This document shows, piece after piece, positions 1 through 64,000 of a stretch of DNA of 64,000 bases (position 1 is the first letter of the stretch; every line of letters begins with the position of its first letter). The stretch comes from Notolepis coatsorum (Eukaryota; Chordata; Actinopteri; Aulopiformes; Paralepididae): NCBI GenBank assembly GCA_963971535.1, contig OZ020586.1, positions 75,809,703-75,873,702 of the forward strand, given 5' to 3'. Below the pieces are notes generated by a model that ran no database searches, was not told the DNA's origin, and saw only the letters and a program-made list of their open reading frames with translations. The position numbers and the translations under genes were made by a program.

Positions 1-899
1 ATTGGGGAGGCTTTTAATCATCAAGGTAAGAGGATTTTAATCATGGTATCCATAAACTTCAATCGGTTCGGATCCTTTGAAGGAATGAGAATATCAACAA
101 ACCTGTAGGGAACGTCAGGCTACTGTCCTCCCTCACTTCCAGTGATGAAGCTAAGCTACGCTAACGGAGCAACTGTTCCCAAAGCTAAATGCACGCACAG
201 AGACAAAAAAGGTATGTATCTTCTTGTCTAACTCCAGGGAAGATGTTAAATAAGCTAATTTCCCAAAATGTTGGAGTTTTCCTTAATGTTTTTAAATATT
301 TTCTTTTTGTAGCCAAGAGTAAAGACCATAACCCTATCAAAAACAGTAGTCAAAGTGTATATTTTCATTTTTACCGATCTTTTATACGATTTATCGGAAA
401 TATGAATTTATCAGAAAATGCTAATTATCGTAAAAACCGCAAGGAAATGACTAAATCCAGATTCAACCCTGCCATTGGAAAGAGGAGCATTTTCCCTATC
501 CATAGATGTATGATTTGGCCATAATAAGGTCAAGGTCAAGTTCAAGGTCAAATATGAATTTATAATTCAAATCGATTATCATTAATTACTGTATCTACAA
601 ATCCTTCTGTTTAATCATCTTCCCTTTATTCATTTGCTTAGATTTTCTGTACACATGATCTCAATAAGGTGGTGAATGAGCTCAGTGAGCATTTTCTCGT
701 ACCCCTCAGATTTAACATGATCAAAGATGCAAAAATCATAAATCATAATTTATATTCTCCTTTTCTTCATTACAATTTACTCAGCCTAGTAACAGACACA
801 ATATTTCTGACACTGGAAATACATACCCCCAGGTCCCTAGATGTTCCTAGATACCAAGAACATGCTAATTGACCTTGCAGAAGTGGAGCAATGTTCCAT
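1..899. other. AT-rich noncoding stretch, nothing recognised
   Basis: The few open frames here are short and show no motif. I see no repeat boundary, tandem structure or RNA-like fold before the LINE fragment that starts near 900. Confidence 0.4.
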
Positions 900-966
900 T
901 TACTTAGTTTAACAGGGCTGTGGGTAGGGCGTTCCATATTGTTGTGGCATAATTGCGAAACGTGTT
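900..966 (-). mobile_element. Short LINE fragment (tetranucleotide-tailed family)
   Basis: About 65 bases closely match positions 62795-62850 inside the LINE reading frame near the end of the window (the stretch around GGCATAATTGCGAAACGTGT). That part encodes the C-terminal region of the protein on the minus strand. Both ends are cut, so this is a small relic. Confidence 0.7.
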
Positions 967-1682
967 ATATATATAATGTGACGAACCTCCTGACTAACCA
1001 AGTGGCTTTGTAGTGTGTGTGTCTGGGGTGTGTGCACGTGAGATGTGTGTGAACAAATTATGCGCAGGTGTAATCTATCAGTACTAATCAGCTACCTAAT
1101 TGACTCTACTCCTCCTGTGGCAGAAGTATCTCCCGTCCTATACATATATATATATATATATACATAGCATACCCTAAAATGTGGCCAGCAATAGCAACCC
1201 CTCCCCCAATCGCCACTCAACTCCAACCCACCCAAACAAAAAAGGGAATAAGAAAAAAACGAATAAATAGTAACTGTAACCCACCATGTTACTGTAAAAC
1301 ACACTAGATTATATATTACATATATTTTATTTCTGAAATGAAAAGAATATCATTGGATTACTAAGAGATATGTTTGAATGGAAAATGGCATTTTCCCAGT
1401 GAGATTAGAAATAATGGCTATTATGGAGTCAATAATAATAATAAAAAAAAGTCAATGTAATCCCAAAGTAATTGAAACAAATCAGATTACATTATTGAGT
1501 AAGTGTATAATCCACTGGATCATCAATCATCTGTGTGCAGTTCCGGTCGCGACCCCTGAGGGGCAGTATCATTCCATGGTTTAGACCGGACAGCTACTGT
1601 AAATACAGTAGTAGAACCCTACAAGCCCTTTCCGTTATCTGCATCAAGCCATTCTTAGCATGCTTTCCCTGCAACAAGTGGG
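967..1682. other. Noncoding stretch with a short TA microsatellite
   Basis: Holds TG-rich sequence at about 1010-1060 and a perfect TA run at 1141-1162. No gene or mobile-element end was recognised. Confidence 0.5.
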
Positions 1683-1790
1683 CTGACTGAACATGATTGG
1701 ATAGCCAGTTGATTGAACATGATTGGATAGTCAGTTGATTGAAGATGATTGGATAGTTAGTTGATTGAACGTGATTGTATTCGATGTGAT
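1683..1790. repeat. 26-bp minisatellite, about four copies
   Basis: Four successive copies of a 26-bp unit begin near 1690, 1716, 1742 and 1768, sharing the core GATTGGATAG. The last copy is degenerate. Confidence 0.8.
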
Positions 1791-1888
1791 CATCTTGTCA
1801 AAACTTCCGATAATGTAGCCTATGGGGAGCTCAGTTGAAGAGTGGAGTAGGGAAAATATGTTTGTGCGTGTGCATGTGCAGTATGTGT

Positions 1889-2086
<198 letters not shown>

Positions 2087-2152
2087 AAACTGATACTGCA
2101 ATGCTCTGTAGCTCTGCATAGTAATACACAACGGCTTGCTGCACTGTTTACT

Positions 2153-2153
2153 G

Positions 2154-2246
<93 letters not shown>
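2153..2246. repeat. Second GT/AC microsatellite
   Basis: About 90 bases of pure TG, separated from the first array by about 70 bases of unique sequence. Confidence 0.98.
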
Positions 2247-2248
<2 letters not shown>

Positions 2249-2294
2249 GTATATGTGTGTGTGAGTAATGGCATGATGTTGGCAGCATCATTAA

Positions 2295-3763
2295 CAGTGA
2301 TGCCACTAACGCGTTACTAAGTAACGCGTTATTGTAATCTGATTACTTTTCCGCGAAAATGGTAATCTAACGCGTTAATCTTTAAAAGCCAGTAATCTAA
2401 TTGCAGTTACTTGTCCAAGTGGCTGTGCATTACTATTTCGTTACTATCTCATCATAAATTCATAATGCATGCGGAATGCAGTATTTTATTTCGTTTTCGA
2501 CAGTCAAAAATACGCTTAGAGCTGTTTACTTCTCTTTGGGAGTGACGTCACATGTCACGTTTTCAAAGCGTGTCTGAGCACGTAACCTCGCGTGTTGATC
2601 CATGCTGGTGGGCGCGGCTGTTATTGTTATTTTCAGCCTGACCTAAACTGCGCGCTAGCAGGGAGAAGCTCGCGCTCGTAACGCTTTCTTGCAGCACTGG
2701 AAGTTCACTAGTCTACTTAACGTTTGTTAAGCCGGGTGAAAAAAACATTCACTTTGCGGAGGAAACAAAATACTGTCTACCGCATATGGAATATACAGCA
2801 GCTGCACAGCACGACCATCGACTTCTACAGGACTCGGAGCTGCACCACCAGCCAAACAGTATGTTCCACCTTTCAGTTAAACATATTTTGCATTGCACTA
2901 TTCCATGAACATGGAACACCATACTGCAGTATGTAGGTTGTCAGTAGCACACTGACAACACTGCAGTATATATATTCCCTCCCCGCCGTATATATATTTC
3001 CCTCCCACCCACCCACCCCCTCCTAATGTACAGTCCCCTCCCCATCATATGTATATACTCTGTCATGATCTAGGGGTAACAGTACTGTATATTTGAATAC
3101 CGTTTATGTCACAAATGTATCAGTACTAAATACCTATATGTCCCTATGCCATAAATGTCATGTATGTTGTGTATGTCATAAATGTCTATATGAATTGAAA
3201 ATGGGGGACCCTGATGGAAACAAGACAAACGTCTTTCTCTGGTCTGCATCCCCTTAACAATTGTGTGTATTGAGCCGTACTGTATTGTACCCATTCTGCA
3301 ATCTGTTAAATAAAGTTTTCATTCATTCATTCATTCATTCATTCATTCATTCATTCATTCATTCATTCATTCATTCATTCATTCATTCACACAATAATAA
3401 ATAATAATAACGTAGAACCATATCTGAATGGGGCAGGCCTCAAAGGTAGGCTACATATCAGCCTACATGTGGTGTTATTGACCATTTATCTTTTGTGAAA
3501 TCTATAGATCTATAGATAGCAAGATAGGCATACCTGCCCTATTAGTACATTTTACTCAAATTGAGTACATTTTACTAAATTTTTTTTGTCATTCTTATGT
3601 TGTGGCAGCAGCAGGGGGGACGACTTCGTAACCTAGTTACTTTCAAAGTAACTAAGTTACTCTGATAATCAAGTAATCAGTAAAGTAACTAAGATTACTT
3701 TTTAAAGGAGTAATCAGTAATCAGTAATCATATTACTTTTACAAGTAATCTGTGGCATCACTG
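2295..3763. mobile_element. Nonautonomous hAT-type transposon with 8-bp TSD
   Basis: The element begins CAGTGATGCCAC and ends GTGGCATCACTG, a perfect 12-bp terminal inverted repeat. It is flanked by the identical 8-bp duplication ATCATTAA at 2287-2294 and 3764-3771. An 8-bp TSD and CAG...CTG ends are hAT hallmarks. Subterminal regions are full of GTAACT/AGTTAC motifs, as in many fish hAT elements. The interior has no recognisable transposase, so it would need a transposase supplied in trans. A LINE 3' end was inserted into it later. Confidence 0.92.
2955..3388 (+). mobile_element. 5'-truncated LINE 3' end with (ATTC)n tail
   Basis: Matches in reverse the 3' region of the LINE at 62258-63889. 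Shared features are the pyrimidine-rich tract, the repeated TATGTC/ATGACAT stretch and the stretch ending AATCTGTTAAATAAAG. It finishes in about 18 copies of ATTC at 3316-3388. It lies wholly inside the hAT element, so it is the younger insertion. Confidence 0.85.
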
Positions 3764-3771
3764 ATCATTAA

Positions 3772-4323
3772 TGCTTCCTTCAGCAATGCTGCTGAGGTTT
3801 CTGCTAACCCACGACCTGCTTGCCAGCAGATGTGATACACATACACGTGCATGAACATACACACAACAGACACACTCACACACAAGTCTACTGAGATTCT
3901 GTTGACGTCGTCCTAGAAGACGGAGACTTTTATAATTAGCAGAACGCTCAATCAAACTCACAGTCTCCGGTCTCGTTGGTTTCACTTAACACTGCAGTGA
4001 CACGCTGTGAACAACACTGAGAGTCTGATAAAAACCCTGCTAGCGGCTGCCCTCCTCCTAACGACAGGAGATCTGAGAACCGGTTCCCAGCGGTGGGAAC
4101 AGGGTGGAAAGGAATCCCAACCAGAGCATGACATGTGAGCAAAACAGCTGCCGCGTGAATATGGTCGATGGAGCCCCCCTGCTAGCACGTGCCATGCTAA
4201 TGCTTGGACCAAGTGTGACCGATCCACCGACATTGGCATCCTTGGAACCCCTTGCGGCCTAGCGGGGCGACACGTCAGTTGTCTCAACTCATATTTTCAA
4301 TTAGCCTTTTGCATTGCAACTTC
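3772..4323. other. Noncoding stretch between hAT element and SINE
   Basis: Contains a CA-rich patch near 3838-3885 and otherwise unique-looking sequence. No gene or element ends were recognised. Confidence 0.4.
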
Positions 4324-4340
4324 ATAAAATGTACACCAAG

Positions 4341-5391
4341 TGTGGCAGCTGGGTGGCGCAGCGGAGATCACGCTTGTCACCAATGCAAGAGACTCCGGTC
4401 TCGAATCCGGGTGTCAGCATTGCCTCCGGCTTGGGCCGGCCGTCATACTGGCTCAATTGGCAGAGTCAGCGGGTGGAAGTCGATGGGTGGTAATCTGGAC
4501 GTTGTGGACAGTGACTCCTACAGGTCGGTTGGGGGACGCCTGCACAGCAGAGACAGGAAATAGCGGGGGTAGTGTGAGCTTCCCACACGTTACACCTCGC
4601 CAATGAGAGTCCGTGCTGGCAGGTGAAAAGATGTGACAGGCTGCCTCCTCGTGTACCGGAGTGGACAGGTGATGCAATTGATTGATTGATTGAAAACTTT
4701 ATTAACAGATTGCAGAATGGGTACAGTAGAGTACAGCTCAATACATACAAATGTTAAGGGGATGCAGACCAGAGAAAGACTTTCGTCTTGTTTACATCAG
4801 GGTCCCCCATTTTCAATTCATCGTAACATATATGACATACATGACATACAGATAGACAGTACTGCTACATCTATATATTTATGACATACCAGATTTGCAA
4901 ATACAGTACTGTTTGTGTTACAAAAAGAGTCCAGAAAAAAAGTATATACATTTGACGTAGAAACTGTACATTGGATTGGGTAGGTGGGGGGGGGGGGACG
5001 ACGACGACGACGACTGTACATTGGAAATGGTTGGGTGGGTGGGGGAGGTTGGGTAGGAGGGGTGGGTGGGGGACACTGTACAACAGTACAAACAAAACTG
5101 TACATTGGAATAATGACAAGACCATACTTGGTAATTTACTGTACATTGGAGGGGGTTGTGTTAGGACATTTACAGGGGCCAGTTTCGAATTGCAGTCTCC
5201 CGTAGGTGTTTTTTGAGTGTTTTTGAAAGTGGGTAGTGATTCACATTCGCAAGGCTTCTATCCTCCCTACAACCGACCAGTGGGGGGCATATGCGAGCAA
5301 CGTTCAAGACCGGGGAGGGGAGAATTGGAAACACGAAATTGAGATGGGAGAAAAATAGAAAATAAGGAGAAAAAGTGGATACAAAATATAT
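4341..5391 (+). mobile_element. tRNA-derived SINE split by a LINE insertion
   Basis: A 17-bp perfect direct repeat, ATAAAATGTACACCAAG, flanks this interval at 4324-4340 and 5392-5408, as expected for target-primed insertion. The head has pol III promoter boxes: an A-box-like TGGCGCAGCGG at 4353-4363 and a B-box-like GGTCTCGAATCC at 4397-4408. The SINE body runs to about 4675, is interrupted by a minus-strand LINE (4676-5258), and resumes at about 5259 with the A-rich end (GAGAAAAATAG...). The duplication brackets both halves, so the SINE inserted first. Confidence 0.8.
4676..5258 (-). mobile_element. LINE 3' end with (ATCA)n-type tail, nested in SINE
   Basis: Read on the minus strand this is the same LINE family as 62258-63889: a short coding remnant at the 5258 end, the C/A-rich 3' UTR, then a tail that is (CAAT)n rather than (CATT)n (plus strand TTGATTGATTGATTG). 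It is 5'-truncated inside the last part of the reading frame. Confidence 0.85.
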
Positions 5392-5408
5392 ATAAAATGT
5401 ACACCAAG

Positions 5409-5872
5409 CGTTGCAGAGCCAAGGCTACGATAATAGCTAAAGACTAGTCACCCAAACAACTGCCTCTTTGCATTGCTGCGGTCAGGCAAGCGCTACCGGA
5501 GTCTCATGGCCAGTACTACAGAGAGACTCAGAAGAAGCTTCTATCCCCAGGCCATCAGGATGCTCAATGACTCTATGTAACACTAACCCATCCATTCTAC
5601 ATTCATTGCACACACTATATCATATTTATCTATTTATTAAAGAGATTTGCACTACATCCATACCTCATTAGCATTCTGTACCTTGCCTTTAGAAAAGTCA
5701 ATGTACCTCATTGTCTGCACTTTTACTTCATTGTACTTAGGTTGTATTTTAGTTTGTATATTGTATAGTGTTATTCCTCTTTTACTTACTTTTTTTACTG
5801 TATGAAGCACATTCTCAGGGGCTCATACAGAACCAAGCATTTCACTGTAATATTTCATATATATATAAGTTT
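5409..5872 (+). mobile_element. 3' end of another LINE (C-terminal remnant plus 3' UTR)
   Basis: One plus-strand frame around 5485-5578 reads as a basic C-terminus with the motif RRSFYPQAIRMLND before a stop, a type of ending seen in several fish non-LTR retrotransposons. It is followed by an AT-rich 3' UTR. The clade cannot be assigned from this length. The SINE at 4341-5391 inserted next to or within it. Confidence 0.5.
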
Positions 5873-6286
5873 AAACAGAAGTTGAAAGATTTAGATTTAC
5901 TGTGGGTTTAATTTTTTAATAAAAAAACTATACTCAAAAAATCTTGTCACCAATTTTCATGTCACTACCGAAACACAGGAGTTTTAGTCCCTTGGCTGAG
6001 CCTGGTTTTTAGCCACACGCCTGCATTTTTGACCAGGCAGTGACACTGCCTTCCTGTCCCTCATGGCTGCATGGTAAGTAGCTAAATCCCATAATTTTGA
6101 AATAAATGTGTTCCAAAGTCTGAAAATCGGTGTGTAACTTTAAGAATTGTCACCACAGAACACATTATTCTCTTCAATTAAGTAAACTTTTTGGGGTTTC
6201 ATGCGGAATATTATGTTTTTATGTGTGTACACCTCTTCAAAGATGTGTATGCTAGCCATGTGCTTGCTAGCATTCTTTAGTAAGTT
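5873..6286. other. Noncoding flank, repeated at 11.5 and 13.4 kb
   Basis: About 70 bases ending GTGTAACTTTAAGAAT recur at about 11620-11685. The stretch around GTAAACTTTTTGGGGTTT recurs at 13391-13445. This suggests that the locus holding the gene fragment was locally duplicated before the DIRS-like element inserted at 6290. Confidence 0.55.
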
Positions 6287-6289
6287 AAC

Positions 6290-6620
6290 GTAAGGTTATG
6301 TATATAACCAAGTTCTGTGAATTATGGCGACGCTCAGCATCATCTGCACTGTACTTCACTTCGTGCACGTGCACTGAATAAAAAATTCCACCATGTACCT
6401 TTACATCCCAACATTCGTCTGGCCACACCCCCATCCGCTTACCTTCATAAGCAGGTGTGTGGTCACCTACTCGCCTCCTTCCCAAACTTTCACCACAAGG
6501 CAAGATCAAGGGCCGCAGCGGCGTCTGATGCTGAGCGTCGCCATAATTCACAGAACTTGGTTATATACATAACCTTACGTTCTGTTTCATTATGGCTTTC
6601 GCTCAGCATCATCTGCACAA
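6290..6620 (-). repeat. 3' inverted terminal repeat plus internal complementary region of DIRS-like copy A
   Basis: The outer tip at 6290-6350 reappears inverted at 6525-6579, so the two can pair into a long stem. The next 40 bases match the opposite (5') tip of the element in reverse. In DIRS elements this region templates closure of a circular DNA intermediate. Confidence 0.82.
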
Positions 6621-7776
6621 GAGGAGCTGAGCGGGAGCCATAGCTCGACAAATGTACCCCGCTGAGGCCCCCCACAACCATCAGACCGGGGAGGACCGAG
6701 CCCCCCCGACCCTCCCTAATGGAGGATACCCTCCCTATTGGAGGCTTACGGGAGGGAGACGGATCCGACCGTGCGAAGAGGAACTCAAGCAACTCAACGC
6801 ACAGGGTGAGCAGACCGTGGCTTGACCCCACGACTACACACACGCACAACCCGCATGCCACCAGGGAACGAACGGAAGGAACAAACCTCGTTACTGCCCC
6901 CAAAATCACGGGGTCAAGAGCAAACCCAACCCCGTGGCAAGGCTGTAGCAGCAGAGCGCGAAGGAAGACCCAGACCCACTGAAGGGACTGGATCCCCTGG
7001 AAAATGGGGCCCGGAGAGGTCAATGACGCCAGGCATCAAGACCCCACCAGGCGGTCACTTAGTGACACCGCCCCCCACATCGCCAGCGTATTCGGATAAG
7101 GCCCCTCCAAGAGCGGGCCCTTTCCCCCCAATAGCACACCGCCTGGCACACTGACCCTGCAGAACAAGCAGTCAGCATGGCCGTAAGCACTCAAAAAAGT
7201 TCAACCAACGGAAGCAGGCAGCACACCGGGGAAACCAGGCAGCAGGCTGTAACCTGAGCCTGGAGCACTGCGGACGAGACAGGCGCCAAAGGAGTCAACT
7301 GAAAACAGCCCCCCCGGCGGAAGGGGCGTATGCTGGCGTCGTTGATCACCATGACAAAGCCTCCATTAAAAAAAACCCACCCAGAGGGGTCGAGGCAGAG
7401 AAGGCTGACACGATTGGCAGACGTCATGAACGTGCAGGGGCACACTCAACCGGGTAACCCGGGAGTTGACTCTGCTCCAACACACCAGGGAATCAACCAC
7501 CCTCTCGGTACACAGACGGTGGTTGTTCCTATAACCCCTCAAGAAAAAACTCCAAAACACACCTGCGGGTATACACTGGCTATACCGCAGTACAAGTGTT
7601 TCAGTTTCCAAAAAAGGGTTATTCCAGGCCTACGGGTCGACGAAACATTACTTCGGACCGGGCCCGGCGGCTCGGGAAGCACACAGGGTTACCAGAGGAG
7701 GTCCAAAAGACCACCCCCAACAGCCCCCTCTTCGCCACGCGTGAGAGAGGAGCGAAAAGAATGGAGAACCAGCCCT

Positions 7777-7896
7777 AAGCTCACTGCACTTGGTATTCCC
7801 AGGCGGTCTCCCAACCAAGTACTAACCAGAACCGAACCTGCTTAGCTTCTGAGATCGGACGAGATCGGGCGTGTACAGGTTGGTATGGCCGTAAGC
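7777..7896 (-). rRNA. 5S rRNA-like sequence inside DIRS-like copy A (probable pseudogene)
   Basis: On the minus strand exactly 120 bases read as vertebrate 5S rRNA from GCTTACGGCCATACCAACCT to ...GTGCAGTGAGCTT. The internal promoter is well kept: box A AAGCTAAGCAGG, and box C TTGGGAGACCGCCTGG with one difference from the usual GATGGGAGACC. A TTTT run, a possible pol III terminator, lies about 20 bases past the 3' end (plus strand 7754-7757). Known 5S genes lie in tandem arrays; this one sits alone inside a mobile element and is shared with copy B at the same relative place. Sequence changes across the molecule make ribosomal use doubtful. Pol III activity cannot be judged from sequence. Confidence 0.88.
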
Positions 7897-8109
7897 CATT
7901 ACGATAGTGCAGAGTACAACATGTACCCAACAAAGGGTCTCCATAACGCCTAACCCTGTGACACCCGGGCCGACCCGGCATTTTTCCCCCTGAAAAAAGC
8001 ACAAGTCCCTCAGGGTACCAGAACAGCAGATCTGCATCCCCGGCGGACAACGGGTTAACTGACCTGGACCAGCGCAACATGCCCACTCCAGAAGAGGGGG
8101 TAGGTATGC

Positions 8110-11100
8110 GTGTCGATCTAAAACATGAAAAGAGGGCGCCACCCAGACGGTCCCATTTGGACCGCCTCAGTGGCCCACCCCAAGGGCGTGAGACCCCTCT
8201 ACCTATGTTCTGATCTATTCCGTTAACATTCCCCAGATATGAACGAGAATTCATTGAGACAACCTAGTAAACTGGCGCTCGGAAGAGACAAAACTCCATC
8301 CCAGTTGCCCTATAAAAACGCTGTTTTAATAACGAGCAACCAAGGCGCACTTAGCCCCTGCGTGATTCTTAACAGAAACACCCCGAGCCAGCACTATGTA
8401 CGCGTCAAGACCCAAACACATCAATGGATAGTCTAGCAAGACACCAAACATTGTTCCTCCAAGTCGCCTGGGAGAACGACACGGAGCCGTCGTGCTTCAT
8501 GTTCCTTCCTCTTTTTATTTAAAAAAGAAAGAAACACAGACTGACATGAATCCCACGTGACGCAGCTGAGGGTAAAAATTGTTTACATTTTTACATCCCA
8601 CCACCCTCGCCACAGGGAGGAGACGGAAATCCCCAGAGAGACTTCCCACGCGAGCTGTATAGATTGAAAAGAATATATTGCAACATTGAGCTATGTAACA
8701 CTTGGGTTAGGGCTCTCCGAGGAGGAGGCACTGAACCAATACACACTCAATAATCGAATTGAATCGAATACACACACGATAGAGCAGAACTCCTTTTTGA
8801 AGTTCTACTCACCTTGACAATCTGAGGAGGAGGCTCTGAAACTCTGAGGAGGCTCCCTCACAGGGAAGGAGAGTCCGAACTCACAGAAGGCACTTCTCCC
8901 TGAGGAGGAGCTTCGTGAGGAGGAGCTCTGACAACTCCCTGAAACAGATCCATAACATGGACCTGAACAACCCACGGAAGTCTTACCAACAGAGACGCGC
9001 TCAGTGACGTACTCTATGGCAGGGGAATTTCCACGGTGCACACGCCCAATCTTCCAGGGCGTGGGACCAGGAACCCCCCCCCCCCCTCTTACCCTGTAAC
9101 GTGCCGAACAGCAACGTGACAGGAACCTTGAAGGACAGGAGGTTTTAACCCCTGACCAATCAGAAAAGTGGAGGAAAGGATTACCAGTTCACCCCTTTAC
9201 GACCCCACACCCATGATACGATGTAATGACAAGTAGAGCATGACACAGTCATAGCCTGCTACATGAAGCATCGAACAGCCTCACATAGCTCATGTGCTAA
9301 CCTGCTATCTGATTTTTACTAAGGAAAAAACACAGAACAGAGAGGGCCCCTTAAGAGCCCCGGTACCAGACTTACACGTGTGCTTCTGTGGGCCAAACCT
9401 AAGCCAGTTGTAGATCACAAGACACACACAACCCTTCTTCTTAACAAAAAATGGCAAAGTACACTCTTACAGAGGAACGCCGTTTTTCATAACGAGAGAC
9501 TACAGAATCCTCGATTATGTATTGGCCACAGGCCTTGCTAAGCACACATGATAAGTGACCAAACAATATTTTCTTTAGGAAAAAATAGTTTCTCAAGCGG
9601 AAAGCACAACCCCAGCAATTAAGCTGAGGGTTACATCGTATCCCCACAAACACAGTGACACAATATATTGTAACCAACATGTCTGAGAGGAGGGGGGGAA
9701 GCCCCAGGGAAACCGGGGGGACACCCCTCTTATCTTACCCTTGATACGACCAAGGCGAACAGGCACCTCTGTTAATGTGTGAACATACTGTTCATTGTCA
9801 TCACAGGCTGAGAAAAAGATTCATTCCTCAATCACATGTCACTAAGCATAGCTTTACAGGTTTAATTAACCCTCTTAGTTGTGAGTTCACCCACGGTACA
9901 AGTACAACGTTACATGAACACACATGTTCTCATCACAACCAAACCAGTTCATTTTTACACACGTAAAAAACAACGAAGATTCACTGCAGAGAGAAGCTAT
10001 ACCAGCGACAAGACAATTCACACACAACACGCGTCGTATCCTCAATGTATTGCAGCAACACATGTTTTGGAAACATCGTTATTACAAAACATTTAGAAGG
10101 GAAGAAAAGAAGAAGTGTTTAAAGTCCGGTCGGGACTCCTACCTTCACCCAGAACGCAGGCTGAAAGAACCGCAACACAGGTTAACGGGACACCGAGTTG
10201 AACCCAGCACCTCCTGCGCCGGTGACAAGGGTATGTCCGCAACGCCACCCAGCCGCCGTTCTCCATGTTGACGAAGTCCTCGCTGGCACTGGCAACCGGG
10301 TGTAGGGTCGGCTAACATCCTCTGTCAAAGATGACGTCGTAGTCAGAGTGTTTTAAGGCATGTTATAGTCACAGTATCGTATCAACAGTGTAGCATTAAG
10401 CTAACAGCCATCCGACTGATAGCAACAAGCTAACGTTTACTAGCCTGGTAAACACAGCGAGCTAGCGCCGCAGCTAACAGCTGACTGGCTAACACAGTAG
10501 GCCACAACTAGCACGCCAGCTAAGCAGCTATCACCTGAACTGTACACAACGACATAACAAGCCACACTTCAGACAGGCCGCTGTCCAAGTCCCTCCCCAT
10601 CCTTAAGAGGGAAAAGAAAAAGAATGTCAAACACAGTTTTCAACGGTGATCCAGACATACAGCGGGGCCAGCACAATTCCCATTTCGGGCTGCAGCCGAC
10701 TTTGAGCATGGAACTCCCGATAAAGAAGATCCTATGCCCACATTTCCTCGTTAGGGTGTACTTTCATTTTTATGTGAAAGATGGGGCCTGCACGTGACAG
10801 AGAAGCATCCGCTCGAGAAACCTGGGTTCACCAGGTCCTGGTCGCGGCCCACTAGATTGACCATCATGGGCGTCAGACCAAGATCCTCCGACCGCCGTTT
10901 AAGCCGAGCAGAGGACCCCAGTCTGGAGTCGGCGTTTCGTAAAATTGTCAGCTAACCCCCACAGCATCAACAACAACCAGAGCTCGCAAGCAAAACAGTA
11001 CGTACCCCACCCTGGAAACAACCGCTTCTCACAACAGTCGGTGCTTCCCACAGTCCAGCTGTATGGCCGCAGGGCCAAACCCATCCAGCCGCAGCAAGGA

Positions 11101-11329
11101 GGACTGTAGATGGGGAGCATGTCAGCGGCGTGAGCTCCTAATACGAAAAAGCCGTTGAAGGTCAGAATGATCATCATCTTCCAGACACTCCAGTGACGAA
11201 GACAATATCGCCGTATTTTCTCGAAAATAGTGAGAGAGAAAATAAAGATATGATGTCAACGTATCTTCCCGTTCTTTTGTTTTCCAACTTTCTTCTACTA
11301 ACAACCTCGTCAAGTGGGGATTTACCGAA
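8110..11329 (-). other. Interior of DIRS-like copy A, no coding match
   Basis: This 3.2 kb has no recognised protein. A serine-rich open frame at 9041-8805 and a stop-free 89-codon frame next to the 5' repeat (11443-11174) have no motif I know. A GTGAGT-type splice donor is visible on the minus strand near 8810. The segment has no counterpart in copy B, which begins only at 31956. Confidence 0.45.
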
Positions 11330-11523
11330 GGCACTTCCTTGTGGTGAAAGTGAAGAAGGAAGCGAGTAGGTTACCACACACCTGCTTATGAAGGTAAGCG
11401 GATGGGGGTGTGGCCAGACGAATGTTGGGATGTAAAGGTACATGGTGGAATTTTTTATTCAGCGCACGTGCACGAAGTGAAGTACAGTGCAGATGATGCT
11501 GAGCGAAAGCCATAATGAAACAG
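11330..11523 (-). repeat. 5' inverted terminal repeat of DIRS-like copy A
   Basis: Reverse complement of about 6310-6490 with few differences, including CACCTGCTTATGAAGG and the CACGTGCACGAAGTG stretch. It ends at the GTT/AAC junction at 11524-11526. Confidence 0.85.
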
Positions 11524-11526
11524 AAC

Positions 11527-11684
11527 CAGAATTGTCACTACCGAAACAGTCACTACCAAAACAAATGGTAATGTTTCGGTAGTGATCTGATAATTTCGGT
11601 AGTGACTAAATGGAATGGTAAGTCCCATCATTTTGAAATAAATGTGTTTTCCAAGTTTGAAAATCAGTGTGTAACTTTAAGAAT
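11527..11684. repeat. Small inverted repeats with CACTACCGAAAC motif
   Basis: GTCACTACCGAAACAG and its inverse TTTCGGTAGTGA occur several times within about 70 bases and could fold as hairpins. The same motif stands at 5956. The remainder up to 11684 repeats sequence from about 6085-6155. Confidence 0.6.
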
Positions 11685-12331
11685 AGGCCACACAAAGTTT
11701 TCCCCGGACAGTTTCTTTGGGCTTCTCAAGCAGCGTTTCAGAAAGACCAAGGTGAACACTCTTGATGAGATTGCAGCAGTCGTAAGGGACAGCTCAGTGG
11801 CTGGAATCAACATACCACAGCTAGTGGGAAAGGAAGGTGGCACTGTAATCGTGCAGTCCTACAACTGGCAGGAACATCTGGGGCCTTACTTCAAGCCACT
11901 GCCACAGATCAAGCAGTACCAGCACTTTAGGTGGGTGTGGTCACTGTGTGTTGTGTATTTACTGTAATTAATTATTCACACTTTAGTGCAAAGAATGTCA
12001 TTGGTAAATGATACAAATGCATTGATATTGTTATGTGCCCTGTACTAACGTTTCACTTTATTATTGCAGCTTTGATTCCAAGGAACCTGGTGTGGTTGTG
12101 GCAAAGATGTCTATTGATGGCGCTGAAACCAGATTCCAGCTGCTCCGTGACGTCCGTGTCCTGCCGCCTATAGATGGACTTCCTGTGCTGCCACCACCGG
12201 GACTGGACTCTGCAAGACAACACTATCTGTTCCACAAGATCAGAGAGTTCTGTGATGAGGAAGCCCAGGACGTAACATGCCCGGCACCACCAGCCAAAAT
12301 ATCCAGCGGCGGTTCAAAAAGACCACGGTGA
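11685..12331 (+). pseudogene. 3' fragment of a two-exon gene (GHTKF-type multicopy protein)
   Basis: Two plus-strand exons join across a 139-bp intron with clean signals: donor AG|GTGGGT at 11930/11931 and acceptor TATTGCAG at 12062-12069. Exon one runs from a probable acceptor (ATAG) near 11685 and encodes GHTKFSPDSFFGLLKQRFRK-type sequence followed by WQEHLGPYFKPLPQIKQYQHF. Exon two (12070-12331) ends in a lysine/arginine-rich tail, GGSKRPR, and a stop. An AATAAA follows at about 12409. The pattern resembles the C-terminal part of large multicopy fish and echinoderm proteins with a transposase-like (DUF7869-type) core, from memory and unverified. The upstream core is absent, so this is a fragment; the two exons carry no internal stops. 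Confidence 0.55.
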
Positions 12332-13040
12332 TCATCTGGAGAGGCCATCAGAACATTGAACATTGACTTTAGCATGTCTATTTTTATCTCGTGTTATTTT
12401 AAATGCTAATAAAATCTTGAAACTTGATTTTGTCTCTTGTTTATTATCAGGGTCCCTTTCACTACCACACTACAGAAGGTTAACCCTTTCACTACCACAC
12501 TACAGAAGGTTAACCTTTCACTACCACACTACAGAAGGTTAACCTTTCACTACCACACTACAGAAGGTTAACCCTTTCACTACCACACTACAGAAGGTTA
12601 ACCTTTCACTACCAGACTACAGAAGGTTAACCTAGTTGTTGTGTCTTTCACTACCACACTACATGTATTTACATCTAAATGCTTCTGGAGAGGCCATCAG
12701 AACATTGAACATTGACTTTAGCATGTCTATTTTTATCTCGTGTTATTTTAAATGCTAATAAAATCTTGAAACTTGATTTTGTCTCTTGTTTATTATCAGG
12801 GTCCCTTTCACTACCACACTACAGAAGGTTAACCTTTCACTACCAGACTACAGAAGGTTAACCTAGTTGTTGTGTCTTTCACTACCACACTACATGTATT
12901 TACATCTAAATGCTTCTGGAGAGGCCATCAGAACATTGAACATTGACTTTAGCATGTCTATTTTTATCTCGTGTTATTTTAAATGCTAATAAAATCTTGA
13001 AACTTGATTAAGTTTCTTGTTTATTATCAGGGTCCCTTTC
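12332..13040 (+). repeat. Triplicated 3' UTR with three poly(A) signals
   Basis: The block from GGAGAGGCCATCAGAACATT to the AATAAAATCTTGAAACTTGAT end occurs three times (about 12338-12430, 12688-12780 and 12914-13010). A minisatellite with the core CTTTCACTACCACACTACAG lies in the spacers (12454-12660 and 12803-12890). The 3' end of the adjacent gene fragment has thus been tandemly duplicated, giving three consecutive poly(A) signals. Confidence 0.88.
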
Positions 13041-13391
13041 ACTACCACTACCAGTCACCAGACTCATTTTAATAACAAAGAGCCTCAGACTGGAAAGCTG
13101 CCAGGTGTTAATTGCCCTAGAGAGAGGGGGGCCATGGATTACAATGACTTCTGGGTAGTGTTGTAGTTGTTTCACTATTGTCACTGAATAGCCTGCTCGT
13201 CTCTTGAAGGCTATTATCTCTGAATACGTTTTGTGATAATCACCATGAATCATAGGAAGTAGCTTGCAAAGTATCCCACCAAAATGTTCAAGTGATGGCT
13301 TATTTTGAAGGTATGAATCTGTACTTTCATAATATGTAAAAAAAAAAAATGAAGATCCCTCAACATGACCCTGAAGTCCATACCTGGTCAC
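13008..13391 (-). CDS. Unassigned open frame of 127 codons
   Basis: The minus-strand frame is stop-free and has ordinary amino-acid composition, unlike the simple-repeat frames nearby. It includes YYESTDSYLQNKPSLEHFGG and HYPEVIVIHG. I do not recognise the family. Its last 30 or so codons run into the duplicated 3' UTR sequence, so if real it is at most an exon. It may be chance. Confidence 0.2.
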   Translation of the reverse strand: MTRYGLQGHVEGSSFFFFTYYESTDSYLQNKPSLEHFGGILCKLLPMIHGDYHKTYSEIIAFKRRAGYSVTIVKQLQHYPEVIVIHGPPLSRAINTWQLSSLRLFVIKMSLVTGSGSERDPDNKQET

Positions 13392-13446
13392 ATATTCTCT
13401 TCAATAAAGTAAACTTTTTGGGGTTTTATGCTAAATATTATGTTTT

Positions 13447-14412
13447 TATGATTTGATTTGATTTGATGTTTTTTATTTTCGTGTCATACATACAGGTGTA
13501 TGCCCAGCCCATATGGGCTTACAAGATACATAAACAATAAGTATATAATAGTATACTTGACAAATGACTTGACAAATGACATATAGACCAAGATGGCCAC
13601 AAGAAAAGGAAAATACAATAAAGCATAATAACACAAGCTGTAAGCAATGTATGTAAACAAATAAACAAGATGAATTAATGTACAATTATATAGGATATAG
13701 TGTGTTTTGTCTCAAGTGCCATGCTTTCTCCAAAAATCCTGCAAAACTGAAGATGTCCTCCACAAAAAAACAACTCAACATACAACTCTCAGACTGCCAA
13801 AACAAATCCGGATTTACAATTAGAATTTTCTGAAATAAAGCCCTCCTCAAAAATCGGTGTACAAAAGGCAATAAAAAACAAAATTATATTTATCCTCCAC
13901 CACTCCCAGATCACATAGAACACACAACCGCTCCTCCTCAGGTTTACCTTGGAATCTACCCACTTCCACAGCCAATGGCAGGGTGCCAGGCCTCAACTGG
14001 GCACACAGAGACCTCTGTCTTCTCTTAAAGTTTAACATTAAATAAGGTTCAGTAAAATACAAATTTTTAATTACAACATATTTTCTAAGTTTAGGTTTTT
14101 TTCCATATCTCCACCTTCCACTTATCCTGATGGATTGTTGATAATTTTGTTTTAATTATGTGAATCTTACACTGCAGATTGTTCATAAAAATCATACTTA
14201 AGTCATCAGAAGAAAAAATCATGGACATCTCTCTTGACCAGGGATGACCGTGTGCTCTGTCCCAGTTAAATATCTTTTTTGTCACCCTGTCATTTGGCAG
14301 CTGGACCAGGCGGTTCCATAACCTAACCATTTCAACTTTTTGCTTAACCAAGCAAGAGCCCCAACCCATGTCCCCTTCTATAGCCCCTTTTGGTGTATAT
14401 TTATGGACTCCT
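13447..14412 (-). mobile_element. LINE 3' portion, interrupted by an LTR element
   Basis: Minus-strand frames contain the C-terminal end of a non-LTR retrotransposon: GDMGWGSCLVKQKVEMVRLWNRL-like sequence near 14370, RSLCAQLRPGTLPLAVEVGRF and a Cys-rich ERLCVLCDLG segment at about 13920-13990, ending AWHLRQNTLYPI and a stop at 13686. A 3' UTR and a (TCAAA)n-like tail (plus strand GATTTGATTTGATTTG at 13449) follow. Frames shift several times. The upstream part continues beyond the LTR insertion at 19382-19420, where the broken segment appears to resume. Confidence 0.72.
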
Positions 14413-15769
14413 TGTGAGGTTCGCCTCTTCCCTGGACCTTTAATTCCTGTTCCCTGTACTTTTATTCCCTGTCTCCTCACTTCTCCAGCCCCCACCCTCG
14501 CGCTCGTTTAGCCTCGTCTGCTCTTCAGCAGCCCACACCCTTGGACTATCTGTCATTATCTGTTTGATTGGTTCGTGCCGAACACACTCTTCTAGTTCAA
14601 GTATCAATTACCTTCACGCACCTGATGTGTATTCTAATTAGCGCCCCTGTGGGCTTTAAGTACCTCGCTCTTCCCCTCAGTCCTGGTCGGGTCGTTCCGT
14701 ATCATATCTCTATCACCAAACTCCTTCGGGAGGTTCTCTGTCTGTAGGCTCCTACGGGAGTTTCTGTTTCTGTCTGTATGATGTTTTATCTCCGGCGTGA
14801 GACGAGGTGCAAGCTTTGGCCACCTGTCGCCGTTTGCCTGGAGGGAGACACTGTACTGCGCTCTCTAATCCTCTACGGGAGGTATTCCAGTGTTCCACTT
14901 CAGACCTCCGCGCAGCAGACGCGCACCACTCAGACCTCCGCGCAGCAGACGCGCACCACTCAGACCTCCGCGCCAGATGCGCTCTCCGTACCGGCGCGTA
15001 CTCCAAGCAGACGCGCACCACTCAGACCTCCGCGCCAGATGCGCTCTCCGTACCGGCGCGTACTCCAAGCAGACGCGCACCACTCAGACCTCCGCGCCAG
15101 ATGCGCTCTCCGTACCGGCGCATACTCCAAGCAGACGCGCACCACTCAGACCTCCGCGCCAGATGCGCTCTCCGTACCGGCGCGTACTCCAAGCAGACGC
15201 GCACCACTCAGACCTCCGCGCCAGATGCGCTCTCCGTACCGGCGCGTACTCCAAGCAGACGCGCACCACTCAGACCCCGCGCCAGATGCGCTCTCCGAGC
15301 CGGCGCGCTCTCCTCCAGACGTCTAGCCTGCGCGCTCCTACTCCATCCCTGTAAGCAGCTCTGACCCTCGCCCTGTTCCAAGGCCCGAACCCTGTTTTCT
15401 CTGTCCCTGTCCCCAGCCCGCCTCCGCGGGCCTCTGTCCCTGTTTCCCCTCTCTAGTCCTCCTAGTCCTCTCTGTCCAGTCCTCCTAGTCCTCCTAGTCA
15501 TCCCTTTCCAGTCCTCCTAGTCCTCCCTGTTCCTGTCCTGTTCCCTTGCCCTGGCCCTGTCCGTTAGCCTTTCCCTTAGCCTTCCCCTTAGCCAGCTCGC
15601 CTCTTAAAGGCACTGTGCCTATTTTCCCATGTTCTTGTTTTCCTGTAATTTGTGTTCTCCCTTAAAGGGACAGTGCCGTTTTCTGTTGTTTTCAATAAAT
15701 GCCCAGTTCTTGGCTTACTCTCATACCTGTCTTGTGTTGTGCGATTGGGGTCGGTTACAAACCATAACA
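14413..15769 (+). repeat. 5' LTR with internal 62-bp tandem repeat
   Basis: The LTR is 1357 bp. A 62-bp GC-rich unit (core CAGACGCGCACCACTCAGAC) is repeated about five times between about 14947 and 15275. An AATAAA lies at 15694-15699. The repeats create overlapping open frames on both strands, which are not genes. Confidence 0.93.
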
Positions 15770-17905
15770 GTACGACCCGACCCGTCGACGACCCCAGCCA
15801 GCACAGACGGTGTATGTTGAGTTTGCCTTTTTTTTTGTTCCCTCTAGTTCCCCTGTTAGTTCCCCTGTTGTTCCCTGTTAGCTCCCCTGTTAGCCTTGTT
15901 AGTTCCCTTGTTAGTTTCCCCTGTTAGTCTCCCCTGTTAGCTTCCCTGTTAGCTCCCCTGTTAGCCCTGTTAGCTTCCCTGTTAGCCCTGTTAGCTCCCC
16001 TGTTAGCTTGTTAGTCTCCCCTGTTAGCTCCCCTGTTAGCCTGTTGACTCCCCTGTTTGCTTCCCTGTTAGCCTCGTTAGCTCCCCTGCAGCTTGTTAGG
16101 CCTCTACTACCAGCATGGCCCCAGTCTGCTAGCTTAGCCCCGGCTGCTAGCACAGCCTCTATGTTAATGCAGCCCTTGCTGCTGGCATAGGCCCTGTAGC
16201 TAGCCATGCCCAGGCAGCTAACCCAGTCCCTCTGCATGGCCCCAGTCTGCTAGCTTAGCCCCGGCTGTTAGCACAGCCTCTATGTTAATGCAGCCCTTGC
16301 AGCTAGCATAGGCCCTGTAGCTAGCCATGCCCAGGCAGCTAACCCGGTCCCTCTGCATGGCCTCCACTTTTTGTGTAGCCTTCCCACTGCTAGGACTGCT
16401 CCTTCAGCTAGCAAGGTCAGTTTTCCAACTGCTAGGACTGCCCTTTCAGCTAGCAAGGTCAGTTTTCTCCCACTGCTAGGACTGCCCTTTCAGCTAGCAA
16501 GGTCAGTTTTTTCCCACTGCTAGGACTGCCCTTTCAGCTAGCAAGGTCAGTTTTCCCACTGCTAGGACTGCCCTTTCAGCTAGCAAGGTCAGTTTTCTCC
16601 CACTGCTAGGACTGCCCTTTCAGCTAGCAAGGTCAGTTTTCCCACTGCTAGGACTGCCCTTTCAGCTAGCAAGGTCAGTTTTCCCACTGCTAGGACTGCC
16701 CTTTCAGCTAGCAAGGTCAGTTTTCTCCCACTGCTAGGACTGCCCCTTCAGCTAGCAAGGTCAGTTTGCCCCACTGCTAGGACTGCCCCTTCAGCTAGCA
16801 AGGTCAGTTTTCTCCCACTGCTAGGACTGCCCCTTCAGCTAGCAAGGTCAGTTTGCTCCCACTGCTAGGACTGCCCCTTCAGCTAGCAAGGTCAGTTTTC
16901 TCCCACTGCTAGGACTGCCCCTTCAGCTAGCAAGGTCAGTTTCCCCACTGCTAGGACTGCCCTTTCAGCTAGCAAGGTCAGTTTCCCCACTGCTAGGACT
17001 GCCCCTTCAGCTAGCAAGGTCAGTTTTCTCCCACTGCTAGGACTGCCCCTTCAGCTAGCTAGGTCAGTTTCCCACAGCTAGGACTGTCCTTCCAGCTAGC
17101 TTGTTCTCTCATGCTGGTCCAGCCCTGTCTGCCAGCCTAGCTCCGGCAGCTAGCGCAGCCTCTATGTTAATGTAGCAGTACAGCTAGCATAGGCCCTGTA
17201 GCTATCAGTGCCCTGGCAGCTACCCTTTCCCTCTGCTAGCCCCTTCCCTGTTCCCCTCTCCAGTGCCCCTGTTCCAGCCCTGTCTGCTAGCCTAGCTCCG
17301 GCAGCTAGCGCAGCCTCTATGTTAATGTAGCAGTACAGCTAGCATAGGCCCTGTAGCTATCAGTGCCCTGGCAGCTACCCTTTCCCTCTGCTAGCCCCTT
17401 CCCTGTTCCCCTCTCCAGTGCCCCTGTTCCAGCCCTGTCTGCTAGCCTAGCTCCGGCAGCTAGCGCAGCCTCTATGTTAATGTAGCGGTACAGCTAGCAT
17501 AGGCCCTGTAGCTATCAGTGCCCTGGCTGTTACCCCTCAGCTCCTTTAGTTACCCCTCAGCTCCTCTAGTTACCCCTCAGCTCCTCTGGTTACCCCTCTG
17601 CTCCTCTAGTTACCCCTCAGCTACCATGGTTACCCCTCTGCTCCTCTAGTTACCCCTCAGCTCCTCTAGTTACCCCTCAGCTCCTCTGGTTACCCCTCAG
17701 CTCCTCCAGTTACCCCTCAGCTACCATGGTTACCCCTCAGCTACCCTAGTTACCCCTCAGCTACACTGCCCCTTTGCTAGCCCCACTTTTGGTGTAGCTT
17801 CCCCGCTAGCATGGCCCAATTTTTGTTTGTTGCCTTGTTTTTTGTCCCCTGCCCCTCTGTCTGTATTTTTGGGTCGCCCGGTGGCTCCCATGGAGGGGGG
17901 AGTAC
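15770..17905 (+). repeat. LTR-element interior built of five minisatellite blocks
   Basis: In order: CCCCTGTTAGCTC-type short repeats (about 15840-16090); two copies of a roughly 130-bp unit (16110-16360); about 17 copies of a roughly 42-bp unit with core CTAGGACTGCCC (16380-17090); 2.7 copies of a 155-bp unit starting near 17119, 17274 and 17429; and about twelve copies of a 20-bp unit, GTTACCCCTCAGCTCCTCTA (17528-17765). The hexamer GCTAGC or its half GCTAG recurs throughout all but the last block, which suggests the blocks share an origin. There is no coding sequence. Confidence 0.9.
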
Positions 17906-19376
17906 TGTGAGGTTCGCCTCTTCCCTGGACCTTTAATTCCTGTTCCCTGTACTTTTATTCCCTGTCTCCTCACTTCTCCAGCCCCCACCCTCGCGCTCGT
18001 TTAGCCTCGTCTGCTCTTCAGCAGCCCACACCCTTGGACTATCTGTCATTATCTGTTTGATTGGTTCGTGCCGAACACACTCTTCTAGTTCAAGTATCAA
18101 TTACCTTCACGCACCTGATGTGTATTCTAATTAGCGCCCCTGTGGGCTTTAAGTACCTCGCTCTTCCCCTCAGTCCTGGTCGGGTCGTTCCGTATCATAT
18201 CTCTATCACCAAACTCCTTCGGGAGGTTCTCTGTCTGTAGGCTCCTACGGGAGTTTCTGTTTCTGTCTGTATGCTGTTTTATCTCCGGCGTGAGACGAGG
18301 TGCAAGCTTTGGCCACCTGTCGCCGTTTGCCTGGAGGGAGACATTGTACTGCGCTCTCTAATCCTCTACGGGAGGTATTCCAGTGTTCCACTCCAGACCT
18401 CCGCGCCAGATGCGCTCAAGCCTTCGCCACCTGTCGCCGTTTGCCTGGAGGGAGACACTGTACTGCGCTCTCTAATCCTCTATGGGAGGTATTCCAGTGT
18501 TCCACTTCAGACCTCCGCGCAGCAGACGCGCACCACTCAGACCTCCGCGCAGCAGACGCGCACCACTCAGACCTCCGCGCCAGATGCGCTCTCCGTACCG
18601 GCGCGTACTCCAAGCAGACGCGCACCACTCAGACCTCCGCGCCAGATGCGCTCTCCGTACCGGCGCGTACTCCAAGCAGACGCGCACCACTCAGACCTCC
18701 GCGCCAGATGCGCTCTCCGTACCGGCGCATACTCCAAGCAGACGCGCACCACTCAGACCTCCGCGCCAGATGCGCTCTCCGTACCGGCGCGTACTCCAAG
18801 CAGACGCGCACCACTCAGACCTCCGCGCCAGATGCGCTCTCCGTACCGGCGCGTACTCCAAGCAGACGCGCACCACTCAGACCCCGCGCCAGATGCGCTC
18901 TCCGAGCCGGCGCGCTCTCCTCCAGACGTCTAGCCTGCGCGCTCCTACTCCATCCCTGTAAGCAGCTCTGACCCTCGCCCTGTTCCAAGGCCCGAACCCT
19001 GTTTTCTCTGTCCCTGTCCCCAGCCCGCCTCCGCGGGCCTCTGTCCCTGTTTCCCCTCTCTAGTCCTCCTAGTCCTCTCTGTCCAGTCCTCCTAGTCCTC
19101 CTAGTCATCCCTTTCCAGTCCTCCTAGTCCTCCCTGTTCCTGTCCTGTTCCCTTGCCCTGGCCCTGTCCGTTAGCCTTTCCCTTAGCCTTCCCCTTAGCC
19201 AGCTCGCCTCTTAAAGGCACTGTGCCTATTTTCCCATGTTCTTGTTTTCCTGTAATTTGTGTTCTCCCTTAAAGGGACAGTGCCGTTTTCTGTTGTTTTC
19301 AATAAATGCCCAGTTCTTGGCTTACTCTCATACCTGTCTTGTGTTGTGCGATTGGGGTCGGTTACAAACCATAACA
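17906..19376 (+). repeat. 3' LTR, longer by an internal duplication
   Basis: Same as the 5' LTR but 114 bases longer. About 114 bases that include the CGCCGTTTGCCTGGAGGGAG stretch are tandemly duplicated at about 18310-18500. AATAAA lies at 19301-19306. Single-base differences are few (for example 14781 A versus 18274 C). Confidence 0.93.
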
Positions 19377-19420
19377 CTCCTGAAGTCACCAACGGGGCTA
19401 TACTATTCTGAGTAATCAGA

Positions 19421-21142
19421 ATATAATCTCCTAATCTGCTCTGCGTTGTGTCGATTCCTTAAAAGCCCTATTGTACTTTAAAAACCAGGAAATGGTTTAC
19501 AAGGCAATCAGCAAAAAGACGGCGGTTTGAAGAACGAGTCAGCGAGAAGATTTAATGTAAGAATCCGGTTTTAATGGGATCCCAAAGTCAATTACAAACA
19601 AAAGATTTGCACTAATGAAAGAACAATGCAATGATTTCTAATGGTTGCAACTCTCTATGCCGAGGGATCATTAGAAATCAGACTAAAATTCACTTTAAAC
19701 TAAAAAGCATCTCGCTCGGCTCCGTCTCGTTGTTTCGATGGTGTCCGTCTCAATGCGTCGCCGTCCTCGTCCGTCCAGTAGGGGGAATGTGTAGATTGTG
19801 TTGCTCCGTGTTGTTTTGTGTTCTGTGTGTCTCTCTCTTCTTCTTCTTCTTATTTGAATTTCCGGCAGAGTAGACGCATCGAGGCGTATTACTGCCCTCC
19901 GCAATTCTTTTTATGGGCTCTTCTTCTTCTCCTTCTTCTCCTTCTTTTTCTTCTTCTACTGGACCCCGTCATCACCTACATTGTCCATTGGAGTGCAGCT
20001 ACTGCTGCTACTTCCTGTCTGAGCCCCCCTCCGCGGGATTTCTTATACTACACTAGTGGTGTTCCATCTTTAGACCTCTTCAACTCACACTTTCTCCTTC
20101 TTCTCTGCTCCTCTTGCCTGTCCAATACTAATACATACACTAACGCTATATCCTCTGGTACAACTCTGAAGCATGCAGAAATGTCAGCACTGCCTCTGTG
20201 ATCAACTGGTGGTTCTCATTATCCATGCCAAAGAATGATTTAAGAGAGAAGGAAGATACTCCCAGCTCTACCAGACTTTTATAAAAGATTTCCCTCTCTT
20301 TCCTATACCTTTCACATTCTAGGAAGACATGCGCTCTGAACCGCTTCCTTTAAAGACTAAACTCCTCCCCCTAGAATACGCCAGACTTTACGTCATGAAG
20401 GGCGGACCTTTCTATGAGAGAGAGAGAGCTTCCAATAGGAGAACCAGTGTTTGTGGGCGTTTTTAGCCTACCCACACTTTTGATTGGCTGACTTTAGGTA
20501 ACTGCCTTTTTGAGTAGGCATATACCGGAAGGTCCTTGTAAGGTATGTTTTTGCTGGAGGCAACGTCTTACTCAACTGTACTTTAACAGCTGCAGCTGGC
20601 AGTTGGCCGTTGGGGGAAGTTAATCACGATAAGGCTTAAGGGTCTGGTGTCACCCCATTGTTTCAGCCAGCCAAAAGTCTTCTGTAAATATCGGGGTTGG
20701 GTGTCACCGGCCATTCCTTTGTGTTGAGTGGATATGGTCAACAAGCCATTTCTATAGTCTATTGTCAGTGAGTTTCGGCCTGTTGTTGTGTTCTATGTGT
20801 CACTATGTTGTCACTATGTGCTAATCTAAACTTATATCCCCTCCCCTCCGCCTCTGCAGGCAAAAGGTGGAGACCCTTGTGGACTAGAATGTATGTTGCA
20901 ATGCTTTACCATGTTCACCAACGATGCCTGGCGGACGACAGCTCCTGTACATGTATACAATTTGCTTGGGAATCTACCACACTCCTAACAAGTATCTCAT
21001 GGCACGGTTCTGGATAGCATTACATTCAGGTGCATCATCAAAACCCCATACTCCAGCAGCATAAAATAAAACAGAACCCACCATTGAATCAACATTGTGT
21101 AAATGTTGAAAACCCAAGGTCAGTGCATACTTTCATTTTACT
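19421..21142. other. Noncoding stretch, low-complexity CT-rich patches
   Basis: CTTCTT-rich sequence lies at about 19835-19960 and an AG-rich patch at about 20415-20430. No gene, promoter or mobile-element end was recognised with confidence. Confidence 0.4.
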
Positions 21143-21300
21143 CAACACCACTGTTGGGCAAGTTACTTAAAAAAAGTAACTAGTTACAGTTACTAGTTAC
21201 TTCTTCCAAAAAGTAACTAAATTACTTACTCAGTTACAAATTAATAAAGTAACTAGTTACTTCAGAAAGTAACTATTGCGTTACTTTCAAGTAAATTAAT
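21143..21300 (+). mobile_element. Solo hAT-type terminus
   Basis: Starts near CACTGTTGGGCAAGTTACTT and continues with dense AGTAACTAGTTAC motifs, the subterminal pattern of fish hAT elements. I found no matching inverted end downstream, so this is a truncated end. Confidence 0.6.
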
Positions 21301-22252
21301 AAAACAAACAACGTACACAAATCTAAACTATTTTAATGTTGCTGTGGGACAAAGTGAGACTAGCCTCCAATCAAATGCCATGTATGTAGATATTATAATT
21401 ACTATGTTTATATAGTGGATCATACAAATACAAACACAATAGATGTTTTGGAGCTTTTGATATGTATTGCCCCTCAACAGGCTACAACTGGGCAACATTA
21501 AATTATGCTTGTTAACCCATTCTCCGCCAATCACGTGTTAAGGCGGGTTTCTCCGCCATGCGTTGTCTGCCAATCACGCCGTAAGGAGTGTTTGAGATCA
21601 ATATTTCATATTTTCGTCATGGTATTCATATTTCACCCACGGAGTCTTGGCTGATGCTGTCTGAGCCATCACAACTCTGCAACGCTTCAATACTGCCACC
21701 TGGTGGCCGTTTGGCGAGTTGCCAAACCGGAAGTGCCCATTGGAGCTCGGTCCGTCCCCTATTTTCGTCCGGCCACTCGTTTATCGTCCCGGGGCTCAAT
21801 ACAGACACCGTCGATATGGATCTTTGCCATAACTCAATAATCAACATGATTTGGACGTGTATTAGTAATATACAAACCGGAAATGGATCGCATCGATCAA
21901 CATCCCATAATTGGGATCTGTTTGCTCCACTCTCATCGCCCAACGCTACGAGGAGACTGGGGTGAGTTTCAGCGTTTTTCTTTATCATTTTCGATACAAA
22001 CTGCTCTGATCAATATATCACCCATACTACATAAATCATTTAACGTCGGTCATTGAATTATAAACGACCCCCCCCCCCCTCCGTTCACCCGCAGATGATC
22101 AGTCATGACGTTTAGGACCATGTACAGTTGAAATCTTTAATATAGCATGGATCGTTATCAAACTGCATTTGATAATCTAATATGTGCATTTATGCCTATC
22201 TCACGTTCTATGAAATACTGCAGAAAACGATAAAAACATATTTATACTCTAG

Positions 22253-23120
<868 letters not shown>

Positions 23121-23396
23121 CTCTAGACGGTATTTTAGTATGAATGTATGAATGTGTGAATGAAAAAGTAAACCGTTCCTACATCCTGAACTATAGATAA
23201 TTGATGTTGAATGGGCCATAGTAATGTCAATTTAGCAATACAATTAAAAAAGTTATAGCCCTGCAAAGAAGGTGAACATCTCCATAGACAAATAGCGCTG
23301 GCAGAGGATGGTTTAGGATGATGTGATGGCAGAAAGTGGTGGCAGAGAATGGGTTAAGCACTATACCAAAAATAAATAACAAATATATACTGATTT

Positions 23397-23640
23397 ATTG
23401 ATTGAAATTTTTTATTAACAGATTGCAGAATGGGTACAGTACAGTACACCTCAATATACACAATTGTTAAGGGGATGCAGACCAGAGAAAGTCTTTCGTC
23501 TTGTTTACATCAGGGTCCCCCATTTTCAATTCATAATGACATTTATGACATACACAACATACAGATATACGGATATATAAATAAACATAAAATGTTTTAA
23601 AATATTTCCAACCTGACTTTCAACCAATTCGGTAGAATTG
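23397..23640 (-). mobile_element. LINE 3' UTR fragment (tetranucleotide-tailed family)
   Basis: Minus-strand copy of the family at 62258-63889, with only the last 240 bases and a degenerate tail (TTTATTGATTGAAATTT on the plus strand). It lacks coding sequence. Confidence 0.82.
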
Positions 23641-23666
23641 CCCATATGTTAAATATATTGAGATAC

Positions 23667-24541
<875 letters not shown>

Positions 24542-24661
24542 GTCCATATTAATATATTTGACTGTGGCAGTTTTTTATATTTACATATACTTTATACATG
24601 TTACAACCCCAGGAAGAGTAGTCTCACTTTGGTGTACTGTAGACTAATGGGGATCCACAAT

Positions 24662-24663
<2 letters not shown>

Positions 24664-24718
<55 letters not shown>

Positions 24719-24737
24719 ACACACACACACACACACC
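24664..24737. repeat. (CA)n microsatellite
   Basis: About 37 CA units with one T interruption near 24714. Confidence 0.97.
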
Positions 24738-24967
24738 CGAAGCCCTTTGTGTTGGCCTCTCCCTTTGAGCCAGGGCTAAATGGCTTTCTTTTCAAAAGTG
24801 AGAAATGTCATCACATTGTGGTTGTGTGTGTGTGTGTGTTCTTGAGAAGGCATTAACTTTTGCACACGCACGCACGCACGCAGGGACGCACACATGGTCT
24901 CTGGAGACACAGATGCTGACTCTTAAAATACCTAGACACTCCCCAATACCACCTCCTTCCTCCTCTT

Positions 24968-25068
<101 letters not shown>

Positions 25069-25180
25069 CGCTCGCCATCCTTCTCTCTCTCATCCCTCTC
25101 TCGCTCACCATCCTTCCCTCTCACATCCCTCTCTACCTTTCCATCCTTCCTCTCTCCATCCCTCTCTCATCTTTACCTCC

Positions 25181-25770
25181 CCCTTCTTGCTTCTCTCTGT
25201 CTGCAACTCTACCTCATCCATTGTAAAGGACCCCTTGAGAATCGTATGGGTTAGGGATACATGTTGGGAATATGTATAAACATGTCTAGGCAATATCCTT
25301 TGTAATTTACTCAATAATATTCAGACATTAGTATGCCTTTAAATGACGTGTGGAATTTTACTGGAAATTCAATGTAGCCGTAGGCCTACACAAAATATTA
25401 TGTCCCTATGGGCGCACCGTAGATCAGGAAAAATGGAAACGCCCGTTTAAAATTACAAAGTCCATTTCCACAGTTTTCTTTGCTCTCGCAATGTTTATGT
25501 CACACGGTTAAGTTTCACTTTCGATTTTAGAGAGGTTGTAATGAGTTTGACCTTCTTTGATTGACAAGCAATTAGCTTGTTAGATTTCCAGAGAGATAGT
25601 ATAGACCAATCAATCGGAAGCACAAGGGCATGTCACGCCTCCCAGTGCACAGTATTTCTGTCCCACGTAGCCCCTGCACTCATGCTGGAAGAAGCCCTAT
25701 TCTGCCACCGCGCACTATGGCGCCTATTTCATCAACTAGTGGTCAACAACTCCATTGGACACTTTCACTA
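25181..25770. other. Noncoding stretch, nothing recognised
   Basis: No open frame of note, no inverted termini and no tandem structure were seen before the CACTACC minisatellite. Confidence 0.4.
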
Positions 25771-25926
25771 GCACAACAGAAGGTTAACCCTTTCACTACC
25801 ACACTACAGAAGGTTAACCCTTTCACTACCACACTACAGCAGGTTAACCCTTTCACCACCACACTACAGAATGGTTAACCCTTTCACTGTGACACTACAG
25901 AAGGTTAACCCTTTCACTACCACTAA
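25771..25926. repeat. 30-bp minisatellite, CACTACCACACTACAG core
   Basis: About five copies of a 30-bp unit that also holds GAAGGTTAACCCTTT. The same unit fills the 3' UTR repeats at 12454-12660 and 12803-12890. Confidence 0.92.
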
Positions 25927-26926
25927 CCGGTCACTACAACCACGGTCTCTACAACCACAGTCACTACAGCCACGGTCACTACGGCCACGGTCTCTACAGC
26001 CACGGTCACTACAGCCACGGTCACTACAGCCACGGTCACTACGGCCACGGTCACTACGGCCAGGGTCACTACGGCCACGGTCACTACGGCCACGGTCACT
26101 ACGGCCACGGTCACTACAGCCACGGTCACTACGGCCACGGTCACTACGGCCACGGTCACTACAGCCACGGTCACTACGGCCACGGTCACTACGGCCACGG
26201 TCACTACGGCCACGGTCACTACAGCCACGGTCACTACGGCCACGGTCACTACAGCCACGGTCACTACGGCCACGGTCACTACGGCCACGGTCACTACGGC
26301 CACGGTCACTACAGCCACGGTCACTACGACCACGGTCACTACAGCCACGGTCTCCATGGCCACGGTCACTACAACCACGGTCACTACAGCCACGGTCACT
26401 ACGGCCACGGTCTCTACGACCACGGTCACTACAGCCACGGTCTCCATGGCCACGGTCAATACAACCACGGTCACTACGGCCACGGTCACTACGACCACGG
26501 TCACTACAACCACGGTCACTACAGCCACGGTCACTACGACCACGGTCAATACAACCACGGTCACTACAGCCACGGTCAATACAACCACGGTCACTACGGC
26601 CACGGTCACTACGACCACGGTCACTACAACCACGGTCACTACAGCCACGGTCACTACAGCCACGGTCACTACAGCCACGGTCACTACGACCACGGTCACT
26701 ACAGCCACGGTCACTACGACCACGGTCACTACAACCACGGTCACTACAACCACGGTCACTACGGCCACGGTCACTACGGCCACGGTCACTACGGCCACGG
26801 TCACTACGGCCACGGTCACTACGGCCACGGTCTCTACGGCCACGGTCACTACGGCCACGGTCACCGCCCCACGGTCACTACGACCACTGTCACTACAGCC
26901 ACGGTCACTATGACCACGGTCGTGGC
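25927..26926. repeat. 1-kb minisatellite of a 15-bp unit
   Basis: About 66 copies of a 15-bp unit, TCACTACGGCCACGG, varying mainly at two positions (ACGGCC/ACAGCC/ACGACC/ACAACC). Because 15 is divisible by three, several frames on both strands stay open for hundreds of codons (SLRPR, TTVTT and VVTVA repeats). These are repeat translations, not genes. Confidence 0.96.
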
Positions 26927-27031
26927 TAGAAAGCATCTCCATTCTGGAGATGTTTCCACCTAAAAGCGGTTTATAAACCTAATCCTTACTTAAACCTTAA
27001 ATTTCACTGGAGACACCGCCTCCCACCTTAA

Positions 27032-27315
27032 AGGTGCTATATATCATTTGTTTATGTAGAGTAATCTTCTTCTTTTTTTAAGAATCCATCCACAGAGCTT
27101 TTAGAAAGGTGCCAAATAAAATAGCTTTTTCTCCCAAAAAAATCACATTTCTTTATATATTTTTTTAAACAAAATTAATGTGTTGTTTGTATGTGCGTGC
27201 ATGTATTATCCCCTCCCTACTTCCCAATCCTCCGCCTGGAATGCACAGACTGGATTAAATTACATGCTGGTGCTCTAGTGCGACATATAGTGGCTGAATA
27301 TTGTGTATAGCACCT
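27032..27315. mobile_element. 284-bp TTAA-flanked MITE
   Basis: Ends AGGTGCTATA and TATAGCACCT are perfect inverted repeats, flanked by TTAA at 27028-27031 and 27316-27319. There is no coding sequence. TTAA duplication fits Kolobok or piggyBac superfamilies; the terminal sequence alone does not decide between them. Confidence 0.8.
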
Positions 27316-27319
27316 TTAA

Positions 27320-27994
27320 ACTAAAATAAAGATGCATGATCATGGATTTTCAATGTTTCGTGGACGCCTTCTAGCTACGACCGTCTCCGTGTGGGACGGT
27401 GTCTAGCATGAATCAGGTTTTAGTGGCCATTGGTCGGAGAGTTCTGTGCAATAAGAAGAAGCATCAGATCACCTGCCGTTCCTCATAACTCCCCGCCTCC
27501 CCCACCACTCCTCCACCCCCCCCCCTCTGCTCCGTATTGATTGGTGATGTCCACAGTCCCTTCTTCCGTCTCATGCTGAAAAACATTGACGTTTACTGAC
27601 CAATCGTATCTCTGCTCGTCTAAACACAGAGCAGACCCATTGTAGATGGTTTTACATGTTGGCATTTATGAAGCTACGCCCACCTTGTAGTGGCATGTGA
27701 TGTCTTTTGGAATCCAGTCTGGTAACATGGTTTGGGACAAAGGGATGTATGTATTGGAGCAGAAGTGTCCATTGGATGATTTGCTCCCAAATCAGTTTTT
27801 TCTTTGTGTTTCTTTTGTATAAAAGTACATTTTCAAATAAATATTTACCTCTGTTACACCTTCATCAGTGTCCTGTTGTATTACTGTGTGGGGAAACTAC
27901 AAACCAATTCAATTTACCTCACCTGTGACAATTACCAGGTTCCACATCTTAGAATGGGTGGCATTCCACTTTAAAACCTGTGTGCCTTCTTAGG
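27320..27994. other. Noncoding stretch, nothing recognised
   Basis: Contains a C-rich patch at about 27495-27530. No element ends or motifs were found. Confidence 0.4.
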
Positions 27995-28670
27995 AAGAAA
28001 GTTTACGTTTATTTATTTATTTTGTACCCAGGGACAGTGCACATTAATCAACATCTTCAGTTTCCACATTGATGTAAATGTGCCAGAGTTAGCTAATGAG
28101 CTCGTTTTCATCCGTAGTCCCTGCCTAACATGCATGTCTTATGGTGTGGGAGGAACCTGGAGTACCCAGAGGAAACCCACACGACCACAGGGAGAATAAT
28201 AATAATAATATAATGGATTGGATTTATATAGCGCTCTTCATGACACCCCAGTGACCCCAGAGCGCTTACAGAGTCCATTATTCGTTCATACACAGTCATA
28301 CCGGTGGTGGTAAGCTACAATTGCAGCCAGAGCTGCCCTGAGGCAGACTCACGGAAGCGTGGCGAATAATCATCGCCTACGCCCCTCCCGACCACGGCCC
28401 CTCCGACCACCACCAACATTCATTCACATTCATACGAGGCAAGTAGGTTAAGTGTCTTGCCCAAGGACACAACGGCAGTGGGATGGACATGGGCTTGAGC
28501 GGGATTCAAACCACCAACCCTTCGATCATTGGACGACCCGCTCTACCCCTGAGCCACGCCGCCCCACAACATGCAAACTCCACACAGAAAGGCCCCCTGC
28601 TGGGGTTCGAACCCAGGATCTTCATGCTGTGAGGCAGCAGTGCGGACCACTGTGCCACCGTGCCACCCTA
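27995..28670. mobile_element. Old repeat containing a nested SINE
   Basis: Sequences on the two sides of the SINE (28130-28194 and 28566-28670) together form a widely seen fish repeat pattern: GAGTACCCAGAGGAAACCCA before the SINE, and CAAACTCCACACAGAAAGG plus a B-box-like GGTTCGAACCCAGG (28605-28618) after it. The class is uncertain. Confidence 0.5.
28195..28565 (-). mobile_element. tRNA-derived SINE with L2-like 3' tail
   Basis: The minus strand starts GGGGCGGCGTGGCTCAGGGG with an A-box (TGGCTCAGGGG) and a B-box (GGTTTGAATCC at about 28511-28501). It ends with GCGCTATATAAATCCA and ATT repeats. The same 3' end terminates the L2-like LINE at 23667-24541. SINEs that copy the tail of a partner LINE are known, and the sharing suggests this SINE is mobilised by the L2-like element. 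It interrupts the older repeat at 27995-28670. Confidence 0.82.
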
Positions 28671-28800
28671 TAAAGCTATAACCCTTTGAAAGAGTACTAG
28701 AGATTTCCTATGCCAGTAAAAAGAAAACATGTATAAAAGCATGGATCCCCAAGAAAGACCAAGGCACTCTGTAGGTACAAAACCTAAAAAGCCTCCATTG

Positions 28801-29000
28801 NNNNNNNNNNNNNNNNNNNNNNNNNNNNNNNNNNNNNNNNNNNNNNNNNNNNNNNNNNNNNNNNNNNNNNNNNNNNNNNNNNNNNNNNNNNNNNNNNNNN
28901 NNNNNNNNNNNNNNNNNNNNNNNNNNNNNNNNNNNNNNNNNNNNNNNNNNNNNNNNNNNNNNNNNNNNNNNNNNNNNNNNNNNNNNNNNNNNNNNNNNNN
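28801..29000. other. Assembly gap (200 N)
   Basis: Exactly 200 undetermined bases; the round number suggests a placeholder length. Reading frames across it are meaningless. Confidence 0.99.
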
Positions 29001-29002
29001 TC

Positions 29003-29190
29003 TCTTTTTTTTTACTTTATTTTTTAGCGTTTATCGCTTTCCTGGTCAAGCATGACCGACAGTTGCAGGGTGAAACGGGAGAGAGAGCAGGGGGAGACAT
29101 TCGGCAAATGGCGGCGGGTCCGGGAATCGAACTCGGAGTCAACCAGATCCGTGACGCAGCACGGAGTCCCGCGCGAGCGCGGTAACATGG
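29003..29190 (-). mobile_element. SINE-like fragment with B-box, next to gap
   Basis: Minus-strand sequence contains GAGTTCGATTCCCGG (B-box-like) and a 3' end AATAAAGTAAAAAAAAAGAG, consistent with a tRNA-derived SINE ending in an A-rich tail. The A-box is not clear. Confidence 0.5.
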
Positions 29191-29248
29191 TGTGCTACTG
29201 GAGCACCCGGTCTACATGGTTCTCATTCCAAACAATCAAATATCTTAC

Positions 29249-29843
29249 TGTTAGATCCTGATCGATCTGGCCAGTATCACGTCTTCGTCTGTTTGGCTCT
29301 CCATCCAATTCCTCTGCGTTGTGTACTTTTAATGGTCCTGACGTCTCGGACACTAGCTGATAAGATCCTTATCTCTCCCCGTTAGTACAATCCGCAAACC
29401 ATAATAATTCTCCACCTCCGTAAGAATTCGACACAAATACATTACAAGGAAAAGCGTGGTTTATTTGATAAACAGAAACCTCAGCTCAGATGTTAACAGA
29501 TGTTATTGTCCTTGAAAAGTCTATTCTAATGATCTTTCGGTGTGTTCGTCTATCGTCCTTTTGTTATTCAGTCCAATAGTGTTCAGGCCTGGTCGTCAGC
29601 CTAACCCTCCTCGCGTTAGCCGAAGCTAATGATGATGTGGCATTCTTCCTCCCCCCCCCCCCCTCTCGATGAGAGGAGAGAGTGTCTTCTGTGTGATCTC
29701 AGTCCTACTCGCTCTTGGTCTGCCTTACACCCGGAAACACCGTTCGACTTATAGATCTTCGTCGTAACAACGATGGCCCCGCCTTCTGGTTGTCATGTGC
29801 CGCGCTGTCATGACAACCGCGTTTAACCTTTACACACATTTCA
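29249..29843 (-). mobile_element. LTR-like block, inverted copy of 59604-60256
   Basis: Reverse complement of the block at 59.6-60.26 kb over most of its length. Shared features are the ACAACCAGAAGGCGGGG stretch, TCTATAAGTCGAACGGTG with a TATA-like motif, an AATAAA, and an end in GGATCTAACA (TTACA in the other copy). This fits a solo LTR. The flanking 5 bases do not match each other, so the boundary or a TSD is not established. Confidence 0.6.
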
Positions 29844-29849
29844 CGTTTC

Positions 29850-31955
29850 ATTAAGATGAACCTCTCTCCCTCCTGCTCTGGGCCTACACTCTCTCTTATC
29901 AATTTGTTCTTACAAGGAATTCAAAACAAAACACCCTCGCTGGCAGTGTATTCAATCCACTGGTCACCGTTCTATCACCATCTTCCATGCACATTTCGAT
30001 CTCACCGTTTTAGCTGTGGTCATCTCCCCCCAATCTATACATCACATACATTGAAAAAGCACCCCAAATCCTTCATTCCCCCCTTTCTTGATTCTTAATC
30101 AACCTTCAGAATCAACAGACTACTTGGTTTTTCAATTAATTATACACAAAAATAGACTCATACCAATGAGGGCCCCGCCGTCTGCTGTTTGCCTTTTGTT
30201 TTCGATTACCCGCATCACACCCAAACCAGAAAGGCTAAACAACGGTCAGGGAGAAGAGAGAGAGAGAGAGACAGAGAAAAACACAGATTGCAACTTTTCA
30301 GACGACACACCTAAACCCTTCGGCCCCCCTATTAGGTACCCCACGTCCAAATCAGAGCGCTCCCTTCCCTCTTACAGTACACCTCCCATCTTGGGCCGGT
30401 CCCGTCTCCTAGGGCAAGGGCCCCTTTCAGTGACGGCTCCTTTCCTGAGCTGGTCCCCCTTCCAGGGCGGTCCCCTAGGCAAAAATGTCTCCCCTGGTCT
30501 GCTACTGCTCAGTGTCTCTGGCTGTCCTCTCCACATCTGCTCCTCCACCGCCGCCGTCTCCTCTCTCTCGTCGTGGATGGTCTGTGTACCAGGCTGCAGT
30601 GCCTGGCCCCTGCGGCTTCCTCCTCCTCCAGTCTGTCTCCTGGTCGTCTCCACCGCTGTCGGTGTCTCCCCCCGCTCAAAGCAGAAACACAACACCAGCA
30701 GTCGTCTGTACATTCGACTTCCCTTGTTTTGCTATTAGTCTACCACCTTCTCCACACCCATAATCTGTCCTACAGGGCTGTTCCCTGTTTGTTGTCTTCC
30801 GGCGTGACACCCGCAGCTAAACGATACCCACTCCGTGCTCTATCTGTTCATCCCAGGTTGACCCCCAGCGCGCGCCAGTTCTTCTGGTGACGTGTCTTCA
30901 AGACTCTGCCTATTAGGTGTGAGAAAGCCCCACTAGAATTCAAATTCCCTCTTTATTCCATAATTAACCCATTCAAATAACTGCACCTCCTCTCTGTGCA
31001 ATTATTATTTAATCCATTGTATGATTAAACTCTATTTAATTAACCTGTATATCTATATTATTATTATAATAGATCCACTCTCTGTGCTGCAGTAGATTCT
31101 CTAACTTGACTCACTCCCCCACTCCACCACTAGATGGTAGTACAGACTTATATCTAAATATTCCCCTATGGGTAATGAAAACTCCCCCGCACTACCCCCC
31201 CTCCGCCACTAGGTGGCGACCTACTCCTCCTCTATGGTGTTTTAGTTGACGTGTCACTTCCTGGTTCTTATCTGTTGTTATCTCCTCGTGGTGCTCACGG
31301 CCATTTTGTCTCGGTGCAAATGGCTACTCTCTCAAACAAACGGCCGCTGCCCTTCCTTCCAAGGCCTAAAAACACAGCTGTTTTTCCTCTCTTTCCTATC
31401 CATTATCAGGGGACGCTTTCTCAGACTAATGCTCTTGCCTGATCGGACATAATACACACTGGTACAATCTCCTTTCGACTTTCCTTCTGTTATGAAAACA
31501 GTCCCGCCATTAACAATTTTTCGATCTGGTTCAAGCGTTCCCCCCCCCCCCCTTTCCTCATCTCGCATTTACCCTCCTTAAACCAAAACTGTGCAGCCTG
31601 CCTCGTTTGCTTTCATTCTCTGTAGATAACACCCTCGATTTTCACCATGGCTCTCTGCTCATATTATTACAGCTGGCTTCTCTGTTGCTTTTATTTGGCT
31701 TAAAAGATCAAAACAACCGTGTGTGCACAGTGAACTCACATTTTTGATCGGAGCGCTGTTTCTCCTACAGCGCTGGTTCGCCTCCTGACCGCTCGACTCG
31801 CCGCTCTCTCCCAGGGCTGGCCGGCCTTGCTCGATCATGATTCTCCCACACACGATGACTGTTGTCCACTGTCGTCCCATTATTGAAAAAGTCTTTTTCC
31901 GTTGTTCTTATCTCTTGCAAATCCGGCTGTCAGGGCACGGGACTGGTTCTGGTCA
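29850..31955. other. Two kilobases of noncoding sequence, nothing firmly recognised
   Basis: CT-rich and C-rich patches occur at 30430-30680 and 31543-31555, and short open frames lack motifs. The LTR-like block at 29249-29843 ends just before it, but no matching second LTR is found here. Confidence 0.35.
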
Positions 31956-33718
31956 CGCTGGTCCAGGTCAGTTAACCCGTTGTCCGCCGGGGATGCAGAT
32001 CTGCTGTTCTGGTACCCTGAGGGACTTGGGCTTTTTCCAGGGGGAAAAATGCCAGGTCGGTCCGGGTGTCACGGGGTTAGGCGCTATGGAGACCCTTGTT
32101 GGATACATTGTACTCTGCACTGTCGTAATGGCTTACGGCCATGCCAACCTGTACACGCCCGATCTCGTCAGATCTCGGCCGCTACGCAGGTTGGTCCTGG
32201 TTAGTACTTGGTTGGGAGACCGCCTGGGAATACCAAGTACGGGGTGCTTGGGGCTGGTTCTCCATTATTTTCGCTCTTCTCTTACGCATGGCGAAGAGGG
32301 GCCTGTTGGGGTGGTCTTTGACCTTCTCGGGGGACCCTGTGCTTCCCGTATCGCCGGGCCCGGTCCGAAGTAATGTTCCGTCGACCCGTAGGCCTGGGAT
32401 AACCTTGTTGGAAACTGAAACACTTGTCCTGCGGTAGTGTCTGCAGGTACGTTTTGGAGTTTTTCTTGAGGGGTTATGGGACCAACCACCGCATAGGGTA
32501 ACGACAGGGTGGTTGGTTCTCTGGTGTGTTGGAGCTGAGTCAACTCCCGGGTTACCCGGTTGAGTGTGCCCCTGCACGTTCATGACGTCTGCCAATCGTG
32601 TCAGCCTTCACTGCCTCATACCCGCTGGGTTTTTTAAGGGAGGCTTTGTCATGGTGATCAACAATGCCAGTATACGCCCCTTCCGCCGGGGCGGCTGTTT
32701 TCAGCTGACCCCTCTGGCGCCTGTCTCGTCCGCAGTGCTCCAGGCTCGGGTTACAGCCTGTTGCCTGGTTTCCCCGGTGCGCTGCCTGCTTCCGTTGGTA
32801 AGCCTTTTTTGGGTGCTTACGGCCATGCTGACTGCCTGTGCTGCAGGGTCAGTGTGCCAGGCGGTGTGCTATTGGGGGGTAAGGGCCCGCTCTTGAGAGG
32901 GGCCTTATCCGAATACGCTGGCGATGTGGGGGGCGGTGTCACTAAGTGACCACCTGGTGGGGTCTTGATGCTGGCATCATGGACCTCTCCGGGCCCCCGT
33001 TTTCCAGGGGATCCAGTCCCTTTGGTGGGTGTGGGTCTTCCTTCATGCTCCGCTGCTACGGCCTTGCCACGGGGTTGGGGTTGCTCTTGACCCCGTGATT
33101 TCTGGGGGCAGTAACGAGGTTGTTCCTTCCGTTCGTTCCCGGGTGGCATGCGAGTTGTGCGTGTGTGTAGTCGTGGGTTCAGGCCATGGTCTGCTCACCC
33201 TGTGCGTTGAGTTGCTTGAGTGCCTCTTCGCACGGTCGGGTCCGTCGCCCTCCTGTGATCCTCCAATAGGGGGGGTGCCCTCCATTAGGGGGGGTCGGGG
33301 GGGCTCGGTCCTCCCTGATCTGATGGTTGTGGGGGGCCTCAGTGGGGTGTATTTGTCGGCCGATGGCTCTCGCTCGGCCTCCCTTGTGCGGAAGTGACGC
33401 AGAGCGAGATCCATTACGGAACAGAACGATAGGTTATGACTATAACCAAGTTCTGTTAGTAATGGTGACGCTCGGCGTCCGACGCCGCTGCAGCCCTTGA
33501 TCTCACCTTGTGGTGAAAGCTTGGGAAGGAGGCGAGTAGGTGGCCACACACCTGCTTATGAGGGAAGCTGATAGGGGTGTGGTCAGACGAATATTGGGAT
33601 GTAAAGGTACATTGTGGAATTTTTATTCAGTGCGTGTGCACAAGCGAGGTACAGTGCGGAAGTGACGCAGAGCGTCACCATTACTAACAGAACTTGGTTA
33701 TAGTCATAACCTATCGTT
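31956..33718 (+). mobile_element. 5'-truncated DIRS-like element, copy B
   Basis: Matches the 3' 1.8 kb of copy A (8080-6290) in the opposite orientation, with many substitutions. The internal complementary region (about 33400-33490) and the 3' inverted repeat are present: ATAGGTTATGACTATAACC at 33438 reappears inverted at about 33690-33714. GTT lies at the 3' junction (33716-33718) and at the tip-to-tip join near 33434-33437. The 5' part is missing, with homology to copy A starting at CGCTGGTCCAGGTCAGTTAA near 31956. It contains a 5S-like sequence. Confidence 0.8.
32131..32249 (+). rRNA. 5S rRNA-like sequence inside DIRS-like copy B (pseudogene)
   Basis: Reads as 5S rRNA for 119 bases from GCTTACGGCCATGCCAACCT to GGGGTGCTT. 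Box C (TTGGGAGACCGCCTGG) is as in copy A. Box A is damaged (GGCCGCTACGCAGG instead of AAGCTAAGCAGG), so pol III recognition should be weak. A TTTT run follows about 20 bases downstream (32268-32271), as in copy A. It lies at the same place in the element as the copy A sequence. Confidence 0.85.
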
Positions 33719-33835
33719 AAGTGTCTTGCTCAAGGACACTTCCACACATTGCCCGGGAGGAGCGGGAATATAACTGGGAACCTTCCAATTACCAGACTAC
33801 TGCTCTACCTCCTGAGCCACTGTCGCCTTCTCAAC
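33719..33835 (-). mobile_element. SINE head fragment beside DIRS-like copy B
   Basis: Matches the head of the SINE at 28195-28565 (GTGTCTTGCTCAAGGACAC and the CTCTACCTCCTGAGCCACTG end). It begins exactly at the 3' junction of copy B, so copy B probably inserted into this SINE. The rest of the SINE is not found on the other side. Confidence 0.65.
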
Positions 33836-34372
33836 CATATAAGTCCGTTTTGAAATTTTCTGGACACCCCATGTACTTGCAGTTGTCTGTATTGTCTGTA
33901 TTTGGAAGTTAGTCCAAAATAACTTGGAGTTGTGGGAAACATGTAATAACTTACTCAGTCGAATGGATCCGGTTAATACGATTTATTAACTCAGAATGAA
34001 AGTATCAAATACAGAGTAGTCAGAGATATGGGGATGAAGACACGTCCTCTATGTAAAGACAAGTCTGTTATGGGACAGAGGGATGAGACAAGCTCCTATT
34101 CCCCCCACAGAGTGTGAATGTGACATATCACAAGAAATCTATCTCTATTACTGTCTATTACTGTGAATGAACACAACAGTCTTAGACGATCAAGTTTATA
34201 ATTGTTCCTCTGAAAACTTAATATGGAGTTAAGTTCTTATTTCAGAAGTTACAGTATTTCAGTTTATACCTATCTACTTCCTTCACTGCCTACAACTTCC
34301 TTACACTGTACTCAAACCTACCTACCTCAACCTATAGTATACCCATACCACTGTATAATAGACTGTATACTT
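33836..34372. other. Noncoding stretch, nothing recognised
   Basis: No open frame of note and no element ends were seen. Confidence 0.4.
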
Positions 34373-34373
34373 A

Positions 34374-34983
34374 TGAGGTGTAAAGTACTTGAGTAATTGT
34401 AATTCGTTACAATACTTAAGTACTGTTTTTGGGGATTTGTACTTTACTCAAGTATGATTAGGTTTGTATATACTTGTACTTTTACTCAATTACATTTCAG
34501 AGAAAAAAAACATACTTTTACTCCTTACATAATTTATAATGCAGACCTACAAAGTACAAAGTACAAATCTCGCAGGTCCAACAATTTTAATTAGTATATT
34601 TGTTTCTCTGGCCAAACTAATGTTAATGTTATTAATCCTGCGGCAGCACTTTATTTAAAAACAGCCAATCAAATCCCCTTCAATGGAAAATTAACCCGCC
34701 CATACCCATGCTGATTGGTCCTTGTGCAAGACTAGAAAGCGGGGATCTTTGATTAAACACCTGCTATGAGAAGAATAGACAGTCAGAGTGACAAGCTACA
34801 GAAGATGGCCACAAACGACGAGTGATGAAGAGGACGAAACGGAACATTAAAAAAAAAATTTACTTTTACTTTTTAGTACTTGTAAAAGTAGAAATTTTTT
34901 ACTTTTACTCAAGTGTGTTTTTAGCCAGATACTCTGACTTTTACTTGAGTAAGATTTTGAGACGGTACCCATGATACTTTCAC
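34374..34983 (+). mobile_element. Tol2-like nonautonomous hAT element
   Basis: Begins GAGGTGTAAAGTACTTGAGT, the start pattern of the medaka Tol2 family. It continues with TACTTAAGTA and TTTTTGGGGATTTGTAC motifs, and the opposite end carries many inverted AGTACTTGTAAAAGTA and TTTACTCAAGT motifs. There is no transposase frame. The exact ends and an 8-bp TSD could not be fixed by eye. Confidence 0.78.
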
Positions 34984-35025
34984 TTAAAGGCCCACTTGCA
35001 GGTTGTATTTTTGTTCAATAAACAA
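34984..35025 (+). mobile_element. Terminus of a Kolobok-like TTAA element
   Basis: TTAA (34985-34988), then AGGCCCACTTGCAGGTTG and TTTTTGTTCAATAAACAA, matches in reverse the right end of the element at 54776-57379. Only this end is present; it abuts an L2-like LINE. Confidence 0.65.
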
Positions 35026-35668
35026 AGTTCGCAACCTGGGCGTCATACTGGACTCCACCCTCTCCTTTCATTCCCACATCAAAACAATAACCAAATCAGC
35101 CTTTTTCCATCTCAGGAACATTTCCCGACTCCGGCCATCTCTCCCCGACTCCGTAGCAGAGACTCTCATCCACGCTTTCATCACCTCCCGTCTGGACTAT
35201 GCAAACTCTGTCCTCATAGGGCTACCCAGTAATGCCCTGAACAGGCTACAATATGTCCAAAATTCTGCTGCCAGGGTTCTCACCCGCACAAAGTCCTGGC
35301 ACCACATCACCCCCACCCTCATCCACCTCCACTGGCTTCCAGTCAAGTCTTGCATCAATTTCAAGATCCTCCTCATCACCTACAAAGCCCTTCACTCCCT
35401 TGCCCCCCGGTACCTAGCGGACCTCCTCCATCCCTACATTCTGCCCCGGAGGCTGCGGTCCTCTGACTCCGGTCTCCTCTCCATCCCCACCACCAACATG
35501 GGGACTGTTGGTCCCAGAGCCTTCTCTGTGGCCGCACCCACCCTCTGGAACTCACTCCCTCCAAACATCCGTAGTACTACATCCCTGCACTCTTTCAAAT
35601 CCCAACTCAAAACCCACCTTTTCACCAAATTTGTAAATGACTCTTTTCTTTCTTTTCTTTCCCTTTGA
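35003..35668 (+). pseudogene. L2-like LINE, C-terminal 215 codons
   Basis: The frame is open for 221 codons. From about residue 9 it reads VRNLGVILDSTLSFHSHI, HAFITSRLDYANSVLIGLP, HWLPVKSCINFKILLITYKA and SFKSQLKTHLF, the conserved region after the reverse transcriptase in L2/CR1-type LINEs. The catalytic core is absent because the copy is 5'-truncated where it joins the Kolobok-like end at about 35025. The first codons come from that neighbour. The stop at 35666-35668 is probably the natural one. No (ATT)n tail follows, unlike the copy at 23667-24541. Confidence 0.8.
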
Positions 35669-35883
35669 TTAATATCTTGTTGTTGTAATAGAAAATTAAT
35701 CGCATATTTTTTATCTGTTCTAAATCTACCTTAAACGGATCTTTTTCAAGTTTTAATACTCTTATCAACATAAGAGTCAACAAATGCTTGCTTTATGCAG
35801 CCATTTAACACAAAAGGATGACCCTCATGCATTGCAAATTTGCATCAAATTCAAAACAAAATAACCTAAAAGAAAAGAATCAT

Positions 35884-36752
35884 TTAAAACAATGAACTGA
35901 AAGGGGGCGCTAGAACGCCATCGCTTTAATCAATGGGGAGACTGCGAGATTTGCGAGTGCTTAAAATATATCTTATATTATAGCTATGGGTCTAATACAC
36001 CCGTCGATTGTCAGTGAGTTGCTTCCAGTCAACATGCATTTCTGTTTTATACCATTTTGAATATGAGTATAGTTTTGGTGATTCTTAGTAATCTCAGGAA
36101 AAGACGCGATAATAGCGTTTTAGTGGAATACACTAAACACGTTGTCATTTTTCGCCTGATTATCGAATCTTCCTGAAATCAACGCTAGATTATCATTATT
36201 ATCCTTCCTCGTGCATACATGAAATGGCCCTCGTAGCGCGGCGTTCCCCCCCCCCCCCACCTCCTGCACCCAATGGCACACAGCCACACACACACACACA
36301 CACACACACAGACAGCTTCGATCGAGGTAGAAAGAAATATCAGATCAATGCAAGATTTTATATATAGGTCTCTGATGTAATGCAAAAAAAAGAATCCAAT
36401 TATCTGATCGCCATTCCAGTTATCCACAGCGATCCTGTCCCCGACATTACCGAGCGTTACACATGAACGGGTGGGCGGGGTTAGTGTTCCATGCCATCGT
36501 TGTAAAGGCCTGCCTCGCCTGAGTATTTAAACCTTGCTTGCACGGCTCAGATCGGCCCAGAAAAGAAACTACACCATTTGTAATAGAGTGCAATACCGGC
36601 TGGAAGGCATAGGCGGCGGTATTTGCCCTTTTGCGAGCTCAGACCCATTCCCAATGATAACATCAGGCTGGAGGGATGAAAATTAATGGATATAGCTAAT
36701 AAAAGAAATAACGATTAAAACCCGACTATACTCGTGATTGGCGCTGAATGAG
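35884..36752. mobile_element. piggyBac-like element, one end clear
   Basis: The right end is CGTGATTGGCGCTGAATGAG followed by TTAA (36753-36756), similar to the terminus at 21516. The interior resembles 57396-58326 over several hundred bases (TATGGGTCTAAT..., ...CCAGTCAACAT..., the CACACA stretch). The left end is not certain; a TTAA at 35884-35887 is only a candidate. It includes a (CA)n run at 36287-36310. Confidence 0.55.
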
Positions 36753-37670
36753 TTAATGCCAGGGACCTGTATGTTGCTGTTAGAAGCCCTACTGCAACGC
36801 CGGACACTGTAAGGTCTCCGGGCACAGATTTTTACTAGACGGCAAGGCTATAGGTTCAATCGGTCGCATCCAAACGTCTACGGGACATCCAATGCATATG
36901 CTGTGATTGATTATGCCGTGGCCCTAATCGACATTGGATGTACCAGATGGCGATCAAACAATTGGAATCAATTAAAACAACTGCAGATTATGGTGGAATG
37001 GTTGGTTATTAAGGATTTAAACTGACTTGTGTTCCACGTGTCAAGAGCACAGCAGATAAAAGCAGATTTCCCAAGTTCAATACAAACTCTAGACTTTAAG
37101 TGTAAGAGCCAATTATTAGAATGTGTACCTAAGGTCCTGGGGCCCTCATTTATCAATGGTGCGTACGCACAGATATGTGCGTAACCCGTGCGTACGATCA
37201 TTTATAAGCAAAGTGTGGGACTTATCAATTTGAACGTGTGCTTGACTTTGTGCGTATATCTACGCACAGCTCTAACCATGCGTACCTGGCGCCCAGCGGT
37301 AGAATATGAATACTGCACATGGAAATAAGCTTTCGTGCATTAGTTTGACTGACGTGTTCGGTATGACCCGTAATTCATTATAGTTAATTGTAAAATAGCG
37401 ACAGTAGTGTAATTATAACGGGCTCACGCGCGAACAAGAGGTTGGCCTGCTTGTTTGGCACGGGGGGCAGACGCAGAACACCCACCTCCAAACGCGATTA
37501 AATATTGTTTAAAATAAAAAGCGAAATACTATTATTTTGTGTCATGTTTCCAAATAAGATTGGTCACAACGAAATGCTTTCTACTTCAATTTGTTGGTTA
37601 GAATAGATGACCTCCGTTGAAACTTCACTGAGACTAACACAGTCTATTTGTGAGCTCCCGCACAGACGTG

Positions 37671-37830
<160 letters not shown>

Positions 37831-38501
37831 GGGGATAACAAAGTAACAAACATAGTGGACAGACACAACATATAAATATGATGATGGAATTCAAGTTCGC
37901 GTTTTTATTGATCACATAGGCAGGCTATACATGGCGTAGGCTACATGGCAGTGAGATTCATTGTTCTTGTATGCTCTCATATTATTGTTATAGTATATGC
38001 TATTGTCAAGAAGGAAGTACATTCTTTTCAATCGTGGCTTTAATTCGTATAGCCGAGAAGCAGTCTCCTATCAGCTTAATTAATCCCGACCCATCTCAGC
38101 CACAGCATAACTGAAACCGGCTATGGAAACAAATCATAAATAGACTACTGTAAATAAAATAGCCTATAACATTATAAAGGATAGGCTATAGCAGGGGTTC
38201 CCTTTCTTCCCCGAGCCCCACGATTCCTTGGAGACATATAGGAATATGATATAGGCTATACATGGGTCCGTCAGCGAGGAGATTTAGCCATTTGAGAATA
38301 GGCTATTATGGCCAAACGAGGGCCTATAGCCTATAAATATTATTAAATGTTTTCATAAGCGTAAAGATACAAGGACAACAGTTATATTAACGATCAAGTT
38401 AGTTTACTGTATGCAGGCTTCGCGGGGCTCCGTGTGACGGTGTGACATGTCTGTGCCATGCTGCGTTATGCGCAAATTACTGTTGCATAATGTAGGCTAT
38501 G
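37831..38501. other. Noncoding interior of the large TIR element
   Basis: AT-rich with many TAGGCTA motifs. No frame or repeat is recognised. Confidence 0.4.
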
Positions 38502-39354
38502 TGTAACTGAGGGGTACAATTCCCTGACTGTATGGTTAGATATGATACTTACTACCACTACCTCTTGTACTTTAGACTCTGGCCACCCAGTACTAGGTAT
38601 GAATATGTTGAACACTCCCACCTGATAAACGGATCCAACACAAATGTACCAAATCGAAAGTTTGAGTTTTAATACATAGCAAAAGGTATGTACAACGATC
38701 ACTTAATTACATTTATGATTTGAAATAGTATGCACTTTTATGGCAAATGAGTATTCGTAGGTAGATCAATATCGAATGTCCAATCTCTGATTGCGCAGGA
38801 AGCAAATATACAACCTGGAATATTTAGGGAACAATAGCGATGATACTTGAATGATTATATAGCTGGATACACTAGGGGAAGGTTCCGACTGCTTGTAGGA
38901 CAGCTGGAGGGGGGGGGGGGGGGGGGGGGGTTAGAGAGTCACTGGCTGGATCCCGTCTGGCCGAGGGTATCTTGGGAGAGTCCACAGTTGTGCGACACGG
39001 TGCCCAACGATCCTCGATCCACAGATGAATGCAGTTGGACCCTCTGTGGCTGGCGTCCTCCGGTCCACGACGGAGAGACGTGAGGCGACCTCACTGTGCA
39101 GAGCGCCGTCTCACCTGTCGTCCTCTCCGGGGGGGGTATTTCCAACACACCGCAGTGTTGGCCTTTATCCATAGAATAATCAAAGTACTCAAAGCATAAT
39201 CCAAGCCGGGGAAGGCTAGCCGTCGTCGGTAGAATAATCCAATATACAGGTCCACTCGCTCTTTGGCCTGGAGCTCCTCGGGTGCAGCTTCACGTGGGGT
39301 CAACCACCCTGGATAAGCGTCCAGCTGATGCCCGAAACGATGGGGGTGCTGATT
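38502..39354 (-). repeat. 3' LTR of BEL/Pao element
   Basis: Identical to 41724-42572 except for a longer poly-G run (38909-38930) and about two substitutions (for example GGCTGGCGTCC versus GGCCGGCGTCC). Confidence 0.92.
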
Positions 39355-40467
39355 ACTGAATGCAGCGGACGCGAGCAGAAGGGTCTTCTCTGACCCGTCA
39401 TCAAGGACGGCGTAAGTGTCCATGACTTTATTCTGGTAGCTCAATGTCACACGGACTACCTTTAAGAGCACTCTGGCTCCGCTGCTGCTGGCGGGGTCGA
39501 TGTACATGACGCTTGCTTTGCTGCTTGATGGTGCAGGTGGAGGCCGCCGTCTGTTACTGTCGTGGAGTATGTCCAGATGGGCTCCATCGCACCGACTGCA
39601 CCTTTTCTTTAAGCGGCATTCGGCTGCCATGTGTGATCGCGCACAGCGAAAACAGCGTCTGTTGGACTTTATCCATTGACTCGCTTCCTCCGCATTCATC
39701 TTGGGGAATGAGTCACATTGTGACAGCCAGTGTTCTTTCTCACAGTAGGGGCACACTATCTTCCACTTCTCCTTTCTTGAGGGGGTACTGTGGCTCCTAC
39801 TGCTTGGCACTGACTCCGATTGGTGCATGACAGTCACCGATCTTCTTCCATCATTTAGTCTCCTGGTTCCTTCTCTGGAGCCAGGGGTGCTCCGTCCGAA
39901 TGTATCTAGCCGTAAGCTGCTGACTTCTCTCGCCAGGAAGTCGGCTAGATCGAGGAGGTTCGGTTCGGGGCCATTAGGGTCTCGGTGGTGTCTCTGCCGC
40001 CTAAAGCGCTCCTGTCGGGCGGGCGGTAGCTTCTCCAAGATCCTCTCTACATTTGAGTTGGCGTATAGTTCATGCCTACCCTTTTCCCTCTGCGCTCCCA
40101 GCATCCCTACCAGGGACTGCACTCTGATGGACAGGTCGTCCAGTGCTCGATTGTCTGTTGCTGGGGGTAGGCGGTCGATGTGCCTGATCTCCTGGATCAC
40201 GTAATCCCATATACGTCCATATCTCTGGTCCAACGCTACCAGCGCTGCGGTGTATGGGGTCGTGGAAGTGGCGTAGGCGAGCGCTATGTTGTGCGCGCGG
40301 GGTACCTTTAAATGCTTCAGTAGTATCGCGTATTTATGGCGTTCATCAATGACATCCACCAACATTGTCTCCAGACACATGCGGAGCTCCGTATACTGGG
40401 CCCGGTTCTCCTGGGTGAAGTCTGGTACCATAGGTGTGCCAATGTATGACGCGGATTGTTGATACAT
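39355..40467 (-). pseudogene. gag-pro: BEL/Pao Gag and protease start
   Basis: This frame is open for 458 codons from 40467 and continues into the LTR as far as 39091; about 371 codons are element-specific. N-terminal residues 10-180 form the helical Gag core typical of BEL/Pao (FTQENRAQYTELRMCLETML, LADFLAREVSSLR). Residues 239-300 hold Cys/His knuckles (CPYCEKEHWLSQC, CFRCARSHMAAEC, CSRCDGAH). Residues 351-362 are TYAVLDDGSEKT, the aspartic protease active-site region. The protease is cut about 11 residues later by the LTR junction at 39354. More Gag lies upstream in other frames (41679-41326, 41315-40977, 40598-40317), so at least two frameshifts break it. It cannot give a functional polyprotein. 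Confidence 0.88.
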
Positions 40468-40976
40468 CGGCGAGCGTTGGGGGAGAGGCCTCCTAGGCGA
40501 GTCTCCTCCTGCTCCTTGGCGTGGGCTGGTACCGGCTGTGTACCATGGCCCGCTGGTCCAGGTGCTGTTCCTCGGTGCGGGTCGTGCGTCGTGCTCACCC
40601 GTGAATAGCGTCGGGGGTCTGTAGCGCAGCTCCGCGGGGGTATAGCCTGGGCTGTACTGGACCTCCTGGTCCGGTAGAGTACTGTGCTGTCGTCGGGCGT
40701 GGTTCTCCTCCTCTTCCTCTTCGTCTTCCGTTAGGTCATCCAGGGCTTGTAGTCTCTGATTTAGCCTCTCCGCAGTGTATGCTGCTCCTTCCCGGTGGCT
40801 GGGTCTCGCTTGGACCGGTTGGGGAAGGGGGTCTGCGGGGGGTATAGACCTCGTCTGTTGGTCAAGTTCAGGGTCGCTTACTCGGCTAGGGGATGCCGCC
40901 CTGGAGTGATGTCTAGACGAGTTCCTGGAGCCTCTGGTGGAGGGAGGGGGTGTTGTCCTTCTGATCAGCTGTTCTA

Positions 40977-41679
40977 TTAGTTGCGCTTGTGCTCTGTCGC
41001 GCTCGGCTTCGCGCTTGGTGAGATCCGATTCTCTCTGGGCACCGGTGGCGGCGCGCTGGGCGTCAACCGGTCTCTAGCTATATTCTCTTCCATCTGAATG
41101 CGTCTTATTTCCAGGCGTATGTGTTCTTCTTCGCTCCGTTGCTGTATCTGCAATCGATCGCGTTCACCCTGGAGTCTATCGCGTTCAGTAGAGGCTTTCA
41201 GGCTGACGAGGAATGCCTGCTGTAGTGTCCTCTCTGCCTCGCTGGGAGAAGACGGTTGTATAGGGGAGCCGTCCCTTGGGGTACTCCGTGCGGAGTCATG
41301 GAGCTCTATCTCCACGGTGCTCTCCTCATCTTCTTCCGTGCCGAGTTCTCTCTCGGTAGTGGGACTCGTCGGGGACTACTTCTTCGGTATTGGCGGGGTG
41401 TAAAGTCAAGTCTGGTTCCCCCTGGTCCCCACCGTGATCTTGGTCAGTTACATTAGAACCCATAGGGGCCTCTATGGTCGGGGTAGCCTGGTCGTTAGGG
41501 TTAGACATAATTTTACTTTCTAGTTTTACCGCGTTTACTGTTGGTAGAAGACTAGGTTGTTGACTGACAGCGTAAGCCTCTAGGTACTGAGGGAGCTGTC
41601 GTTTGCGCCGCAGGCGTTGTTGGTTAGGAGGATCGTTTCGTAGAGTGTTCATCATAGGCCATTTTAATATTAATAACAC
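40977..41679 (-). pseudogene. N-terminal Gag region of BEL/Pao element, frameshifted
   Basis: Two successive minus-strand frames (41679-41326 and 41315-40977) carry a basic N-terminus near TLRNDPPNQQRLRRKRQLPQ and then a coiled-coil-like charged stretch, RDRLQGERDRLQIQQRSEEE. They are separated by a frameshift near 41320. This region precedes the Gag core in the same direction. Confidence 0.65.
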
Positions 41680-41705
41680 TATATTAATATTACACTGATT
41701 ACCCT

Positions 41706-41723
41706 CCGGCTCGAAGGACCAAT
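41706..41723 (-). promoter_or_regulatory. Primer-binding site, tRNA-Tyr type
   Basis: Minus strand TGGTCCTTCGAGCCGGA begins directly at the 5' LTR edge and is complementary to a tRNA-Tyr 3' end (...CCGGCTCGAAGGA plus CCA). Confidence 0.85.
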
Positions 41724-42572
41724 TGTAACTGAGGGGTACAATTCCCTGACTGTATGGTTAGATATGATACTTACTACCACTACCTCTTGTACTTTAGACT
41801 CTGGCCACCCAGTACTAGGTATGAATATGTTGAACACTCCCACCTGATAAACGGATCCAACACAAATGTACCAAATCGAAAGTTTGAGTTTTAATACATA
41901 GCAAAAGGTATGTACAACGATCACTTAATTACATTTATGATTTGAAATCGTATGCACTTTTATGGCAAATGAGTATTCGTAGGTAGATCAATATCGAATG
42001 TCCAATCTCTGATTGCGCAGGAAGCAAATATACAACCTGGAATATTTAGGGAACAATAGCGATGATACTTGAATGATTATATAGCTGGATACACTAGGGG
42101 AAGGTTCCGACTGCTTGTAGGACAGCTGGAGGGGGGGGGGGGGGGGGTTAGAGAGTCACTGGCTGGATCCCGTCTGGCCGAGGGTATCTTGGGAGAGTCC
42201 ACAGTTGTGCGACACGGTGCCCAACGATCCTCGATCCACAGATGAATGCAGTTGGACCCTCTGTGGCCGGCGTCCTCCGGTCCACGACGGAGAGACGTGA
42301 GGCGACCTCACTGTGCAGAGCGCCGTCTCACCTGTCGTCCTCTCCGGGGGGGGTATTTCCAACACACCGCAGTGTTGGCCTTTATCCATAGAATAATCAA
42401 AGTACTCAAAGCATAATCCAAGCCGGGGAAGGCTAGCCGTCGTCGGTAGAATAATCCAATATACAGGTCCACTCGCTCTTTGGCCTGGAGCTCCTCGGGT
42501 GCAGCTTCACGTGGGGTCAACCACCCTGGATAAGCGTCCAGCTGATGCCCGAAACGATGGGGGTGCTGATTA
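41724..42572 (-). repeat. 5' LTR of BEL/Pao element
   Basis: Paired with 38502-39354; it starts TGTAAC on the plus strand. Confidence 0.92.
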
Positions 42573-43748
42573 CTATAGAACTCTTACCGCACGAGGCACT
42601 ATATATGAATAGACTATTATTAGCTTAATAGAATACGTCCAACTCGACGATATAGTGCCAAATATGACTATTCAAATATTAATATACACGATGTCTCAAT
42701 GCCGATACTGGGCCGAATTGGCCTTACTGCCCACACGTGGTTCGCGGGGAGGCTTTTGCGTCTGTCACTCTGTTGGAGGGTAAGGAACTGGACTAAAAGA
42801 AAGTTCTACTTTAATAGCGCAGTATATATACGCACTATGAACAAATAGTACCATTAGTGGTGCGGTAGACATATTCCTACGCGGAACTAGGACTTGTCCA
42901 TACATGTTGAGCGGTACGATTGAACCTGGTCTGAGGGGTATGGCGACCTGGCACCAAGGTCTCGTCCAATGGTAGAATGGAGACTATTATGGGATGTTCA
43001 GTAGACTAGAAGGGATATTCAATGCATATTGTACAAGGAATATACAAGGGATATCAGGGGATATCAGGGGATATACAAATACAATTAAATATATATATAT
43101 AAATAAATATATATATTCGGTTTAATCTGATCCTTCAGAACACTATGCATATATAATTTATATAGGCTATACCTAATACCGACATCAAAATAGATTGTAT
43201 GCCTCTACAAATCATATTAAACCATACAGGTAGAAAATTTACGGAAAATCCGTCGCGATTTGGAATCAAATTGACGGAGAACTTTAATCCCTGGGTATTA
43301 ATCGAACGAAAAGAAAAAAGGCAGTCATATTCCAGCATGGTTATTAATGACACCAACGGCAAACAGTGGTTAACGGTCTTTATTAGTGTTTGCGCTGCCC
43401 AGGCAGCAATGGTCTTTAGAAAGTTAATAGATATCATATCCGACATCACCGTGTACACGTCTGTCAGCCTGTCGCGTATTTCTCCCATAACACGCGTTCA
43501 CTCAGCTTAGTCCACTTTTCCCCATTTCATGGGGGTGTTTCATTACCGTATATGGTTAATTACGGGCGGTTCTATATGCAAATACTTAAAATCGTGCACG
43601 AGCGCAGAGCGTAGAACAAATGGTATTTATCAACACCTTGTGCGGTAGGACCTGTGTACGCACGTTTGATAAATCCCGATTTTTCTGTGCGTACACACAT
43701 TCTAAATTTCGCCCGTAGGAACGGAAATAGAGCACTTTCTACGCATTG
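42573..43748. other. Right interior of the large TIR element
   Basis: Frames of about 100 codons are open on both strands at 43135-43510, but no motif is recognised and they shadow one another. AT microsatellite-like sequence lies at 43085-43115. Confidence 0.4.
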
Positions 43749-44112
43749 TTGATAAATGAGGGCCCATGATGTCCACTCACAACAGGGAAGTGAGATGAAT
43801 CCTGCCAATTATGGCTGTATATAGAAACAGATTACCTCTGCTAGGGAGGACCATCCATACATATTCCACAGATGCAAACCTTAAAAATGACTCTAGGTCT
43901 ACCCTTATTGATCTTATTTTTGTGAATATGACAGGATTTCAGCTTGTGGGTTTTTTGACTTAGGCATAAGTGACCATTGGCCTACAGCCTGTGTAAGAAG
44001 CACGAGACTGCCAAAAACAAGACCTCACACAGTTTTAAGGAGGCATTTTTAATCTTTTAATCACCAATCATTTTTAGATGATCTTATTTTTTTTAATACT
44101 TATTTGTAACAC

Positions 44113-46518
44113 AGCAGACTACAGGACATCATTCAGAAATACTCAGAAAGAGGCATCAACATCATAATGGGAGACTTCAATGCCAAGGTAGGAAGTGACA
44201 ACAGAGGCTACGAGGAGACAATGGGAAAGCAAGGTATAGGAGAGATGAACGACAAGAGATTCGCAAACCTATGCGCCACTAACAACCTGGTCATCGGCGG
44301 AAGCATTTTCCCCCACAAAAGGATACACAAAGCTACTTGGATCTCACCGGACCTCAACACCGAAAACCAGATAGACCATGTGTGCATCACTAAGAAGTTC
44401 AGGAGGTCCCTTCAAGATGTATGTGTTAGGAGAGGAGCTGATGTTGCCTCAGACCACCACCTCCTGGTTGCCCGGCTGAAGCTGAAATTAAAGAAAAACT
44501 GGACAGGGGAGAAGAATCGGAGACAAACATTCAACACAGCACTTCTGAGAGACCCAACCAAGTTAGAAGAATACAAACTCACACTTAGGAACAAGTTTCA
44601 AGCCCTGCAAGAGTTGATGGAAGAAGAGGAGGAAAACATCGACAAGAAGTGGAAGTCTGTGAAGGAAGCAGTAAGTACAACGTACAAAGAAGTACTGGGC
44701 CCGAAGAAACACAACCACAAGGAGTGGATATCAGCAGAGTCATTGAGGAAGATAGAGGAGAGGAAAGGGAAGAAGGCACTAATCAACAACAGTCGAACAA
44801 GAGCCGAAAAGGTCAAAGCACAAAACCAGTACACAGAAGCCACAAAAGGGGTTAAGAAAAGCATCAAGGCAGACAAGAAGGACTATATAGAGAGTCTTGC
44901 GGCAGAGGCTGAAGAAGCAGCTAGACATGGACATTTGAAAGACTTATATAACACCACCAAGAAGCTGTCAGGAAAGTTTAGTAAACCAGAAAGACCAGTT
45001 AAGGACAAAGATGGACAGCCAATCATCGGAGAGGAAAGACAAAAGGAAAGATGGGTAGAACATTTTGAGGAACTGCTAAACAGACCAGCACCACAGGACC
45101 CACCAGACATCCAGCAAGCTGACAGGGATCTGCTGATAGACTGCAGCGTGCCAACAAAAGAAGAGATCCGCAAAGCCATCAAGAAGCTGAGGAACGGCAA
45201 GACTGCAGGACCCGACGGTATTCCGGCAGAAGCACTGAAGGCCGATATAGAGACGATGGTCCATCCTCTCTTCAAGAAGATATGGGAAGAAGAACATATC
45301 CCATCAGAATGGAAGGAGGGCTACCTCGTCAAAATACAGAAGAAAGGAGATCTGAGCCAATGTGCAAAATACAGAGGGATCACATTACTCTCCATCCCAG
45401 GAAAAGTATTCAACAGGATTATACTGGACAGGATGAAGGCTACGAAAAGGCTTTCGACAGCGTGAATAGAGAGACCCTCTGGAAGCTACTCAGACGCTAC
45501 GGAGTGCCAGAGAAGTACAGAAATATCATCAGGAACTCCTATGAGGGGATGACCTGCAGGGTAATTCAGGGCGGTCAACCCACCGACGCCTTCCAGCGCT
45601 GTTTGTTGTCACCATTTCTGTTCCTGCTGGCAATAGACTGGGTCATGAAGCAATCCGCGGCAGAAAAACGAAATGGCATACAATGGACATTATGGACGCA
45701 GTTAGAAGACCTCGACTTTGCATATGACCTGGCCCTTCTCTCTCACACCCAGCAGCAGATGCAGGAAAAGACCAGTACCATCGCTGACAACTCTACTCGG
45801 CTTGGGCTTAACATCCACAGAGGGAAGAGCAAGGTCATGAGAATCAATGCTGACAACACATCACCCATCATTCTGGAAGGAGAAGCGTTGGAAGAGGTAG
45901 ACAACTTCACCTACCTGGGCAGCATGGTTAACAAGCAAGGTGGAACAGATGCTGATGTGAGAGCCAGGATTGGCAAGGCCAGAGGAGCCTTTCTCCAACT
46001 AAAAAACATCTGGAGCTCAAGAGACATTTCCATCACAACCAAGATCAGGATATTTAACACCAACGTGAAGTCAGTCCTACTCTATGGCGCTGAGACCTGG
46101 AGGACCACTGTCACAACAACCAATAAACTACAAGTTTTCCTAAACACCTGTCTGCGCCGAATCCTCCAGATTCGCTGGCCTAACACCATCAGCAATAAAG
46201 ACCTGTGGCAACGAACACAACAACAGCCAGCAGAGAAAGAGATTATCCAACGGCGTTGGAGATGGATTGGCCATACACTCCGTAAACCATCCCTGAGCAT
46301 CACAAGACAATCTCTCAGGTGGAACCCCCCCCCAAGGGAAAAGAAAGAGAGGCCGACCATGAAACACCTGGCGCCGAGACTTGGAAGATGATGCCAAGAA
46401 GATGGGACACACCTGGGGCCAGCTTGAGAGGTTGGCTCAGGATCGGGATGCTTGGAGAACCCTTGTTGACAGCCTATGCCCCAAACGGGGTAAAAGGCGT
46501 AAGTAAGTAAGTAAGTAA
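44113..46518 (+). mobile_element. RTE-like LINE, truncated, with (TAAG)n tail
   Basis: 5'-truncated in the endonuclease domain (GDFNAKVGSDN at 44167) and ending in five GTAA/TAAG units at about 46498-46518. The 7-bp sequence GTAACAC flanks it (44106-44112 and 46519-46525) and separates two parts of the older LINE, so it is a likely TSD. Confidence 0.85.
44167..46391 (+). pseudogene. Endonuclease/reverse transcriptase pseudogene of RTE-like LINE
   Basis: The first frame, 44167-45465 (432 codons), covers the endonuclease end (GDFNAKVG at 2-9, IDHVCITKKFRRSLQDVCVR, SDHHLLVARLK) and the RT start ([31 protein letters not shown]). A second frame, overlapping from 45282 to 46391, resumes with [17 protein letters not shown] and continues to the C-terminal [12 protein letters not shown]. 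Where they meet (about 45432-45442) the fingers segment between DRMK and YEKAFDS is deleted, causing the frame change. A second deletion removes the VRQG of motif B (about 45590). Motif C reads FAYD instead of FADD. The enzyme is therefore inactive. C-terminal residues continue in another frame after 46391. Confidence 0.85.
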
Positions 46519-46745
46519 GTAACACTGAAATTGATGTTCAGTTAGCCCTGGACTCCTTTGTAAATACATTTTAATGTATTAGTTGATAAGCATGCTCCTT
46601 TTAAAAAGGTCCACATTAAAGATAGAGTAATACCCTGGTTTTCTCAGGAATTGTCAACCCTAATTAAAGACAGAAATGCTGTCTTTAGGTAACCTGCATG
46701 GTCTCGGGCCAGGCGTTATGGAGACCCTCAAGATTGGCTTTCTTT

Positions 46746-47635
46746 TAAGCAAATTAGTGTGGGAGAATGTTCCCGGATCAATCAACATATCAGGTAGGCT
46801 TGATAAACATGGATTTAATACACCTAAATAGGTTCAGGTCAATCAAAGAGTTACAGATGACTCAGAGTGGACACTAGCCGGGTGTATCCAGACTGAGCTC
46901 TAGATCGATGATATTGGTTACATTATACTTCAACTTCAAATTACTTTATTTTCCTTTCGGAACTTCATTTGTGCAGTGGTTGAAAGACAAACATACAGTC
47001 ACAAATCACAATACATAGACACTCACCACTAAAAAATTGTTAAAACTACAATAAAAAGACCACTATATAAAAAAAACACCAACTACATTAAAACTACAAC
47101 TTAAAGCATGATATATTAAAAACCATGTGGAGCATTTATATATATATATATAAATAATAGATAATAGTAGTACAGGTGATATATGTCCATCAGGTGGAAG
47201 GGGGAGTCTATTTTAAGTAGTCCAAAGTCCTTGGTGGGGGGGGGGGGCAGTCTGATGGAGGTTGGCACGAAGCGACCTACTGTAAGCCCCTTTTGTTTAA
47301 TGGTGAATCTCTGTATCGACGGCCTGAGGGCATTCGTTTGTAATGGGTGTGAAGGGTGTGTGTGTTGTCTTCAACTATTTGGGAGGCCTTTTTAACTGTA
47401 TATATATATTTAACTGTTTAAACAAGACAAGTGAGCGGTGTGTCCATTGTCTTGGGGTAGTTGGACTGGAAAGGTGAGCGTTGTGGTTGGTCTGTTCTGT
47501 GGGGGGTTTCGGGGTGGTGAAGGGGGGGGGGGGGTTGAAGGTTAGACAGGTTTAGACAGAACTTGGTTATTGGGGGATAATGGGCTGTCTGTCAGGGCGG
47601 GGTAATTACAATTGGGGTGGTGGAGAAGATACAGT
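46746..47635. other. Unidentified insertion between pieces of the old LINE
   Basis: Interrupts the LINE frame between its linker and pre-RT parts. The minus strand around 46965-46930 reads AATAAAGTAATTTGAAGTTG, like a LINE 3' end, so a minus-strand LINE UTR is possible. Poly-G runs lie at 47238-47247 and 47522-47533. Confidence 0.4.
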
Positions 47636-48073
47636 TATTCCACATTAGGAACAAATGTACTGCAGTAGTAAGAAAATCTAAAACTGATAACTATCTGGAG
47701 TTGGTTACAAACTCATACTCTATTCTGGCAACATTTTGGAGTGCGGTGAATAGGAACAAAATAAAATCATCTAATTCTTTACCCTCTCATATTAAAGTTG
47801 ATAACTGTGCAGAGTGCAATTTGTGTTGCCTTCAAAAGGCATTTTGCAGAGGCTGGTAATTTATTTAATAGGAACTATAATGGACCTTTTCCTGCTGATT
47901 CTGATTGTTTGTACCCTGTGGGCGTCACTTCATATTTCTCATTTCAACCCTTTTACACAGTCAGCTGTATTTAATGCTTTGCAATCAATAGATTCAAAGT
48001 GTTCTACAGGTGAGGATAACTTAGAGTCTTTTTTTATTAAGTTGGCTGCACCAGTTATCGCTGAGCAGATAAC

Positions 48074-48420
48074 GAAAGGTTATCCTATAATCTAGTTATA
48101 TGAATACTGGCAGAGCGTCTCGCTCTTTGCCATTATGAGATAACTCTTATCTCCTAGCACCTACTGTGCTAATGAACAAACAATTTGCACTCATGCACGT
48201 GACCAGGCCACGCCCCCGGGTCCTACTATATGACACCGGACATGGTCACACTCTACCTTCCTCGGAAAAAAAGTTTCCAACATTGAAAACCCAACCAAGG
48301 GACCTCAGGGCGCCAAGAGCGAGACGCTCTGCCAGTATTCATATAACTAGGTTATGGGATAACCTTTCGTTATATATCATACTGGTCATCGCGTCTCGCT
48401 CTTTGCCATTATGAGATATG
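48074..48420 (-). repeat. 3' inverted repeat and internal complementary region of DIRS copy C
   Basis: GGCAGAGCGTCTCGCTCTTT at about 48109 is mirrored at about 48314-48333, and the following GTTATATATCATACTGG...CTCTTTGCC mirrors the opposite tip at 54040-54086. The layout equals that of copies A and B although the sequence differs. Confidence 0.85.
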
Positions 48421-48535
48421 GGACAGAGCGGACGCGTGACCCGACAAGTGTACCCCCTGAGGGCCCATAAGCCCCACCACCAGGGAGGAGGGGAGTCCCG
48501 TCCACCCGCCCATCCTAACGAAGGGGGGGAGGCAG

Positions 48536-49078
48536 TCAACTACAACCAAAGTGCGAAAAAGGGGGAACCAGGCACCCCTGAACGCACAGCACAGGCGGGA
48601 CCACGTGTGACACAGCACCCCGTGGCACACACCCACACACCCCTGCTAGCCCACCGACTGGCGGGACGCAGGAGAGGTCCCAGACCTCAGAACCGCCTGG
48701 GAGACAGAACCCCCAGTCATGTCCATGAGGTAAAATGTAACGAAGGGACCCGGGGAGGACCAGGAGGCCGCAGCACAGATGTCCTCCACCGAAGCCCCCC
48801 CTAACAAGGCGGCAGAAGCCGCCACTCCATATTCTTGGCACGAAGACTGGATTAGGCCTCAGAGTCGCACCGCTATTGGCCCGAATAGACAGGCACTTAG
48901 GCCGCACCAAGAGAGCACACAGCTCACCCACGCGCTTAGCGGAGGTGATGGCCAGCAGGAACGCAGTCTTGAAAGACAGCTGCTCCAATGGCGCCTGCTC
49001 AAGAGGCTCAAACGGGGCCTCCGACAACCGGCCCAGGACCAGTTGGAGGTCCCAACTCGGAGACAGAGAACGGTCCAC
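48536..49078 (-). pseudogene. DIRS tyrosine recombinase, internally deleted
   Basis: Residues 9-58 read WDLQLVLGRLSEAPFEPLEQ and SFKTAFLLAITSAKRVGELCALLV, the N-terminal part of the DIRS recombinase catalytic domain, including the first conserved arginine (in AKRVGEL). After about residue 85 the expected middle of the domain, with its His and second Arg, is missing. In another frame at about 48790-48725 the end segment around the catalytic tyrosine (a DICAAASW...FY pattern) can be read. A deletion of perhaps 100-150 codons has therefore joined the ends out of frame. No recombinase activity is expected. Confidence 0.82.
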
Positions 49079-49186
49079 CGGCTTGAGACGCCGAGCGCCA
49101 AGCAGGAAACGTTTCCATGCCCCAGTCCGGCACGATCAGGATCAAAGTCCTGCGCTACCAATGTATCCGCTCCAACAGCTGAGCTA

Positions 49187-49738
49187 TCAGGTGTATGGGG
49201 GGGAATGCGTACAGAATCCCGGGCGGCCATGGATACATCGAGAAGGCATCCACCCCCAGGGGAGGATTGTCCCCCCGACTGACCAAGAACCATAAGGGGC
49301 ACTGGTGAGACTGTCTGCTCGCAAACAGATCCACGTGGCTTCCCCGAACCGGTCCCAGACCCGTCTGACTATGTCTGGACGTAGTCCCCACTCGTCGGGA
49401 TTAGGACCGCCCCGCGGCATCACATCCGCGCCCACATTCTCCTTGCCAGGGATGTGGAGCGCCCTCAGGCTGCGCAGATTGAGAGACGCCCATAGCCAGA
49501 GCTCGACCGCCGCCCGGTGCAGACAGATGGAGCATACTCCACCCTGTCTGTTGACATACAACGCTGTCGTCGTGTTGTCCGTCCTGACCAACACGTGCTC
49601 GCCCACCACCAGGTGGCCGAACTGCTTGAGGACCAGAAGGACCGCCTTCAATTCCAACACATTGATATGCAGTGCAGACCGGGTAGCATTACACGTCCAG
49701 CTGCCCCCTACTGTGTTGGTCCGACACGTCCCCCCCAT
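49187..49738 (-). pseudogene. DIRS RNase H domain
   Basis: Contains INVLELKAVLLVLKQFG, VLVRTDNTTTALYVNRQGG and LRALHIPGKENVGADVMPRG, the middle and end of a retroelement RNase H with its Glu, Asp and Asn-containing motifs. The first catalytic strand (FTDASLTGWGG) lies just upstream in a different frame (49917-49708), so a frameshift near 49720 splits the domain. Confidence 0.85.
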
Positions 49739-51227
49739 CCCGTGAGGGAGGCGTCGGTGAAGACTGTGTGACGTGTGATAGCCTGCTGCCCATGGAGATC
49801 CCGCTGGTGAGGGTACCAGTCCTCCCCCAGTGGTCGAGATCCCCCAGTATTGACATGGGAACCTTCAGTCGTTTCCACTTGCCTCTCACCAGGTCTATTT
49901 TCATACTGGAAAACCACCTCTGTATCCTCCTCATGAAGAGGAGGCCAATAGGGACCACAGAGTGAGCAGATGCCATCATACCGAGTAGGCGCATCACGGA
50001 CAGCGCCGTAACCGTCCTGCCAGGACGGAGCCCCGTGTTCGCGCTGAGAATATCCACTCGCCGCCGCTCTGAGAGGGTTGCCCTCATGGGCCTTGAGCTT
50101 AGAACCAAGCCCAAGTACTCCACCTGTTGACTGGGAAGAGGAGTACTCTTCTCCCAGTTCACAGCAAAACCCAGACTGGTGAGGAATTCCACCACCAGCC
50201 TGGTATGAGAGTAATGAGACCTGGCGGCCTCCTCCGACTGGCTGAGGAGCAGAATGTCGTCAAGATAGAAAATAACTCATATCCCCCGACGACGTAGAGG
50301 CTCCAGCGCGGTCTCTACGCACTTGGTGAATGTGCGAGGGGCCAGAGAATAGCCGAACGGCAGCCTCTGGTATTCGTACGCTACACCCTGAAAGAGGAAG
50401 CAAAGGAATTTCCTGTGAGGAGGGAAGATCGGGATGTGAAAGTACGCATCCTTCAGGTCTATGGAGGTGAACCAGTCCCCCACTCTGACGGAGCTTATCA
50501 GGTGTTTGACCGTGAACATCCTGAACCGCCTTGTCACAATCAGCCGATTGAACGCAGACAGATCCAGAATAGGTCTGACACCTCCCGATTTCTTGGGCAC
50601 CAGAAAATACCGGGAGTAAACGCCCGTATCGTGTCCTTCTTTGAGACCACGACAATGGCTTGCTTCGCTAACAGAGATTGGATCTCGTCGGCCAGAGCTG
50701 TCACTGCTGCTGACCCTGACAACAAGGTCTGCACCAAACCTGAAAACGGAGGGTGGGGTAGCGCAAACTGCAACACAAGCCCCCGCCTCAGCGTTCTCTC
50801 CATCCACCTCGACATATGGCACTGCTGTAGCCATATGTGATGATAATCCCAAAGCGCACCCGCCGCCATTTGGCGCTGGTCCCCCAGGAACCGTAGATAG
50901 GCGGCCCGGTCCCACCCGCTGTGCATTGCCAACCCTGGACCCGCCAACCGCGCGAGCAGGGCGTCTCGTGGAGCCGGGATATCGCACCCTGACACTACCA
51001 ACGAGGCAATCGCACCCAAGGGGGGACCCCGACAGAAAGAGCGGGTTTGATACGGGGGAATCTGACACCACACTGGGTGACAAAAGCTCCCCCACAGAAC
51101 ACCTCCCCGGCATGGATTGCTGAGGAACCGTTCTACAGCTGACCATGCAAGGCGCGAGGTCCCCACACTGTCCGATAGGGTGGGTTCCTACACACCGTAG
51201 CCCTGCAGTGGTATTACTACCACCCAA
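49689..51227 (-). pseudogene. DIRS reverse transcriptase with in-frame stop before YLDD
   Basis: A single minus-strand frame runs from 51227 to 49689 with one stop, TGA, at 50279-50277. In the first 316 codons YFLVPKKSGGVRPILDL is at 207-223, FTSIDLKDAYFHIP with the motif A aspartate at 253-266, and LPFGYSLAP at 289-297. Just after the stop comes IFYLDDILLLSQ, the active-site YLDD, and then VEYLGLVLSSRPMRATLS. The N-terminal RT portion (LQFALPHPPFSG, ADEIQSLLAKQAI) is in another frame at 51166-50540, so there is also a frameshift near 50640. No active enzyme is expected. Confidence 0.9.
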
Positions 51228-52564
51228 ATCACGCGCGCCTGCCTGACACCGCCGGTCTTCCGGCCGTGGGAGGCACTAATGTGATACCCGGCCTGGCGAG
51301 GGCGAGGCTGGGGGAACTCGCGCTGCAACCCCATGGGCCTCGAGCTCCCCCGCTGACAACCTTCGTCGTTGACAGACACAACACCAGGCTCACCAAACAC
51401 AGACGCAGAATGTGTGGCGTGGGAGCCGCTTGACAGCACAGCATTCTCACGGACAGACCCAGGCCTAGCCAGCAACTGGGTGTCAGCCCCTGTCCCCATG
51501 AGAAGCGAAACGTGGGGCCGCTTGCGCTTCATTGAAGGCACGTGGCCCACAGCCAAAGGGAACAAATCAGAGCCCGTATCCCGCTGGTGTTGGGGGGGGG
51601 AGTGACCGGAGAGCGAGCTAGACACAGCTAGATGGCGAAGTCTTTTTAGGGCGTGCTCATCTAATGTAGCCGATCCCTCGGCCGCCAAGGCTGTCGGCCT
51701 TGCGATCACCTGTTTTCTTTGTGTCCAGGGTACCTCAGGCGGGGGAAACATGGCCGCTGGTTGAGGGCCTCGCCACAGTCGTTGGCGAGGCCGCGCTCTC
51801 ACCTCTGGCTGCGTGGTGCGAGGCGGTGTGGGGCCTAGGTCAAATACCACCCGCGCTCCTGCGGAAAGACCAAAGAGTCCCTCTGCGGAGAGGGGAGCCC
51901 TGAGGAGGAGAAACCTTTTCTCCTCCTCAAAGGAAGACTACTCCAACCAAAGATGCCTGTGAATAAGAGTTGACAGCATCCTGGTCCTCCCTGCGGTTAC
52001 AGCTTGCGACTGAGTTAAAAGCTCTATAACCCCAAAAACACGTGCAATGTTTTCAACGTCAGCTGACCCTACCTGACACCATTGTGGACAGAAAAGCAGT
52101 CAACTGAGCAATGACACTGGTCGCCGCTAAATTCCGTCCTGCGGCGGTATAAAATCAGCCCATACAGCCACCTGCCAGGCCGACTCGCCCTCTGGCGTTG
52201 GCTTCCGGGTGGGACACCGTTCAACCATGCCAGGGCAAAGGACCGATGCTACCTGGCCCTCAAGCCACGGCACACCTGCCTTGCGCCCTGTTGTCAGCCC
52301 ATTCACCCATAAAAGGGGTAAATAAGCCTCAGCAAAAACCCCCACATTAGACACCGATTGACCTTCAGCAATGAACCGGTTAAGAGGAGGGAAGAGTGGT
52401 GACAGCCCGCGGCGGGGAACAAAGGAACAGTGACCCAGCATCGTAGCATTAGCATTAGCCGCTCGCTCCAGGATAGCCGGGAAAACATCCAACTCAGAGT
52501 CATGACGACCATGTTTACCCAGATATCCTGCCCCTCCCGCCAATACACAACTCGGCTGTCTCAC
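51188..52564 (-). pseudogene. Region of the DIRS first ORF (Gag-like), degenerate
   Basis: Two minus-strand frames of 145 (52564-52127) and 220 codons (51850-51188) precede the RT. They are Pro/Arg-rich with no motif I recognise. The position before RT fits the DIRS gag-like ORF1. The second frame overlaps the RT frame only slightly. Confidence 0.5.
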
Positions 52565-52913
52565 GGGACAACGAGCAGTATCACAAATGCTAGCATTAAT
52601 GCCTGGCAGCGCAGACCCTACCTGTGCGCGACCTAGCCCGACAGCTAGCCGCCGTGCGACGTCCCTCGATCCGCTGTCACGAGATGAGGGAACCCCAGGA
52701 CAGGTCCGATGCGTTTGTTAGGATGTGCCGAGAAGATTCCAGGGTCTGGTGAACCTCCGGCGAAAACCCAACATTGTGTAATTTCTCTCTGTATTTCATA
52801 ACAACTAGTTCATGGAGTGCACTGCAACGTCCATGTTGGAAACAAAAAAAGAGGAAGGTAGAGTGTGACCATGTCCGGTGTCATATAGTAGGACCCGGGG
52901 ACGTGGCCTGGTC

Positions 52914-53969
52914 GCGTGTATGCTTTCCGCAACGGAGTTCAGTTTCCGGGTTCCTCTGATTGGCCGCGACCCCCGCGTGACGCTGCCGCTCTGCTGTGTG
53001 TTGTGTTGCAGCGCGCACCAGAGCGGCAGAGGTCCCTGCCTTCCTCAATTTATACGCATGGAAGTATTGACTACACCGTAACGAATCATTAAAAATATAT
53101 ACCGTTAACTGGAATATGTTGTGCCTTTACACATATGTTGGATTATGTAATTGGTTTGTCATGACAAACAAATAAAAAAATCACGATTTACCCGCTGGCT
53201 ACAACACACTCAGAGGTAGGAATACTAAGCTCCCCCTTAAGCTCCAGGAGAGAGGCTGAAAACCCGCAGTTCTTGCCCGACTGATGGGAGCCGAATCCCC
53301 GGATCCGATTTGTCTGATGAATACCCCCAAAACATGGAGGTCCCGAATGCATGGAAGTATTGATTGCGCCGTAACGAAGAATTAAAAAAAGATACCGTTA
53401 ACTGGAATATGTTGTGCCTTTACACATATGTTGGATTATGTAATTGGTTTGTCATGACGAACAAATAAAATATCGCATCGCCGGCTGTCTCTGGCTTGCT
53501 CCAGCGGACACCAGAGCTCAGCCATGCCGCTCGCGGCAGCATATTCTTGCCGCTGGCTGAGCTCTGGTGTCCGCTGGAGCAAGCCAGAGACAGCCGGCGA
53601 TGCGATATTAGAACTGCGGGTTTTCAGCATCTCTCCTGGAGCTTAAGGGGGAGCTTAGTATTCCTGCCTCTGAGTGTGTTGTAGCCAGCGGGTAAATCGC
53701 GATTTTTTTATTTGTTTGTCATGACAAACCAATTACATAATCCAACATATGTGTAAAGGCACAACATATTCCAGTTAACGGTATATTTTTTTAATGATTT
53801 GTTACGGTGTAGTCAATACTTCCATGCGTATAAATTGAGGAAGGCAGGGACCTCTGCCGCTCTGGTGCGCGCTGCAACACAACACACAGCAGAGCGGCAG
53901 CATCATGTGGGGGTCGCGGCCAATCAGAGGAACCCGGAAACCAAACTCCGTTGCGGAAAGCATACACGC
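52914..53969. mobile_element. Foldback element with 9-bp TSD (Mutator-like)
   Basis: Begins GCGTGTATGCTTTCCGCAAC and ends with its exact inverse. The arms are about 350 bp each (52914-53262 and about 53611-53969) with few differences. The 9-bp GGCCTGGTC flanks it at 52905-52913 and 53970-53978. Long terminal inverted repeats with a 9-bp duplication are typical of Mutator/foldback elements. The middle contains a direct copy of part of one arm (53345-53465 versus 53057-53180) and a perfect 55-bp hairpin. No protein is encoded. It inserted into the 5' inverted repeat of DIRS copy C. Confidence 0.9.
53470..53608. repeat. Perfect 55-bp palindromic hairpin
   Basis: 53470-53524 is the exact reverse complement of 53554-53608, with a 29-base loop. 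It lies at the centre of the foldback element. Confidence 0.95.
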
Positions 53970-54086
53970 GGCCTGGTCACGTGCATGAGTGCAAATTGTT
54001 TGTTCATGAGCACAGTAGGTGCTAGGAGATAAGAGTTATCTCATAACGGCAAAGAGCGAGACGCGATGACCAGTATGATATATAAC

Positions 54087-54771
54087 TTATATTTTTAATC
54101 TTTCTATCTCCTCAGGTAGATTTCCTCTAGCTTGGAAATCTGCACGGGTGATTCCTTTACATAAGGGAGGTGATAGGTATAACTTAGATAATTATCGTCC
54201 TATCTCCAGGTTACCTTGCCTAGCTAAAGTCCTGGAAACACTAGTAAACAAACAACTTAAGTTTTTCCTTTCAATTAACTTCATACTTAGTTCTCAGCAA
54301 TCTGATTTTAGAGCCAAACGTAGTACTACATCAGCCATCACTCTGGTTACAAATTATATTATTTCAGCATTAGATAAGAAGAAACATTGTGCTGCCCACT
54401 TTGTTGATTTATCAAAAGCTTTTGATACAGTTGATCACTACTTACTTCTAAAGAAACTATCTAACATTGGGTTGGATGGATAATGCCTGTGTATGCTTTC
54501 AGGATTATCTATCTTCTAGGCGGCAGTGTGAAGTTAGGTCAAGCCCAATCTGAATTCTTGGCCATGACTAAAGGTGTGCCACAAGGTTAAGTTTTGGGTC
54601 CTGTCCTTTTTACAATTTATATTAATGATATTGTTTCTTCTATGTATGGATGTCATGCCCATTTGTATGCTGATGACACAATTGTGTACTGTATTGCTGA
54701 CTCTGTATAGTTGGCCATTGAGAAATTGCAACTTTCTTCTTATGCTCTTCTACAGGATGCCCTTGCTAGTC
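54087..54771 (+). pseudogene. Reverse transcriptase piece of the old LINE
   Basis: The frame 54148-54483 encodes VIPLHKGGDRYNLDNYRPIS and HFVDLSKAFDTVDH (motif A aspartate) and stops after GLDG. Other frames continue to GVPQG-like sequence (about 54575) and LYADDTIVYC (motif C) at about 54665-54695. Several stops and frameshifts are present. It is followed by the Kolobok-like insertion at the TTAA at 54772-54775. Confidence 0.85.
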
Positions 54772-55500
54772 TTAAAGCCCAACTTGCAGGTTAAACCCTA
54801 CTGATCAATTATGGGTAGTTTACATCATTGGTATATAATTTCATTATAAAAGAATTTTCATTTGACGCCGGAAATGCCACTCAGAAATGGTTAAAAAGGT
54901 CCACGCACGAATAACATGCACGAGCAAATTAAAAAGCTTATCAGAGCTATCAGGGCCATGACGTCACGTCGGGTATCTTTCCCCTACTTCTGATCCACTA
55001 CAAGGAGTTTTGACGAGTGCAGAAAGCTATTTCCTTGATCCAAATGGACGCCTTACAAGACGCAAATGGGTTTAATCGTCTGAGACGTTGATGGACCAGC
55101 TACAACTGGTTGAAACAAGGTAGTTATAATGTTTTTAATGTCGTAAAAAAATAACTACATTTACCACTAGGCAGCCTGTTGTTCAGTACAGCAGCGCTAC
55201 TGGTCTGTGGGCTGTCGCCTTATCCCCGGGTCATAGTATCAAGCTGGCTATATAGCTCTGGCTAACGTTACCCCGCTAACGTTAGCATTATGTCTACTGT
55301 CGTGCATGTAAAAGAGTTTTGGGAACGAGTAAAATGTGCAGGTCCTCTTCTCAGACCTGTGGGGCAAAGCACTGCACACGCATCATGCAAGCTACGTTAG
55401 CTACACGTCGCGGCATGTTGATACGATAGCCCCTTTAGCTGCACTCGGTGGATAGCCCCTTTAGCTGCACTCGGTGGATAGCCCCTTTAGCTGCACTCTG

Positions 55501-56185
55501 TGCATATGTACAACGACACAATGATAAAACACCTTATAACTACTATTGTCGTGTCCATAAGTTCCCTGGCAGAATACTTGTGAGGACAAAGGTATACAAA
55601 GAGGAGAGAACCATTTTAATTCTGGCTTTGTTAGGAGTTTCAAGAATGGCGGCTACCAAGCTAAGCTACGTTAGCTGCTAACGTTGCATACACAATATGT
55701 ACAACGACACAATGATCAAACACCTTATAACTACTATTGTCGTGTCCATAAGTTCCCTGGCAGAATACTTGTGAGGACAAAGGTATACAAAGAGGAGAGA
55801 ATCATTTTAATTCTGGCTTTGTTAGGAGTTTCAAGAACGGCGGCTACCAAGCTAAGCTACGTTAGCTGCTAACATTGCATACACAATATGTACAACGACA
55901 CAATGATCAAACACCTTATAACTACTATTGTCGTGTCCATAAGTTCCCTGGCAGAATACTTGTGAGGACAAAGGTATACAAAGAGGAGAGAACCATTTTA
56001 ATTCTGGCTTTGTTAGGAGTTTCAAGAACGGCGGCTACCAAGCTAAGCTACGTTAGCTGCTAACGTTGCATACACAATATGTACAACGACACAATGATCA
56101 AACACCTTATAACTACTATTGTCGTGTCCATAAGTTCCCTGGCAGAATACGTGTGAGGACAAAGGTATACAAAGAGGAGAGAACC
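55501..56185. repeat. 191-bp tandem array, about 3.6 units plus a displaced partial unit
   Basis: Copies start near 55505, 55697, 55888 and 56079 (ATGTACAACGACACAATGAT), about 98% alike. The fourth unit is cut by the L1 insertion and its remainder continues at 56861-56965. Each unit happens to hold a roughly 60-codon open frame, but 191 is not divisible by three and there is no sign of coding. Confidence 0.95.
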
Positions 56186-56860
56186 GCATATGGGAATGTG
56201 TGAAAGTGAAAACCTTCTGGCAAGATGTTATTGATCTGATCGATCAAATCTTATCAAAGAAGTTGCCATTGAATCCCAAGCTTTTTATTCTTGGTTTATA
56301 TCCTACCACCCCACATCTACAACGCAAAGAGTTTAGATTTATAGATATGTGCATATTACAAGCAAAACGTGTAATAGCTCTTAATTGGAAAAATGTTGAT
56401 GGACCAAGAATTGGTATGTGGATTAAAGAAATGGCTTCAAATATGTCAATGGAAAAGATGGTGTATATTGTTAGACGTAAACAAAACATTTTTGATAATG
56501 CCTGGGGACCATTTGTGTACTTCTTAAAGCATAATACGAATGTTGGGAACTTGCTTCAACAAGAACGGGATTAGGGGGAGTACTGTGGGACAACTCTTAT
56601 TATTGTATAAAAACGACAAGAAACACCCTTTACTTAATGTGTAAAACATTTTGGTTGTATTATTATTTATTTATGTTTATTTTTTATTTAAATCTGTATC
56701 CTTATGTGAACCTGTTTTTGAAGTTAATTATTATTTTGTGTGGGGTGGGGTTAGGGGAGGGAGAACGGGGTGAAAATGTTTGCTGAATACTGCTCTGCTG
56801 ATATACATGTTGTAATTTGCAAACTAAAACCCAATAAATATATTGTTTAAAAAAAAAAAA
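56186..56860 (+). mobile_element. 5'-truncated L1-like LINE with poly(A) and 15-bp TSD
   Basis: Flanked by AAAGAGGAGAGAACC at 56171-56185 and 56858-56872. The frame from 56200 to 56574 gives 124 codons typical of the L1/Tx1 C-terminus (VKTFWQDVIDLIDQ, WKNVDGPRIGMWIKEMAS). A 3' UTR with AATAAA at about 56833 and 12 A residues follows. The short A tail and exact TSD mark it as a fairly young insertion into the 191-bp array. Confidence 0.9.
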
Positions 56861-57395
56861 GAGGAGAGAACCATTTTAATTCGGGCTTTGTTAGGAGTTT
56901 CAAGAACGGCGGCTACCAAGTTAAGCTACGTTAGCTGCTAACGTTGCATACACAATATGTACAACATTATTACAAATATGGTAACGTGGTTGTGCCTGTT
57001 ACAAATAGTGGTTAGCTTTAGAGATGAATGGCTATGATCACGGAGCAATAGTTAGGTGAAACAGATACATTTTCATTCATCACTCCTCGGCTAGTAGTAG
57101 CAAGGCTCTGCTTCCTGCCACTAGCTGTGTGTGACTCTCAGAGCCCCTGCTGCCCTGCACCTGACGTGACGTCAGCATTAAGATGACACATGCACGCTAT
57201 GAAACATGCAATTAAAATATGCATGTGCGTGGAGCTTGTGGTTTGGTCAACAAAATGTTTGATAAAAACGCTAAAACTGGGTCATTTTCGGAAAAGATAT
57301 TTCCCCTCTTCATGAAAGTCAGCGTTGTTGGCCTAGTCACATTGTTTATTGAACAAAAATACAACCTGCAAGTTGGCCTTTAAATTGGTTCTTAA

Positions 57396-58326
57396 CACTT
57401 TGATTACCAGCCATGCGGTGCGCCTTACCCCCGTTAAATGCCACCACCCACTTCAATGATAGCGTTGTGAACGCATAATCTCTGTCTTAAATTATGGCTA
57501 TGTGTCTAATCTGCCCGTCGTTTATCAATGACTTGTTTGCAGTCAACATTGTCGAAACGGATTGTTTTTTAATCGCTTCATTTCCGTTTTATAGCATTTT
57601 GAAAAGCCCTAGTTTTCAAGGAAAATATAAAGATTCCGTGATAATCTGCATTTACTGGAATATTCTGGCATACACAAAAACGTTGTAATTTTTCGGCCTA
57701 TTTATGAATCGTTTTCAAATAAATGCTAGATTATCGATAGTATATGTGTACTTATGCACGCTATAGAAACGGGCTGAAATATCGATTCTCTCATTTCCTG
57801 ATCGCTCGCACAGCCACACACACACACACGCATATGGAAAACGCTGATATATAGGTGAAAATAGCTCTGATGATTATCCCAAGACTGGTCAAATAAATTC
57901 CTTACCTCAGATCAGATGTTATCCAAAAAGATTATTCCAATTCCTGATCGACATTCCAAATATCGATCGCGTTTATTGATTCAGCGTTGGGTACTGTAAA
58001 TACATAATCCACGCGTTTTCCGGGCCGGCGATCACAATGGATTCTTCAGTTGGCTTGACGGAAAAGTAAATTGAGGAAACTGGCCCGCCCCCCCCCATCA
58101 GTCTAAAGTAATGGGGTGCATTTACACAGGGAGAGACGATAGGGGGCGGTATCTTCCCAATTGAGCTCAGAGAGAGTCTGCAACACTAACCTGAGGCTCG
58201 ATTGATGAAATATGAATTCAAATCGCCAAAAAAAAAAAATACGACAAACAAACGCTATATAGCGTTGGCGGGCACTCAACGGTCGGCATGAACTAACGAC
58301 AAAACGCGTGGCTGGCATTCAAAGTG
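57396..58326. mobile_element. piggyBac-like 931-bp MITE
   Basis: TTAA at 57392-57395 and 58327-58330; ends CACTTTGATTACCAGCCATG and its near-inverse GGCTGGCATTCAAAGTG. No transposase. The interior is related to 35884-36752. It lies only 12 bases from the end of the Kolobok-like element. Confidence 0.85.
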
Positions 58327-58330
58327 TTAA

Positions 58331-59240
58331 TGCAGTAAGACAAAGTTTATGTTGTTTTCAAGAGCCAGAAATATTAACTTTGATGATGTGCGGATATCTA
58401 CTGTCAGTGGCTCTTGTATAGAGAGAATCACTGAGTATAAATATCTTGGCCTGTGGCTTGACGAGAAATTTACATTTAAGTTCCATGTGGACAATCTTGC
58501 CTCTAAACTGCGACAGAAAATCGGGTTCCTGTACAGAAACAGATCCAATTTTCCTCTATTTAGTAAAAAAAAGAATAGTTGAATCAGTCTTCTTATCAGT
58601 TTTGGATTATGGTGATGTAATTTATAGGCATGCTGTGGCATCAACTCTTAAACCTCTGGATTCTGCATATCACTCAGCTCTTAGGTTTATTACTGGTGAC
58701 AGATATGATACCTACTCACCATTGTGTCCTGTATGATAGGGTGGGTTGGCCTTCTCTTACAGAAAGGCACAACAAACACTGGTATTTATTTATTTTTAAA
58801 GCCCTTATTGGTAAACAACCTGTTTACAGTATATCTCTTCACTGTTAGACTGGAATATTGGAACCTATTCAACTCGATCGAATGACTGGATGGTTCTTAG
58901 GGTCCCTCAAGTTTGTTCTGATCTAGGGAAGTCAGATTTTTCCTTTGATGCCTCTAACTCATGGAATGTCCTTCAACTCTCTCTGAAATTGGAGGTTCTC
59001 CCTTCCATTGGTATGTTTAAACGTATGATTTCAGACCATTGTGTGACTACCTGTAACTGTTTTAGCTGATCTTTTTTAATTATTTTTAGAGTTTTTTATT
59101 TTTACCCTGGTGTAATTTTCTGTGAATATTGTATTGTATTGTATTATGTACTGTTTACATTTTGTACAATCGTCGTTTCTGTAAATGAGGGAAACCTCAG
59201 AAACATACCATTTTAAATAAAGGTTGAATTGAAATATACA
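58331..59240 (+). pseudogene. C-terminus and 3' UTR of the old LINE
   Basis: Frames at 58349-58582 and 58446-58848 encode YLGLWLDEKFTFKFHVDNLA, DYGDVIYRHAVASTLKPLDS and HWYLFIFKALIG, the segment after RT in jockey/CR1-like LINEs. Frameshifts lie near 58570 and 58730. The UTR ends TAAATAAAGGTTGAATTGAA near 59235. Confidence 0.8.
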
Positions 59241-59603
59241 TACTTGTTCAATGTCCAATCACTCATTCCAGAGTTGTCTATTGAGAGAAAATGGTGGTTT
59301 TTTCAATGTATATTTGGTTTATAAACTGCTTTAAGAGGGTAATATCATTATCATCACGGGATGATATTGACGGTGGAGAAGAAGCGGTGTCACAGCACAC
59401 GAGGGGGTTTGTTTTTAATTCCTCGGAGACGTAACACTGATAGCAAGTGTCTCCCAGAATGCGCATTTAATGTCCCCTCGCTTGGGCACAGACTAAAGAC
59501 AGTGCCTAATTGCTTCTACGAATGGAATGTAACACGTCTTCACAACAAGTTAGGTGTGAATGTGTCTGAGAACGTATTTAACACACCTGACGACCGGCGC
59601 TAT
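59241..59603. other. Noncoding stretch, nothing recognised
   Basis: No motif or element end was found before the LTR-like block. Confidence 0.4.
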
Positions 59604-60256
59604 TGATATGCAAATAGCGCGTGAGGTTCCACACCGTGCTACCCCGTCCCATGAACAACGCATGCCTGCATGACAACCAGAAGGCGGGGCCGTCGTTGCG
59701 ACGACGAACATCTATAAGTCGAACGGTGTTTCCGGGTGGAGGGCAGACTAGAATCTGACCAAGAGCAAGTAGGACTGAGATCACACAGACGACACTCTCT
59801 CCTCTCATTGAGAGGGGGGGGGGGGGAGGAAGAATGCCACATCAGCATTAGCTTCGGCTACCACGAGGATGGTCTCGGCTAACGAACAGGCCTGAACACT
59901 GTCTATTGGACTGAATAACAAAAGGACGATAGACGAACACACCGAAAGATCATTAGAATAGACTCTTCAAGGACGATACAATTTGATAACATCTGATAAC
60001 ATCTGATTATGAGGTTCTGTTTATAGCAATAAAACAACGCTTTCCCTCATAAGGTATTTCACGGTGTCGAAGTGTCGAATTCTTACGGAGGTGGAGAATT
60101 AGTATGGTTTATGGATTGCACTAACGGGGGAGATAAGGATCTTATCTGCCAGTATCGGAGACGTCAGGACCATTAAAATGACACAACGCAGAGGAATTGG
60201 ATGGAGGGCCAAACAGACGAAGACGTGATACTGGCCAGTTTGATCAGGATCTTACA
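59604..60256 (+). mobile_element. Solo LTR-like block
   Basis: Starts TGATATGC, ends CTTACA, and has CTAT on both sides (59600-59603 and 60257-60260), a possible 4-bp TSD. It contains TCTATAAG near 59710 and AATAAA near 60029, spaced as an LTR promoter and poly(A) signal. An inverted relative lies at 29249-29843. No internal retroviral-type sequence is attached. Confidence 0.62.
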
Positions 60257-60260
60257 CTAT

Positions 60261-60715
60261 ACAGTACATTCAGTTAACTTCTTTAATTTCTTATTAAGAC
60301 ATAAAATCAAACTAAATTATGGATACTTTTAAGTGCTACTCAGAGACACCCACCAGGCACACCCTATGAAAATAACAGAGAGCGAGTCCCTTTTCACGGG
60401 TCGTAATTGAAAACGAGCATCCTCCTTTGGGGAATTATTTTGATTTTACTCCTTTGATTGATTGACTCGAAGTCTTTATGTAAGACGTAACCGTTATATA
60501 ACGTTGCCACCCTGCTGTTAAGAGACCCAATGTGAAAGTCCTCATCATGTTGATCAAGCTCTGGGAGACCATATGGAAAAGAATATTTAGGAAACTGCCT
60601 TCAGAGAGTTTTATACCAAACATATAGTTTCTGCCTTCAGACGGTTTTATAATAAACATATAGGGCGGGATCCACAAAGAATGGATTGCACGGTGCTAAT
60701 TGCACCCTTACTGTA
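60261..60715. other. Noncoding stretch, nothing recognised
   Basis: No motif was found. Confidence 0.4.
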
Positions 60716-60862
60716 CTTACAATTCATTATGAATTGAAAATGGGGGACCCTGATGTAAACAAGACGAAAGTCTTTCTCTGGTCTGCAATTGTGTATATTG
60801 AGCCATACTGTATTGTACCCATTCTGCAATCTGTTAATAACATTTTCAATCAATCAATCACC
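60716..60862 (+). mobile_element. LINE 3' tip with (AATC)n tail
   Basis: Only the last 145 bases of the tetranucleotide-tailed LINE family, ending TTTTCAATCAATCAATCA. Its tail unit is CAAT, not CATT. Confidence 0.85.
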
Positions 60863-61233
60863 TGCGGGGATCACCAAATGATTGGCGGAGCTAGAGCCCC
60901 GGGAGTCGGTGTTGTATTTGTACAACACTGTGTACTTCGGCGCACGCCTCACATATCGGCATGTAACTCGAGAACCGCTGAATGGATTTTGTCACCTGAA
61001 AAGGCTATCCACAGGCAACAAATAGGGCTTTAATTATATATATATTGTATAAAGAAATATGCACATATGGGAAAATCATCCTCAAGAGGGCCCACATGTG
61101 GACCCTCTCGGGAGGTCGCTTATAAGCCTTTGGGCTTTTTGACCATTCCTGCACATTTTAACTGTTCTTCTTTTACTTCTTTTATTCCAGAATGTATGTT
61201 TGTAAGTGCAAATAACAATAAACAAATAATAAA
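60863..61233. other. Noncoding stretch, nothing recognised
   Basis: No motif or repeat boundary was found. Confidence 0.4.
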
Positions 61234-62257
61234 CATGAAATGAATGAATGAATGAATGAATGAATGGATGAATGAATGAATGAATGAATGAATGAATGAA
61301 TGAATGAATGAATGAATGCATGAAAACGTTATTTAACAGATTGCAGAATGGGTACAATACAGTACGGCTCAATACACACAATTTTTAAGGGGATGCAGAC
61401 CAGAGAAAGACGTTTGTCTTGTTTACATCAGGGTCCCCCATTTTCAATTCATAGTGACATTTATGACATACGCTACATACATGACATTTATGGCATAGGG
61501 ACATACATGACATACAGGTATTTAGTACTGTTACATTTGTGACATATATACGATATGCAAATATACAGTACTGTTACCCATAGATCCTGACAGAGTATAT
61601 ATGATGGGGAGGGGACTGTACATTAGGAGGGGGTGGGTGGGTGGGAGAGAAATATACATACGGTGGGGAGAGAATATATACATATGGTGGGGAGGAGACT
61701 GTACATTAGGAGGGGGTGGGTGGGTGGGAGAGAAATATACATACGGTGGGGAGAGAATATATACATGCGGTGGGGAGGAGACTGTCTATTAGGAGGGGGT
61801 GGGGGTGGGGGGGGTTGGACATTTACGGTGGCCAGTTTCGAATTGCAGCCTCCCGTAGGTGCTCTTTAAGAGCGGTTTTGAATGTGGGTAGGGATTCACA
61901 TTCCTTTACAGCTTTGGGTAGGGTGTTCCACATTGATGTGGCATAATTGCGAAATGTGTTTAGTCCCTTGTTTGAGCCGAATCTGGGTTTAACATGATTT
62001 GTTGAGCTTCCTCTGGTGTTGTGGTCGTGGTATTCACTGACCTTTGGGAAGTATTTTGACATGTACATGGGTACCTTAGTCGTATAGTGTTGTAGACCAG
62101 GCCCATTGCAAGTTGCTGTACTCTGTCGTCTACTCTAAGCCATCCTAGGTTGTCAAAGTGGGCAGGGGTGAGGTGGGTTCTGACCAGTTTGTTTTGTGAT
62201 GTTTGTAATCTTGTTTTTTAGCGCCTTTGAGGTGCTTTGATACCATGAGGTGCAAGC
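61234..62257 (-). mobile_element. 5'-truncated LINE copy E
   Basis: Same family as the next entry. The (TGAA)n tail lies at 61234-61320 on the plus strand, then 3' UTR with duplicated roughly 83-bp blocks (61618-61810), then the last part of the coding region (62068-61823: MYMSKYFPKVSEYHDHNTRG... to RNWPP). About 20 bases of coding sequence are deleted relative to the longer copy near 62180. The 5' end abuts the tail of the next copy. Confidence 0.88.
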
Positions 62258-63889
62258 ATGAATGAATGAATGAATGAATGAATGAATGAATGAATGAATG
62301 AATGAAAACTTTATTTAACAGATTGCAGAATGGGTACAATACAGTACGGCTCAATACATACAATTGTTAAGGGGATGCAGACCTGAGAAAGACGTTTGTC
62401 TTGTTTCCATCAGGGTCCCCCATTTTCAATTCATATAGACATTTATGACATACATAACATACATGACATTTATGGCATAGGGACATATAGGTATTTAGTA
62501 CTGATACATTTGTGACATAGGCGGTATTCAAATATACAGTACTGTTACCCCTAGATCCTGACAGAGTATATACATATGATGGGGAGGGGACTGTACATTA
62601 GGAGGGGGTGGGTGGGTGGGAGGGGAATTTACATACGGCGGGGAGGGAATATATACATGCGGTGGGGAGGAGACTGTCTATTAGGAGGTGGTGGGGGTTT
62701 TGGGCATTTACGGTGGCCAGTTTCGAATTGCAGCCTCCCGTAGGTGCTCTTTAAGGGCGGTTTTGAATGTGGGCAGGGATTCACATTCCTTTACAGCTTT
62801 GGGTAGGGCGTTCCACATTGTTGTGGCATAATTGCGAAACGTGTTTAGTCCCTTGTTTGAGCCGAATCTGGGTTTAACATGATTTGTTGAGCTTCCTCTG
62901 GTGTAGTGGTTGTGGTATTCACTGACCTTTGGGAAGTATTTTGACATGTACATGGGCACCCCGGTCGTATAGTGTATCTTGTAGACCAGGCCCATTGCAA
63001 GTTGCTGTACTCTGTCGTCTACTCTAAGCCATCCTAGGTTGGCAAAGTGGGCAGGGGTGAGGTGGGTTCTGGGGTTCAGGTCAAGTAGTAGTCTGACCAG
63101 TTTGTTTTGTGATGTTTGTAATTTTGTTTTAAGCGCCTTTGAGGTGCTTTGGTACCATGAGGTGCACGCATAGTCATAGTACCCTTGAATGAGTGCTCCT
63201 GCCAGAGTCCTCAGGGTATTCTTGTTTACCAGAGAGGAGATCCGGTACAAGAATCTAGTTCGTTGGTTGACTTTTTTTATTACATTGGATGCCATTTTGT
63301 CACAGGAAAGATTTGCCTCTAGGATGGAACCCAGGTAGGTAATTTCGTCTTTCCTTGTGACAATATTGTCACCCACTGTAACTGAGAAGCCGTCGGTCTT
63401 GCTGAGTTTGTTATTTGAACCGAAGAGAATGGACTCTGTTTTGCCCATGTGTAATGATAGTTTGTTATCAGCGAGCCATATGCAGATTTTGCCTAGTTCC
63501 GTGCTGAGGGTTTTTTCAACCTGCAATTTGTTCTTGTCAGAGACCAGCAGGGCTGAGTCGTCCGCAAACAGGAACAAGTTGCAGTCACAGGCTGACGACA
63601 TGTCATTTGCATAAATTAGGAAGAGTAGCGGTCCTAGTATGCTTCCTTGTGGAACACCACAGCTCACTGTGAGGGGGGGGGATAGAGTACCGTTTACCTC
63701 TACCATCTGTTCTCTCCCCTCCAGGTAGGATTGCATCCAGCTCACTGATAGGCTATCAAAACCAATTGCTTTTAGCTTGTCCATTAGAATGGAGTGATTG
63801 ACAGTGTCGAAGGCCTTTTGTAGGTCCAGCATGACCATGCCGCAGTATTTGCCAGCGTCCACCTCTTGTTTGATGTGGTCGTTCATATT
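62258..63889 (-). mobile_element. LINE copy F with reverse transcriptase frame
   Basis: The longest copy of the family in the window: (TGAA)n tail at 62258-62304, 3' UTR, and an RT frame to 63886. Upstream of that the sequence jumps to an internal RT part (copy G). The clade is not certain; motifs fit the broad jockey/CR1/L2 group. Confidence 0.88.
62708..63886 (-). CDS. Partial LINE reverse transcriptase, open 392 codons
   Basis: This is the palm to C-terminal part of a non-LTR retrotransposon RT with all visible catalytic motifs intact: motif A VMLDLQKAFDTVNH (Asp at residue 21), motif B SCGVPQGSILGPLLF (75-89) and motif C LFLFADDSALL (FADD at 107-110). A post-RT region follows (EITYLGSILEANLSC, YYDYACTSWYQSTSKALKTK) and the C-terminus RNWPP. 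It is 5'-truncated: fingers, endonuclease and ORF1 are absent, and the first Met is just an internal codon. The absence of stops or frameshifts over 392 codons contrasts with all other coding relics here and implies a young insertion. Confidence 0.88.
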   Translation of the reverse strand: MNDHIKQEVDAGKYCGMVMLDLQKAFDTVNHSILMDKLKAIGFDSLSVSWMQSYLEGREQMVEVNGTLSPPLTVSCGVPQGSILGPLLFLIYANDMSSACDCNLFLFADDSALLVSDKNKLQVEKTLSTELGKICIWLADNKLSLHMGKTESILFGSNNKLSKTDGFSVTVGDNIVTRKDEITYLGSILEANLSCDKMASNVIKKVNQRTRFLYRISSLVNKNTLRTLAGALIQGYYDYACTSWYQSTSKALKTKLQTSQNKLVRLLLDLNPRTHLTPAHFANLGWLRVDDRVQQLAMGLVYKIHYTTGVPMYMSKYFPKVSEYHNHYTRGSSTNHVKPRFGSNKGLNTFRNYATTMWNALPKAVKECESLPTFKTALKEHLREAAIRNWPP

Positions 63890-64000
63890 CGTAGTACCCT
63901 TGAATGAGTGCTCCTGCCAGAGTCTTCAGGGTATTCTTGTTTACCAGAGAGGAGATCTGGTACAAGAATCTAGTTCGTTGGTTGACTTCTTTTTATTACA
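63890..64000 (-). mobile_element. LINE copy G, internal RT segment
   Basis: Plus-strand 63890-64000 repeats 63170-63285 nearly exactly (TTGGTTGACTTCTTTTTATT versus TTGGTTGACTTTTTTTATTA). On the minus strand it encodes RFLYQISSLVNKNTLKTLAG and then runs straight into the motif A region of copy F. It continues past the window edge. Confidence 0.88.

Follow-up and report, generated by a model that had tools for sequence, protein, structure and literature searches.

How did a complete 5S rRNA sequence come to lie inside a DIRS-like retroelement, and does it do anything for the element that carries it? The question arises from a window of Notolepis coatsorum DNA, by which we mean the whole stretch of 64,000 nt that was analysed (GCA_963971535.1, OZ020586.1:75,809,703-75,873,702, forward strand). 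A preliminary description had reported 5S-like sequences in two copies, A and B, and both were recovered by Rfam: in copy A at 7896-7778 (-) (RF00001, 90.9 bits, E 2.9e-18) and in copy B at 32131-32248 (+) (RF00001, 67.7 bits, E 4.1e-12), in each case over model positions 1-120. The window has no other Rfam match at gathering level, of whatever family, and the E values of these two rule out chance similarity to 5S. The reading that we favour, and consider probable, is that 5S RNA was captured once by template switching in reverse transcription and then spread as cargo.

DIRS1-like architecture of the elements in the window

Copy A is a complete nonautonomous DIRS1-like element of 5240 bp at 6287-11526 (-), with GTT at both termini. 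The extent given earlier, 6290-8110, turned out to be just the right third of it. Its left inverted terminal repeat lies at 11337-11526 (-) and matches 6500-6312 in inverted orientation at 93.2%, and the outer 40 bp of this repeat (11487-11526) are the exact complement of 6579-6618. The right inverted terminal repeat, together with the right extension, occupies 6287-6500 (-), the inner limit being approximate. An internal complementary region (ICR) was found at 6526-6618 (-). Its right arm (6526-6581, 56 nt) is 100% complementary to 6287-6342 and its left arm (6579-6618, 40 nt) is 100% complementary to 11487-11526; the two arms overlap on AAC, the 3-bp circular junction, which is complementary to the GTT termini.

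Inverted terminal repeats, a left and a right ICR at the 3′ end, a 3-bp junction complementary to the termini and a length of ~5-6 kb are shared with DIRS1-like elements as described in the available text of PMC3266345, which also tabulates TnDIRS1a of the fish Tetraodon among them. Compared with the elements in that text, copy A differs in carrying 5S and in having no detected RT, RNase H or recombinase coding (PMC3266345). As in DIRS1-like elements, visual inspection of the 12 bases on either side of copy A and of 11 full-length copies from the same genome showed no target-site duplication of the element. In the published DIRS model, as far as the available part of PMC5633606 sets it out, the ICR is the template for the element ends. 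In all 12 of our elements the left end had 0-1 mismatches in 40 positions to the element's own ICR, whereas up to 12 differences (mean 6.0) separated the left ends of different elements. At the right end, 11 of the 12 had 0-2 mismatches in 56 positions to their own ICR, with up to 6 differences between copies; the exception was L025, whose right end had 20/56 mismatches.

The two flanks of copy A, 5980-6286 and 11527-11700, are alike (6083-6157 versus 11619-11694, 85.5%), and beside the element 11534-11606 is palindromic. Because of this, copy A is placed within or adjoining another repeat.

Copy B is the right part of an older, diverged copy at 31956-33718 (+), recognised by its homology to copy A; 6287-8074 aligns with 33718-31956 at 88.9% identity. 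The 5S flanks are thus homologous on both sides, as had been claimed, with an identity of 95.4% in the preceding 175 bp, 107/118 within the 5S and 88.3% in the following 171 bp. The ICR of copy B lies at 33386-33479 (+), and 33425-33479 is 98% complementary to 33664-33718. Homology to copy A begins only at 31956, and no left terminal repeat of copy B was found within the window. For the ORF that spans the copy B 5S there were 265 candidate relatives, none at E 0.001.

The captured block of copy A comprises TG (7898-7897) and 5S positions 1-120 (7896-7777) and thus occupies 7777-7898 (-); its limits follow from the empty site in the copies that lack 5S. In copy B the block is at 32129-32249 (+) and consists of TG and a 5S with a 1-base deletion. 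This deletion lies near base 63, and box A of copy B is also altered at bases 49, 50 and 55. A TTTT at 7755-7758 (-), a possible pol III terminator, stands 19 bases 3′ of the copy A 5S, close to the distance of about 20 bases noted before. The first bases of the 5S, GCTTACGGCCATGC, recur ~700 bp downstream in both copies (7175-7188 in copy A, 32815-32828 in copy B). This second GCTTACGGCCAT stretch, 700 bp off, showed no additional 5S likeness in copy A (Rfam E 5), and its occurrence may be due to chance.

A coding DIRS1-like element without 5S, element C, lies at 48071-54086 (-) and has RT, inverted terminal repeats and an ICR. Pfam identified RVT_1 at 50280-51275 and 49692-50276 and an RNase H that fell short of the curated threshold (E 0.0016), and named no recombinase. 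Its ends differ from its own ICR by 1/40 and 4/56 mismatches. The RT has close relatives in fish, e.g. turbot. Element C is 66% like copy A over 6507-6716, and its comparison with copy B gave no match (E 0.72). The left part of element C contains a large inverted duplication (52901-53273 versus 53610-53982, 96.5%). Elsewhere in the window, 25759-26921 is a tandem array with a step of ~60 bp and several open frames, part of which also matches 12454-12663. Further RT ORFs with RVT_1 and DUF6451, and with Exo_endo_phos_2 below cut-off, are present at 44110-46391 and 62708-63925 and are probably non-LTR elements.

Copies with and without the 5S block

The same genome (3.42 Gb) was searched with a 481-bp query spanning the 5S, and the best 40 of 3028 first-look candidates were scored. 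These best 40 were 97-100% identical to the query and covered the 5S in all cases. One was the window's own match; in all 39 fetched copies (39/39) Rfam found the 5S at the same place, with 84.5-103.8 bits. Around the 5S, the mean pairwise difference of copy A and these 39 best matches was 2.0%, the true spread being wider. Eleven of the 39 could be aligned to copy A end to end in one piece; the remaining copies were partial, rearranged or interrupted, and three sequences were incomplete as retrieved.

The longest stop-to-stop ORFs of the 11 full-length copies were 130-206 aa, no longer than those in 50 shuffles of copy A (mean 156, maximum 257). When 120 DIRS RT relatives and pieces of element C were used as tblastn queries, 0 matches to DIRS proteins at 1e-4 were obtained in copy A and the 39 copies, and Pfam found no DIRS protein remnants in ten pieces (nine of copy A, one of copy B). 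Many weak protein matches were taken as noise; among the matches listed, the strongest against copy A had E 8.9e-4. Because no coding for RT, RNase H or tyrosine recombinase was found, we regard the copy A family as a nonautonomous derivative with DIRS1-like structure and not as an autonomous DIRS. A search of viral contigs with one 20-base pattern gave 0 matches, and plasmids gave none.

Since the first query contained the 5S, a 5S-blind query (7100-6640) was used as well. The best 40 of its 2337 first-look candidates were taken, which are the best matches to the right part of copy A and not a random sample. Fifteen carried 5S, 20 did not, and five were undecidable. Three of the carriers were already known (copy A, L011 and L020); the other 37 comprised 12 with 5S, 20 without and five in which the site was missing or rearranged (L053, L056, L059, L071 and L074). 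L058 and L068, 5 kb from each other, may represent a local duplicate. Family members thus do not all carry 5S: it is present in all 39 copies from the 5S-spanning query but absent from 20 of the 40 in the blind sample. On this count copies without 5S outnumber the carriers, a situation that the preliminary description had listed as refuting its view, but they share one empty site.

An empty site was present in 19 of the 20 copies without 5S, in which GTAA or ATAA is directly followed by GGGGCTGG, starting with GGGG. L078 lacks 3 bases just upstream of this site, and L081, the twentieth copy, has a larger deletion there. The junctions of copy B read GTAA-TG-GCTTACGG...GTGCTT-GGGGCTGG, and those of copy A are the same except that the first G of GGGG is an A. 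The insert therefore has exact limits: it is TG plus 5S 1-120 in the sense of the element, no base was lost, and there is no target-site duplication, including the clean duplication around the 5S for which a check had been proposed. Of 18 carriers whose junctions were compared, L051 has a deleted left junction and the others share it.

A tree of the flanks (350 columns, 53 copies with 5S and 20 without, no outgroup) explained 5S presence in the 73 copies by one change of state. Support for the exact split between copies with and without 5S was 0.34, and it was 0.90 with one carrier, L054, across. Because the copies without 5S have one common empty site, we conclude that there was a single early insertion and not several separate ones. 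The shared junctions and the one change on the flank tree also bear out the earlier claim that the 5S belonged to the element before this lineage multiplied. The 5S-less sister lineage is abundant and retains the empty site.

The 5S points toward the ICR end. It also has the direction of the longest ORFs in L085, which lacks 5S, measures 5228 bp and has ends as in copy A (left end versus ICR, 6/40 mismatches). L085 has a 372-aa ORF at 530-1645, of which 1325-1645 is matched by a piece of the upstream ORF of element C (52130-52717; 37%, E 1.9e-17). This piece, in which Pfam names no gag domain, was read as gag from its position. Because it matches L085, the 5S-less lineage may keep gag-like coding. 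L086, the second 5S-less copy examined in full, has a 444-aa RT ORF with ALKBH8_N, presumably a nested LINE. Between element positions ~3950 and 5156, copy A shares 98-100% identity with L085 in each 100-bp window (97.6% in the last, partial one), but left of element position 3456 the value is 81-88%. This identity profile shows that the family exchanges parts.

Promoter sequences and substitutions in the 5S block

Instead of being mere cargo, the 5S might be a working pol III module, by analogy with Cassandra, although we consider this rather unlikely. TFIIIA and TFIIIC would bind the internal boxes, a 5S-like RNA of ~142 nt ending at TTTT would be made, and this RNA would aid expression, packaging or trafficking of the element. 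Consistent with such a module, the family form of box A is matched exactly by 47/53 copies with 5S and the box C core by 45/53, and TTTT lies no more than 30 nt from the downstream anchor in 53/53 copies with 5S versus 5/20 without. However, the TTTT and box counts follow relatedness, and relatedness alone can explain the TTTT contrast. Moreover, a transcript of 142 nt is too short to contain the whole element, the 5S-less lineage is numerous too, and among the 12 newly found carriers in the blind sample two, L079 and L080, have lost 10 and 17 bases of their 5S.

Substitution counts in copy A and the 39 copies, with copy B left out, likewise speak against a module. The 5S was slightly faster than the flanks (68/4760 versus 281/26211, p 0.036) and also faster when CpG sites were omitted (49/4120 versus 183/23391, p 0.012), partly through the sites of the clade described below; slower evolution of the 5S than of its flanks was not seen. 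A drift of the promoter boxes faster than the flanks, which the preliminary description had proposed to look for, was not observed (17/1560 versus 281/26211, p 0.90). Because most changes postdate insertion, the rate test says little on the source lineage.

A point in favour of the module comes from nine copies (L025, L026, L029, L035, L036, L037, L040, L045 and L046) that form a clade when a tree is built from the right part minus the 5S and copy B serves as outgroup. The nine were chosen by their 5S before the tree was made, and an earlier clustering had joined just seven. They differ from the rest and from copy B at 5S sites 22 and 83, the latter in box C, and five of the nine also at site 115. 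On the clade branch there are two 5S changes, and a third in part, in 119 bp, and about five fixed changes in ~1430 bp outside. Rfam scores are mostly higher: eight of the nine have 99.2-103.8 bits and the ninth 95.7, whereas the most frequent form has 98.7; among copies outside the clade, L020 has 99.8 bits and four others 99.1. The clade bases at sites 83 and 115 are presumably those of teleost 5S. At site 22, where we take teleost 5S to have G, the clade has A and does not match. A22 is also found in L065, which is absent from the clade tree and lacks A83, so site 22 is a weak mark of the clade.

These changes may be due to chance, or the 5S may be not wholly passive. Gene conversion by host 5S over a long tract is unlikely, because sites 61, 66 and 107, which we take to differ from teleost 5S, stayed as they were. 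By the Cassandra analogy, an animal retroelement of the tyrosine-recombinase type could have taken over a 5S promoter and structure and kept them in step with 5S function. We think this doubtful, and site 22 fits it less well than sites 83 and 115.

Probable capture of the 5S and comparison with known elements

The account by template switching and subsequent carriage, which we favour, would run as follows. During reverse transcription of a 5S-less DIRS1-like RNA, the polymerase would have left its template between GTAA and GGGG and switched to a 5S rRNA, copying all of it from the 3′ to the 5′ end. After the addition of two further bases (TG in the sense strand), it would have returned to the same point of the template. 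The outcome would be a one-time scarless insertion of ~122 bases. The resulting element, which has no detectable coding, would be moved by the enzymes of coding DIRS relatives, and the 5S would spread as a passenger. Template switching fits because the 5S is full-length, the joins are blunt, two extra bases are present and the direction is sense; the exact 5S ends point to RNA rather than DNA as the source. We take gain as the direction, because a loss would have had to coincide with the RNA ends to the base. The proposed switch onto a packaged small RNA has a precedent in retroviral particles that copy host pol III RNAs: according to the available text of PMC4997597, 5S rRNA occurs in MLV particles, and an experimental recombinant had acquired a patch of 7SL. 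In contrast to that experimental case (PMC4997597), the fish lineage multiplied naturally and the empty-site form is still in the genome. Against our account stand the flank tree without outgroup, the support of 0.34 for the exact split, and the misfits at the ends of L025 and L085.

The main rival for how the 5S entered is end joining at the DNA level, in which a 5S cDNA or gene fragment would have been blunt-joined into a break in a genomic copy that then became the source of the 5S-carrying lineage. Blunt joins, two filler bases and the lack of a duplication fit this as well, but exact RNA ends without loss of target bases weigh against it, the sense direction would be expected just half the time, and the family is seen to switch between templates. 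A 5S gene as donor would likely have brought spacer along, of which none was recognised. We hold such a capture, including the later role of that copy as source, to be unlikely. An ancestral 5S that later disappeared precisely from the other lineage is very improbable. Ancestry would be compatible with the lack of an outgroup in the flank tree and with the presence of 5S in the diverged copy B; a deletion would nevertheless have had to remove the whole 5S to the base plus two more bases and restore the GTAA-GGGG join in 19/20 copies. Separate insertions of a 5S-derived SINE into each copy, or chance similarity, are scarcely credible, the former being excluded, in agreement with the earlier claim, by the junction common to the carriers compared (deleted on the left in L051) and by the lack of a duplication and a tail.

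Like the plant TRIM Cassandra, as the available text of PMC10853983 presents it, the fish element is a nonautonomous retroelement with a 5S and its internal promoter. It differs in that the 5S of Cassandra lies inside LTRs, whereas the fish element is of the DIRS type, has inverted repeats, and carries a single, internal 5S (PMC10853983). Promoter use in the fish element is putative, judged from its sequence. SINE3 elements have a 5S head, a LINE-type tail and a target-site duplication. The fish insert, in contrast, is TG plus 5S only and sits mid-element, with no tail and no duplication. Common to both is a vertebrate mobile element with a 5S-derived part, as in AmnSINE1 and DeuSINE among the 5S SINEs treated in the available part of PMC5753468.

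We conclude that the lineage is real: it is nonautonomous, DIRS1-like and complete in structure, and a whole 5S rRNA was inserted into it once, leaving no scar; structure, Rfam matches and shared junctions uphold the core of the preliminary description, a nonautonomous DIRS-like element that carries 5S. No DIRS with 5S was described in the parts of the open-licence PMC literature covered by our search. The combination of DIRS and 5S is new as a combination, and the kind of element was already known.

The filled and empty forms, with nearly identical right parts, provide a natural paired test of whether the 5S benefits the element. That a 5S was patched in from end to end suggests an encounter between DIRS reverse transcription and free 5S rRNA, which is relevant to RNA packaging and copying in these little-studied elements. 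The lineage would also be an animal parallel to plant Cassandra, within a different order of retroelements.
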